A stretch of 64,000 nt of DNA, taken from NCBI GenBank assembly GCA_036924285.1, contig JAYKYS010000023.1, positions 1,364,001 to 1,428,000 of the forward strand, in the 5' to 3' direction. How positions within the stretch are numbered: position 1 is the stretch's first letter; each line of letters starts with the position of its first letter. Of this stretch, positions 1 through 64,000 are shown one piece after another. The DNA comes from Asterella californica. Taxonomy: Eukaryota; Streptophyta; Marchantiopsida; Marchantiales; Aytoniaceae. Both the position numbers and the translations under genes were made by a program. Below the pieces are notes generated by a model. That model saw only the letters and a program-made list of their open reading frames with translations. It did not search any database and was not told the DNA's origin.

Positions 1-1822
1 ATAACAACGTATTTCGATCCAAGTGTTGAACGGAACTCTCGCTGGAAAGTTCAGATCCAATCGAGGATCCATACCACATCAAAGCAAGATGTAGATCGGA
101 AGATCCTAAACATCATCGTAAGTGACTATCGGAAGAATGATAAGATCCAGAGTAGTCATTACTGTAGTGTCGCATGATTACTCTTTTTGCCCATTTAGTA
201 TACAAGATATCGTTCCCACAGAGGATTTGCACAAGTAACGCTGCTCTAAGTTCTAAGATCTGTTCAAATACAAAAATACACGGGTTTTGCCTAAATCATG
301 TCTTCTCACAAAACCACACTCGTCCAGATCCTTCAGAAGGCACTCTAGACTTAAACAAACAACTACTAACTAAAATATCACACAACTATCTACAGAGAAG
401 CTTGGGAAGACGCTTCCTTCTTCCAGGTTACTTTTTCCGGTCTTCTCAGTATCATCTTCCCGAAGCAATTCTCGGCTTCTGGGGATTCAACTCGGCTTCT
501 CACACCTCCAGAAGACTGCTCCTGCTTAGTAGAAGTCGATTAGCATTGGCTGTCACACCTTGCTCTTCCACGTTCCAATGGATTAGACAAATCACAGGGT
601 GTATGTCCCCTATAGCCTTCCTAGGCTTCTGCCTACGGAACGGTCTTCCTGCAGCACTACAACGACATTCACCTTCACAGAAGCTCAATAGAAGTCTCGA
701 AAGCTCACTAGAAGAAGGTAAGAAGACGGGGAAGATGAGGGAAGATGGGGAAGAAGGGAAAATCCAAACGAGATCAAAACAAAATAAGAATAAGAGATTA
801 AGACTCCGACAGGCTTCTAGTCCGGATCCTGACTAACAAGCCATCCCTGCTTGTAATATTTTGGGGAGGGAGACAACAAACATGCGTACAGTTACACAAT
901 CTTCTACTTGAGGATGTCGTCTTCTGTTGTGAGAAAAAGGCTTCTTTCTTCTTCTCTCGCTGCTCCGACTACTCTGTCATCTGGGATCCCTTACCCATCA
1001 GACCATCTGTATGTGGATCCTAAGTGCTCCACTGGACGAGCCAAGCTGCAAACCCCACAACTGCTGACAGTCACCGCCATCGAAGAAGAAGGCTTCCCAT
1101 GCACAATTGGGAGTAAATTCAAAGAACTCACTACCCAGTAGTCACGAACAAAGCTTCTGCACTCAAATTAGCAATCCATTCTCCGAGAAGAAGGTATATA
1201 GGTGTTGGAAAGCTCACTCTCTCTACTGTCTGCTCCTACTCCTCGACACACCAGTCTAGCCAGCAGGTCTACACGAGGATGCCGTTCCCTGCTCCTAAAC
1301 TGCTCACTATCGACACCTACATCTCAATTTACTCGGTGCGCTCATGTGTGTCCTTGTGTGTATGTGTGTGTTCTTGCTCTGCCTTCCTACTTATGTAGCT
1401 GCCTCGATGTGCAGGGAAGAGTTCCCCTCCAACCTTCGGCCGCGATCAGAGAGAGATGGGCATCGTTAGCAGGCTGCCACCCCACATGCAAAACGGTTCT
1501 CCTTCCTAATTAGCCATCTGCCTGATTCTACTCCTATGCTGTCTACTCTACCGCCTGGTCACTTAGCTAAATTTAAACTGATCCTGCCACATGTTGGGTA
1601 CTTTACTAAGTTTGGACAAGTTCCTAGTCTTTTGCGCTTTGCTATCTACTCTAATGGCTCGGATGCCATTTCCACCTGATCTACTCCTACCTGAACTACT
1701 AAATCGACTTCTGATACGCTAGGAAGCCCTGTAATTACCTCGGTTGTCGCTAAGGTGGCCTCCTCCTCCTCCATGTTCGTCGCTGGCTATGCTGCTGCTG
1801 CTTTGGAAGACAGAAGCGTCTT
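1..1822. other. GTCTTC/AGAAG-rich repeat DNA, no supported gene
   Basis: No gene is supported here. The stretch is unusually rich in GTCTTC, GAAGAC, AGAAG and CTTCT words on both strands, the same composition as the broken coiled-coil gene that follows and the DNA up to about 5.9 kb, so it probably belongs to the same mobile element or its flanks. Open frames exist (for example 174-836 on +), but they are low-complexity Ser/Arg/Leu-rich translations with no recognisable domain. Confidence 0.5.
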
Positions 1823-3942
1823 CTAGGAAGCTGGGTCGACTTGTGCTTCCTCGCTCTTCTGAGACACTAGTTCAACACTAGGAGCCATGGTAACCTCATA
1901 AGGGTCCGGGTAAGTCGCTTCTTCCACTCGGAATACCTGAGAAGACGGCTCTTCTTCCCGTCTTCCAGAAGACATCTTGTCTTTCGGAGCATCTTCTGGA
2001 GTCTTTTCGGCTTCCAACGCTGTCACTACCAAGTGAACAGCGAGGTCGAACTCCTCCTTCTCCAAGTCTGGTCCTGTCGATGATGCTGGTGCTTGGGAAG
2101 ATGCGTTTACTGATGGCGGGATCAAGGGAAGACCATAGAGTGTCTTCACTTCCTCGATCTGCCGATCCAAGTCCAGAACATACTCTCCTTGCACTCCATC
2201 AACATCGCTTTGGACTCGTCGTCCCACTCTCTAGCTAAGGTAAGAAGCTTCCTACTCGCAATGAAGTTAAACTTCTTCCGAAGCGCTTCCACCGACTGAG
2301 CTAGCAACCCCTGCGCACGAGCTTTAGCTACTCCTCTCTGTGTCTTCTCGGCTGCAGTCTGCACTTCTGTGGCTTCCCGCAGTGTCTTCCACGTCGTCTT
2401 CTCTTCTGCAAGGGCGGTGATCTTACCCCGTACTCGCAGAACTTCCTGATCACGCTGCTGTAAACACGCCTGCAACTCCTGGTTGCTCTTCTTCAGCTGC
2501 GCTAACTTCTTGGTAGAAGCGGCTGCTTCTTCCTTGAACTTCGCTGCGAGCTTCTCCGTGATGTGGAGGTCAGCTTCCAATGCCTCTACCTTCTTCTGGC
2601 CTTCTTCTTGCTGCGTCAGGAAGCGCAAACCGAATCCAAGCTGTAGTGGCTTCTCTTGGGTCATCGCTCTCTTCTCCACCAACTCCATAGCTGGCTGGAT
2701 CTCTGTGTAGAAGAAGGCACTGAACTCCTCCAGTCTTCTTCTTGCGGAAGACAAGTTCATCTCCACAATTCGATTGGAGGTGCCTTCCTTCTTTCTTAGA
2801 GGCAAGAATGCCTCGTCTGTTGCTGTCGCCTTCTGCTTCTGCACATGGGGAGAAGCTACTCTTCTCGTCTTCCGAGGTGGAAGATCCCTCCCTATGACAG
2901 AAGCGGTCCTCTTTACTGCGCTTCCTCGCTTCGCAGTAGGAGTACCCATCCAATCTTCATCTTCTGGAGTCTTCGGAAGACTCCCTGGTGTTGCAGAAGC
3001 GATCTTCTGCTCAGTTCTGGTACTCGGCGGCTCCTCCTGAGAATCAGACTCCGATCCAGAGTGGATGATCGGAAAGGAGGCAGTCTTCCTAGGTACACTC
3101 CTAGGACCCATCTTCCTTGGTGGTGTCGCGTCTTCTGACTCACTAGAGTCGTCTTCCCTCACCAGAAGCGTCTTCTGATGAGTACCAGACCTCATCCGCG
3201 GCATCGGGGTGGGAGGGGGAGTCATTGCTTCTTCTCGGTCGTCTTCTCCCGAGGTCTCTTCTTTCTCCTCGCGCTGCCCTGTTGACCTGTATCTCACCAA
3301 CTGATCTTCCGTGAGATCCCCTTTGGCCACGTATAGGTAACAGAAGAATGGAGTAAGATGTCCTCCTGCCGGAGTACCTAAGTACGCCAGCTCTGTCTGC
3401 ACGTAGGCGTGGATGTACGCCCCCCAGTTGACACTCTCCTCGGCGCACACTACTTCCAGGAACTCTACGTCCTGATCTCCAAGATACCTTGTCTTCTGCG
3501 CCTTCCCCTTGGGAAAGAGGTGAAGGAACAGCTTTGCCAGAAGATACTTCCGCAGCTCTCGGTAAGATTCGATCTTCCATCCGTTTCGTCTCTGTCTTTC
3601 TTCCAGGAAGAGACAAGTTGTGCTTCCAGGTACATGCCACTGCCCTGAGATTATGGGTGAGATCTTCTTCTCGTACCAATAACCTCGGTTCTCAGCTTCT
3701 GACCTGTGAAAGACCATGCGTCACCACTCCTCGGTCCAGGAAGATGATCTTCCACGAGCTATTCCTGCCTTTGCATGTACATGGTTACGGGGAGGTAACG
3801 CTGCCCAGACTTCCTTCAGAAGATCCTGGTCGGCAAGGTTCCAATTCCATAGGAAGAAGTCGAGATCCAACTCCTCGAGGAAGGGTGAGGCCTCGGCCAA
3901 TTCTGCCGCTGGTAACACCAATCCTCGCGGATGCATCGACAT
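1823..3942 (-). pseudogene. Broken coiled-coil protein gene of a repeated, mobile-element-like plant family
   Basis: Read on the minus strand, three open pieces join into one ancestral protein of roughly 700 residues. 3942-3721 gives an N-terminal part rich in W, L and E. An in-frame TGA follows (about 3718-3720), then 3717-2146 stays open in the same frame for 523 residues. A frameshift near 2190 moves the C-terminal part into the frame that runs to 1823. The main piece has a helical domain at about residues 50-125 (segment VNWGAYIHAYVQTELAYLG), which loosely recalls the 'putative plant transposon protein' domain. An acidic, Ser/Pro-rich linker follows (about 130-300), with basic patches such as PPRKTRR, then a long coiled coil (about 335-500) rich in E, K, A and Q. 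I cannot name the function. The breaks and the repeat-rich surroundings argue for a decayed transposon gene rather than a host gene. Confidence 0.55.
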
Positions 3943-4833
3943 ACTCGAAAATTCTGTTGCACTAAGTCACACGCGTTTACTGTGAGCTGAAGGCTGAGTC
4001 CTTCTCACGTTCTCACAGTCTAGCTTCTACTCTCAGAAGACAAATCTAGTCTTCTAGAAGACAGCTACTCCATCTTCTGGGATTCTAACAGTGTTTCCTA
4101 ACTTCTTCTCGTCTTCCGAGCTGTATCTAATCAATCCTGACTAAGCAAGGCCTTGCATGGATTCCTAAGAAGACAACCCACCTTGCATTACATCCTACTT
4201 CCTAACAGAAGATACAAGATATGCGAGAAGTAGAGTATATGAAAGGTTTAAAAGATGGTTGGGGGTCCCTGCGGTGACAGTGGCCTCTGGGAAGACCCCT
4301 AGGACAGCTTCTGATTCAATAGCGTTCACGGAAAACTTCCCTAAGTCAAGCTTCCCTTCACTGGTCTCGCTTGTCTTCTGCTTCCTACACGTAATCTAAC
4401 TTCACAACAGACACAAGACACTCGCACTTTGTTCTTCTGACTTCTCACCTCTCATACACACTCAGAAGAAGCTTGCTGCATGATGGAAAGACATGACCCT
4501 CGACCATTCTCTCCAGATTCTACCAGCAAGACTTCTCACAACTCTCTTCTAAGTTTGGGAAGAAGAAAGAATAGGCTGCTGTGGGTCGGATAGAAGAGAT
4601 CCGTAAAAGACCCTCACGTCTTCTCGCGCATTTTGCCAGCCGTTCCAGTCTTCTAGTCTCTCTAGGAAGATGTGGATTTGAGAAGCTTGGAAGATCAAGA
4701 GGCACAGGCCTAGTTCCCAACTTTCAGCTTCTCGAAATAACAAACAACTCACCAAGTCACTCAGGATTCGTACCAAGCCTCTCTCAACACAAAAGCAAAT
4801 CCAAGTCCATTCTTGATACAAATAGCACACAGT

Positions 4834-4945
4834 CGTCTTCCGAAGACAGTCAGGCTTCCAAAGCGTCTTCCGAAAATGTTCAGTTTATAGCAGCGTCTTC
4901 CGAAGATGTTCGACTCTTCCGAAGCGTCTTCTGTTCAATGTTTGG
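4834..4945. repeat. Imperfect ~30-bp tandem repeat built on GTCTTCCGAAG
   Basis: Three to four successive units carry the core AGCGTCTTCCGAAGATGTTC in diverged form at roughly 30-bp spacing. Each core is itself near-palindromic (CTTCCGAAG). Confidence 0.6.
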
Positions 4946-5716
4946 AGAGTAGAGGGATGGTAGGGTAGGGAAATTGATAGCTGGGATCTCTAATTTGAGG
5001 ACGATGGGTAAGGAGGCTTTGAATTGCACTCGGGAAGAAGCAAGAAGATGGCTGTTGGAAATTGGGCAGCGCTTCCGCGCCCAATGTCTCGGAAGGAAAA
5101 AGGTGGGGAAGGAATCAATCGATCGGGTCGCATGCAAACAACTGAGGAAGCGCGGGGGATACCAAACAAAAGGCGAGGAGCAGTGGGAGGAAAGAGAACA
5201 TGGGAAGAACCTCTACAGTCTTCTTTCTTCTTCCTTCAATCTTCTGCGCACTTACGACTTCGACCCCAGCTCCAATGCGACCCCACTAAGCTGCTGCTGC
5301 TGTCAATGCCTAGCCACTCCTCAATTGAAAGGTTCCTCCTGTGATTCCTCGCAGCTGCCCTTCAATGTCTGCTTTCAGGAGCCTCCAGAAGATCCCTTCA
5401 GCTCGATGCGATCCCTACTCTCAGCGATTTTGCCCTCGCTTTCTTCTTAGCTGTGAATCGATCCTGGTTGTGCTTAATTCCACTCTACGGCCTTCACTCA
5501 ACTCAATCCCCTTCAATTCGATCTTCTAGGTTCAAACCCTCTCGATGCGGGAAGCAGGTAAGGATTCTTGTGCTAATACGCTTCCTACGCATCTTCTTAC
5601 TCAGTTTAGAGGTTCTCAACCCCGGCGACACGCCTGACCGACCCATCACCTCGGTGTTACCTAGTAGGTACACCCACTTCTGTACTTGGAAATCCGTGGT
5701 TAGACCTCCGCGGACG

Positions 5717-5860
5717 CTGTCTTTCGGAAGACACGTGTCTTCCGTCTTCCACCGTCCGCTGTCTTCCGCTGTCTTCTCCTGTCTTCCGCTGTCTTCCGTT
5801 GTCTTCCGAAGACACAACAGAGAAGACGTTTCTCAGAAGATGACCGTCTTCCGAAGAAGT
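5717..5860. repeat. GTCTTCC cluster with perfect 20-bp palindrome
   Basis: At least seven GTCTTC/GAAGAC words lie within about 140 bp. The word GTCTTCC recurs every 5-13 bp at 5738-5815. A perfect 20-bp palindrome sits at 5725-5744, centred on the G-box-like ACACGTGT, and a second smaller inverted pair (TGTCTTC/GAAGACA) lies near 5805-5820. Confidence 0.7.
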
Positions 5861-5950
5861 CAACTTCTTATTGTAACAAAAGATCATAAGATCATCTTCC
5901 TTCTAAGGAAGCCGTAATCTTAAGTAACAATGCTTCTTCAGTTATACAAA

Positions 5951-6454
5951 CAAGTTATTAATCTTAAAATTTTTAAAAATTCATGAATCTTGTAAATTGT
6001 GGGTACCGCAATTACCGCAGCCATAAATGACTCTCCTCAATGAATCACCACAAACACTCAAAAATGATCATGCGGTAGACAATGAAGCTTAATGCGAATG
6101 CGTGCACAAGTGGAAGATCAGGAGCATGGAAGATCAAGAGCACGAAAGGGCTCTCCGTTCATGCTTGCCACTCTTACTACCTCTCACTTCATCTGACAGT
6201 ATTGATAACACTCACTATTAGACTTGGATACTCCACACTCTATCTCTAAAGCTCTGCGCACCTCTCTTCTTATACAACAACTTCGCATATGACGACAAGA
6301 GCACTAACCCTTATCTCCACTCAGCGGAGAGTACACGAATCGCCCACGTGGAGTCTTATCTTTTGACATGATAAGGTCCTAGTGCCTCCACAACATCAAA
6401 ACACATATGAGAAGAAGAAAAACTACGTACAATGAAATGTACTTGTAAACTTTA
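5951..6454. other. Intergenic, nothing recognised
   Basis: AT-leaning sequence without an open frame or clear repeat. It separates the GTCTTC block from the decayed transposase-like gene. Confidence 0.5.
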
Positions 6455-7690
6455 TCTACATTCAAGTAGATGGATGTTCGCCAAACAAGCGCATCCAGAG
6501 CTCAGTCTTCCACTCAGTATTGCGAGGAGGTAACACTCATGTAGTGGCGGTTCTATGACGTAGAATCGTGTGTTGTGGTCGACGTTGATATATCTTGATC
6601 AGCTTGCGAGTGATGTTCTCATTCCAATCCATTGTGCACGCTGCAAGACGAGCTTTGTGAGTCCTCGCAAAATGAATCCTCTTCGTGGCAAACTTGTTGA
6701 TAACACAGTTGAAAATTTCCTGACATATAGTTCTCTCTCGCTCGTGTATAAAAACGCATCTTCATGTGTGTGATGAACCGTGTGAGGAAACTCACCATGG
6801 CCAAATGCATAGGTCCATCTACATCAAAAATAGACGTCAAGATGTCAGAAATGACATAAAAAGCTAAGGTATATAGAAATGATTCGTCGACGATGAAAAC
6901 TTAATCCTTTTGTAATAGATGTCAACTGCGGGTGTATTCAAGTCAAGCATACTGTAACACGGATGACGTACTCATGTTTCACGTTGGAGGCTAAAACAAA
7001 TAACATGATATCTAGCCCAATGATCTGCAGCATTTTGGATGTCTAAACACAACAGTGATGCATCATCCTCCTCTTGACTGTATCGTCCATCCTCCCCAAC
7101 GGTTCTCTTGGCATTCAATTGTGCACATGTATAAATCCACCCCTTCAACTTGTCAGCAATGCCATGTTCACCCAACTCAGGATACATCATCCGTCTAGTA
7201 AGCAGAGGATCTCTTGAATTCAATCCTCTCATCGTGGTCACCCGCTGAACTAGCTGAGGCTTGTTCCCAACAACTGATGCTCCTTGAGAATGTAGCCTAG
7301 TCGTCAAGTGTCTCTTTGTCAGGAGCTCCAAGTCATTAATTATCTCAGTATCTTCAACGACTTCGAACATACGCTTCTCGTTCACCAGGTCGACCAAGAA
7401 CCTCTTGATCACGTTCTTGCACTTGTGTCACAAGTCCTTCTGGCTGACAATCTCGTGATGAAGTAAGATGCCATCCACTGATTATTTGTGGTCATGCACG
7501 ACCTCATCTGGCACTATCTCACGAGCTAGCAACCGCTAAATGCTCTCCTCGAACGCACGATCCTCAATCAGCCATCAATTATTTCTTGTATCTACACGCG
7601 TCATGTTCACCAACTCTATCACATGACCATCACTCGCATCGATGGATGCACATGTGCCGTTGAATCCATTACGCATCGAGTCATATCTCA
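6455..7690 (-). pseudogene. Decayed transposase-like gene with SAP-like DNA-binding motif
   Basis: On the minus strand a coherent protein can be followed through several stops. From about 7690 the frame reads FNGTCASIDASDGHVIELVN, then EVVHDHK, then HKCKNVIKRF, interrupted by in-frame TGA, TAG, TAA and TGA codons. The part open from 7412 to 6972 (no ATG at its start) contains HLTTRLHSQGASVVGNKPQL, which fits a SAP motif (helix, G, GxKxxLVxR). It ends with a segment reading DIQNAADHWARYHVICFS. Further downstream, after a less clear stretch, a shifted frame at 6720-6560 reads NKFATKRIHFARTHKARL and DWNENI, and runs on to a stop near 6455. I recall similar SAP/DWNEN combinations only in unclassified transposon-like proteins; the D-rich N-terminal part could be an RNase H-fold nuclease, but that is inference. 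At least five stops and one frameshift make this copy dead. Confidence 0.55.
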
Positions 7691-8415
7691 AGTCATCATC
7701 TACAACAAAATTTCTTACAATAAAATAGGTTATGTCAGAAGTGGTCAACTATGCTACAACTCTAATCCGTGAAGGAAAATAAGAAAAGATAGCATTGAAG
7801 GGAAGGTGTTTCAAGACTCACCGTCTTACAGGAGCCGCGTTCAAGTCTGAGAAGTGTTTAGCAAACACTTGCGTCTGTAGTTCGATCTTTTTCTAGACCA
7901 AAGGTCCAACGTCACCTCGACCCATCCTGTCTCTCTCGAGATGTCACTCTGGAAATAGAAGAAGTGAGTCCGAGATATCTGACCTAAACCACCCTCTCGA
8001 GACACGAATCCAACTGGGAGAACCCTAGCCCAGCACATAATGCAGTTGAGTGCATGCGATGGGTAATGTCTGGGACCCTATTATGCTATTATAGCACATG
8101 ACCCTTGCAAGATACTGTAAACATATCTTGCTTTTCGGTCATGCAATGAACAGATAGTGGGTTCGCATGTACAGTTAAAGGAAGTGAGAAAAACAGCATC
8201 CATTGTCTACCGAATCCTCCGCACCTAGAAAAATCACATGCTCTCCTTTTCTATAAAGCTTGTCTATCATGCTTCACAGAAAAAACCAAAATTATCTAAA
8301 GCTTGCGATAACACTCTCGTGGGAAAAAAAGACTGATGCAATTTTCTTCCCCGTTCTGTAAGCTTCTTACCGTTGTTAGAGATGCTTATTCACTTTTTGT
8401 TTTCAAATGTTAAAT
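7691..8415. other. Intergenic, nothing recognised
   Basis: No open frame with a recognisable domain. The 65-residue frame at 7841-8038 on the minus strand has no family resemblance that I can see. Confidence 0.4.
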
Positions 8416-8512
8416 ACGCGATGCAATGAATAGCCAACGGATGAAAAGACCCCATCAAACCTAACAAAAGAAAGAGAGACCCGACGAGACAAGCAACCAA
8501 CGCCCTGAAAAC
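8416..8512 (+). repeat. LINE-tail repeat, copy 1
   Basis: First of about nine copies of a ~100-140 bp repeat. Conserved landmarks in this orientation are GCAATGAATAGCC, AACGGATG, GACCCCATCAA, a CCCGA-containing block and CAACGCCC. The same sequence, inverted, forms the 3' tail of the non-LTR retrotransposon ending near 26.6 kb. Confidence 0.75.
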
Positions 8513-8711
8513 TCCCCAACCAACCCCACCTGTTTTCAGATGGTGAGGATGGCATGCCGACTAATTATTACATAACTCTTTCAGTAAGAAGGGTTAGGTA
8601 ATATTCACTATACATTGATATATTCTTGTATTGCCCGGAGCCCCATCTTGTAATTCTGAAACACATTCTGGTGTGCAATGCTTATGGGTTAAGTCTGGAT
8701 CAGTACGTGAC

Positions 8712-8868
8712 TCTTTGTTCTTTTATCACTTAACATTTACAAAGAAATTAAAAATAAATTATTAATTATATATATAAAGATCTATGAACCTATCCGTCTT
8801 TTTGTTCTTTTATCATTTAATATTTATAAAAAAGTAACATATATATATATAGATCTGTGAACCTATCT
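8712..8868. repeat. ~80-bp AT-rich tandem duplication
   Basis: Two successive units each start with TTGTTCTTTTATCA, continue through an AT stretch and end with AGATCTRTGAACCTATC. They differ by small indels in the (TA)n part. Confidence 0.65.
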
Positions 8869-9974
8869 GCTCTCTAGTACCACTTGTACTACCTTGTGTA
8901 GAATCTACTACGATCTCCTTATCAATCAATATCCTTCCAATAGTCTTGTACAGTGAATTTCGTTTTCTCTTATCGGAACAAATTTAAATGTTATAATAAT
9001 ATGTTATAGTAAGTTACTAGAAATATTTAAATAAATCCATAAATGATATATGTTAACTAGTCTCGGAATAGTCAACTCATCAAGCTATAACCCATAAGTG
9101 AAGTCCGGGCTGATGTGTTCTTGAGAGGATAAGTCCGGGGTATTAATTGTTAAACCACACCATTTCCACAGGACATTAATTCATGTGAATATCCTCAGAT
9201 AGACTGGATAGTTTGATGTACCGGGTAATCTAAAATAAAATTTTTATTTGAATTCTCTCTAATAATCAATGATGATCTCACTATGATGAATGATCACCGT
9301 TGATCTATATCATAAAGTATTCTAAACCATACCCAAGCATCAGATATGTTGTATTTTCGTATATATAATAACAGAAAGAGAACAAAAAGCAAAGGTGGTA
9401 CAAGAATCCCCAAAGTGAAAAGTCAAGACTCTTAGAAATCCTCTCGGAATCCATCCCACCACAGAATCAATATACTTTCTCGATTTTCCCCTCTACCACT
9501 TATTCAGACACTTTGGATGCATATTATTATTTGATGTATGGAATGCTAAGAAAATAAATATAAATCGATTGCTGTGGAGAGTAACGACCATGAACTGCCT
9601 GCTATTCAAGCACTGTCGAGTGAAGAAATGCCACATCAACATTTCTTTTTGTCTCTAGCGCCTGTATACCCACAATTGGGGTATAAAGTGATAGTAGAGG
9701 TAGGAATCTCTTTTCTCTTTTTCAAAACCATCTCAATAACAAATATAGAGTGAGCATATATCATTCTAGAGAGGATCTAACTTGGGGATAACTTATACGC
9801 ATCATCTTACTCCTAAGCTCCGGAGGCAATGAAGGTCCCGAAACCTTAGCCAAACGGAAATGCTATTTTGGCCAAAAAACTAGAGAAATACCTTTCAAAG
9901 AAGGTGGTCTCGTTTTAAACCCCTGGTACGGATATATAAGGCATTAAGAAATAAACGAAGTTACGGTATTCCAA
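8869..9974. other. AT-rich intergenic, no gene
   Basis: AT-rich with scattered short open frames only. No domain, RNA gene or clear repeat recognised. Confidence 0.4.
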
Positions 9975-10330
9975 CTTAAACCCTCGGTAGGAATACAAGT
10001 GTTCTTGGTAACGCAGTAGATCGTATTTTTGTGGGTTTTTTAAGAAAACCTTGAGAAATTTAATCGTTAAGTAATAAATAGTTATCGTGATTATTTCATT
10101 ATCCCAACATGAAATCTGTGAAAATAAAAACTAAATTATAGCTCTTCACTAGTTTTACAAGTTGTGATTGATTTTAAAACACACAATTTGGTACTGAATG
10201 AGATATGTTAAAGATTCGGAGTTTATGGGAGCTGAAGAGAATCTTTTCTCCAAATTCAAAATACTATGCGAGAAAAAACAGAATATTATGTTTTATGCTT
10301 TTATATCCATACTGAGGGTTTAACTTTTCG
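9975..10330 (+). repeat. Dispersed AT-rich repeat family X, copy A
   Basis: Shares ordered landmarks with 11745-11975 and 14690-15045: AATACAAGTG, CATCTCAA/CATTATCCCAAC, TTCAYTAGTTTTACAAGTT, and a terminal TTTTATAYYCATACTKRGGTTT. The order is kept but the spacing drifts, indicating old copies. Confidence 0.55.
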
Positions 10331-11445
10331 GAGAAAAGAAGGAAATCTCTTGGGAAATAAAACTAAAAGGGTGATATTGAAATGTTAGATTCTCCTCACC
10401 TCATGTTTGTATCAAAATGAAATCTTTTTAATATGGTCTTATCCGTACCAAGAATATAAAAGATGGAATCTAAAAAAAAGGTATTGCTGAAAGTAAGAGA
10501 TAAGTACAAGACCTGAAAATAATATCGAATGATATAGAAATTAATATTAAATTAGTATCATGAGAACACATAAAAATATAGAAAAACTTAGAAATCTATA
10601 TTTTTTTAATACGGATTCCACTACTCTGAAACTAAAAGATACATACATATCTAACGAGAGAATAAAAAACACAACCATACCCAAGGTGAATATTGTCGAA
10701 AAATTCCCAAATGTGTCAAGATGATAAATATAACATTCCATGTAGAAATTTTTTTTAACAAATTAGCATGTAATTGTTTCTGGATATGTTGATATTGACA
10801 TTTTCAATGAAAATAATTCTTGCTTGTCTTTTTCATAGCCGAATAAAAGTGGACACCCTCAACAGTTTGAGCGACACCCTAGAGAACATCCACCTCCCTA
10901 GAACTATTTCGTCGTGTATTTTTGCATTATGTTACTTATGAAGTTCTATATGACCGCTTTTTACGTGCAGTGGTGTTTATTCTCTTGACAAACTGTTATC
11001 TCTTCGGCTCGAACTCTGGTTATACAACTTGTTAATCAGCATAATTCTCACTGTGCTAACTTAGGTGTTTGTAAAAATAGTGTTCTTTTGACGTGATAAT
11101 ACCAGTCTTCAAACAGTTACCAAAATACATTCATGCCGAGTACTTTTCTTGGTATCAGAAAGAAGACTTCTCTGAGCTGTAGATCCGAGAAAAAAAGACT
11201 TTCATGTATGCAGAGATAATCACAAAGTACTAATTTAGACATCTGCAGCGAGAACACAGTCAAGAACCTAGCACGATCTACTTAGTCTACAGGACCTTCA
11301 TCCAATAATGTAATAAAAGAACAGTTTCTCTTCTACGGTCAGTTGTGTCTGTGCAATTGGGATGCTTATTCTTTCCTCTTCATCCGCGTCTATTTAACAC
11401 TTCAAGTTCAAAGGACACGAGAATGCATTGAAACAATAAAAAACA
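10331..11445. other. AT-rich intergenic, no gene
   Basis: No supported gene. The short frames are AT-driven, and no RNA gene or clear repeat was recognised. Confidence 0.4.
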
Positions 11446-11580
11446 CACAACGCAATGAATAGCGAACGGATGAAAAGAACCCATCAACCCTTACAAAAGA
11501 AAGAGGGACCCGAAGGGCTAAGCAATCAACGCCCCGAAGAGAGAAGAACATCGGGGCTAAGCCACTGCTTGAAACTATCA
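11446..11580 (+). repeat. LINE-tail repeat, copy 2
   Basis: Contains the tail landmarks CGCAATGAATAGC, AACGGATG, ACCCGAAGGGCTAAGCAA and the GC-rich segment ATCGGGGCTAAGCC, which is absent from the tail of the full element at 26.6 kb but present in most short copies. Confidence 0.75.
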
Positions 11581-11744
11581 GACCGCTTCCACTTTGGCCA
11601 CATGACTGTCCCACTACAGTACTTCTTTCACATCAAGTGCGACCGTCGATAGCCAGGAACCTAATCAAAAGAAAAGAAGGCGCAAAGGATTCCAACAAAG
11701 ATTAATTGGTCGTATAGTCGCAGAAAATGTATTTGGAAATGATA

Positions 11745-11975
11745 TTTGAACTTTTCTTAAAGCCCGAGTATGATTACAAGTCCTCCAGTGACCCCGTGGG
11801 CCTTATTTGCGGGTTTGAAAATACAGAGAAATGAGAAATTTTACGTTATGCAGAAAATAATGTTGGTGATTATATCTTTATCTTAATTAAAAATTTATGA
11901 AATAAAAAATCTACTTAAAGCTATTCATCAGTTTTATGATTCATCTCCAAATAAACTAAGTTAACTTTTGACCGA
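11745..11975 (+). repeat. Dispersed AT-rich repeat family X, copy B
   Basis: A shorter copy with the landmarks TATGATTACAAGT, a GCGGGTTTGAAAATACAGAGAA segment split by substitutions, and TATTCATCAGTTTTATGATTC, in the same order as in copies A and C. Confidence 0.5.
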
Positions 11976-14129
11976 GTCACTGAGTTCGTTTATATCCTAT
12001 TTTCAATCTCCGCCATTTTAGCCTCGACTTGTGTATATTCTTCTCGTGTTTGTAGAATATGGTGGGCCCTATAGATATCTCGAAGGAATGATCCGCTGCT
12101 GCTTCATTTTGTCACCCATCTTGACCACGACAGGATCCTAGGACTTCGAGCGAGTGAGAAGCAGAGAGCGACAAAGCAAGCGATGGTTCCAACTTTGTGG
12201 ATAGTACGTGATTTGTGAAGGCGTAAGGATTATTGTTGTTTGACAAACCCCCACTCGTGACTCTTGTGCTGATGAGACGCGGAGTCTCACTTCTCACAAT
12301 TTCATGATCTTCTTTCCAAGTAGATCTGTAGGAATCCTCCAAAGATTGCAAATAAGATCCTTTCGCAATGAGAAGTACAGTTTTGTTGTACGTAAACTGC
12401 CCTTCTTGGAATGTGTACAGGTAAGTCTTTTGTTTGAATCTTGTGTGTACCTCCTCTTTGGCCTCCTTCCTGGACATTCACAGACCCGAACGAGAATGCT
12501 GAGAAAAGATATCCGTCTCCAACCCTAACTTGACAAAGTGTACGAAGGACGAAGATTCCACCTCTCGAAAGGTAAAAGCTCGTTCTTAGTAGATATGGCT
12601 ATGAGGGAGCGGCCCTGCAGTCGTGCCGTGTGTGAATAAACATGTTAAAGTCCTTGCACTTTAGGCATTCATCTTATGATCCGTTCGACCATGTACTTAG
12701 GTCTACGCAACATCCGGGAGTTATACTCGTGAAGAAATACGGTACTCCTTGCAACCTTTTGTGACCCATGTTTGCCTAATCAGAACCGAAAGTACAAAGT
12801 TTGAAGTCTGGATCAAAAAGAGTTGGTGTAATGAAAATAGTTCTGCAGGAAGTTGTGTGTGTAGATCTCAGTGTCTACGCGTCAATTGCTGTGAGGTAGA
12901 AGCTATGGTTTATTCCTTGCCCGGTTACTACTTCTACGCACATCCGGTTTCTGTTTAGATAGGAACTTTTATGCTAGAAACGTATTCATACGAGTGAGTT
13001 TCATAGCATACAAGTTTCTCCTGCTCTGTTTGAGTCCGGAGACGGGAAGAAGGTCGGCATGTCTAGATCTTCTGTCACAAGTTATATAGTCTTGTAGATC
13101 TTAGTCAAACCGCTTTGATCTTGAGATTGGTGGAAGTTACGAGGACAAGTGCGCCGGCAAGCATTTCCCTGATCACGTAAACAGCAATCAATCTAAACAA
13201 CTTTCTTGCTCCACTTTTGATGAACGCAGTTGCTCCATCCCTCGGAGCGCCAAGACCTCGAAGTCGACTGTGAAATAGTCGTAGAATATGAAGACTCCAG
13301 ACACTCCTATACCGGGTGGGTGCTGAGACGTCGTGCATTCATTTCTGGTGTGTCACTGCTCACCTCACGTTCTAGAAACATCTAAACGTGATGCATCTTA
13401 CCCCGTTTCAAAACTTTCAGCAAAGCAAAGATATACCTTTCACGTTATGCGGCTTCTATGATCCTCGAGTTTCTTCTTCTTCTTTACCGGGACTGACGAA
13501 CATGATGGTGGACGACGGCACCAGAAGTCATACGAAAAGTCCGCAGATGACAGAGTTGCACCCGCGTGATGATAAGAAAAAGATGTGGGGTAGGCAGAGC
13601 CTTCTGCTTCTAAAGGTCACGACTCACAAGACGAATGACCGTCCCAGCCAGACCTGGAAACTGAGTTTCAACCCTAACCAGCCTACCGTATTGCCCCACG
13701 CATTGACCATATTCTCTCGCCAAAAGCTTCTCTAGAAACGGAGACGAGGCTGACTTCACATTTAGTTTATGTGTCGTAGTCGTCGGGAAAGAACCGCACA
13801 TAGCTGGCTTATTCGGCAGCATATTGTATATTGTAGTATATTTATAGCACGACGGTTGACACTATTGTGAAGCCATTGACTGCATGGGTGGCGTCGTTTG
13901 ACCTTGCTCTTGGGAAATTGGAACGTACCTGGTTTGAACATGACTTTGTACGCTGCATGAAAGATCCCCATTCAGGTGTCGCTTAGATTGTCGACTCTGG
14001 ACTCCGGGTTACTTTATATTTCTAAATTAGCCCGGTTCTAATTTGATTCGTTCCTACTTTGAGTACTGCATCAAGTAAAGTGTTCAAGCATCACTAGCAC
14101 TATTTACGGGAAGCGACGGGATGAATAAC
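11976..14129. other. Intergenic, no supported gene
   Basis: Several open frames of 65-121 residues lie here on both strands (the longest is 12112-12477, minus). None shows a domain, a conserved pattern or a splice-compatible neighbour. The sequence is closer to average GC than its surroundings, so a decayed gene cannot be excluded. Confidence 0.4.
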
Positions 14130-14510
14130 AAGGAGTTACGCTTGCAGTGGAATTGCGGAGCTATGAGTTAGCAATTTGTCCGGATATGTTTTATTTTCTT
14201 TTATATTTTTTTATATTTTTTTCTTTTTGAGTTTCAAAACAAATCGATCTTTCCACTATACAATAAAAATCTTTTGTTTTCATTTTCGGTTTTCACAACA
14301 ACTCCATCTTATCTCCATCTTATCATTTTCGCTATTACTTTTCCTCTTTGCGAGTTTCATAACGAATCCGTCTGTTTGCTTTACGATAAAAAGTTATCTT
14401 CTTCAATTTTTGTTTTCACAATCTACGTATAACTATGCTCACTCATAACAACAAACGGATAGAAAAACCCATGAAGCAAAACATGAGGAGAAAAAAGAAC
14501 CCATAGATCC
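14130..14510 (+). repeat. Dispersed repeat family Y, copy 1, with a degenerate LINE-tail remnant
   Basis: Shares GCTTGCAGTG-AATTGCG-AGCTATG, repeated T-rich pieces ending in CCATCT or TCYRTCTG, and CACAATCTACGTATAACTATGC with 19515-19810. At 14447-14505 the words AACGGATAGAAA, ACCCATGAAGC and GAACCCAT look like a strongly diverged LINE-tail copy. Confidence 0.5.
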
Positions 14511-14689
14511 AAGCATGAAGAGTGAAGAGAGAACTGGAGTAAAGTTTCAAAATCACTAACTCTAATTTACTCTACCTCTACTATAATATCAAAATATAAT
14601 AAGTCAGAGTTACTACATGTTATTGGTACAAGTGATCACATCATTATTATAATTATTCTTTTTGGACCGTGATAGCTAAAGTTCTATTT

Positions 14690-15045
14690 AGAACAATTGA
14701 ACGACGTTTTATTAAACCTTGAATATGAATACAAGTGCTCCGGATAACCCATAAAGCTTTATCATGCGAGTTTACTTTTAGAGAACCGAGAAAGTTAACC
14801 AGAATCCAGAAAATTCGTTTGGTGACTATGTTTTCATCTCAACTTGGAATCAGTGAAAGAAATAATCAAATTAAAACTATTCATTAGTTTTACAAGTTAT
14901 GATTCATCTCAAAGCAGAGAAGTTTTTAAATGAAATTTTCGGAAGTTTTTTGAAGCAAAGAAGCTCTTTTTCAGACTCAAAGAACAAAACGAGGAAAAAA
15001 AGAATGTTCTATTATATTCTTTTATACTCATACTTGGGTTTAAGT
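14690..15045 (+). repeat. Dispersed AT-rich repeat family X, copy C
   Basis: Closest in layout to copy A: GAATACAAGTGCTCC, CATCTCAACTTGGAATC, TTAGTTTTACAAGTTATG and TTTTATACTCATACTTGGG appear in the same order. Confidence 0.55.
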
Positions 15046-15845
15046 AATGAGTATATATAAAAAAAATGTGACACCTTCTGACTACTGTGATAAGCTCTAA
15101 CACACTATTGTACAAAACAATACAACTCCAATATTGATGATACACAAGCACTTTTAGTGGCAGAGGTTCCATCTAATTCATTTCAGTCGTAACTAACATA
15201 GATGATGATCTACGGTAAAGAAAAGAATCCAATATAACATTGTTGTGATCACACTACACATGAAAATGTACAAAGCGTTTGCAAGTTAAGGCTCAGCTCA
15301 GAGTTTAGTCCAGAATCGATTAAAACGGAATTATCTTTTCTGGTTTAACTGATAATAATGTGATCTTGCATTGAAATGGTTTGGATTCATTCAAGATGGG
15401 TATTATCTCTGTGGTTCGATTTTCCTTGAAGTTGAGTATTATCTTTAATGGTTGAACCAAGTTGAATGTTAGAGGAAAGTGCAACTAATCAAATCTTTGG
15501 GAGTTAATTTAGGTCTTCATAGGAGAAGATCAATTTCATAATGTTTGTATAACAAAGATTAAAATGATAATAATAGCAGTGCTTGTATCTTCCCTCTTCC
15601 TGTGGTTTGATATCAAATAATGTAGTTTGTTCCTTCTTTTTTAATTCAAGCCTTGGAAAATGACTCTATTTAGTTAGTTCGATTTTACTTTGAATCATTT
15701 GAACTAAATAGAGTTTCAATAAAGATTATTGATACATATTAGAACAAATACACGTTCTTAAGTTTTGTAATATTTCCCCGAAGTCGATCGAACATGTATA
15801 TTATTTAACAGTTCTCAAGTTCGGAAGAGGAGAATAATGCAAAGC

Positions 15846-15896
15846 TTAATTTATCACCTAATTCCTTCTCGCAGGAAAGATTAGGTGATAAATTAA
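15846..15896. repeat. Hairpin repeat H, copy 1 (17-bp perfect arms)
   Basis: TTAATTTATCACCTAAT at 15846-15862 is the exact reverse complement of 15880-15896. The 17-base loop carries a further TCCT/AGGA pairing. The core AATTTATCACCT recurs in three other places in this window. Confidence 0.8.
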
Positions 15897-16385
15897 ATTT
15901 CAAACAAAACTTGAAATTTTCACAAGACAGAAGCAGGTCTTATGGTTCCTGGAGCGCGCTTCAGTGTATATGCCTTATGGGTTTCTCCGTTGTATAAAAC
16001 TTATATAACACATAATTTTTGTTTCTAGAGTATAGTTTTATTTTAATATTTTAATATATTTTTTGATATATATAAAATTATAATTAACAGCTTTAAACAA
16101 CCATAAACTAACACGGACTAATAAATCCAGAAGTTCGATAAAACGCTCTTCACTGTCCGCTCCAATTGCACGACTGGATTTAGCTCCTCTCTTTACGCTT
16201 GGCCAGAAGTGCTTGTTGTATGCATACTCAATGGATAAAGATGGAACAGAAATAAATTTTACTAGAATGAACTAATGCTCTCCGATCTGATCTAATTTAC
16301 TCATAGTTGTTTTAAATCTGCAAATGAGAGGATTAAATTCCCGGTGTGGTTATACAGGCTACCGCTAAGTAGGAGGGCGATTGGA

Positions 16386-16533
16386 GACGTTAGAGCTATT
16401 GATAGCGTGGCTTAGCCCCGTTGTTCTTCCTCCTTTAGGGGAGATGGTTGCTTAGTCTTTCGGGTCCTTCTTTCCCTTGTACAGCTTGATGAGATCTTTC
16501 CATCTGTTGGCTATTCATTGCAGTCGTGTGTTT
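16386..16533 (-). repeat. LINE-tail repeat, copy 3
   Basis: Inverted relative to copies 1 and 2. It contains GATAGCGTGGCTTAGCCCCG, TTGCTTAG, TTTCGGGTCCTTCTTTCCC and TTGGCTATTCATTGC, ending in the shared 3' terminus near CGTGTGTTTT. Confidence 0.75.
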
Positions 16534-17077
16534 TCCTTAGTAGGAGTTACTTAGCAAAGGCTTCAAATGGCCGAGCTGGTGAGTAGGGGAACCAATGTAT
16601 AGTTTTGTAATTAAAGAGTTTTTTTCCCAAAAATACTCGGCTCGATTCATATTTAGATTTGAAAAAATAGATATGGAAACTGAAAACATTTTAGACGACA
16701 TTATAACTACAGGTTATATTTAAAAAGTAAATATTTTATGAAACCAAATACAAACTCAAGCCAAATTGAATATGCATGCTTCCTAAGGTTTCACCGGAAG
16801 AAAAAAGATGACAAGTGAGAAAATAGTAAGTGAACTTCGCATAGACATTACCTCTGACACAGGAGGACTGGTCGTAGACCAAAAACAATAAGAAGTAAGG
16901 AGTTCACTTTTTGTTAAATTATGTATATATTAAAATGAGAAATACAGTTTTTTATAAATAATAACTATTAATAACTACTATTAATGAGGAGAGCCATGAG
17001 AGAAACCATAACATAACCCATAAGAAAAGAACACACGGGCGCACTTTAGAAGGTACAAGTTCGGACACTCTTATATA

Positions 17078-17128
17078 TTGATTTATCACAAAATCTTTTT
17101 TGTGAAAGGATTAGGTAATAACTTAAAG
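17078..17128. repeat. Hairpin repeat H, degenerate copy
   Basis: GATTTATCACAAAATC faces GGATTAGGTAATAACTTAAA across a short T-rich loop. This is the hairpin core with several substitutions. Confidence 0.45.
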
Positions 17129-17268
17129 CATGCATATACCTTACCTCGAGCTCAGATTTGAGACTTGTTTGTCGAATACTTTTTTTTACAAAATATAATT
17201 CCACACCTACGATTTAAAATGTAAATGAATTTGGTAAACTCTCAAATTTTTTTTATTATCTTAAACTT

Positions 17269-17373
17269 CCTTGCATATTCACCTCTTCTGTGTTCGAAGA
17301 AGAGAATATGCAAGGGTGTTTAATTTATCACCTAACCCTTCCGGTGAAAAGGGATAGGTGATAAATTAAACAC
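17269..17373. repeat. Double hairpin, copy 2 of repeat H (12-bp and 19-bp perfect arms)
   Basis: Two hairpins lie head to tail. The first has CCTTGCATATTC at 17269-17280 and its exact complement at 17304-17315, with CTTC/GAAG pairing in the loop. The second starts at the next base: 17316-17334 (GTGTTTAATTTATCACCTA) is the exact complement of 17355-17373, with CCCTT/AAGGG inside. Left of copy 1, 15815-15845 retains half of the first hairpin, so the unit is a two-hairpin element. Confidence 0.85.
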
Positions 17374-17905
17374 GGTAAAAATGATTTTATGAGGTTCTTC
17401 CCAAAAAACCCACACACATTCTTTATGGGTTCTTCCCAAAAAACCGGTGTGCACTCTACAGTTAACACTTAATATTATGTGTAATATATTTTAATTATAA
17501 AAATATTAGTTATATTCTTTTTAACAACTGAAATTTCCAATAACACTTCCACCCCACCCCCACTGTTATGTCTGGTCAAGTGGCATCTTTCCATTTTACT
17601 CATCACTCGTGCGTTTGTTTTTTTTTCTTCTAGCCAAAACTGCACTTCATATATATATTTTTCTATTAATCTTCAACTCTTTTTACATTGCATCCATTGT
17701 TCACTCAACTATTGCTAAAATCCTTATCATTTCTAAATTTTCTGAGATTTCCGTATTTCACTCATGTATTTTCTAAAGAAATTGTAATTATTTTTTATCG
17801 AATCTGATCCCAAAGTACATTACCTCCTTCATCTAACATGGAGAAGATGATAATGCATGCTTAAAAGCACCCTGTGCTAAGCAAAGTTGAATGACAAAAT
17901 GCCAC

Positions 17906-17923
17906 GTACTCGTATACGAGTAC
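17906..17923. repeat. Perfect 18-bp palindrome
   Basis: GTACTCGTATACGAGTAC equals its own reverse complement. It stands alone, with no related copy noticed nearby. Confidence 0.8.
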
Positions 17924-18738
17924 TCGTGTGTGGTTCGATTTTACACTGATAATTATATTTAGTGGAGTAATGTGAATTGCATTACTTTTATATAGTGTTT
18001 ATAACACTATTTCATGTGAAGTTAAAATTTAAAATCAATTAATTCTAGTTATAATAATCTATTGAATTGAAATTTATTTTTATTTAATGAATATATGATG
18101 ACATAGTTACTATGAATTTTCTGATTTTTTCCTACAGAGACACCATCTTGAAGAAATACTATGACAACTCCAGAAAAGATAAATGAAGCTGAAATATACT
18201 TGACTTTTAATAAAAATATTTAATCTTTGTCACTGAAAAATTAATATTGAAAAAAAAGAAACATCAAAATCTCTCAAACCTTAAAAACTATGACCCACTA
18301 GGTCGAAGATAAACAATTTTTTAATCTTAATTATATTAAATATATAATTACTATTTAATCATGTTACTAACATTAATACATGTGCAAGAGGATTCTTGGA
18401 AGCTCACAAGTAACACTAAATGTGGTTGTCGGTGTAGGTGATCTTTTGGTGGGTTTCGGTTCGGTGTCAAGCTTTACAAAGCTCTTAGATACTTAACAGC
18501 TCAAGTTTCAAGTTTTCACTCGTGCCTTGAATGACTTGGCCCGGAATCGATCCGGCGGAGTCCCATCTCCAAACGGAAGCAAACATCGTGCGTGCTGTTA
18601 TGATGGGAAAGTTCAAAGTTCAAAATTCCCACTGATAAGAAAAGAACCTTCGTGTAAGAGAAGAACTACAAGATTCTCAATGATTGAATGAATTCTGGTT
18701 TCACGTGTGTTAGACTCTATGACTTCTAGGTTTACTGA

Positions 18739-18815
18739 ACACGCGAAGCAAAGAATAGCCAACGGATGGAAAGACCGCATCAAGCATCACAAGCGAAAGA
18801 AGGATCCGACAAGAG
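18739..18815 (+). repeat. LINE-tail repeat, copy 4
   Basis: Short copy with ACGCGAAGCAAAGAATAGCC, AACGGATGGAAAGACC and GAAGGATCCGAC. It stops before the GC-rich segment. Confidence 0.7.
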
Positions 18816-18876
18816 TATGTAAGAGTTTTGGAGTTTGTGTGCAAGAGTTCGGACTTAACTGTATCTGATATTATAA

Positions 18877-19003
18877 AGACGATGGGTGACTTTAGAGCTA
18901 CTGATACCGGGGTTTAGCCCTAGTGTTCAGTAGTTCTAAACCCACCCATCGTCTAACTCCGGGCGTTAGTTGCTTGGCTCTTCGGGTCTTTCTAAGTTTA
19001 TTT
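18877..19003 (-). repeat. LINE-tail repeat, copy 5, with a 28-bp hairpin
   Basis: Inverted copy with GATACCGGGGTTTAGCCC and TTGCTTGGCTCTTCGGGTC. A large inverted repeat spans it: 18877-18904 pairs with 18927-18954 at 25 of 28 positions by eye, the loop being the GC-rich CCGGGGTTTAGCCC segment. Confidence 0.7.
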
Positions 19004-19020
19004 GGTAAGGGTGATATATA

Positions 19021-19101
19021 TATTGTTCTTATATATATATATATATTAGTTTTTATTAAACTGTTTTTGATATTTATATATATATATATTATATATCATG
19101 C
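19021..19101. repeat. (TA)n-rich low-complexity stretch
   Basis: Two runs of alternating TA separated by a T-rich piece, immediately after copy 5 of the LINE-tail repeat. Confidence 0.7.
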
Positions 19102-19514
19102 ATATCATAAACACTTGAATTTCGGCTCACTGGAATAACTCATTTTACGAAATTAGACCACTCAAACCCCTCCGGTAAAGCATACTTCATAGGCCTAAAA
19201 TGAAATCGCACCTCAAAAGGTACCCTGTAATAACTTAAAAGAATTTGCGTAATCGGTCTCTCACCGTAAGTTTCCTTTTTCACAGTGGCTATAAAGTTCT
19301 CGATTGGATATATATATATAACACTGTGTTCTTGTAAAACGAAGAAAAGAGAACAAGGAATGGAATGTAGCTGTATCTGAATCTATCCTATTATTTTTTT
19401 TCTGGTTTTTACAATGACTTCATCCGTCTGATATGATTATTTGTTTTTTTGTTTTGTTTTCACGACGACTCTATCTGTCTATTTTAGAGTCGTCTGTCTA
19501 TTTTATTATGCGAT

Positions 19515-19810
19515 AAACAAAGAGCTCTGCTTGCAGTGAAATTGCGAAGCTATGCATTAGCGATTTTCTGATCTATTCTTTTTCTTTTTCTTTTCCGACG
19601 TTGACATGACTCTATCTGTTCATTCTCTCTAATTTTTTCTCTTTCTCGTATTCATCACGACTCCATCTGTCTGTTTCGTTACATGATAAAAAGTTCTTCC
19701 TTTCTTGTTTGGTTCTTACAATCTACGTATAACTATGCTGTCACATAGCAAAAATTCCCCTTTCCTTCTAGTTTTCACAATCGATGTATAGCTATGTGCA
19801 TAGCAACAAG
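19515..19810 (+). repeat. Dispersed repeat family Y, copy 2
   Basis: Repeats the order seen at 14130-14450. The terminal block (TTTTCACAATCKAYGTATARCTATG) occurs twice, at about 19725 and 19775, so the 3' end of this copy is itself duplicated. Confidence 0.5.
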
Positions 19811-20067
19811 CGTTGAGAGCATAAGATAAATCTTTGATCACAATAAATACAAACATGGTCGGGTGTTGTTATTAGAAATTCTTTTCCCATCCAGGTTAAA
19901 TAAGGTAATTGATAATCTTATAAATAGAAATTCAAAGTTATAGATTAATCTCATGAAAAAATAAAGTTTAGATATACTGTACTGAAATATATAATAATAT
20001 TACGAAAAAAATACATAAATAACCCTTCAAGAGTGAAAACCTCACTATAGGAGAGATAACAACGATG

Positions 20068-20165
20068 ACCTTGCAAGTACGAGCAATATTTTTATTTAAT
20101 TTATCACCTGACCTTGTTTGAAGAGCTGAGTGATAAGTAATACCACCTTGCACGTTCTCCTGTCT
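20068..20165. repeat. Hairpin repeat H, half-decayed copy
   Basis: TTTAATTTATCACCTGACC keeps the left arm. The right arm has decayed to GAGTGATAAGTAAT. Flanking CCTTGCA words on both sides match the outer hairpin of copy 2. Confidence 0.55.
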
Positions 20166-20635
20166 TCCATACAAGGATAGGTGGATATACATCCCAAGCA
20201 CACAGTCAGAAGAACTACGTAAAGAAACCGACAAGCAACTGGACGCGGTTGGCTATGATGCTGCAAAAAAGGTTGAAATGTGTGCGTATGTGGTAGAGAG
20301 CTTATCGCTCTGATTTAAGGAGAAGTACATGCACAGCAGAAATGGAAAGTAAATTTGAACTTTTCACTTTAGCTAGTGCACTTTTCTGTTGATCTTATTT
20401 CTTTTGTTTTTTATGTACACTTGGCTGAGAAAAAATGGAAACCCTTTCTAGGATATCCTCCGAAATGTTGTCCAGTCTTTTAATTTGACACAAAAGAAAC
20501 AAAAAATGTTATTCATCTACCTTCTCCGGTCTAAGTACGTTTGGCAATATAGAAATTGTAAATGCATAATACACAGCAATCTCGAAATGACCATAAATAT
20601 CCGTGTGGAACGAATGAAAAATGTTTAACGTACTA

Positions 20636-20652
20636 TATATATATATATATAT
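20636..20652. repeat. (AT)n microsatellite
   Basis: An uninterrupted alternating TA run of about 17 bp. Confidence 0.8.
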
Positions 20653-21027
20653 GTAATGTATTATCAAAGCCTACCATAAAAGAAGTATAATCATAAAATT
20701 AAATGAAACACATATTTTCCTCTCCCATTTCGTAGGGAGGGTGCCTCCCTTAAATGCATGCTGGATCAACTTCGGGGGATATACAGGGTGGATTAAATGC
20801 ACATTCCGCATTCTCGGAGTGTTGAACGTACAGGTTCGAACCTTAATCCCGTTTTGATTTTTACGGGATGAAGTTTGAGTGCCTACATCCGTACCCACTG
20901 CCCAGAGCCGTACGACAGTTTTAGACCTTTATTGCAACATACTTGGTGGATAAACACGCTCAGGAAAAGGCGCACCCACTTGACTCTGAACAGGCTTCAC
21001 GGTACCATCCGACCCTTGAAAGAGAAA

Positions 21028-21153
21028 CGCGACCCAATGAATAGCAAACGGATGGGAAGACCCCATCAAGCCTCACAAGGGAATGAAGGACCCGAAGGGC
21101 CAAGCAACAACCACCCCGAAGGGAAGAACATCGGGGCTAAGCCCCGCTACCCT
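21028..21153 (+). repeat. LINE-tail repeat, copy 6
   Basis: This copy is the closest to the tail of the full element. Its first ~105 bp match the reverse complement of 26558-26660 with only a few differences. It then continues into CATCGGGGCTAAGCCCCGCT, a 7-bp-arm palindrome that the full element lacks. Confidence 0.85.
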
Positions 21154-21415
21154 TGAAAGAGGTGTTCACGAACACCAAAAGCCATAGCCACATTGAGAAG
21201 GTTCGTCAGTGCATAAGTACAAGGTATGAACTCTTATGCTTCCTTCCTTGTTTACTTGCAAGTCAATGTAAAAGGTTGTCGTTCCTGCTGCTGCTGCACG
21301 CTTACTCGACGAATGTCACATTTTACCTACCAGACATCACCAAGACGTGGAAAACGGTGGAAACGAGAGGCTTCGAGGAGGTAAGTTTGAACCAAATGCA
21401 CGAGGTCAAGTGAGG

Positions 21416-21474
<59 letters not shown>

Positions 21475-22275
21475 GAAAGAACTTCTCGTTCGATACTGAC
21501 ACCGCGATTGAAGCTTACAGGTCGAGGTGTCCTCCACGGTAGCTATGCAACAGACTTTTCCACGCTTCGAGATTTCTCTTGGATCAGGTGCAAGAAATGA
21601 CAGTTCTCATTGTAGGTAATAGTTTTGTCACCTTCCTCTGTCCTACCGTTCACGCAGAGACTCCCTAGATTACACAGAGTTTTCTTTCGCACATGCTCGT
21701 CCGCTAGCATAGCATCTGTGAATAAGCTGAGGATCTGTCGTCGATATTCCCAGAGTCCAGACGTAGAAGCCACGAGTCCGAATTCGAGGAATCGATTTCG
21801 GATCGATCGAACATTCCGACGAGGAAAGTCTTGGGCCTACTTCATCGCCAGCCAAGGCTACTGTAGTAGAGAATGCGAAAACCAAACTGCGAGGCTGAGC
21901 GAAGTCTGGAGAGAGAGTCTCATGGGCCCCATGATGATGATGAGGTCACATGGGTGGGGGCCGCCTTCCAAGCCGAGCGATAGGCTGGACATGGTGTATG
22001 CATAGACTGGTCATCGCCTGTAGAACCAGCTTCAACAGTCTGTAACACAACGGGTTAAGGGAAGATGGGTAAGAGTACAGAACCGGAAGACCTGGACCGT
22101 GGGATACAGGAAGCAAATAAAGTAGGGACGTACACTTTGTTAGCTTTTACGGTTCTTGATGGCTGCCTTCCTGACAAGATTCGAGCGCCCATGGGCAACT
22201 AAAGCTTACCATGTATTCTTTTTCAAGTAGTTCTTTTATAGTCTACTCGAGTTTATACCTTATGTTAAGAAATTG
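21154..22275. other. Intergenic with (AG)25 microsatellite
   Basis: No supported gene. Overlapping frames of 70-126 residues lie at 21543-22005 on both strands but have no recognisable domain. Confidence 0.4.
21421..21470. repeat. (AG)25 microsatellite
   Basis: A perfect 50-bp run of AG, followed by a GAAA-rich tail. Confidence 0.97.
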
Positions 22276-22405
22276 GAAACAGCCAACGGATGGGAGGACC
22301 CCATCAAGCCTGACAAGGGAAAGAAGACCCGAAGGGCCAAACAACCAACGCCCCAAAGCGATTAAAAACGCTGGGGTTAAGTCTCGCTATCAATACTTCT
22401 AAGGT
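22276..22405 (+). repeat. LINE-tail repeat, copy 7
   Basis: Begins inside the tail at CAGCCAACGGATGGGAGG and extends through CCCGAAGGGCCAAACAACC and CGCTGGGGTTAAGTCTCGC to CTATCAATACTTCTAA. The same CTATCAATA-CTCTAA end is seen in copy 3. Confidence 0.75.
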
Positions 22406-23480
22406 CGTTTATCACCGGTAAATCAAAACTCATACATACAACAACTGCATATGAAGAAGCATCATCTATTATAATTGCTTTCCTATGGACCATACTTGCT
22501 AAAATTCTCTATAAAGTAAACTCGCTGTCTAAAAATCTTAGTATAAAAAGAAAAAGAAAGAGAAAGTGATATCTCTGACACTTCTCATGATAAGCTTTGG
22601 CACAATCTCGAATAAAAGATCGACAGCGTCGGAATAAAAGATCAAATTCAAAGACTGTCAAATCTGTATATCTCTATGACTAGAGAGATGAAATGATGTC
22701 TCTCTTGCATACCCTTATACTTGATCACCATTGCTGCGATCACTCCTGCAGCCCATCTTGGAGATTTGCTCAGAAAATTTGTTCAGACTTCTATTTCTTC
22801 TATTTCTTCTAAACTTGTAAAATGCTTCTAAACTACGCAAATCCCCACAGAGCTTTACATAGCCAGAGAAAACAGTTAGATCAATACCTGCATCACAATT
22901 CGACGCATCAATTTATCGACGTCACGATTCGGCGCAGACTGTATATGAAAGTGTTGTGTACATCGGAAGAACCGCCTTCTGAAATGGAGGGAGGGAGGTC
23001 TGGGAGGTGGGAGAAAGCGAGACGCGCGCGGAGAGGGGGCAGAGAGGACTGTGGGAGCTTTAGAGTGAGAGGGGAGGGTGTTAGAGTGTGATAGGGGTAG
23101 CTTTTTTTACATATTCTTTTTCATCTTTTTTTTTTTTTTTTGATTTTAGAATTGACACATTTGGTGGAAAGATGAGTGAGTATTAAATAGTTTCTGGTTT
23201 TCTGAGAAGTTAGGGTTAGAGAGTGTTCTTTTTAGGGTTTTTTGTGAGACTTTTGACAGTTTTTGTCAGTTTTTGTCACATTCACTGTATTTGTTTCTCT
23301 CTATCTTTACATATCAGGGTTCAGGGTTCTTCTTTCTTTTTTTCTTCTTCTTTCTTTTCTTTTTTTCTTCGTTTTCTCTCTTTTTATTTTTGTTGTTTTT
23401 ATTCTTCTATGTTCTTTTTTCTTTTTGGAGATGTTTCTATTATGATTACCGTTTGATCGGATATCGTTTTTTCTTTAGCT
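22406..23480. other. Intergenic or 5' region of the LINE; T-rich
   Basis: No supported gene. A purine-rich segment (22975-23090) and a T-rich segment (23100-23460) precede the first codon of the non-LTR element and may be its 5' untranslated region. The hydrophobic translations in this part are products of T-rich sequence. Confidence 0.4.
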
Positions 23481-26400
23481 ATGGGTACTCTCTCTCCCAT
23501 GAGATCGAGACTGATTCGAGACACACCATGTCCGGTGTGCAATCAGTTATTTACTTCGCAAGGAGTAAAATCTCATGTGGGAAAGATGCACAAGAGCTAT
23601 GATACGACCACATGGGATGCCCAGGTTAGCCGAGAACGGAGGTCTACACGTGCAGTCACTATGACACCATTAGCCCTTCTTCCTGGAGTTCCTCCAGAGT
23701 CGTGGGAGTGGATGAGAGTCCACTCTGACACTATTCTGAGTTTGTTCGAGACGAGTTTCCCTTGTCCGCGTTTGTTCCATCGGTTATCTCATGCTCTCAT
23801 GACGAGGTGAGACAAGCATTTCGTCTACCTCTCGACATGTTGGCACGGAACACCAAGGACGAGGCGACGTGGTTACTATTTCTTCTACTTCCTCGTTGGT
23901 GTCTCCGTTATACTCGAGGTGGCAGAGGAGGACATCAGGAGGTGACGGTCCGTCTTCAGAGATTCCGTGTTGATGATTGGGCGGCCTTACAAGAGGAATC
24001 AGTCCGTGGTAGGAGTGAGTCTGTCTCTACACGTGATGTCTCATCTTCCGCTCGCATACGACGCTGTAGGATGTTAGGTCAGGCTGGAGAGTACAGTAGA
24101 GCTGCTAGAGCACTGCATCCTTTGTCATTGGTATGTCCTACCGAGGAGACGATCGTTGCGTTGCGTTCTCTTCACTCCTCACCGGTGATCCCTCACCACC
24201 TGAGGTTCAGGACTATCAGCCTGAGGAGTCATTATGTCTCGATAGATCTTTGTTTGTCCAGGCCTTGTGTACAGCTCCACGTCTATCTTCTGGAGGTCTA
24301 TCTGGAATGGTCTGCGAGCACCTACGGGATTGTTTTCAGACAGACGACCCCTCTAGTGGTTTCATGGAGCTTTTTCAGGTAGCGGCAGCATTAGCTCAGG
24401 GACATATTCCTCAGTCTATAGCTCAAATACTAGGGGCATCTAGACTTTTGTCCATGACGAAGGATGGTGGAGAGATTCGACCGATAGTCATCGGCGAGAT
24501 TCTCTTACGACTTATCAGTCGTACCATTGTCCTTCAGCTTCGAGATACTTTTCAGGACCACCTTTGTCCACATCAGTTTGGAGTTGCGATACAGGGAGGT
24601 TGTGAGTCTGTGTCTTTCGGCATTAGAGTTCTCTTGGACATCCATCTCGATTGAGTTGTCCTACAAGTGGACGTGGAAAACACCTTTAATAGCGTTTCCC
24701 GCGCTTTCATCTTTAGGGAGCTCATGGATGGTGAGGGATCTCTTGCGGGTCTGATCCCTTTCGTGCGATCCTTCTATGGTTCTCCTTCTTCTCTTTACTA
24801 CCAGCACGGTCTTACCATAGAGGGGGTTACAGTCATCAGCTCCGCTGCAGGTACTCGTCAAGGAGATCTTTTGGGTGGACCCCTCTTTGCCTTAGCTCAC
24901 TACAGAGCTCTCTTGGCCACCGCCTTGGCTGCTCCAGGTTGTGTTTTTCCATCTCTAGCTGATGATACGCACATCGTAGATCCGGCGGATCAAGTCGGTG
25001 TTGTCTTTGACCACCTTGTCTCTCAATTGGCCTTGGTAGGGCTGAGGGTGAAGATGTCAAAGTGCAAGGCTTGGTCTCCCATAGGTATACCGTCGGACCT
25101 ACAGCTCCCGGAAGGATTTGTTATCCCCACTGATGGTTTACGCATCCTTGGAGTACCTGTGGGTACAAAAGATTTTATCTCTCGATTCTTAGATGTTGCC
25201 CTAGCGGAGGACGTTTGCATATTGAGGATCTCCCTATGTTGGAGGATCCTCAAGTTGCCTTTGGTATCTTTTACTCTTTCATTGCGCGGCGTCTTAGTTA
25301 CTTATTCCGCATAATACCTCCATCTCCTATCTTCATCTCGCGCCTTAGAGAGTTTGATAGGAAGATCATGAAGATGTTTGGCGACATCATAGGACCGGAG
25401 AGTTTTGACTGTGTCGCACGTAGGCAGACATCTTTGCCGATATCATGTGGCGGGGTGGCTTATTATCCATGGAGGAGACTACTCCGGCAGCCTTTTTGGG
25501 TAGTTGGGTCCTCTCAGCACCTTGGCTCTGTTGTCGTTTTCTCGTGCGAGATAGACTTATTCTAGAGAGCTACGTGACAGAGGTGGAGAATGGTTCTTAC
25601 CTACTACAGATGTGTCTCCGTGAGGCAAGAGATGGCCTGACTCTTGAGGCACGTGATGCACACCCTTGATTCGATATCTTAGCTATCGATGGATCTCGCG
25701 GACTACAGTCTTCTCTGACGGGGCATCACTTCCAGCAGGTTCTCCATGCTCTCTTAGTGGATTCTTCCATCTCACGGGATACTAGAGCTCGACTCCGCTC
25801 TTGTTCGGGCAAGGGCGCAAGCTCTTGACTCATAGCTCGACCTTGCATTAGAGCGTTCTGACTCGCACCGACTATCTTCTCTACAGCGATGAGGTTCTGC
25901 CTAGGCTTGGTACAGTCTGTTGCTTCGGCACTATCTACTTGCGAGTGCGGTGTCTCGCTCGACACATCAAGTCGTCATCTTGCTCGATGTCCTCATGGTG
26001 GAGAGCGGATAGCTACCCACGATGCCATCAGAGACGTCGTGTTTGCCTTAGCATGAGAGAGCGGTCACATGACGTGGAGAGAGCGTTGATATGCCCTTCA
26101 GACAGGAGGATCAATGAGAGCTGACTTGTACATGATGAGAGAGGATCAGGTCTTAGTGGCTTGTCATGGATCCGACACGGGATTCAGTGGCGGCACAAGT
26201 GATCACCCATCCCTCAGGATGGGCTGCAAGCGTGGCGGCAGCAACAAAGATGACCAAGTATAGGAGTATGCAAGTGGGACATCGCTTCATCCCTTTAGCT
26301 TTGGAGATATACGGATCGACATGTTTGGAGTTCGACGTCTTTCTGAGAGACTGTGCTAGAGTCTATCATGAGAGGCGTCAGGGAGTATCACTTTCTTTTT

Positions 26401-26543
26401 CTTTCTGCACCATGTTTTTTAGACAGCGAGTTTTCATTGCTCTACAGAGAGCTTTAGCAGGAGCAGTCCACAGGAAGGTTATCGCAGTAAGTGATGTCTC
26501 TTCAGGTGCTCCAGTTGTTTGTAGAGGTACTGATACATTATAG
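23481..26543 (+). pseudogene. Non-LTR retrotransposon ORF: C2H2 finger, reverse transcriptase, CCHC, restriction-like endonuclease (broken)
   Basis: Target-primed retroelement protein, readable with at least three frame changes. It starts at ATG 23481. A C2H2 finger has C17, C20, H32 and H37 (CPVCNQLF to HVGKMH). The central part carries IVIGEILLRLISRTIV, then an in-frame TGA at 24652-24654 inside DxVVLQVDVENTFNSVSR, then GTRQGDLLGGPLFAL and the catalytic box LADDTH (near 24960). A frame change near 25205 leads to a thumb-like region (FIARRLSYLFRI). After 25.9 kb, CECG...SSRHLARC (25940-25990) is a CCHC knuckle followed by GERIATHDAI, as in R2-like elements. MDPTRDSVAAQV and KMTKYR, ending at TAG 26541, fit the restriction-like endonuclease. 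A zinc finger before and a CCHC plus endonuclease after the RT is the layout of the RLE group (R2/NeSL/CRE/Utopia), unlike the usual plant L1 or RTE elements. The exact clade is not determined. Confidence 0.75.
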
Positions 26544-26554
26544 ATGCGACAGGC

Positions 26555-26662
26555 GATTTTCTTCCCTTCGAGGTGGTTGTTGCTTGGCCCTTCGGGTCCT
26601 TTCTTTCCCTTGTGAGGCTTGATGAGGTCTTCCCATCCGTTTGCTATTCATTGGGTCGCGTT
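26555..26662 (-). repeat. 3' tail of the non-LTR element (LINE-tail copy 8)
   Basis: Begins about 12 bp after the stop codon of the element and carries the tail landmarks GGTTGTTGCTTGGCCC, TTCGGGTCC, CATCCGTTTGCTATTCATTG and GGTCGCGTTC. There is no poly(A) run at the end. All short copies in the window share this 3' end and differ in where they begin. Confidence 0.75.
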
Positions 26663-26971
26663 CTTGAAATCCACGCACATTCACGCCGGTCACACGGTCT
26701 CATACCTCTACGGTACTGTGGTACTTACTGTGGTACGCCCCGCCCCGTTTCTGCATGGTACAGCGCCGGTTACAGATTTGTTAGATTTCTCGGATGAGGA
26801 GAAGCTGCCCCTGCATTCATGGCTTCTCAGCTTTGTTTGTCAGTCAGTCAGCCGGTAGCACCCGCGCGCAGTCTCAGGCTGTCAGCGAGGAATCGCAGTC
26901 TGTTGTTTTTCTTTTCGTTGGCCCGCGCGCCGCGGCAGGAATCGCATTCTCTAGAGGATATGCGCAGATTC

Positions 26972-27053
26972 CCTCCGCAAGCGTAGGCTAGAGTAGGAAT
27001 GTTCTCCGGAATGTTCTCTACTCTAGCCTCCGCAAGCGTAGGCTAGAGTAGGA
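26972..27053. repeat. 27-bp direct repeat with intervening hairpin
   Basis: An identical 27-bp sequence (core CCGCAAGCGTAGGCTAGAG) occurs at 26972-26998 and 27027-27053. Between them, GGAATGTTCTC is repeated in tandem, and CTACTCTAGCC at 27018-27028 is the complement of 26987-26997. Confidence 0.85.
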
Positions 27054-29708
27054 TTTTCACCGGAATGCCAATCATTTCCGGAACCGCAATCTATCGCGAG
27101 ACGCAGTCGGAAGGAGAGTATGGGAACCGGAGGGACACCCGGACGTTATACATTGACGTAATGTATCCTCTGAGGTGGAGAAGTTTAATTCGGATGGCGC
27201 AGAATGCCAGTAACGGCACACAGGGTCGCGATACTGTTACATGCTTAAAGAGCGACAGGCGCGAGAATCTCATCTCATCTCACCTCATCATCGAGCCGAG
27301 CTAGAGTCCGGAGGCGCGTCGCAGAGAAGATGATATTTGGATGCTCTCCACCAGGGCAGGCGGCATGTCGACTCTGAGTCTGGAGGTCTTGGAGCAAGTT
27401 AGTACGACGTTACTGGAAGATAGAGGCGGTTTTCTAGGGCTTGGGGTTCTCGTTCCACCCCTCGCGGTCTCCTTTTCCACCACGCTGGCAAGTCTTCCCA
27501 CTTGTCGTCCTTGTGTATATTTGCAGCATACGAGGTACAAACATGACCAGCAGCCGGCACACAAGGTTACCGGTTGACACAATACGACTGCTTCAAGCGA
27601 AGACAACACCTCTCTGACTCGGTCGGCCCAGAAGGTTTACACATCTGATGACTCTGGTCAAGTCCAAGTAGGGGACGGGAGTCACGGGATGAGAGAAAGT
27701 AACCCGAGACACATGCAGTCAAGAAAATGTGCAAGGGACAAAAGGTGACAGGTGGGCTGAGGGCTTGTACAGCTTTACTGACAGGCCTAGCCAGCCCAGC
27801 CAGCCACCGAACTCGGCCTGCCCGAGACCGGCCAAAACCAGCCGAGGGCAGCCCCACCTTGTTGGTCAGGAATTGAGGAAGTTGGCTAAGGGAGACCTTA
27901 TGCGGCTTCTGGCTATGGCGGGCCCCATGAAATTCAGTTCAGAGTCTTCAGACGAGCGGAGAGGAGACGGGAGAAGGGGGATGCATTGCAGATGGACTTT
28001 GTGGGTGGCTGATTGATGGGTTGATCCAAGGTCCAGCGTGGGACGGGAGGCAGGGGAGGAACAAACAAGGAAGAGAATGGCAAAACGGAGGAGGAGGGGG
28101 CGGAAGAAGAAGAAGAAGGAGCAGAAGGAAGCGGGTCGTGGTGGATCCCGCAGCAGGAGGCGAGCAAGAATCGGATTGATTCGCCTCTTCTCCTAGCTTC
28201 GTTTTGACTGGGCAGGAAGATTGTGTTGGGTTGTGGAGTTCAACGCCGCGTGGTGATGGGGAAGGGTGAGTTGGTATTTCTGAGACGATCGCGGTTTTAC
28301 GCACGCCCGCACTGTGAGACCAGGCGAGCCTGGTAAGGACCAGGCGGAGCCACGGCAAAGTCCAGTGTGTTGCGGGGAACTTGCAGCGCCCTCGGCTTCC
28401 CCCTGTTGGACCTCCACGCAAGGGAGTCTTGGCAGCGTGGAAATTATGTTGTTTGTTCCAGAAGGAATTCGGGATTGATTAGGATAGCCTGGGTTGATGT
28501 CATAACTCTTTCACCTTCTCATAGCTGGGGGAGAAGGAAGAGTGAGGTGAGAGACGCCAAGCAGAGAGGGCAGACATACATAGGGAGACACAGTTGCATC
28601 AGTTGACGAATAATTCAGTGTCGACAAGTGATTACTGCTTGGACAGGGTGATCGGGATTTGTTGGCTGGTTTTTATTGTTTGGTTTGTGGTAAGCTAGAT
28701 CCTTTACATTGCTGGTTCCCCTGGGGCCAAGCGAGGAAGGCGGAGAAGAGAACGACATGTTCGAGATTGGGTTCGAGGAGTGACCTCGACTGCGTCTTAC
28801 CCATGTATGGCAATGGAGCGAGGTTCGGAGCGAGGAAGGACGTTCCTTCCACTTTGCGAGCTTGTAGAGTAGCGTTGGCACTAAAGCTAGCAGGCAGGCT
28901 CAGTATATAGACCTTTGTGTTCGGCGAGGAGCTGTTGAGTGTATCTGCTCGTCGGCGACTCCCTTTCGTCTTGCCGTTCCGGCGAAAGGATAGATCCCCC
29001 TACACAGATCACGGGGAACATTGTACTCGGCCGGCGACAGGGCAGTTTTGGATCCAATTCTCGACGGTATCCAATCTGCCTTAGGGAATTTCTGACACAG
29101 GGCACATTGGTGGAGATTAGCTAATTTCGGTTTCCTGTGAGGGTCACGCGCGGATGGACTGGTAGATTTTTCTGTAGCTTGTTGTGGTATAATGGATTGG
29201 AGATTGCGGGGTAGACGGTGAATGATAATGGCTTTTAGCTTCGGCTGTTCTCGAAATCTGTCCAGCTCTTCTGGGTTAGTCAGCTTCCTCCACGTACCAG
29301 GCTGTGAAGCTTGCGCGGATGATTGTGAAGCTGACTCCGACTGCGTCTCTCTGTCGCAGAGATTTATCGTTCGTTCTTGTTCATTGCTTCAGGGCATGCT
29401 GTGGGGAAGCTAGGAACTGATCTAGAAGACTCAATCGGTATCCGTCTATATATCACATCGAGGAGGTGGCTCCTTCTGGGTGCAGATTCGCGCAGTTCCT
29501 CACAGAAAGGGGCTGTACACACACATGGTACTCTACGATATAGATCAGAACTAGTTGTTTCATCGATTCGGACATTTCGGCTGAACGAGTGTAGATTTGT
29601 GATACAAACCTAGGGAAAGAAGGTCCTGCAGCTGTTTCCCGTTGAAAGCGCGGATCGGAGGTCCGCTACATCGTGTTCTTGGGTACTGTAAGAGCTGAAT
29701 CAGGGACC
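27054..29708 (+). other. Upstream region of the P4-ATPase gene, no other gene supported
   Basis: More GC-rich than the DNA before it. Purine-rich and GCC/AGCC-rich pieces (27770-27850, 28040-28140) give long open frames without domains. A 5' UTR with or without an intron is expected here, but I cannot place the transcription start. No TATA box is convincing. Confidence 0.4.
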
Positions 29709-32700
29709 ATGGCCCGGGGTGCACGAACTGGAGGCAAAAACCGCTTGAGGTTCAGTAAGCTGTACACATATGCAGCTTGTGTGAGACCAGGTGCGACCAC
29801 AGACGAGGCTCCTGTTGGAGGGCCAGGATTTTCCCGAGTAGTCTTCTGTAACAATCCGGAGAAACAAATACCGCCACACAAGTACAAGTCCAACTATGTC
29901 TCAACAACGAAGTATAACCTTGCTACATTTTTGCCGAAAGCTCTGTTCGAACAGTTCCGGAGGGTGGCCAATCTCTACTTTCTTCTTACTGCGGCGATCT
30001 CTCTGACTCCTGTTACCCCGTATTCACCTCTAAGTTTGATTGCACCCCTTGCGTTTGTCGTGGGAGTGAGTATGATCAAAGAGGCCATCGAGGACTCTCG
30101 TCGTTTTACTCAGGTTGGTAATATCAGACAAAGTTTTCACGTGGTATTGTTGCTTTGCTTGATATTACCCTTCTACTTCGTGTGGCTATTGACATCTTTG
30201 CCTCCCATGTGGGGGTTTATATACGGAAGTGTAGCTCAAGGAGTTCCTGAGCATCTGGGTTAGTCATCTAGTTCATTAACTGCTGAAAGCTAATTTTCTC
30301 GTGGAACATCACGTGTTTACAGGATCAGGAAATCAACAACCGAAAGGTCAAGGTACACGCAGGGCAGGGGAAATTCGAACCAAGACCATGGAAGAAGCTG
30401 AGAGTGGGGGATGTTGTCAAGGTGGAGAAGGATCAGTTTTTCCCGGCCGATCTACTTATGCTCTCTTCTGCTTATCCGGATGGGATCTGCTATGTCGAGA
30501 CAATGAATCTTGATGGAGAGACTAACCTGAAGTTAAAGAGGTCACTGGAGCGCACCATAGAGTTGGATGAAGACGCCGAATTTGGGCAATTCCATGCCGA
30601 CATGAATTGTGAGGATCCCAATCCCAGTCTTTACACTTTCGTCGGGAACATCACAATCGAGGGTGAGACTTTAGCACTAGGTCCACAGCAGATTCTTCTC
30701 AGGGATTCCAAGCTTCGAAACACTCAGTATGTCTATGGAGTTGTTGTTTTTAGTGGCCACGACACGAAGGTGATGCAGAATTCAACTGACGTACCTTCGA
30801 AGAGGAGTCGTATTGAGAGGAAGATGGATAAGATTATCTACTTCCTCTTTGGCGTCTTGCTTCTGATTTCAATCATCGGAGCTGTTGCTTTTGGAGTGCG
30901 GACCAAGAATGACATGCCGGATTGGTGGTATCTTAAGCCGGATGACACAGATACTTACAACGATCCCGACAATGCTGGTCTATCTGCAATACTGCAGCTC
31001 ATCACGTCGCTCATCCTTTATGGGTATCTCATACCCATATCTTTGTACGTGTCGATTGAGGTCGTGAAGGTCCTTCAAGCTATGTTTATCAATCAGGACA
31101 TCGAAATGTATCATGCAGAAAGTGACACGCCCGCACGAGCCCGTACGTCTAATTTGAATGAAGAGCTTGGACAAGTTGACACCATACTTTCAGATAAGAC
31201 TGGCACGTTGACCTGCAACCAAATGGAGTTTCTTAAGTGCTCAATTGCGGGTGTAACTTTTGGACGGGGAATAACGGAGGTTGAGAAAGCGACGGCGAAA
31301 AGATTAGGAAAGGATATCAAGGACTTAGATGAATATGATGACGATTCTTCACATGATGGGGAAGTGAGGGGTGTGGAGATGACGACCAAGGCTCACATCA
31401 AGGGTTTCAACTTTAAGGATGAACGCTTATTAAATGGGAACTGGGTCAACGAGCCAAATCCTGATGTCATCATGATGTTCTTCAGAATTCTCGCTGTTTG
31501 TCACACGGCAATTCCAGAGGAAGATGAATCCACAGGTTCAGTAACGTATGAAGCTGAGTCGCCAGACGAAGCATCTTTTGTCATAGCGGCTCGGGAATTT
31601 GGATTTGAGTTTTCCAAGCGCACACAGGGCGCCGTTATTGTGCGCGAATATGATCCTTCTTCCAACAAGCAAGTCGAGCGGTAAGCTCTTGTTGCAGTTG
31701 CATTCCACTGCTCTTATTTACACGTTTACGTTACACCTTTTGTTAGACCTGCGCTCATATCCTTGAAATCTCTCAGGAGATTTTTGGATGTGCTATCGTG
31801 AGGTTCCATGAACGTTAACACGTGTGTCTAGAGTCGGCCTAGGTAGTCGTCCGGGATACGTCGAAATTTCTTATCACTCTTGCGAAGTCTGAAGAAGTAA
31901 CTTGGCTCTGTTCAGTGAGTACAAAGTGCTGAATCTCTTGGAGTTCAATAGTACACGCAAGCGAATGTCTGTTGTGGTCAAGGATGAAAACGACCAAATT
32001 TTGGTAATGTGCAAGGGCGCTGACAGGTGTGAAATTTTTCCTTTCTTCTACTACTCTCTTTTGCTTTGTTTGATTCCGGGAAGTGGCTAGCCCAGTGTAT
32101 ATAAGCAGCGGAAAGATGGACCATGTCTGATGATGCGGTGGTCTCTTTGGATCAATGGACCCTAAAAGTTCGTGGTTGTGGCACAGTGTTATTTACGAGA
32201 GGCTCGGTAAGACCGGCAGGGCCTTCGCTGAGGAGACTAAAGCCCATCTAGCAAAATATGGAGAGGCTGGGTTGCGTACTCTGGCCCTTTCTTATCGCAA
32301 GCTAGAGGAGGCCGAGTACACCGAATGGAATGCAATTTTCATGAAGGCCAAAACGACGGTTGGTGCAGATCGCGATTCTCTGCTAGATGCTGCATCAGAA
32401 CTGATCGAGAAGGACCTCATTCTTGTTGGGGCAACCGCCGTGGAGGACAAGCTCCAGGCGGGGGTGAGTCTGACTGCTCTTCATATTCGCGGATGGTCGT
32501 AGTAATTTGTCCTTTCCCTTACGAAAATTTTGGGACCTTCTAAAAGTACTAATCATTTCTCTCATTTCTTTCCCATTTGAACAGGTCCCAGAGTGTATCG
32601 ATCGGCTTGCTCTGGCCGGGCTGAAAATTTGGGTCCTCACTGGCGATAAGCAAGAAACTGCCATCAATATTGGGTGGGTTTCTGGGGTGTTTTTGGGGAC

Positions 32701-34917
32701 CTTTTGAATTCAGACGGGGCACAGTATCGGGCAAGAAAATATCTCGGATGCTCGTTCTTCTCAGATTGTCTGTCCTCACGTCTTGTTTACTTTCAAACAG
32801 GTTTGCCTGCAGTCTACTCCGAGAAGGAATGAAGCAGATAATTGTCAGTTTAGAAAATGCTGAAGTCAGAGCTGCGGAGGAGTTTGGAGATAAAGACAGC
32901 ATAGCTAAGGTAAATCAGTTAGTTGGTTTTCCTAGTTTCCTCCCGTGTTTTCTCTTCTCTAGGAGTCTTCTTTTGTTTTGTTCTTGGCTCATGCGTGTGC
33001 TGATTTGCAGGTGTCCAAGGAAAGTATCACGCAACAGCTCATGATTGGACAACAGCAGGTCGACTTGGAAAGGAATAATCCCGATGTAGTGTTTGCTTTG
33101 ATAATCGACGGAAAATCTCTAATACATGCGTTGGACGATGGTTTGAAAGAGAAACTGCTTCATCTTGCCACCAACTGTGCATCGGTCATATGCTGTCGTG
33201 TTTCACCTAAACAGAAAGCTATGGTAAGCTGACATCATGAGGTGCATAATGTGCTTGTTGCCTTTATTTAGAATTCAACGCGCGGTTTGCAAACGGTTGC
33301 ATAGACAGAGCAAGGAGTTTAAAGTAGTAAGAACTACGGTCTGTTTTACTTACCAGTAACATATGTTGCGAATGAAGTTGCTGACATCCGTTTATGCAGA
33401 TAACGAGACTGGTGAAAGAAGGCACCGGTAAGACGTGTCTCGGAATCGGTGATGGTGCAAACGATGTCGGCATGATACAGGAAGCAGATATTGGGATTGG
33501 TATCAGTGGAGTTGAAGGCATGCAGGTAAGATGTCGTGCACGTTTTCAAGGGGGTTTTGCGTTTGTTCTAGCGGTTAATGACACTCTCTTAAGGCTTGTT
33601 TCGTTGAACAACTCTTTCACTTGCGTTATTTCGCAGCATGGTTGCCCTTCACTGCCTGTATGGACAAGAAGTGATTTTGTTCTGTCTCCTCGCAGGCTGT
33701 CATGGCCAGTGATTTTGCGATCGCCCAATTCCGCTTCTTGGAAAGGCTGTTGATCGTGCACGGCCATTGGTGTTACAAACGTATTGCTCTTATGGTGAGT
33801 TTCTCGTGTGGTTTGGTTGAGATTTCTTTCATGCGCTGAATACTTGACAAACTCCGTAGCCTCACATCTAAGTTGTTGAGTCTGACATGATGGTGGGTGG
33901 TATGCAGATTTGCTACTTCTTTTACAAAAACATAACTTTCGGCCTCACGCTCTTCTACTATCAAGCGTATTCGGTGTTTTCCGGCCAGACAGTGTACAAC
34001 GATTGGTACATGTCATTGTTCAACGTATTTTTTACTTCATTGCCTGTTATCGCTCTGGGAGTATTCGAACAAGACGTCTCTCCTCGTATTTTGATGCAGG
34101 TAAGAATTCTCAGTCCTTATAGCCCATCGTTTTCCCGTTTATGGTAGAGCTGATCTTGAGGAGTCTTCGTGATTATTTTGCTTAATCCTAAAGGTGGAGA
34201 AAAAAGTTAAGCTTGGAATCTGAATTGTGGATGTGGATTTTGCAGTTTCCTGCCCTTTATCAGCAAGGGCAACAAAATCTTATGTTTGGCTGGTCGCGCA
34301 TCTTCGGATGGATGATCAATGGGTTGTATAGCTCTGTAATTGCTTTCGTGTTCAACATGTTGGCGATCGCACACTCAGCGTTTCGCAGCGATGGTAAAGT
34401 GCCAGGTCTTGAAGCTATGGGAGCAATTATGTACACAGGTATCGTTTGGGTAGTGAACGTGCAGCTCGTGCTCGCACTTAGCTATTTTACGTGGATGCAG
34501 CATGTAGCCATATGGGGCAGTATCGCACTGTGGTACATCTTTTTGGCTGTCTACGGGAGTATCACTCCGTTACAATCCACAACCGCGTACAAGGTTCTAA
34601 CTGAAGTCATCGCCCCTGCACCGATGTTCTGGTTGATTACGCTACTCACAACCCTTGGATGTATCCTGCCGTACTTTGCTTTCTCCTCATACCGACGAAC
34701 ATTTTATCCTCAAGACCACCATATAATTCAAGAGATCCGACATCTACAGAAGCACCTGACAGATCCTGAAATGTGGAGACGGGAGCGGAAGAAGGGAGTG
34801 CTGAAAACGTCAGTGGGAATGACAGCACACGTTGAGCACAGAGTGAGCAGCATGCGAACAGACGTCCGCTTTGGGCAACAACCAGTTGGTTATGATAATA
34901 ATAATAGCATGTTATAG
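29709..34917 (+). CDS. ALA: P4-type ATPase, phospholipid flippase (plant ALA family)
   Basis: Moves aminophospholipids or related lipids from the outer to the inner leaflet at the cost of ATP; family members usually work with a CDC50/ALIS beta-subunit. The gene resolves into 11 exons with GT-AG introns and consistent phases: 29709-30113, 30323-31680, 31916-32026, 32187-32463, 32585-32673, 32801-32909, 33011-33223, 33400-33525, 33696-33794, 33908-34099, 34246-34917. The product is 1,216 residues, normal for the family. The start is the ATG in GACCATGGCC; the frame extends 12 codons further upstream without an ATG. Visible signatures: FPADL, DGET (D199) of the actuator domain, the phosphorylation site DKTGTLT (D426), [29 protein letters not shown] (near residue 871) and a C-terminal block of membrane segments. 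All catalytic signatures are intact and there are no stops, so this looks like a working host gene. Which ALA subfamily it belongs to is not settled, though the N-terminal [20 protein letters not shown] is typical of the ALA4-12 group. Confidence 0.95.
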
Positions 34918-36437
34918 GGGAAATAGTTCTGTGTAAGTAGAGCCTATTCAGGAGAGTCCAGGCCGGTGTCTAAGCTCCTTATAGTAGGAATGACTAGGTT
35001 ATCTAATCTTTCTCTTTGGAAGATAAATGAGTTCAGATGTCCCGTACGTTGATTCAGGTTCCAAAGAAAACTCACATATGCAGGCAGGCGCACAAGCTTG
35101 AGATAAAGGGTTTTGCTTGTGCAGTTTTGGTTTAGTGGCTAGTTTACAACTCATTCTTTCGTGTACAGTAGCAGCCGTGGTTGGCGAAATGCCCTGTGTA
35201 ATTATTACGCAAGTGAAGATTACCGGATTGAAAATTTATGGTCGATACCCGTCTGTCCTAGCTTTCACTGTTCTCAGCGGCTTCTGGTTTGACGCTAACC
35301 ACAGTGTTGGTTATTGTAAATACTCAGTGATGTGTTCCTAATGCAGGGCATGCACTGCTATTGCTGAGAATTGGAAACAACTTACGGGTGATCACCAACG
35401 TATTATGAAGCAAGAGAAGATGTGCCTGGTTTGTGATCTTTGACTGTTCTTCTTATGTGGACAACGTTGATAATCGGGCGGTTCACTTGTACGTTCGTAT
35501 CGAGACATAACATGGTTGAAATCATAGAAGGGAAACTGTATCGAGTATGAGCTCACGGCACCAAGAGACGATAAACACAAGAAGTTCCGTTGAGGGAGTG
35601 GGATAAGGACAGCATTGAATGTGGAAGATATCTGAAGGAACTTTGAAATATCGTTCCCAGGCAGTGGATGTGTCGATGCAGGATGTAGCATCTCGGGCAC
35701 ACTGAAACGATCAATGTCGATCTTTGTACTTTCTCCTAAGAATCCGTACTCATCGATTCTCGATCTTTTGATGCTCGAAATATTATCTCAGCCGCTGCAC
35801 TGCAAGACGGAGACGGAGGCGCTGAGAGAGGCAATAGAGGGCAAGAGAGGGATCGTGATGTGAAGTAAAAGCGGAAAAGCGAACGAAACAAGGTGTATGG
35901 ATGGCGATATTGGGTGAGTATATTACAACTTCCGTGTTCCCTTTTATGATCATCAAATTATGTTGGTAAGTGCTATCCGTTCTGTCTCAGGGGAAATAGT
36001 AACCACATAAACATAAACAGCTCTCTTCAGGGAGTTTGATCCTCGCTAGCCTCGGTTAACGTTTTGTCCAGGTGCGTTTCTTCACTGAAGCAACATCCTC
36101 ATACAATGGGCTGTGTACCATGACCGAGGATAGCTTTGTTATCTGTACAGACTGATGATTGATTTGTAGTAACTCCAATTTGTGAGGGAGGCAAGGCCAG
36201 CTCAGCCTTATGTCCCTTCAGAGGAGACGTCACCGTCTGGCTACCACTTATTGCGTCTTCTCTAAAAGCACTATGGAAACAACAAATAACAAAAGAAGAA
36301 GAAACTAGATCACTTGCGGCACAAGGATGCGAGCTCTGTATTATCTCGCTGCCCTAAGCCGGAGTTATAGCTGGACTATCGTAGTGATATTTAGATCGTT
36401 CCCTATGAACCAATCTTGATGCTACTCATCTATGGGT
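34918..36437. other. 3' UTR of the P4-ATPase and intergenic DNA
   Basis: No further gene recognised. The first few hundred bases are probably the 3' UTR. The open frames at 35117-35341 and 35392-35700 show no domain. Confidence 0.45.
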
Positions 36438-37152
36438 CTAAGGGCGCCTGAGCTTTGAGATTATTATTCCTAGTGTAAGGCTAATTCCTCTGTTTGTGGC
36501 GAAGTTCGTACGTACCGATTGAAGCACCTTGACCCGCGGATCTTCTGAGATCGGCACTTCAGTCTCTGGCAAGATTAGATTGCAGACGTAAATGGCGTGA
36601 GAGAAGTTTTGTGTAGTTGCAGTTCAGCTCCTATGGAACGCTGAGTTCACTAGAGCTACAATTGTGTATTCCTGCATTCTTGTACACTGAACCTTAAACA
36701 GCTTCTTATGGTTCTTCTGATTCCAGTAGAAGATTCCTCCTCTCACTGACTCGCACAGCCAGGCAAATAGATCATCGCTATTTCTGTATCTCAATAAGTA
36801 ATTCTGAACAATCTGGCGGACTTCTCAGCAGTTACATTTTGTGCCAAGTGGAGTGGTGCCTCAGAGAAACGCCAAGGTTTTCCAGCGATCGAATTCTCTC
36901 TCCTTGAACTATGCTGGATCCTTTTCCCGTTTCACTCTTCTGGAGATCAAGAACAAGATTCGCAGATGAACACTGTGACAGAAACTCTTTCAGTGAGATG
37001 AGATATTGGGGACAATGCAGCCTAAACCCATCGGTTACTTCAGAGTTACTACCTTGAGAAGCTAACGATATGATGATGTCAAGAGAAACCAAAAGCAGTT
37101 TCCTTATTACTTTCACATCGGACTGTTTTCTCCAGATTAGTATATTCTGCAC
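36438..37152 (-). pseudogene. Unrecognised gene remnant, copy 1 of a duplicated pair
   Basis: On the minus strand, 37152-36832 is open for 106 residues. A different frame continues from about 36835 to a stop at 36438, reading RNSDDLFAWLCESVRGGIFY, then KLFKVQCTRMQEYT, one in-frame TAG, and then HAIYVCNLILPETEVPISED and a hydrophobic ISLTLGIII. The coherence across several hundred bases suggests real coding ancestry. A second, more decayed copy follows at 37441-37860. I do not recognise the family. Confidence 0.4.
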
Positions 37153-37440
37153 ACAAGATCTTTTTCTGTAGTATGTTATATTCTTATGTGAGAATTATTC
37201 TACTTAGGTAATGTGAGAATGCAAACAGAGCAATTGTTGGGCGATTAAGAACAGTTATAAATCCGCAGCAGCAGCAAGAGTGCTGCACCATACAGGTCCA
37301 TTGAACTTGCATAACTTTGTTCTTGACTCGAGACTACATTGTTTTCTGTAATACAGTACGAGCTGGGACAAGGAATCACTTCTCATACGAGACATGTATC
37401 AACTTCTCTGTCCCAAGAAGACTAATCTATATCCTTGCCT

Positions 37441-37860
37441 TCCCTTACATTCAAGCTAAAAGATAGCTTCTAATGGTTCTCATTCCAACCCAAAGTTCTT
37501 TCTTCCATTAGACACGCATGAATCACACAGCTCAGCGAATGGATCATTGCTATTTTGGTATCTCATCAAATGAAGTTTGAAGAAGCTGGTCTGCTTATCA
37601 ACTAACTACTCTTTCAAACAACACCGAGTTTCTTCAGTCCATCCATGGTTTTTCTACGATGTCAGATCTCTGTCTCGTTCTACCGTCACATGATCAAAAG
37701 CAAGGCTCGCAGATGCACAAGTATTGTGAGGGAAACACCTTCCCGGAGGTTAGAGAAATCGAGAACCATGCTATCTACACTTGTCCATGAGTTCACCTCT
37801 TACTTTGAGAAGCACCCATATTCTATGCCGAGAAACCACAAACAAGCTTGTCATTGATTT
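37441..37860 (-). pseudogene. Unrecognised gene remnant, copy 2
   Basis: The minus-strand translation LMRYQNSNDPFAELCDSCVS parallels LLRYRNSDDLFAWLCESV of copy 1. Further upstream, TMDGLKKLGVV parallels RIRSLENLGVS. At the DNA level, 37441-37605 resembles 36690-36835 (shared words such as GCTTCTTATGGTTCT/GCTTCTAATGGTTCT and GATCATYGCTATTT). Multiple stops are present. Confidence 0.4.
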
Positions 37861-38929
37861 AGAAAACCAATTTTTTTCTGAGAGGGTTGTCTCGTTGATT
37901 TAGAGTATCAATCCTCTTTCTCGAAGCACAGGTACAAACCTTCTTGGTTATTGATCCTCTTGATGCTAAACAGAATCCGGTCGATGTATTTTCTCTCACG
38001 TCAAGTGATCATAAAGGCTGGCTGCTTTACAGAACAACGAAACAGCTTTCTTCTATGTTTGACTTCCGTCTCCAAGAGAAAAGTATGGTTGTCAATTATA
38101 TGTAATGTTCTCGATAAGGAGAACATGATAAGGAGAATCTCGATAAGAGAATTATATGTATATTCTCTACTCAGTTGAGGATAAAATTAACAAAAGCAAA
38201 GACAACTGCACCATGCACATTCTTTCTTGTTGGTTCACTGCATGAGGTCTCTTTTCCTGACTTGACAGATTACAATGTTTGCTTTCATACAGTGGGAGGT
38301 TGAAAAGTCATTCCAGACTCGATTAGTCTTCTAGATCTGCATATGGAAAACAAAGAATTTCACCTGATAATTTCATGAGATTTACTTATGAATCAAGGTA
38401 CAAACACAATCACGGTGGTAAGAGAACTTTAATCAGACTGGATAGGACATGATCAAACAGGTTGATAATGACAATGAAGACCCTCAAAGCCCTCACTCAA
38501 CAAGCTGCTGCACAAGGAAGATTCACCAGGAGTCGGTTTTATAATTTAATATTCCCTTACTTCAATCACAATTACACTTTCTTGTATTTTCTTCACCAGA
38601 GTGTGGTTATATAACAGTGTGATAGTGTCTATAAAAGACAAACTTACATATCTTTCTGTGAAAGATGTGACTATAACCAGCTTTCACAACTCACTTTATT
38701 GTTTATGCTTTTATTAAACGTAATCAGTGAACCATGAAAATTACGTATCAATGGATTTGGCTTACTAATTACTCAGTAACCTCTTTGCCTATAGGACAGC
38801 CCGAACACAAACCTTGTTACTACGACACAGTCCAGGAGAACCGAGTTCATAACCATAGTCAGCTAGCGACTATGGTATCAACACTTATATGAATGCTCCA
38901 TAGAAGTGCTTCGAGCCGAGTTCGGACGA
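37861..38929. other. Intergenic, no gene
   Basis: No supported gene. A small nested repeat of TCTCGATAAG-GAGAA lies near 38105-38155. Confidence 0.4.
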
Positions 38930-40696
38930 CTAAAAGACCTTCCTGGGGACGAACGGCACAGGCGGCTGGAGTTTATTACCGCGCAAGTCCAAGAATCTTA
39001 TGTCGTCGATCAAGTTAGAGATCGAAGCTGGAACTTTGCCACTGAGCTGGTTGTCGGAGAGATCGAGCTCCCAGATTCCTTGGAGCGATGCACCGATGTC
39101 TGCAGGTAGAGGCCCAGTTAACGAGTTGCCCTTCAACCAGAGAAGAAGAGGAGCGTTCAGACTCCGGAGGAAGGTGGAAGTTATGGGGCCCGAGAGGTTA
39201 CAGAAGCTGAAATCGATGAATGAAGGACCGACTGTGAAATCAGGGTCCGGCAGGACTCCTCCCAGAGGGTTCCTCGACAGGTTCAGGTTCTGGATGTTTT
39301 TCTTGAGAAATGGAACTGGAGAGCCTGTGAATCCGTTGCCGGAGAGGTCGAGTTCGATGTAGAACGGCTCGAACATCCACGAGGGAAATGGACCTGAGAA
39401 TCGGTTGTGCGACATGTAAAGCCATCTGAGAAAATTCTCGAGCTCGGCTGGAGGATTGCCGATCCTTCTCTTGTCACTGAGCCTGTTGTAAGAAACATCG
39501 ATCGAGCTGAGCCGCAAGAGTTCCAGCGGAAATCCGCCTGAGATCATGTTGTGGTGTGCTATGATCGTACCCCCGAGGATTCCTCCCAACTCTGCAGGCA
39601 GGCTACCGGAGATTCTGTTGTAAGATACGTCGATCTTTACGTCTCCCGGGAGCTTGCCGAATCCTGGTGGGATTCTTCCATTAATCGCGTTCCTGCTCAG
39701 ATTCATGCTGACCAAGCCCTGCAAGTTACCCCAGTTCAATGACGGAGGGAGACTCCCTGAAAGCTGATTCTCTTGCAGGTTCAAATCCCGAAGCTTTCGG
39801 CACTTGCCCAGCTGTGTGGGGATTCCTCCACTCAATCTATTCCTCAGCAGAAGTAGCTCCTGAAGTGAGGTCATATCTCCAAACTCATTTGGAATTCGCC
39901 CCGAGAGTTCGTTATCGCTGATATCGAGGAGTCTTAAGCTCTTGAGCTTTCCAAAGCTTGGAGGAATTTGACCTGTGAATTTGTTCTGCTTCAGCAACAG
40001 AAGCTGCAGCTTCGACAGATCACCGATCCATGCAGGGACTGGCCCACTCAGAGAATTGTTGCTGAGATCCATCTCTTCGATATGTGTCCATGAAGAGCCG
40101 AGGCAGGAGGGTAAGGAACCAGTGAGTCGATTGCTTGCTAAGTTTACCACCTTGACTTTAACGAGCTTGCAAATCTCCGAAGGGAGTGGACCCACGATGG
40201 CATTAGTAACCAAACTGAAAGTCTCCAGCTCCACGAGATTGCCGATGGAGGCAGGAATCTTGCCAACTAAACCAACGTTGTCTAGCACCAGTTTGTTCAG
40301 ATGCTTGAGCTGTCCCCAGTTCTCAGGTATCGAGCTCCGGAAATCGAAGTTCTGCAGCAGAAGAGACTCAAGCGCAGTAAGACGTCCGAGCTGCTCGCCC
40401 ACAACGCCCTTGTAGTTGGGATTTGGATATGGTAGACTCAAGATGGATGCTCTAATATCCAGCACCAAAACTCGGCCGGTGACAGGATCGCATTCCCACA
40501 CTTCCGCCCATTCACAGCAATTTGATCCAGGCACCCACTGGAAGAAAACGTCCTCCTGGTGTACGAAAGAGTCCTTGAACGCGAGCAAACTCTGACTATC
40601 TTGCGCGTTGCATTGAGGTTTTGGAACAGCCTGCCCGACCACCCCGCTCACGGCTACGAGCAAGAGAAACAATTTGAAAGCAGCTGCGATTGTCAT
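38930..40696 (-). CDS. Secreted leucine-rich-repeat protein (receptor-like, no kinase)
   Basis: Intronless, 588 residues, ATG at 40694-40696. Residues 1-21 form a signal peptide (hydrophobic LFLLLVAVSGVVG). A plant LRR N-terminal cap follows, with QDSQSLLAFKDSF and the paired cysteines of GSNCCEWAEVWECD. About 18-20 repeats of the extracellular plant type follow, seen as LxxLxxLxLxxNxLxGxIPxxxG variants, for example LRLLDISDNELSGRIP. The protein ends in PPVPFVPRKVF without a transmembrane segment or kinase, so it should be apoplastic, in the style of PGIP or DRT100-like proteins. It could bind a cell-wall component, a peptide or a partner receptor; the ligand is unknown. A full-length LRR receptor kinase is excluded by the stop, and no kinase domain lies downstream. 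Confidence 0.9.
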   Translation of the reverse strand: MTIAAAFKLFLLLVAVSGVVGQAVPKPQCNAQDSQSLLAFKDSFVHQEDVFFQWVPGSNCCEWAEVWECDPVTGRVLVLDIRASILSLPYPNPNYKGVVGEQLGRLTALESLLLQNFDFRSSIPENWGQLKHLNKLVLDNVGLVGKIPASIGNLVELETFSLVTNAIVGPLPSEICKLVKVKVVNLASNRLTGSLPSCLGSSWTHIEEMDLSNNSLSGPVPAWIGDLSKLQLLLLKQNKFTGQIPPSFGKLKSLRLLDISDNELSGRIPNEFGDMTSLQELLLLRNRLSGGIPTQLGKCRKLRDLNLQENQLSGSLPPSLNWGNLQGLVSMNLSRNAINGRIPPGFGKLPGDVKIDVSYNRISGSLPAELGGILGGTIIAHHNMISGGFPLELLRLSSIDVSYNRLSDKRRIGNPPAELENFLRWLYMSHNRFSGPFPSWMFEPFYIELDLSGNGFTGSPVPFLKKNIQNLNLSRNPLGGVLPDPDFTVGPSFIDFSFCNLSGPITSTFLRSLNAPLLLWLKGNSLTGPLPADIGASLQGIWELDLSDNQLSGKVPASISNLIDDIRFLDLRGNKLQPPVPFVPRKVF

Positions 40697-40738
40697 CTTT
40701 CCTTCTAGCTCTCTCTTTCCATCGAATCTTATACAGTG

Positions 40739-40746
40739 TTTTTATA
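40739..40746 (-). promoter_or_regulatory. Possible TATA box of the LRR gene
   Basis: TATAAAAA on the minus strand, about 43 bp before the ATG. This would give a very short 5' UTR. Confidence 0.35.
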
Positions 40747-43700
40747 TCTTACCTGAAGTCAGAAAGTGTGACAAAGTTAGTATACACTTGGCTCGGTTGG
40801 ATGACAAATTTCAGCAATTCACCAGACTGGGTCCTGAACACTCTAGCTTGGAAATCAGACTCAACCTTCATCGATCATAAGACTACGAGAACCTTATAAT
40901 TTTGGGATTCTGTACCGCAAGGACCCAAGGACCCAAAGAACATCACCTTGAGGCCTTGTGAGGTATCGTTTATCCAAGATGTGGCCCGTGCAGAGTCGAC
41001 TGACGAACTCACAGCTTCCGTTACATTCAACTCCGGCCCATAGTTGTATCCTTCAGGTCTCTACTTATGTTACCCCTCTGCACTTGTGATTTAGCTAGCT
41101 TGGCTATGGCCAAACCGTGACGGCTGGCTTTGCCTCCCAAGCCTGATTTAGGCCTTGCTTAATACTCACGATATGTATTCATGGCTGTCAATCCATCTCC
41201 ACACTGACTTCTAATTTAGACTGCTGCAATCTTTTTGTTCAAATCAGGCGAAGTGAGTCACGAAGGTAACAAGGTAAAAACTTAAAGCTCCGGTAGCTTT
41301 GGAAGTACGGTGAAGAAAGCTGGTCTCTTGACAATCTCTAGTCGGCGCAAACTAAGACTGTCAGCCTTAAATTTATCATGCTCAAGCTGCAGCTAGTTGC
41401 TAAGGGATATTGGTGAGCTCATGATGATCAAGTGAGCACGAAAGCGCAAGCTTATCCTACTTGCGAACGGAGCTTCTTCTCAGCAACTCCTACAGGGATC
41501 TGGATTTCCCCCCTTAAAGTTTGCATTGTCAACGTTTCAGACGCGTGATCTATCGATCGAGGTTTTATTGATCAGTCCCTAAGGTACATAATAAGCTCAC
41601 GACGTGGTACCTTTCTACCCGGAAGACACTTTATATGTGTTCATATTTGTATCTGGTAAGCTCTCCAGAGATCTGGTATTATACTGGAACCCGGTCATGT
41701 CTACATGTCAAGGTGTGTGGAGTAAAATAGATTTGTTCACTGGTGTCTTACAAGATGATCAGCATCTCCTTTCGTCGAGGATAAAGCAAGCATAAGGATT
41801 TGATAGAACTGTCCTGCACGAGAAAGAAGGAAGAGAGTCATGCAAAAAACTGTAAAAACTGGTCTAAGTATATTAACCGGGTTCATATCTAAGAACCACG
41901 ATGATATCATGATCAGCCGACTGTGAGGAGATTTCCTGTTAGCTCACAGTGACGAACAAAGACATGCACGACATTTACCGCGAAGTTCACATGCCACAAG
42001 ACTTCCTTAAGCGAATTTGCTAGGAAGACGTTGTAGGAAATGCCAACAACAACCAGGATTAGCTAGCTGCTCGTGATCCACTCGGAGTTTTAATTCCTCT
42101 TTTGCCCCATGATCGTGGGAAGTTGGAACTAAACTAAGCATCTGGTTTTCACTGCCTCTCTTCCATTCGCCGTGCTACTGCACATGCGTGACCCTGAAGG
42201 AGCCTGAAAGGACAGTGACGTATAGAGTGTACTCTCAAGTACACTCTAGACAGGAAGTTGCGAACGATCGAGAAAATCACGGAAGTGGGCGTATGCTGCT
42301 GAAACAGGTGTTAGAAATCTGAAGTGTCGGATATGTCGGCATACTAGTATCCAGATTAACATTCTCCACGGCTATGGTAGAATTCGCTTTTCTGATAGCA
42401 CGCAAGGCTTTCTCGGAGTGTCTCTCAGCAGTACGGTTAAAGTAAGTCCGAAATGTGTAGATCTCCAAAGCATGCAGTCAAAACAGTTCCTCGGCTGGAA
42501 TGGAATGTGAGAATAGACATGCCATTGCTTCCATTTCCGTCATAGACAAGCTAAAAGTGCGGTCAAGCTTATCCATTTCTAGACTTGGCCTCGCGCGCAA
42601 GGGCTATTTAAAGCCGTTGACATGTACCACAGTCGACTGTTTCAGCCTTCTACAGTACAGTAATGCTACTGAAATTCGAGTGTAGCGAAAAGTAAGTCTG
42701 GTATTCGCGGAATGTTTTCGAGGTGTATGATATTAGTTTATTATTATGATTATTAGTTTGTTAATTTTTAATATATTATTAAATACAGAAAGATTATCAC
42801 ATTACTATTATTATTATTCTTTTAATATCTCCTTTAATATTTAATATCGGTAGTTAATATTATATCAGATGTAAATCCAAGTTCGTCATTCTCAATAAAT
42901 TTGAATTATAACAGGAAGGTATTAATGTGTAAGGATCGTTTCTACGATGGTGGAACAAATGACATAGTGCTTTTTGATTTGTATCTTTATTAGTCTTCCG
43001 TTTCCATTGTCAGATATGATAAATTTGTACCAGTGTTTTTCGCTTCGCAAACATTATTAAACTTGAAAACAAATGAATAATCTAGATTTATGTAAAATAT
43101 TATAGTTTTTAACTAAATTAGTAAACTAAAATAAAATTGTACCGGCACCATTAAATCAAGTATACCACTGGCATGGAAACGAGGGGCTCGGTACACCAGG
43201 AATACATCTTCGTGGCAACAAATACATGCTGCAGGACTAAACATTGACAATGTCAGGTTTCTACAGAGATTTATTTGACCACACGTCTAATATGTTTTTC
43301 GATTTTATTTCACTCTCTTAACTTTACATTACTGACAATAACAAGTTTAACAATTTTATTGTTACATAAAAAAAATATTTTGAAAAATAAAAAATAATTT
43401 AGATTAATAGTCTATTATAAAAATATTTAAACAAAATATATGAATATTTTAAATTAAATTGATACATGGCTGAGAGCTATCACGCGCTCTTCCTATTATG
43501 ATGATGCGAGCTTTTTACCTACTGAACTTGTTGTAACAAGTCAAGGATGTGACCAAATAACGCAAAGTTAAAAGCGGTGGGGTAAAGTTCGAAACAACAT
43601 ATTGAGGGTGAGGTAAAGTAAATATCGGTAAACAGATTTCTACTCAGAATCCTGGAAAGCCAACGTCGGAGAGGCTGCGAACTCCACTTCCGTCTTCTGT

Positions 43701-45115
43701 CCTTGTATGTGCCATTTGGCCTAGATGCCACACGTGTCCTTCCTTTCACGGTCCATCGTCCTACACACAAAGTGGAGATGTAACCGCTGATGCCGATCCA
43801 GAGGGTAAAACATTATTTATTTTGTGTAAGATTTTGTTTTTAGGCCTCTCTCTCTCTCTCTCTGGGGCTTTCAGCGCGCGCTCCTGCCCTTGCACAGTCC
43901 GAGACCCTGCACCACGAGGATTCGATCGCACGTCGCCCTGGTTACGGATGGGTGAGGTTGATAATTAAAGTCTTTCTGATAATTAATGCTATTATACTTC
44001 GCTTTTACAAAACTCTTATAGTTCTTGTCAAACATTTTACATGTTTTTTGTCATAAATTTTCCGGTATCACCTCTGGAGATGATATGTAGAATTTACAAT
44101 CACTGGAAACATACCCATAAATGATATCTCTCGATCACAGTTGAAACGAATTGAATCCAATGATTATCTATATTTTACAGTTCTTGACAAAGCCTCATTT
44201 TGGACTTACGCATTCTCCTTTGGATCTTGTAATTTTTGTTGCTAGACAAAATTTGAATGACCTCAATAATGTAGGTTGATTCTAATGATTTGTACTGCGT
44301 GAGTTTAGACGTTAATGATTCGCCTGGAAAATCAGAATCGCAGTAGAAAGTCAAGAGAGAATATTCCTAAATTTTCTCACAATTTTCCTCCTAATGAAAA
44401 TTACAGAATTTAGACGTAACTATTATCTGTAGTAATCCGATTTAATTAACTTTAACATTATTCAAGAGATTTCATTTACTTGTAACACTGTCTACTTCCA
44501 GTGTATACTTCCAGTGAATGTAAATTTATGTACCATCTCGAGAAATGATATATAATATTTTTGGGCTCAAGCTGTAAAGACTCAAGCGCACTAATGTTCC
44601 CGTCGCAAATAGTTTATATCGATTGGTTTTTTCTCTGAAACTAGATCTGGAATGAGAAATATTCTAAAAATTAATCAATTCTTAGAGTACCTCTTGGGTA
44701 CCATCTTAAGGTTTCTTCAAAAGAACTACTTTTTTATGATGAGATGTTTCATATTATTTGTTGATTTTTGTTGAAATAAAAATAAGAGATGTCTGTTTTC
44801 TATGTTGAATATGTGATATTATTTTTAAGTTTTACTAAAATAAACATAAATTACCTAAAATTACTTGTCCAATGACACATTACACCTAGACCATGGTTCC
44901 AGTCACAACATTTACCCCATTTTCCTAGAGTGAAAAACCTGTATGTTACCAAAACGAATAATCTCCCTCGAATTTTTAAAAAATAAAAAATCTCTAATAA
45001 ACTACTGATAACTACCATGTGCAGCTAGTCCCTCAAGTTTTCCCCAATTATCATAAGTTTTAGGTCAAATATGGACCTATCCGATGCCCCACTTTGCTAG
45101 CAAGTATTCGTAAGA
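40747..45115. other. Intergenic, no gene
   Basis: No supported gene over about 4.4 kb. AT-rich parts (42720-43460, 43960-45000) alternate with average-GC sequence. A (TC)n run lies at 43845-43862. Short open frames such as 43519-43770 (minus) have no recognisable domain. Confidence 0.4.
43845..43862. repeat. (CT)n microsatellite
   Basis: An uninterrupted CT run of about 18 bp. Confidence 0.85.
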
Positions 45116-45134
45116 TTAGGGTTTAGGGTTTAGG
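45116..45134. repeat. Interstitial telomere-like motif
   Basis: Two and a half units of the plant telomere repeat TTTAGGG (TTAGGGTTTAGGGTTTAGG), about 130 bp upstream of the Ty3 element's left end. It could be a telo-box or a repair scar. Confidence 0.7.
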
Positions 45135-45262
45135 CTCGATCGAGTATAGGGCGTGGGAGATTTCTCTCCTTTACAAAGTTGCGCCACTTGTGGGTTAGTT
45201 TCTGTGTTCATACATATGGGTCCCTGGAAAATGCTTGATAGTGTCCAAAATTTCAAACAGGG

Positions 45263-45543
45263 TGTACGTCAGTTTGGTAACTCGGCTAGGTTGACCGAGT
45301 GCGAAGTGACGGACCCCGTTAAGGCCGTTAGGGCAAGTTGGTGAGAGTGCCCACAAGGGATATACTTCACAGGTAGGGGCTTGGAGACCTCAGTTCTTCA
45401 AGTTGAGCCTTCAAGCTCCTGGGTATGGTGAGTAGTCTTGAGAGTGAGATCTGGATTCTCTGCGAGCACAGAGGGATTTGGCTCGACTGTAGTGATTGTC
45501 TAGTGTCTGTTGGCAGGTGGAGTGAGTACATACCTTGTTATCA
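45263..45543 (+). repeat. 5' LTR, missing its first ~110 bp
   Basis: From ACGTCAGTTTGGTAACTCGG at 45266 to TTATCA at 45543 it aligns with 54771-55048 over 278 bp each, with about 95% identity by eye. The first ~110 bp of the LTR (TGTAGTACTC to GACA) are absent here. Confidence 0.9.
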
Positions 45544-47270
45544 CTTGAAGAACTCGGATTGAGAGGCCTGGTTTAAGGATTTCAGGTCGCAGATTGCTGC
45601 CAGTTGTATCTCCGGAGTTGGCAGATCGTTAGTATCTTCGGTTTGCGGGTGCGCACGTGAGTGAAGTGGTTCATTTTGGTGTTGTGATCGATCACTGTGT
45701 GGATGGGTGTCGTCTGAACTTGTTCGTAGTCGATTTGATGGTCAGGTAGTGCGGAAGAGCTGCTGAAATTTCACGGAATGTGTTGACGTGACCTGTTTCG
45801 AGTTGATGTGCGCATTTGGGCGTGACAGACAAAATAGTCGACAATGTCAGGCCGATGTGGGCTCGTTGGAAGCGCGCTGGGAAGAGAGTCCTAGTGCACG
45901 AACGTTCACGAAGTTTGGTCGAGCCGTTTTTGAGTTATGTGAAGTCGAAATTTCAGGTGACGGGTTTTGTGACGAGTTTTAGGTCAGTAGAAGTGCGTCA
46001 GCGAGTGTCATGTTGGCGTGGGTCGATAATCTTTAGATCTGAGGAGTGCAGTAGGTGTGCGCCGAGAAGAAGATTCCAACGCAACCAAAATCGTTTGATT
46101 TGATGAAGGATCGACGAAGTTACAAGCCGAAGAAGGTCGCGGGTTGGTCAAAATCTGACATAAATCCCGTCTGCGAGTTCCAAATTGGCTGATTTCGACA
46201 ATTTGGTGCAATTTCGACCCTGAGTTGCTGTTTTGGGTGTTTTCTCGTCGTACTCGTCCTTCTTTATGGTGTTTGGCTCGGGTTCTACTCTTCTCCAAGC
46301 GGAGCGGAGCAGAGAGTGACGAGGTGTGGAGTGCGTGTTAGGAGGCGTTTAGAGACTTCGAGGAGCAGAGGTGCGTGAGTGCGGAGGCGTGAGAGCGGAG
46401 TGCGGAGGTAGAGTAGAGCTTGAACCTGAGTCCGCACCGTGCGTGAGAGAGGTATCCAAGTTTCAGTTGTGTGGGAAGTGTAAAACTAGTAGGTCACCCA
46501 TCTCAACACTATTTTTGGACTTGGACGCTTAACTCTGTAGTCTTAGCTTTGGCTGTACCACTAGACCAATAGCTCTTGGTGTCTTACAAGGATGCGTGCA
46601 AGTACTTAGGGACTGGTTTAAGGTAGTAGGAGACCTGCTCGCACGTTCCTAGAGGAGTGGTAGGGCGACCCCAGAGTACTAGGGGGGAGCTGCTGTTGTG
46701 TTAGTGTTTGCCTGTACCGTAAAGACGCGTATGGAGGCAGTTGGTGGCAGTTGTCTTCGATGAGCTAGTAGAGCTATCACGTTGATATTTTTGGTGTGGA
46801 CATCTAGTTAATGACCTTAGGTGCAGGTTATGACAGTCGATGATCATATATTGTGCATGTGGTCACCGAAGAAGACGCGTCAGTCCGGGTGGTGCTGGGT
46901 TTCCCGTTATGTGAATGTTTGAGTGTGGAGAGTTATCGTTTGGACTTCTTGTGGTTGGAACCCCTCCATATTCTGATTCTTGTTTGTGCGTCGCGTTTGC
47001 TTGTGTTGGCGCTTGATTTCTAGAGTGAGTTCACTCTAGTGTGCTGTCGGTAGTGAGGCTGGAGTGATGACCAGTCAGACTACCTTTGTTTCTCTCACGG
47101 TGCAGTTGGAGTGACGACCAACAAACCGTGAGAGGCTGCTTGTGGTGATGGCAAGTACAGGTTGCCCTTACCTTGACCGTCCTAGTAGGAGATATGTGAG
47201 CTCAGTAGGAGCGGGGATAGGCAAGTTGTAGTTACGGTGGTGACGGAGATTTCGGCATTCTGGTTAGAGA
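45544..47270 (+). other. Untranslated leader of the retrotransposon
   Basis: 1.7 kb without a supported open frame. No standard tRNA-Met primer-binding site follows the LTR; the sequence after TTATCA starts CTTGAAGAACTCGG. It contains a reverse-oriented 5S-like segment (46488-46580) and a hairpin with CTCTCACGGT/ACCGTGAGAG arms near 47090-47135. Confidence 0.5.
46488..46580 (-). other. 5S-rRNA-like internal control region with tRNA-like A box
   Basis: On the minus strand, AGTTAAGCGT (46534-46525) matches the 5S A box and GATGGGTGACCT (46502-46491) matches the 5S C box. The 22 bases between them equal the spacing in plant 5S rRNA, while the sequence between is not conserved. Upstream, TGGTCTAGTGGTA (46568-46556) looks like a tRNA A box. 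It is not an intact 5S gene, because its 5' and 3' thirds do not match. It may be a 5S-derived SINE remnant or a pol III promoter captured by the element. Confidence 0.6.
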
Positions 47271-48909
47271 ATGTGTTCGCGAGATTCTATCACCACGGAG
47301 TTCTCGGGAGGTTCTGGTGGAGACTTCTCAGATAGTGGGTATACACGGAGTGGGATGAGATACCGACTACCTACACCATTGCCGTTGGTTGTTCTAGAGG
47401 ACGAGTCAGACGCAAATAGTCATTTTTTGATGGTGAGTCTAGTGTCACCACATCGTTGTTGTGGGACATGGACGAGATCTATGGAGCCACGAAGGGGCCT
47501 CGACGTTACTCGGGTACGGTGGGTACCATTGAGCTGGATGACTTTATCCAGGAGTTCGACAGTTGGTGCGATCTGTAGCAGATGTGGAACCCACAGTTGT
47601 TCACACTTTTCACGACGTGGAAGGGTTTGTTTCAGCACTTGGAGGGATCGTCGATGGACGATTACCCGAATTCAGACGAGACTATGGTATTGAGATTGAG
47701 TTGTGGAGACAACATTAGTCTCCCAACTACGTTTCTATCACTACTGGTGCAGTTTCGGGAGGCGTAGCACCTTCGAGGTCAGGTGCCAGTAGTAGTGGTA
47801 CATCCACGAGTGGCGGAGTCCCTACTACCAGCGGTGTGTCCACTACTAGTGGAGCAGGTGGTAGTGCGAGCGGGATACCACCAGAGTTTAACCCTGTGGT
47901 TCAGTTCTTCCACTGTTTGAGGAAGAATTATCAGGGTGTGCGGATCGACAAGTTGAAGAGTTTGCAGGAGTTCCAGCGGAAGACTGGAGAGAGCCTACGT
48001 GAGGCTTTTACTCGCATGAGGCGGTTGATCAGCGTTACTCAAGGAGTGACGGAAGCACAAGCGGTGCAGTTTTGGTATGAGATACTAGACCGGGAGCTGC
48101 GTAGGAGAGTCAGAGATGTCACTCTCCTTAGAGACACCGCTCCGACATTGGCGGTTGTCTTTGGTTTGGCTGAGCGGATTGAGCTCAACATGATAGAGGA
48201 GAGGGTGGTGACTGCTGGGTTCAACAGAGACGTATCACATGGAGCGACCTCCTTTTCTCGAGGATCACAGGCTACGCAACAGCGTGGTGGTGGTGGTGGT
48301 AAGGATCGTGTTGAGCACTCACGATCCCATGGAGGTGCTGGAGGATCTAGTGGGCAGAAGTCCATGCCGTCCTTCTCTAGTCAGCAACAAGCAGATCCTT
48401 GCTGGACTTGTGATGATCCTCATCAACAGAAGGACTGTCCACAAAGGAGAGGTGGTTAAGGGACATCTGGGACGTCTCAAGCAGTGCCTAGGCAGTGTGA
48501 GCATTGCGGGCGATCAGGTCACAGTAATGACCGTTGTTTTGATCTCCACCCCGAGCTACGGCAAGAGAAGGCTGATCGTGGACGAGGCGGAGGAGCTCAG
48601 GGAAGCCGTGGTGGTCGAGCTGGAGGTAGAGGTCCAGCACCTGAGAGAGGACCAGTTGGTCCATCGTTTGCTACGACGTCAGAAGTAGGTATGGCTGCTC
48701 GGATTGAGCAATTGAAGCAGAGGATAGCTAGTATGGCTATGGCTCAACGGAGATCTGGTGGAACAGAAGCTTCCACGTCTTATGGAGGAGAAGGAGGTGA
48801 CTTCGACTTCATGGCTGGTGTGGCGCAGATTGAGACATCTGCGGCAGTGACTCGGAGTGCAGTACGTATCTCTGAGCCACGAGGAGCGTTAGTGGAGTTG
48901 GATCCATAA
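47271..48909 (+). pseudogene. gag region with two CCHC zinc knuckles (broken)
   Basis: Structural protein of the retrotransposon particle. The N-terminal part (about 47530-47700) reads FDSWCD, then MWNPQLFTLFTTWKGLFQHL, interrupted by a TAG and frame changes. From 47836 the frame is steady: a Ser/Thr/Gly linker, then a capsid-like segment (LQEFQRKTGESLREAFTRMR and AVQFWYEILDRELRRR). A first knuckle has spacing CX2CX3HX4C (CWTCDDPHQQKDC, 48400-48438), and a canonical CX2CX4HX4C follows (CEHCGRSGHSNDRC, about 48496-48538). An in-frame TAA at 48457-48459 separates the two knuckles, and another at 48907-48909 separates gag from the protease region in the same frame. Both stops could arise from CAA by one transition. 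Confidence 0.8.
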
Positions 48910-51367
48910 CGCGGGGAGGCAGGCAGACAAGCCAGACTTCCTCTATCATTCACGCTATCAGAGGCATTGAGGATCACTTCTATGGTTCCTAAATGGTCTA
49001 CCGATGGTGCAGTGGAGTTGGAGACATCGACATCCAAGAGTGGGGATAATGCGAGTCAACCTTCGACGTCGAACTCGATGTTGGGGACGACTACAGTAGT
49101 TTTGCGAGCTCCACTATTTTTAGCCACGGATATGAGGGCATTGGGAGTCAGCTTGGCTCCAGTGTTCCAGTTGGCAGCCACGCTTAGTGAGAGCGAGGAT
49201 GTGATTATCTCTAGTGCTGAAGTGGTTCAGCAAGAGGCGGTAGATGTGTCCATGGAGTCGAAGATCAGGACAGCTACTAGTGGTACTTGGCAAGCAGCGA
49301 CTGCCAGACTAGATGAGTTACCAGCTAGGCCAACAATTGACCGTGCTGGATTGGCACCAGGTGTGGTGTTGTTGGACAACAGAAGTGGTATCTTCTGTTT
49401 GGTGGCACCTTCAGGGAAGGTGTATCGACCACAGAAAGTGTTGTTAGACTCTGGAGCCCAACCGTTGATGTTGGGAAAGACGGCGTGTATCGGTTTGGGA
49501 CTGAGGAAGTCCGAAGTGGAAAGATGTCCGTTCCAGCTACAGACATCTCTAGGGGGATCAGGAGGTACAACTCTACACATGACACACGAGTTGCTGACGG
49601 TGAGAGTTCGACCAGATCATCCCACGGATGGCTCCATGGTGAGGGCCAATGCTATCGTTACGGCCGCAGAGTCTTATGATGTATTGGTTGGAGGTGCTGT
49701 ATTATACCCTATGAGGTTCGTGATCGACTATTGGGCGGAGACAGCATCTTACAGACCGGGTTGGCAGTCCGGTGAGGGACGAGTGAGCCGTTTACCAGTG
49801 CGGTTCAGTGCTAGAGTTGGGACAACGGAGCCTACATCAGAGACGATGACATCTGTTGTTGGGTTTAGTTCGGTCATCACTTGGCCGGACGAGTTGTTAG
49901 AGGGTAATGTCCATGCGGAGGATACTCCTGTTTTTGAGGAGGTGGAGGACATGTCTATCATGTCTACATTAGTACCATCTGCTTTAGATTTTCCACTTTG
50001 GAGTTCGAGTGGAGAGTTGCAGCAGTATGCTGATCGGTTGGTGCAGCAGGCTTGGAGTGAAGCCTTTGTACCGCCAGTAGAGGAACATCAGGGTGTTCCT
50101 GTTACTGGTCCTGTGACCTTAACACCGTTGGATACGACTCTCATTGCATGGCAGTATCCAAAGGAGGGTGTGTGTGTGTTGGAGCTGTTTGGATGGATCA
50201 GCATAGGTTTGGCTGCGGTATTGCAGGCAAGCATACAAGTACAACGATACTTGTATGTGGAGAGAGATGAGGTCGCAAGACGCGTCTCATTGCGTCACGT
50301 GGCACGTTTGGTGCAGAGATATCCTGAATTGTTGTCTATATCAGCCGTTAGAGGATACCAGCAAGCATTACCGTCAGATATTTCACTGCTGGAGACGCAT
50401 GATCTCACGTTTGTTGGCACCATTCACTTGGTGATAGCCGAATGGCCATGTCAAGGTCACACGCGTGCTGGGAGAGGTCAGGGTTTGCATGATCCACGAT
50501 CTAGGATGTTTTGGGAGATGTTACGGATCTTACGACATCTCCAGATGCATCAGGTGGATTCTCCAACGTACATCTTGGAGAACGTTCCTTTGTTGGGCGA
50601 TGCTCGTGCACATATGATGACGAGTGTGCACCAGGTGCGGTCCTGGGTTGGACCGGCAGTCTTGTTAGATGCAGCGAGAGTGGGATCTCTTGCACATCGT
50701 CCACGGTTGTGGTGGACGAACTTGTTACCGAGGGAGGTGCTCAAGCGCGCACACGATGCAGTGAGACGACCAGCGCACCTCACAATTGATGGCATCTTGG
50801 ATGCAGGACGACGATCTCAAGTAGTGAGAGTCGTTGACAAGTCATCCATGACAGTGATGAACCTAGTGGGACGATCCATGACAACGTTACCCACTTTGGT
50901 GAGCTTTTTAATGTCACATGCTTACAGAGATGGAGGACTTGGGCTTGTGTGGGATGCTCGGTTACAACAGTTGGTGGAGTCCAATGCCGACGAGAGAGAG
51001 AGCGATGGATTTTCCTACGGGTACGACGGCAGTAGCTTCGGTGTCGGAGGCTTCACGTCATCAAGTGTTGGGTCAAGCAATGGACTTGAACTGCTTGACA
51101 TGGATTGTTAGCCTTGGACTGGCTGAGCAGCGTTGGATGCGATCGACGGGTGTTACTACTCGTACACTCTTGAGCTCTTTACCTACCAGGTCGATGGAGG
51201 CAAAAGCTGAGGGCGAGGCAAGTGGAGTTCGTCATCCTTGGACATCATGGGATGTCGTAGGAGAGAGTGTGGAGCTTGCAGCTAAAACTGCAGAAGTTTT
51301 TCGCACAGTAGCGGTGGGAGTTGTTGGTGGTGAGCAGAAAGAAACTGCTCCAGAGGCTGCAAGATAG
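48910..51367 (+). pseudogene. Aspartic protease plus C5-cytosine DNA methyltransferase domain of the retrotransposon polyprotein
   Basis: Numbering starts at the ATG at 48967. The retropepsin site is LLDSGA with D161. A methyltransferase domain starts near residue 402. Motif I is VLELFGWISIG (405-414), where the usual FGGIGTG has lost two glycines. Motif IV is WPCQGHTRAGRGQG, with catalytic cysteine C495. Motif VI is YILENVP (E538). Motif VIII is HRPRLWWTN (R578, R580). The reading then slips in a GAGAGAGAG run near 50990-51000. In the +1 frame the sequence continues into RAMDFPTGTTA and RHQVLGQAMDLNCL, which fits motifs IX-X. Thus the catalytic core is complete in outline between protease and RT. 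A stop at 51365-51367 (TAG) precedes the RT in that same frame. The likely ancestral activity is cytosine-5 methylation of DNA, perhaps the element's own cDNA. The broken frame and altered motif I make this copy inactive. Confidence 0.88.
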
Positions 51368-52916
51368 CAGTCAACGACTTCGTCTTCTACCTCTAGCATG
51401 GTGACAGAGGATACTTGGGAGACGGAGATTGGACCCAAGCTTATAGAAGAGGAGAGACGAAGAGTGCAGAGATTCCTGAAGAGCTACAGGAATTGTTTTG
51501 CCTTTAGTATGAAGGATTTGGGTACCTTGAAGGGACCGGATATACGGATCGACTTGGCTAATGACACGTCAATCTTTCGACGTCCTTACATGTACAGTGA
51601 CATGGAGAGAACCTTGATCCAGAGTAGGACTAAAGACTTGGTGGAAGCTGGGTTGGTGGAGATGTCGCATGGAGAGTATGCATCTGCCACAGTTATACCA
51701 GCAAAAAGGGATATGTATGGCAACTACACGGATAGGCGTATGTGTGGAGACTACCGTCTTATCAATCGGCAGACAAAGTTCGATAAGTATGCCATGCCGA
51801 CACCTGAGGAGATCTTTGATGCAGTGGGGCATGTGAAAGTCTTCAGTACTTTGGATCTTCGAGCAGGGTATCATCAGTTGTCGGTGAGAGAGGAAGATAA
51901 ACCCAAGACAGCATTCTGGGGGATTGACTCTCACGGCAAAGATTGTTTGTATCAGTGGCGGTTCTTACCATTTGGGTTGAAGAACGCCCCTGCTGAATTC
52001 CGAAGAGTGATGGATAGGATCCTAGCAAGATTGGATTTTGTCAGATGCTATATTGACGACATCTTAGTCTATAGTGCTACAGTGGAGGAGCACGAGAGAC
52101 ACTTACGGGATGTGTTCAAGCGGTTGAGAGCTCATGGGTTGAAGTTACACCCTGGGAAGTGCAAGTTCTTCCAGGAGTTGGTAGAGTATCTGGGTCACAC
52201 CATCTACCCATGTGGGTTGGGTGTTCAACAGACGAAGATCGAGGCCATTGCACGTATTCCACGCCCCACAGATGTGAGTCGAGTTCGAGCATTTGTTGGT
52301 TTGGTGAACTTTTATCGTCGATACGTGAAAGGATTTAGTGCAATTACGAAGCCATTGACCAAGCTGATGAAGGTGGACCAGGAGAGGCAGTGGGGAGATG
52401 AGCAAGAGCGAGCTTTCGTGGAGCTCAAGGATAGGTTGACATCTGCTCCCATCTTGAGGAGACCCGTTAGGGGACGTCCTTTCCAACTGCACACTGATTG
52501 GAGTATGTTGGGACTTGGAGCAGTGCTGACTCAGCATGATGATGAGAAAAATGAGTTTGTGGTGACGTATGCCAGTCGCTCCAACAATTCGGCGGAGGCG
52601 AGGTACAGTTTGTACGAGGGGGAGTGTTTAGCTGCAGTGTGGGCTATTACACACTTTCGATGTTATCTGTTTGGACCCCTTTACTCTCATCACTGATCAT
52701 CAGCCGCTCAAGTGGTTGATGGAGTCCGACAAGCTGACAGGGAAGCTTGCACGATGGGCTCTGATCTTACAAGAGTATGATTTTCAGGTAGTGCATAGAC
52801 TTGGAGTTGCAAACCTAGATGCCGATGAGTTGAGTCGCAACTCGTGCACGAGTCAGCAGGATCAGATTGGGGCTCGATGGCATGATGAGGTTGATGAGGA
52901 GATAGTGCCAGGGTGA
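51368..52916 (+). pseudogene. Reverse transcriptase and RNase H (frameshifted)
   Basis: The main open part is 51398-52696. RT landmarks: RRPYMYSDME, CGDYRLINRQT, FSTLDLRAGYHQL, LPFGLKNAPAEF and the catalytic CYIDDILVYS (YIDD at residues 218-221), then GHTIYPCGLGV and FVGLVNFYRRYVKGFS. RNase H follows with FQLHTDWSMLGLGAVLT and YSLYEGECLA. One base is lost near 52670, after FRCYLFG, and the frame resumes as FTLITDHQPLKWL and NLDADELSR, ending at a TGA (52914-52916) before the integrase. The active-site residues of RT and RNase H are present. Confidence 0.93.
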
Positions 52917-54485
52917 CATGCATCTGTCTTTCTTTGTGTGTTGGCCATGAACTCTAGGATGGAGGACCAAGTCGTATCTTTCTCAAGTGAGAGAGTAGAT
53001 GACGAGTCTCCAGATCTTGAGGGTGGAGATAGTGTTCCCGACCAGCGAGATATCCATGATGATGTGATCGTGATGGAATATCTACATACTGGCGTGGTGG
53101 TAGGCACAGTAAGTGCCAAGGAGCAGGATCGTGTCCTTCAACGAGCAAAGAGATTTCGACGAGAAGGACGACATGTACTTCGAGTGTGGAATGACGGGAG
53201 AGTACGGATAGTGTCACATCCATCCCAGAGGACACAGTTAGTACGACATGCTCATGAGGAGTTGGGACATTTTGGAGTGAAGCGCACGCATAGCTTACTC
53301 CAAGGACAGTATTGGTGGCGTGGTATCCACGTCGATGTGCAAAAGTTTGTTGCAGGATGTGTGGTTTGTGATCGAGTACGAGCATCGTTTAATGCTCCTA
53401 CTCCACAACTACACCCCTTACCGATTATGGGGTTGGGTTACCGTTGGAGTTTGAATTTTACGGGACCCTTACCGTTGACTGTACGTCTTCATCGATATGT
53501 GTTGGTGATGGTGGAGCACTTTTCCAAGTGGATTGAGTTGGTGACACTACCAGACAAGACGAGTGAAGAGACGGCGTATGCGTTCTTAGATCGAGTGCTG
53601 AGTCATTTTGGAGCACCAGCTGAAGTGCTGACAGACCAAGGTACAGAGTTCCTTGGTGAGTTTCAGGCCTTGTGTGATCAGGCGTTGATTGATCATCGAA
53701 CTACGTCTCGAGATCATCCTGAGGCGGATGGTTTGGCGGTAGTTCAGATGGTGAAGAGAGGATTGCGTAAGTATGGCTTGCAGAAGGGCCACTTGAGAGA
53801 CTGGGATGTGCAGTTACCATGGTTGGCTACGGGCTACCGTTTTAGCCGACAAGAGTCTTTGGCTTCCTTCTCATCATATTTTCTATTATACGGTCGAGAT
53901 CCAGATCTACCTCCGACCATTCGTCGTGATTCTGCTGAGGTGCTGAACCTTGATGACCCGGATATATGGGTGAGAGCATGTTCTCAACGAGCAGAGACAT
54001 TTCGGAGAGTTATGCCCATGGCTTTTGAGAATCTAGCGATTGCTCAGCATAGAGACACGTTGCGATATGCAACTATCCGAGGAGGAGGTTATCGATCATC
54101 GATTCGCAGGTTTCATCCTGGCGATTATATCTATCTGCAGCAGACTGCATCGACGACGTTGGATGTGACCGCATGACGCACTATTTTACGAGTGCATGAG
54201 GTGTTACCTTCTGGAGTATTCATGTTAGAGGGCCTTGATGGTGTTGTTTGGAAGGACCATGTGCGTAATTGCGCGTCATGTCATCTTCCCAACATCGATG
54301 GTACCGTTGACTCAAGCTTGGCAGTTGTACGAGCAGGCTTGAGGTGTATGTTGTGTGGGTCTGCTGGTGGAGCAGCCTGTATGTTGGTGTGTGATGGTTG
54401 TTCGAGAGGTTGGCACATGTCATGTTTGACTCCACCTCTCACTGTCATTCCTATTGGACGGTGGGTTTGTTCTCGATGTATATAG
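52917..54485 (+). pseudogene. Integrase with C-terminal PHD finger (broken)
   Basis: One frame from 52917 to TAG 54485, with an in-frame TGA at 54174-54176 (CGA to TGA would explain it). The HHCC zinc region is visible as HEELGHFG to FVAGCVVCDRV. In the core, the first catalytic Asp is replaced by Asn (RWSLNFTGPL). The second is present (TDQGTEF). The third, Glu, is missing because two residues are absent in HPEADGLAVVQMVKRG, so this integrase cannot work. After a basic linker (FHPGDYIYLQQ; VHEVLPSGVFMLEGLDG) comes a PHD finger at 54342-54482: CMLCG, LVCDGCSRGWHMSCL, then PPLTVIPIGRWVCSRC, the Cys4-His-Cys3 pattern. PHD fingers typically read histone H3 tails. Here it occupies the place where chromoviruses carry a chromodomain, which suggests a targeting role. 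Confidence 0.9.
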
Positions 54486-54644
54486 CAAGGATAGCCGATT
54501 AGATCTTTGCGTGGTATGGATTGCAGACAAGCGACTAACGATGAGGTAATGTAGCACCCGGCCTCTTGATCCTTGCACCCATGAAGGTGTATATCACGTA
54601 GTTGAGATATGGAGCTATCTGGAGTTAGAGGGACCTAACCGTCA

Positions 54645-54658
54645 GTTAGGGGGGCGAT
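54645..54658 (+). other. Polypurine tract of the retrotransposon
   Basis: GTTAGGGGGGCGAT directly precedes TGTAGTAC, the start of the 3' LTR. This fixes the LTR boundary used for reverse transcription. Confidence 0.7.
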
Positions 54659-55048
54659 TGTAGTACTCTTGTGTATGTGTATGACATAGTCCATGTGTTA
54701 TGTGTATGTGCGGTGTTCTTTTGACAGCGATGTATGTTGTGTAGCGATGTGTATGCGCACGACAGCTGTCACGTCAGTTTGGTAACTCGGCTAGGTTGAC
54801 CGAGTGCGGAGTGGCGGACCCGTTAAGGCCGTTAGGGCAAGTTGGTGAGAATGCTCACAAGGGGTATACTTCGCAGATAGGGGCTTGGAGACCTCAGTTC
54901 TTCAAGTTGAACCTTCAAGCTCCTGGCTATGGTGAGTAGTCTTGAGAATGAGATCTGGATTCTCTGCGAGTACAGAGTGGATTTGGCTCGACTGTAGTGA
55001 TTATCTAGTGCCTGTTGGCAGGTGGAGTGAGTACATACCTTGTTATCA
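54659..55048 (+). repeat. 3' LTR, complete (390 bp)
   Basis: Runs from TGTAGTACTC to CTTGTTATCA (TG...CA). At positions 103-112 it contains the palindrome GACAGCTGTC. Confidence 0.85.
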
Positions 55049-55049
55049 T

Positions 55050-55155
55050 TGTGGTACACTTGTGTATGTGTATGACATCGTCCATGTGTAATGTGTATGT
55101 GTGGTGTTCCTTTGACAACGATGTATGTTATGTAGCGATGTGTATGCGCACGACA
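55050..55155 (+). repeat. Second LTR start, positions 1-106 only
   Basis: TGTGGTACACTTGTG to GCGCACGACA repeats the first 106 bp of the 3' LTR, one base after that LTR ends. It stops exactly where the truncated 5' LTR would resume after two or so missing bases. Confidence 0.88.
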
Positions 55156-55936
55156 AGGGCTACATTCTGCTGGAGAGTTGAGAAATACACTCGAACAGGG
55201 CCACGATTTGTTGGAGAAGTGAGAAATATACTTGATCTAGTGGCAGTGCTCATGCAAGCCATGGGGTGGTGTGAAACAGAAGAACCATACAGTGTAGATT
55301 TCAAAGAACGAATTCTTATCGATCAGTTCAAGTGTAAAGTTTACTAAACTAGGGTTAAAAAGCTTCTGGTTTATACAGTCGTTGTGGAATGTAAATCACA
55401 TTGAGGTCCAACAAATCAGAAACTTACAGAAGAAAGTGCACTTCGACATATTGAACCGACAGTACAACATGAGGAATTCAGACAAATTTGTTAAATCATA
55501 CTGGAACAGGAGGACCGAACACCTAAAATGAACGAGGAATGTTGACATCGATCCAAGAAGCTCTCTCTCTCTCTCTCACTCTCTCTCGTATCCTCTGAAG
55601 TTGAAACTTTCCACTTACCTATCACGCAGCACCGACCGCGCATGCATACCAAATCGCTTGATTGATTGCCTCGACTTGCTCGACTGCTTCCGCATCGCCT
55701 GACCACCGAATCGTGAAGACATAAACTATAAAAGAAACAAGAACCGTGCTCCAGAACTCAACAGGAATACGCTTCAGAATAAAACTTGCTAAACTGTTGT
55801 TGCATTTTTGCAACTTGGTGGTGGTCGAGCGGGAAATCCAGTCACCATCTAAGTCCGCTCTCTGTGCAGGAGGCTTGCGGAGCTAAAAAGCTTTACAGAG
55901 GGTATCCTAGAGGATATCCTAACATATCCTCTACGA
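55156..55936. other. Intergenic region upstream of PIG-H
   Basis: No gene supported. A small ~40-bp direct repeat lies at 55168-55240 (TGYTGGAGA-GTGAGAAATA). A CT-rich microsatellite lies at 55561-55588. Confidence 0.4.
55561..55588. repeat. (CT)n microsatellite
   Basis: A CT run of about 28 bp with one CACT interruption. Confidence 0.8.
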
Positions 55937-56573
55937 ATGAACAAAAGTTGGTTGACTGATCCGAAACTTAGTAGTCAACTCCCAAGTAGTTACGGAGGAG
56001 AGGAAAACACTATAGATCGTAATGGCCAAAGATTGTCATGTGTGTGTGAGTGGATGACCGAGAGTGGCTATAAAGGATTACACACCTACAGAATCACTGT
56101 GGGAGGGAGGAGGTGGAGCCTTTGCGAGTACTTGCTGGTATTAGTAGCATGCATATGTTGTTCTCTAGCTGTGTTTGCTGGGAAATTCCTTGCAAGCTCT
56201 CTGCCACTCCCGTTGTTAGGGATCTTCCTTATCTTGTGCGCCAGGAGAAAGAGGGTTGAACAAGAGGCAGTAGTGGTGATACCTACCCTGGGCATACAGT
56301 TGGAAACTGTGTACTACAGCAACAGAGTGGATCGTCGTTTCTTCCCGTTAGACAGGATTGTAGTCCCGATAATCAACGAGGCTGCTACCAGTTACCTGCT
56401 ACTTCTACTTGGCATTCATTCTGCGGGAGGAGAAGGATCTTGTTCTAATGTTTCCGCATTTGAGACCGTCTCTTACGATGCTGCTACCTGTATGGAGGTC
56501 AATTCATGAAGCTCTTGGGACACAAACGTCTAAAGGCTTGCCTCGAAGAACAGACGGGCCAAAGAATGCTTGA
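55937..56573 (+). CDS. PIGH: PIG-H-like subunit of GPI-GlcNAc transferase, with a frameshift
   Basis: PIG-H belongs to the ER complex that makes GlcNAc-PI, the first step of GPI-anchor synthesis. From the ATG at 55937, a basic N-terminal region is followed by a membrane hairpin (about residues 62-100, EYLLVLVACICCSLAVFAG and LPLLGIFLILC), then the PIG-H domain: EQEAVVVIPTLGIQLET and FFPLDRIVVPIINEA. Near 56381-56388 the family pattern jumps to the +1 frame and continues as LPVTCYFYLAFILREEKD, LVLMFPHLRPSLTMLLPVW and RSIHEALG, ending at TGA 56571-56573. In the first frame the sequence runs to 56509 without resemblance. No GT-AG intron can explain the jump, so either this copy is broken by a small indel or the sequence has an error at this spot. 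Everything else is well preserved and intronless. The assignment is firm; functional status is not. Confidence 0.78.
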
Positions 56574-57135
56574 AGAGCTAATGAGATCGGTGAGTGGGAG
56601 CATCTGTAGTTGTCGTCCTCTATGGTGCTTTAATGGTTGAAGTACTCTTGTAGGACCTTTGCCGGCACTTGTCCCTTACAATCAGACCAGGTTTGATCGT
56701 GCAAAATTTATCAAGTTGAGGGACCCAAAGATTTGGTTCAGTCCAGCTCACTTCACATCAGTTCACCTCATGTCGTAAGGTCGGGTATATAAGACGAGGT
56801 CTTTATACTGGTGTTACAGTCCAAGTCAAGAAACAAATTTCCTCATGGAAAGGATGAATTAAACACTTGTTTTGGTTAACGTAGTGCAGGAGATCAAGCT
56901 TATGAGGTGTATCGGTTAGTACTGCCCCAGTCCCGCGGGACAGAGTATTAGTGTGGTGCTCTCGTCAGCTTATTGCAGTTGCTGGATCTTAGGGTACACA
57001 GTTTTTCAGTGCCCAAGAGTTCAGGAATTTACTAGACAGAATAGCTACTTTGTCCGATCGTCTGAAGTGATTCATAGTATTCTGGTTGGGGGATTCTCAC
57101 TGCAGAGCGGTAAGACTGTGGCCCGAGAAGCCAGA
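56574..57135 (+). other. Intergenic: PIG-H 3' end and UGT promoter / 5' UTR
   Basis: Contains the TATA-like box at 56786. No other gene. The UGT reading frame is open upstream of its first ATG for about 60 codons but has no ATG there. Confidence 0.45.
56786..56793 (+). promoter_or_regulatory. Probable TATA box of the UGT gene
   Basis: TATATAAG, 343 bp before the UGT ATG. A start site near 56820 would give a 5' UTR of about 320 bp. Confidence 0.45.
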
Positions 57136-58548
57136 ATGAAACCTCATGCACTACTGGTACCTCTTCCTGCCCAGGGTCACATTGCCCCTATGGTCAATGT
57201 AGGCTTTAGGCTAGCCAACAACGGTATCACCATCACTTTGGCTAGTTTCAGGAAAGATATCTTGAGCATCAAAGCGAAGTACGCCGAGGAATTGCGGAGT
57301 CTCGATTTCCATCTAGTGGAGCTCGATCATGACCCGGGGCACATTGACAACGTCAAGATAACGACGCCTTATGTCATGGGAGCTTTGAGTCGCGGAATAC
57401 AGCCCTTAGTGGAGAAGCTGGAAGTTGATCGGCTGGCAGGGAATGCCATTCCCACCTGCATCATTGGGGATTATCTCCTATCTTGGTCAGATGATGTAGC
57501 AGTCCGGTTGGGTGTGAAGCATTACGTTCTTTTTAGTTGCGGCGTTGTCTTTGCTAAGCTGTTCCAAGAACTGCCTGTCCTGTTAGACACAGGTAAACTT
57601 CAGCTAGGAGAGGGTAACTGTGTCATCCCATTTGATGGACTTGTAGAAATCGCTGGTGTTGCATCTGTGAAATATTCGGAACTTCCTTTACGTATCACAA
57701 AAATACCCCTTCGGGTTAAACATACCAGTCAGGCTCACGCAAGGGCACATAGCATTGTGGTTAATACATTCTTTGACCTAGAACCCAAAGCGATCAGCTC
57801 CTATCAGACCTTCTCTTTCTCTTCCTCTGAGCAGACCCAAGGGAGGGTTGCCCAACTGTACGCTATTGGACCCATCGTAACTGCGGCCACTTTCATAGAT
57901 CACTCATATATTAGCCTCATTGCAACTACAGGCACAGACTGCTTAAAGTGGCTGGATACTCAGCCTGCATCATCTGTTCTGTACATATGCCTTGGGAGTA
58001 TGGTTCGTCTCTCTGCCCCAGAGATTAAACAGCTAGCTCTTGCTCTTGAATCAAGCGAGAACTACAATTTCTTGTGGGTTCTTCATCGAGGGAATGGGAA
58101 TTTTGAACTATTGGAGGATGTGCTCCCTGCTGACTTCGTTACGAAAGTGAATGGGCGTGGTCTTGTTACAACAGCTTGGGTACCCCAGTTCCAAGTTCTC
58201 TCACACCCAGCCATCGTGGGCTTCCTTTCACACTGCGGTTGGAGTTCTATAATGGAGAGCCTGACTTCAGGTGTACCCATGATTGGTTGGCCTCACAGAG
58301 CTGAGCAGTTTCTGAACTGCAGATATATGGTGGATGAACTGAATGTAGCTACTGAAGTCCTTAGGGGGTCCGATGGTGTTGTCGAGCAAAAAGAATTCGA
58401 AAAAGCTTTCACGGTTCTGTTTGGAGATGAAGGGAAGGCAATGAAGGAAAGGTGTCAAGAGCTGAAGGTGAAAGGGGCAGCTGCCGTAGCTCCAGGAGGT
58501 TCCTCTGAGAATGCCTTTCTCCAGCTGGTGGAGGACATCAAATCCTGA
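57136..58548 (+). CDS. UDP-glycosyltransferase (plant family 1, UGT)
   Basis: Transfers a sugar from a UDP-sugar to a small-molecule acceptor in the cytosol. 470 residues, single exon. The start is the ATG in CCAGAATGAAA, which gives the usual N-terminus MKPHALLVPLPAQGHIAPM with the catalytic-base His in PAQGH. The C-terminal PSPG box runs from W348 to Q391: WVPQFQVLSHPAIVGFLSHC, then GWSSIMESLTSGVPMIGWP and HRAEQ. The usual HCGWNS is HCGWSS here, and the terminal D/EQ is EQ with an unusual HR before it; both positions contact the UDP-sugar. The acceptor cannot be predicted from sequence. The frame is intact. Subgroup placement among bryophyte UGTs is open. Confidence 0.93.
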   Translation: MKPHALLVPLPAQGHIAPMVNVGFRLANNGITITLASFRKDILSIKAKYAEELRSLDFHLVELDHDPGHIDNVKITTPYVMGALSRGIQPLVEKLEVDRLAGNAIPTCIIGDYLLSWSDDVAVRLGVKHYVLFSCGVVFAKLFQELPVLLDTGKLQLGEGNCVIPFDGLVEIAGVASVKYSELPLRITKIPLRVKHTSQAHARAHSIVVNTFFDLEPKAISSYQTFSFSSSEQTQGRVAQLYAIGPIVTAATFIDHSYISLIATTGTDCLKWLDTQPASSVLYICLGSMVRLSAPEIKQLALALESSENYNFLWVLHRGNGNFELLEDVLPADFVTKVNGRGLVTTAWVPQFQVLSHPAIVGFLSHCGWSSIMESLTSGVPMIGWPHRAEQFLNCRYMVDELNVATEVLRGSDGVVEQKEFEKAFTVLFGDEGKAMKERCQELKVKGAAAVAPGGSSENAFLQLVEDIKS

Positions 58549-59139
58549 ATTCATTATCTCGGTTCTCGCCTCTTAGACGATGTTATGCCCTTGTAGCCTT
58601 GTTAACTAGGAGTCGCATAAATGTTCCACCAAGATGGGAAGGAGGACCCCACTGGAACGAGTTCGGCTGATGGACTGAACTCTAACTTTTATAGTTCGCC
58701 CAATCAACGAAGGACGAGAACAGATCCTCGAAGAGTTATGTTAGCAGTGTAATGAAACACTATAGAGACAGTTCCATTGGGATTCCTTCAGCAGACAGAT
58801 CATAATATTGCCGGTTAATGGGTACTAGTTGTGGTAGATTGGTTTTTTACTCGTCATCAGGTTGTCAGTGCAGCTTATCCGCGTTGCAGGGGCAAATGCC
58901 TGCAGTTCTATGCACTTACTTCTCTTCGATTTAAAGCTCTTCGGTTCTTGGCTATTTCCTTCTTGCTCGCCTTCGACGATCGTCACTCCATACACTATCG
59001 TTCGTTTTAACTCTTGCTCTGTCAATTCGTTTCCAGCTTTCCCGTTTCTGCACTTGATATTATTAGAATCAGTCACATTGCATCTTTCTCGGCTGCATCG
59101 CATTCTGCATCACACTCTATACCAAGGAGAACCTTATCT
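58549..59139. other. UGT 3' UTR and intergenic DNA
   Basis: No further gene recognised. Frames at 58825-59227 on both strands lack domains. Confidence 0.4.
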
Positions 59140-59187
59140 GGGAATGTGTAGTAAGATCTGGAAATGTGCGTCTTACTACACATTCCC
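59140..59187. repeat. Hairpin with 16-bp perfect arms
   Basis: GGGAATGTGTAGTAAG at 59140-59155 is the exact complement of 59172-59187, across a 16-base loop. The right arm also begins the tandem duplication that follows. Confidence 0.85.
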
Positions 59188-59553
59188 ATCGGCACACCCT
59201 TCGGTTACAAGCAAGTTGCTAACTTAGCTTCACAGTTCAGCGCACATTCGGCCCCTATTGGATACTTACTATGTACTTGGCCGGGTATTTCCTTCTGTAC
59301 TAGACAGTGGTCCTTGATAAAATCTGCCATTCTCGACGTATGAATATGTGTAGTGAAGGTCATAAGCTTCTTATTATGTTCGGTGCTTCGTGCTACACAT
59401 TCCCATCGGCACACCCTTCGGTGAAAAATCCACTAACTCCACTTGTCAGTTTATCGGTCCCTCTTTGCTACTTACTACGTACTTGGCCCCGTATCTACCT
59501 CTGTACTAGAGAGTGGTCCTTGACAAAATCTGCCATTCTCGACGTATGAATAC
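59172..59553. repeat. ~200-bp tandem duplication
   Basis: Two units share CTACACATTCCCATCGGCAC, ACTTGGCCSSGTAT, GTACTAGASAGTGGTCCTTG and ATCTGCCATTCTCGACGTAT, in the same order, beginning near 59175 and 59393. They differ by small indels and substitutions. Confidence 0.8.
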
Positions 59554-59929
59554 AGATGTTGGGTCACCTTTCGAGACAGACTTAGGGTCTGGTCAAACTT
59601 GCTCCTGCAGGGCTGGTGGATCGTCACGGATTGAACATCTCTGTAGTTACTCGTAGTCAGCTACTTGTAGGTACACGATGTGACATCCCTTACTTCTTGT
59701 CACCGCACAGTGCAGGAAACACTTACATGTTTGTGGGTGAACGCCGTATGCCGTGAAGGTCTCTCGGTGAAACAACAGCAATCCATGTGATAAAGCGTGT
59801 CTCCGAGAGCCTGATTTACTTCGACGCTGGTGTGTAGAACCAAAACTGTCAGCTAAAAATGTGACGTACTATTAGGGGTGTCAAAGTCAGAACTTTTATG
59901 AAAGATTCTTGAAGGAGTTACCACTTTGG

Positions 59930-60133
59930 ATTGGGCCCCGCCCTTGGTACAAGGTCGCTGACCGGAGTTACTTGAGGCGGGAACATCCATTTTTGGAAAG
60001 GTTTTCGCCCCCACTAGCGTGTATATATTGAAGAACCTGATAAGCGGATTGGGACCCACCCTTGGTACAAGGTCGCTGACCGGAGTTACTTGAGGCGGGA
60101 ACATCCATTTTTGGAAAGGTTTTCGCCCCCATT
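59930..60133. repeat. 117-bp-period tandem duplication
   Basis: About 85 bp, from GGATTGGG to CGCCCCCA, occur twice with very few differences (starting near 59929 and 60046). Shared words are CTTGGTACAAGGTCGCTGAC and GGAAAGGTTTTCGCCCCCA. The 30-bp spacer is not repeated downstream. Confidence 0.85.
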
Positions 60134-62276
60134 AGCTCTTTGGAAAAATAAGTGCATCCAAAGTGGAATGTGTAGGTAAGGGCACAAGAAGGCATAAAAT
60201 GCCATGGTTGGACTAGTAGTGAGAAGAAAAGAAAAAATGTGCATTGATTTTCTTTTAGATACAATATGATAAAAAAAATAGAATATCAAGTTTTACTTCA
60301 GACTGTAATGAAAGTACTTCTTTAATCATTGAAGAGAATTAAACTTCAACCCAAAGCTTGTCTTCTTTCGCAGCATTGACATCAAAAACGGTTAAAGATG
60401 CTTATTGATTTGTAATTTTTTTAAAGTTATAAATTTGATTTATAACTTTAGAAAAATTACAACATAAACTTTTATGATGTCTAACATTTTTTACTTCATT
60501 TCAAATTACTCTCTTCTGATTGCATATATTTCAGTCTCATAAATCCATCTGACTATGATATTTTTTTACATTTTGATTTTATTTTTATACATAGTATTAC
60601 ATATGATTGTCTTATTTTTTGTATGAGATTTGATTAGTGAAACCGTCGAAACTGCTAAAGTATGTCGATTATATTTTTTAATCGGTTCGATATTTTCTAG
60701 TCGTACAAGGGCAATGTGAACTAGCGGGCAGACGATCTAGACCTCGAGAACTTTAAGTGAATATGTATATGTAACTTGAGGAAGTGAAAAGTCTTCTCAA
60801 CTCTTCTAGCTTCTTTCGCGCGAGATTCTACACCTCTTTTTCACATCAGCTCTTCTATAATTCTAATTTATAATCTTCAAGTTGCGCTAACAGAGTATGA
60901 TGCTTGTGGAACTGAATCTAGAACACGAGTATATACATAAGTTTCTCCACTTCATGAACAATGATGTGAGCGTGTGGAATAATTTCTTCCTCTTAACTTG
61001 GATATTCGTTCGATTTATGTCGAGGTTCTTGTTTAGATTTTGATTTTCTTAGAGATAAGATCGCAACAGACCTTGGGAGATCGTGAGATAGAAAGAGTGG
61101 TATCAATTCATGAGATCTTTTCTGGGAGCAGTGTTACAAAGTAGCAACAGTCAACCACTGGTATTTTGTTTTAAGCAAACCTATTATCATCAGTGTCTGT
61201 AACTAGATATTGTATATGGACGCTGTCTCCCATCTCCCGAACGAGATGTTGTGTTCTTTGAGAGAAGTCAACCGATCATGGAGAGAATTTTGTTAACGGA
61301 ACAATAGCATGGTTAGCATACGAGTAAATTTTAGAGACTACCATCGTAGATTTTTTGATTAGAGAGACCTCTCTCATTTTTAGAAAGATTGGAACAAGAG
61401 TTGGACATTCTGAACGAATATTTTGAAGTTGAGGATTGAGACAGAGATCAGACATTGGACGTCATACTTGGTAGTTCTTGGAGAGACATAATACCTAGTT
61501 CACTTATCATTTCATGTTTTCACATGCCTGCGAACTTACTTGAATGTTGTAGGTGTTCGAGTCTTTTGGACCCATGGAGCTTGTGCAACTATCTACTTGT
61601 TCTGAAACAGGTCAATACAAAGACTTTGGATTTGTCCAGGTAACATCGCACAAATTTATAACTTTCTATAATTCTCTGTCCACTGTTTAGTGTGATTTGA
61701 TATGAGAAGCTGACATCTCTTGCGAATGAAAGATATGTCAAGTTGGAAAATGCACGTGCCGCACAACAAAACTTAAATGGAATGTTGGAGCTAGTTGACT
61801 GTCTATTTAAGGTCATTGATGTAGAAACTCTAAACTCTGCACCTTGTTCTAAGGAAGTCTACTATCGTCAGTGTCCGCAGTGACTATGGACTTTATATGA
61901 CCGTTGCTTCTCAATACGTCAAAGAGTTTGTTTTCACTGTTTGGACCTTGTACGTACCTTGTTATCGTCAGTCCTTAACAGCATAAATGAATGTATATAA
62001 GTGTCGTCAATCGTAAAGTTCGACGTGAATGGATTAGCCTCTTTCTTTCCAAATTTCTCGTTCTCACCACGGAGTCAGCGCACCATCTGCAGTCGCAGAT
62101 CAAGTCGCGAGTCGAGATACTCGTCGCCGAAGGACGAAAATCGTCGAGGATCGATCGAGATCTCTGAGAAGGAACCTCGACTTGCAGATCAGACGCGACT
62201 TGCAGAATAGCCTTGACAGAGACCCGCCGAGAGTCTTGACTCTGCTCGAAGCCTCGACTCCATCATTATGCCGCCG
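60134..62276. other. Intergenic, no gene
   Basis: Mostly AT-rich with no supported gene. Toward 62.0 kb the sequence becomes more GC-rich and leads into the gag remnant. A short ATTTATAACTTT/AAAGTTATAAAT inverted pair sits near 60420-60450. Confidence 0.4.
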
Positions 62277-63653
62277 TGAAAGCAAAAAAGACATTGGAGG
62301 GCCAGACCCTCCAAGGCCCCGTCGCTCGGATCTCCGTATCCGAGCCTCGTGACGTCCAACACGCCTCCGGACTATGTATCGCAGCCAGCCGCTTCAAGAA
62401 CCTCGAGCGCGGACTCGCCGTTTATGCTGTCCAGTCGAAGCAACAGACACATCCTCCGGAACGCCGCCGACCAACGCCGAGTTGAGGAAGATCATCTAAG
62501 ACGTGAAAATCTCCCTCCAGAATCTGCGTACGCGTTTCGAGATGACCAACAGATGGAGCGGACCATCACCCATCTCACCGACCTCATCACCCACGAACCC
62601 GTCGTCGCCTCTAGCTCCGCATCCGTCCACGACATAGCTGACGGGAGGTGAATCTGTTGCACTAGGCGGAGGAGGATCGGACGGATCGGACGGAAGTTCT
62701 AACGGTTCGAAGGGCTCAGGTGCAAGTGGGCCGAACAACAATAGAAGTGGAGGGCATCCGAGAGACCGTAAGAGATGACACCGAGCCTCTTCTCTTAAGA
62801 AACCACAGGAATATTTCGGAGAGCCATCGCTTTCGAAGTTTGAACTGTGGGTTGCATTTATGGAGAACTATTTGAGTCCGTATTCGAAGAGTGGACGTTA
62901 TGCGTTTGTTGTGAGTCGACTAAAGGACGACGTCTTGAAGTGGCTCACCAACCATAAAAAAGAGCGTTCGAACGAAGGTAAGCTCGAACTCAGCACATGG
63001 GAGGAACTACGAGACTGTATGCGAACTTACTTAGTACCGAGGAATGAGTACAGTCACTATCGTCAGGAACTGGACAACCTGAAACAAACCGGTGGGATTC
63101 GAGAATACAGCCAGAGATTCGGTCACCTCTGGAACGCATTGACACTAACAGATCGTCAGGAGAAGAAGTACTTGTTCCATAGAGGCCTCCATGATTGATA
63201 TTCGTATGAAATGACAAAGTTTGATTGAGACCGAGCATTGGAAGACATCTGTGCTCACTTAGAATTACTAGAGGACGATTGACAGAAAGAGAAGACGGGT
63301 GACAGTTCGAAACTCTTCAGACTTATAAAAGTTCCGAAGAGAGACAAATGCAAGTTTCAGAAAGTTCCATAACCAGGGCGGCCAACGTCCGCCTTTGTCT
63401 GTAGCCTCGGAGAAAACACCTGCGGTTGGAAGACAACGACCATCCGAACGTCACCATCAGCAAGGAAGAGCAGCACAAAGACAACAGCGACCGAGGAGGG
63501 GTCAAGACGGAGGTCTGCCTAGGTCGAACCCTCCTTTTCCAGCACCTGCTCCGAGGACCGATGGATGTTATCATTGCGGAAGGCCCGAACACTTCGCTAG
63601 GATCGAAACCGCAAGTTCACCGGAGTATAATACAATGGAAAAGCTCTATTGAG
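62277..63653 (+). pseudogene. gag remnant of a second Ty3-like retrotransposon
   Basis: The capsid region is open at 62860-63198, preceded in frame by SLKKPQEYFGEPSLSKFELW. It reads MENYLSPYSKSGRYAFVVSR, then TWEELRDCMRTYLVPRNEYS, then YRQELDNLKQTGGIREYSQR and F, the pattern of the retrotransposon gag family (WEEL...L...F.P.....R..L..L.Q...I.EY...F). A zinc knuckle remains at about 63560-63610 as CYHCGRPEHFARIE; its last cysteine is lost. The upstream part (62349-62651) is a Ser/Arg-rich linker with helical pieces. Stops and frame changes separate the parts. No protease or RT follows before the window ends. Confidence 0.65.
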
Positions 63654-63830
63654 ATTACCTACGGTGTTATTACTTGAAGTCTTGGTTTAGCATTAGGTCG
63701 ATTGATCCTGTTTGATGAGATTTTGACATCGTCATTGTCGGACTGACATCCTACCTGATTGCACTGTGTCATCGAGATAAAGTATAATAAAAAAACCCTA
63801 TTAAGATCGTCTACGGTGTTACTACTTATT
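63628..63830. repeat. Diverged ~150-bp tandem duplication
   Basis: GTATAATACAATGGAAAAGC...CTACGGTGTTATTACTT at 63628-63675 recurs as GTATAATAAAAAAACCC...CTACGGTGTTACTACTT at 63782-63829. Confidence 0.5.
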
Positions 63831-64000
63831 TTGATGACGGAGCAAGAGATGTGCACAAAGGAAAGTGTAAAAACCTCCGAGCAGTGTCATGCTTCGTGTC
63901 CTTATAGACAGATTGATGAGAGTATGTTTTTATTTTTGAAGATCTATGATTTCAAGGATCTAGATCAGATTACGTCTATTTTGCTAACTCTGGATGAAAA
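63831..64000. other. Intergenic end of the window
   Basis: Nothing recognised. Confidence 0.4.

What the first reader, a model, noticed from the sequence alone, without database searches (positions are those of the whole stretch)
50155..51105. C5-cytosine DNA methyltransferase domain inside a Ty3/gypsy polyprotein, between protease and RT
Seen: motif I (VLELFG), PCQ with C495 in motif IV, ENV in motif VI, RPR in motif VIII, and after a slip in a GA run, the IX-X-like FPTG and LGQAMDLNCL, all in the expected order and spacing. They sit downstream of DSGA (protease) and upstream of the RT, in what was one frame. Known: capture of cytosine methyltransferases by retrotransposons has been reported in charophyte algae and dinoflagellates (de Mendoza and colleagues, 2018). 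Inference: a related lineage exists, or was retained, in this plant and could methylate its own cDNA or new insertions.
Basis: partly seen in the sequence, partly recalled or inferred. Interest (0 to 1): 0.95.

Follow-up and report, generated by a model that had tools for sequence, protein, structure and literature searches.

The report
DNA-methylating jumping gene in a liverwort
A very common liverwort jumping gene carries its own DNA-methylating enzyme of the DNMT3 type, a kind of passenger reported before in algae, so a land plant's genomic parasite may mark its own DNA.

The parts
45258..45261 (+). left target-site duplication AGGG
   Evidence: matches 55156-55159; exact 4-bp duplications in 10 of 13 sequences with both ends by script, an 11th by eye
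45262..45543 (+). A1, left terminal part-repeat, begins TGT(C)ACGTCAG
   Evidence: repeat search and alignment with A2
47271..48909 (+). gag region in broken frames, with CCHC-type knuckles
   Evidence: PF03732 only at E 0.014, below cut-off
49408..49755 (+). aspartic protease with DSGA
   Evidence: sequence motif; same order in 20 of 20 copies; no Pfam match of its own
50128..50995 (+). DNMT3-like C5 methyltransferase, motifs I to VIII and following (first frame)
   Evidence: PF00145 E 1.1e-7; fold of an open copy's domain matches DNMT3A
50993..51112 (+). methyltransferase motifs IX-X in the second frame after the GA-run slip
   Evidence: continuous with the first part in open copies
51365..51373 (+). 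stop TAG followed by CAGTCA (fits the CARYYA readthrough hexamer) between ORF1 and ORF2
   Evidence: 19 of 19 copies that hold the site, and the window; ORFs in the same frame in open copies
51398..52860 (+). reverse transcriptase and RNase H (frame-broken near 52690; right end approximate)
   Evidence: PF00078 4.1e-32, PF17919 1.6e-30
53121..54155 (+). integrase: H2C2 zinc finger and rve core
   Evidence: PF17921 8.7e-17, PF00665 1.4e-14
54345..54485 (+). C-terminal PHD finger and stop
   Evidence: read from the sequence; PF00628 6.8e-11 in copy L022; PDB matches to PHD fingers
54644..54654 (+). polypurine tract-like AGTTAGGGGGG before B1
   Evidence: sequence; a G-rich tract at this place in 16 of 16 printed sequences, window included
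54657..54764 (+). B1 part-repeat, ends ACGACA
54765..55048 (+). GC joint plus A2 part-repeat, begins TGTCACG
55049..55155 (+). B2, right terminal part-repeat, ends ACGACA
55156..55159 (+). right target-site duplication AGGG

Best explanation
The feature is the methyltransferase domain of a Ty3/Gypsy element family that carries, and keeps under selection, a DNMT3-type cytosine methyltransferase. Shown: the domain is part of ORF1 (gag-protease-methyltransferase), followed after one in-frame UAG by ORF2 (RT-RNase H-integrase-PHD). Inferred: because it lies on the Gag side of the stop, it is made in Gag amounts and packed in every particle, while RT and integrase come only from readthrough (UAG CAGUCA). 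Inferred: in the particle or pre-integration complex it methylates CG sites of the new cDNA before the integrase, aided by its PHD finger, inserts it with a 4-bp duplication, so that the copy arrives already marked as host-like or silent DNA. The identity of the element is near certain; the confidence given is for the whole statement, self-methylation included.
Against: No activity was measured. The closest published analogue, KnitGypsy-Dnmt3, showed no methylation in yeast, judged inconclusive by its authors. CpG observed/expected is 0.74-0.76 in five copies and 0.78 in the window element against 0.80 for the rest of the window, 0.84 and 0.65 in the two flanks, so there is no clear mark of self-methylation. 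The stop and hexamer are invariant, but so are 43 of 133 nine-base windows around, so conservation alone does not prove readthrough. The 20 copies were chosen for rank and long open frames.
Confidence: 0.55

Rival explanations
1. The domain is kept but works on RNA, or as a nucleic-acid-binding part of the particle, not as a DNA methylase; its place next to protease and Gag would suit that.
For: Gag-side position; de Mendoza and colleagues raise RNA methylation for the LINE-type elements; KnitGypsy-Dnmt3 showed no activity on DNA in yeast.
Against: Catalytic motifs and the DNMT3A-like fold are conserved; DNMT3-type domains of DIRS elements methylate DNA.
Confidence: 0.2
2. A recent, independent capture of the liverwort host's own DNMT3 by a Gypsy element, unrelated to the algal elements.
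For: The host has a DNMT3 gene (L001), and capture has been described as recurrent.
Against: The 32 retroelement domains of the tree fall on one side of a 100/100 branch from 12 plant host DNMT3s and 12 other methyltransferases; median identity of the L022 domain is 39.0% to green-algal-type element domains, 30.2% to the 12 other methyltransferases and 27.3% to plant host DNMT3s.
Confidence: 0.05
3. Two or more captures from a shared source, for example an algal or viral DNMT3, into different Gypsy lineages, explaining the two positions of the domain (PR-MT-RT versus RNase H-MT-IN).
For: The position differs between the groups; the two SymbioDIRS-Dnmt3 orders were read as independent captures; MTase-free relatives were not sampled.
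Against: RT and MTase trees agree on the RNase H-MT-IN group (99/98 and 95/99), and a PHD finger after the integrase is found in both groups (this genome's copies, P0025 and P0049 on one side; 59 of 68 integrase-bearing proteins over all).
Confidence: 0.25
4. A non-functional passenger, fixed in one master element and carried along.
For: The window copy is dead; many copies are broken.
Against: dN/dS 0.17-0.18; the domain is retained in liverworts, moss, Closterium and chlorophytes.
Confidence: 0.03

Closest known systems
KnitGypsy-Dnmt3 of Klebsormidium nitens (de Mendoza et al. 2018, PMC5890265)
   Same: Gypsy domains, a Dnmt3-type domain in the polyprotein, repeats arranged as in DIRS elements, Ka/Ks below 0.2
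   Different: Host is an alga, with fewer copies than Symbiodinium; the sections I read mention no PHD finger, no stop between MTase and RT, no Gag-side position and no target-site duplication for it. Its sequence was not at hand, so common descent is likely but untested
SymbioDIRS-Dnmt3 of dinoflagellates (same paper)
   Same: DNMT3 domain in Pol, A...B-A-B repeats
   Different: Tyrosine recombinase instead of a retroviral-type integrase; another retrotransposon class
Chlorophyte and environmental RT-RH-MT-IN-PHD polyproteins (e.g. P0053, P0103, P0108, P0112, P0114)
   Same: Same methyltransferase group, PHD finger, Gypsy-type RT
   Different: Methyltransferase between RNase H and integrase
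Ty3 and chromoviruses (Ty3/Gypsy)
   Same: RT-RNase H-integrase order; Ty3 is the best solved RT match, 4.3e-76
   Different: No methyltransferase; ordinary LTRs; in chromoviruses a chromodomain instead of a PHD finger (recalled)
Plant host DNMT3 (MpDNMT3a, MpDNMT3b)
   Same: DNMT3 catalytic motifs in the same order
   Different: 25.2-30.0% identity to the L022 domain (12 proteins); separate branch, 100/99

Membership tests
C5-cytosine methyltransferase, DNMT3 type | PF00145 over the curated cut-off | tested here: met
   32 bits against 22 in the window, 36.3 in L022
C5-cytosine methyltransferase, DNMT3 type | motifs I, IV (PCQ), VI (ENV), VIII, IX-X in the usual, not rearranged, order | tested here: met
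C5-cytosine methyltransferase, DNMT3 type | fold closest to DNMT3 | tested here: met
C5-cytosine methyltransferase, DNMT3 type | falls inside the clade of eukaryotic host DNMT3s | tested here: inconclusive
   separate from the 12 plant DNMT3s, but the root was set on the non-element rows and algal host DNMT3s were not in the set
C5-cytosine methyltransferase, DNMT3 type | methylates CG de novo | not testable with these tools
   needs an assay
Ty3/Gypsy LTR retrotransposon | RT-RNase H-integrase order and Gypsy-type RT | tested here: met
Ty3/Gypsy LTR retrotransposon | whole LTR at each end | tested here: not met
   A at the left, B-A-B at the right
Ty3/Gypsy LTR retrotransposon | TG...CA ends and short target-site duplication | tested here: met
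   TGTC...GACA; 4 bp exact in 10 of 13 by script, 11 with one by eye, one mismatch in 2
DIRS order | tyrosine recombinase | tested here: not met
   rve and H2C2 integrase instead
DIRS order | split direct repeats A...B-A-B | tested here: met
   both ends seen in 12 of 20 copies plus the window; all 13 have this order
KnitGypsy-Dnmt3 lineage | sequence kinship with the K. nitens element | not testable with these tools
   no protein named as K. nitens was listed or 50
KnitGypsy-Dnmt3 lineage | Gypsy plus Dnmt3 plus DIRS-like repeats plus purifying selection | tested here: met

The most novel reading that the evidence does not exclude
One Gypsy lineage acquired a DNMT3-type methyltransferase and a PHD finger near the base of green plants and has carried both, as a writer and a reader of chromatin marks, through chlorophytes, charophytes and bryophytes up to today, with the methyltransferase moved once between the Pol side and the Gag side. 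It packages the enzyme in each particle and pre-methylates its cDNA, and it replicates through split repeats with a retroviral-type integrase, a route not understood for any LTR element I know of.
Probability: 0.3. Interest if true: 0.88.

Novelty: new variant of a known kind. Interest (0 to 1): 0.7.

Why it matters
Cytosine methylation is normally what plants use against retrotransposons. A very abundant, recently active land-plant element that carries the enzyme itself inverts that, and brings the question from Klebsormidium and dinoflagellates to liverworts, Marchantia polymorpha included, a model plant with genetics. A 2019 opinion paper states that methylase-encoding transposons are not present in land plants such as tracheophytes and builds an argument on their loss (PMC6338049, passages read); bryophytes now need to be counted separately. 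The split-repeat plus retroviral-integrase layout is a second open problem in its own right.

Tried and rejected
Separate nested insertion of an MTase gene: rejected; the domain is in frame between protease and the ORF1 stop in open copies and in the same order in 20 of 20 copies. These copies were 20 of the 123 places, chosen for rank and long open frames, all by their methyltransferase hit.

Copies without the domain (less biased check): a 20-mer in RT has 1063 exact matches, one in the methyltransferase 657, although in my 21 sequences they occur in 20 and 17, so part of the RT copies lack a good methyltransferase. I looked at the first six RT places on contig C1 without a known MT partner: 4 of 6 still hold methyltransferase sequence, 1 (L140) keeps only 75 bases of the element in the kilobase fetched, 1 (L144) has gag and protease sequence where the domain should be, a deletion. 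An MTase-free sister family is not excluded.

Rearranged plant DRM: rejected, the motif order is not rearranged; a host DRM-like gene is another locus, L002. Independent liverwort capture: see rivals.

Stop-codon conservation as proof of readthrough: not discriminating. CpG depletion as a mark of self-methylation: not clear. A viral-contig scan kept 80 loci of 24-34% identity, not used further. ARAGORN found no tRNA in the window, and I identified no tRNA primer site after A1. Genome-wide counts of the repeat joints were asked for but did not complete. My PHD probe was read in a wrong frame; the PHD assignment rests. The gag profile drifted and rings inside the MTase; those hits are ignored. 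In one search the L010 row held only 64 residues and P0050 was 46% filled.

Full report
Observation. HMMER finds PF00145 in the window translation 50155-51111 at E 1.1e-7. RT, RNase H, integrase H2C2 and rve follow. Before the 3' repeats a PHD finger can be read at 54345-54485; in a copy with open frames it scores 6.8e-11 for PF00628 and matches solved PHD fingers of CHD4, KMT2C, KDM5B and others.

The element. The window lies in a 516.7-Mb genome of 773 contigs. The best-scoring named relatives of the element's domain are Calypogeia, Marchantia and Sphagnum proteins, and the host DNMT3 gene in L001 is nearest to Marchantia paleacea and M. polymorpha (70 and 66%), so the host is inferred to be a liverwort near Marchantia. 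Of the 123 places listed, 20 were fetched, chosen for rank and long open frames. In 20 of 20 protease and methyltransferase come in the same order (in L016 with an insertion between them); 19 of 20 go on into RT, the exception being L016. Open copies have ORF1 of about 1370 codons (gag with CCHC knuckles, protease DSGA, methyltransferase), one TAG, then ORF2 of 1041 codons (RT, RNase H, integrase, PHD) in the same frame. The stop and the next six bases read TAG CAGTCA in 19 of 19 copies with the site and in the window. CARYYA after a stop is a described readthrough signal (PMC3441728, passages read); the hexamer fits, but 43 of 133 nine-base windows around it are just as invariant.

Ends. Direct repeats show a left part-repeat A and a right block B-A-B. 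A1 was found in 15 of 20 copies, B-A-B in 15 of 20, both in 12 of 20, and both in the window; in the others one end is truncated, nested or outside the fetched stretch. The termini are TGTCACGTCAG...CGCACGACA with 4-bp target duplications: of 13 sequences with both ends, exact in 10 by script, in an 11th (L025) by eye where the B2 end is altered, and with one mismatch in L015 and L021. The window has AGGG on both sides. The internal B|A joint is ACGACA-GC-TGTCACG in 14 of 16 sequences, that is, the two element ends joined through two bases, whereas at the A|B joint 6 of 16 depart from the common form of their subfamily, by one to about ten bases. A G-rich tract precedes B1. If RNA ran from A1 to A2, ordinary replication would give BA-interior-BA; the integrated form A-interior-BA-B equals that molecule closed to a circle and opened at a B|A joint, but always at the same one of the two (13 of 13), which an even choice would not give. 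How the ends are made is therefore unexplained. The arrangement itself matches what de Mendoza and colleagues report for the K. nitens element.

Numbers and age. 140 of 140 scored places (from 3851 first-look candidates, so a lower bound) match the whole 276-residue probe; by my count of the printed rows 39 of 140 lie in an open frame of 1363 codons or more without a stop, which says nothing of ORF2. A 20-mer at motif IV has 657 exact matches, control 0; one in RT has 1063, control 0. A1 and A2 are identical over 289 bases in two copies; the window copy differs at 13 of 277 plus 8 of 108 positions (5.5%), so it is an older insertion. Against the nearest of the 20 copies, 335 of 392 differences are transitions, as expected of methylated, decaying DNA.

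Relatives. Three protein searches gave 29, 112 and 297 hits (120 of the last listed). Of the 127 proteins of the first two, 45 show protease-methyltransferase order, 8 of them with RT after it; 60 have RNase H before the methyltransferase. Of 68 proteins with integrase, 59 have the PHD finger after it. In a tree of 56 chosen rows the 32 element domains lie together, 100/100, against 12 plant host DNMT3s and 12 other methyltransferases; the RNase H-MT-IN group is 95/99 (with P0028); the protease-MT-RT group is unresolved there, but its liverwort members follow the order Calypogeia, then Marchantia with this genome. In a tree of 27 RT-RNase H rows each group is on one side of a branch, 99/98 and 94/88. 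The host rows were those that resembled the liverwort DNMT3; algal host DNMT3s and the K. nitens element are missing, so one capture is favoured, not shown.

Literature. I read of PMC5890265 the abstract, introduction, first two results sections, the charophyte and yeast sections and the discussion. It reports DNMT3 in a Gypsy element of K. nitens with DIRS-like repeats, and DNMTs in LINE and DIRS elements of Symbiodinium. PMC12344493 (passages) speaks of DNMT3 in Copia and DIRS elements as reported in streptophytes and dinoflagellates, and the word liverwort does not occur in its text. PMC6338049 (passages) states absence from land plants such as tracheophytes. The listings of ten paper searches and the passages of further papers showed no report of such an element in a liverwort or moss; subscription papers and supplements were not searched, so an earlier report, for example in supplementary trees, remains possible. 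Automatic annotation already names some Marchantia copies as cytosine methyltransferases.

Verdict. The kind is known from algae; its presence as an abundant, recently active family in a liverwort, its Gag-side place before a readthrough-like stop, its PHD finger, and the shared methyltransferase across green algae and bryophytes are additions. Self-methylation of cDNA is the leading mechanism and is untested.

Noticed in passing
L009-L028 and flanks, repeat joints: The A2|B2 joint departs from the common form in 6 of 16 sequences, while the B1|A2 joint (the two element ends joined through GC) is the same in 14 of 16, and only one of two possible circle openings is seen (13 of 13). No replication scheme I know explains this.
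   Followed up: partly
P0053, P0058, P0103, P0108, P0112, P0114 and others: Dozens of green-algal and unnamed Gypsy polyproteins carry the same methyltransferase between RNase H and integrase, most with a PHD finger after the integrase.
   Followed up: partly
P0026, P0029: More divergent methyltransferase polyproteins (34 and 30% identity to the window), P0026 with a protease before the domain, host unknown; possibly a third lineage.
   Followed up: no
L001, L002: Host methyltransferase genes of the same genome: a DNMT3b-like gene and a DRM-like gene with rearranged motif order.
   Followed up: partly
window 56953-58548: UDP-glycosyltransferase gene (PF00201, 1.3e-17) just downstream of the element.
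   Followed up: no
window 38930-40696 minus: Leucine-rich-repeat protein, 588 codons, single open frame.
   Followed up: no
window 29673-34917: An ORF at 29673-30263 matches the N-terminus of phospholipid-translocating ATPases (PF16209); later ORFs up to 34917 look like the rest of such a gene, though the one tested (30404-31684) had no Pfam match.
   Followed up: no
window 24667-25314: Fragment of another reverse transcriptase (PF00078 6.7e-6, below cut-off), outside the Gypsy element.
   Followed up: no
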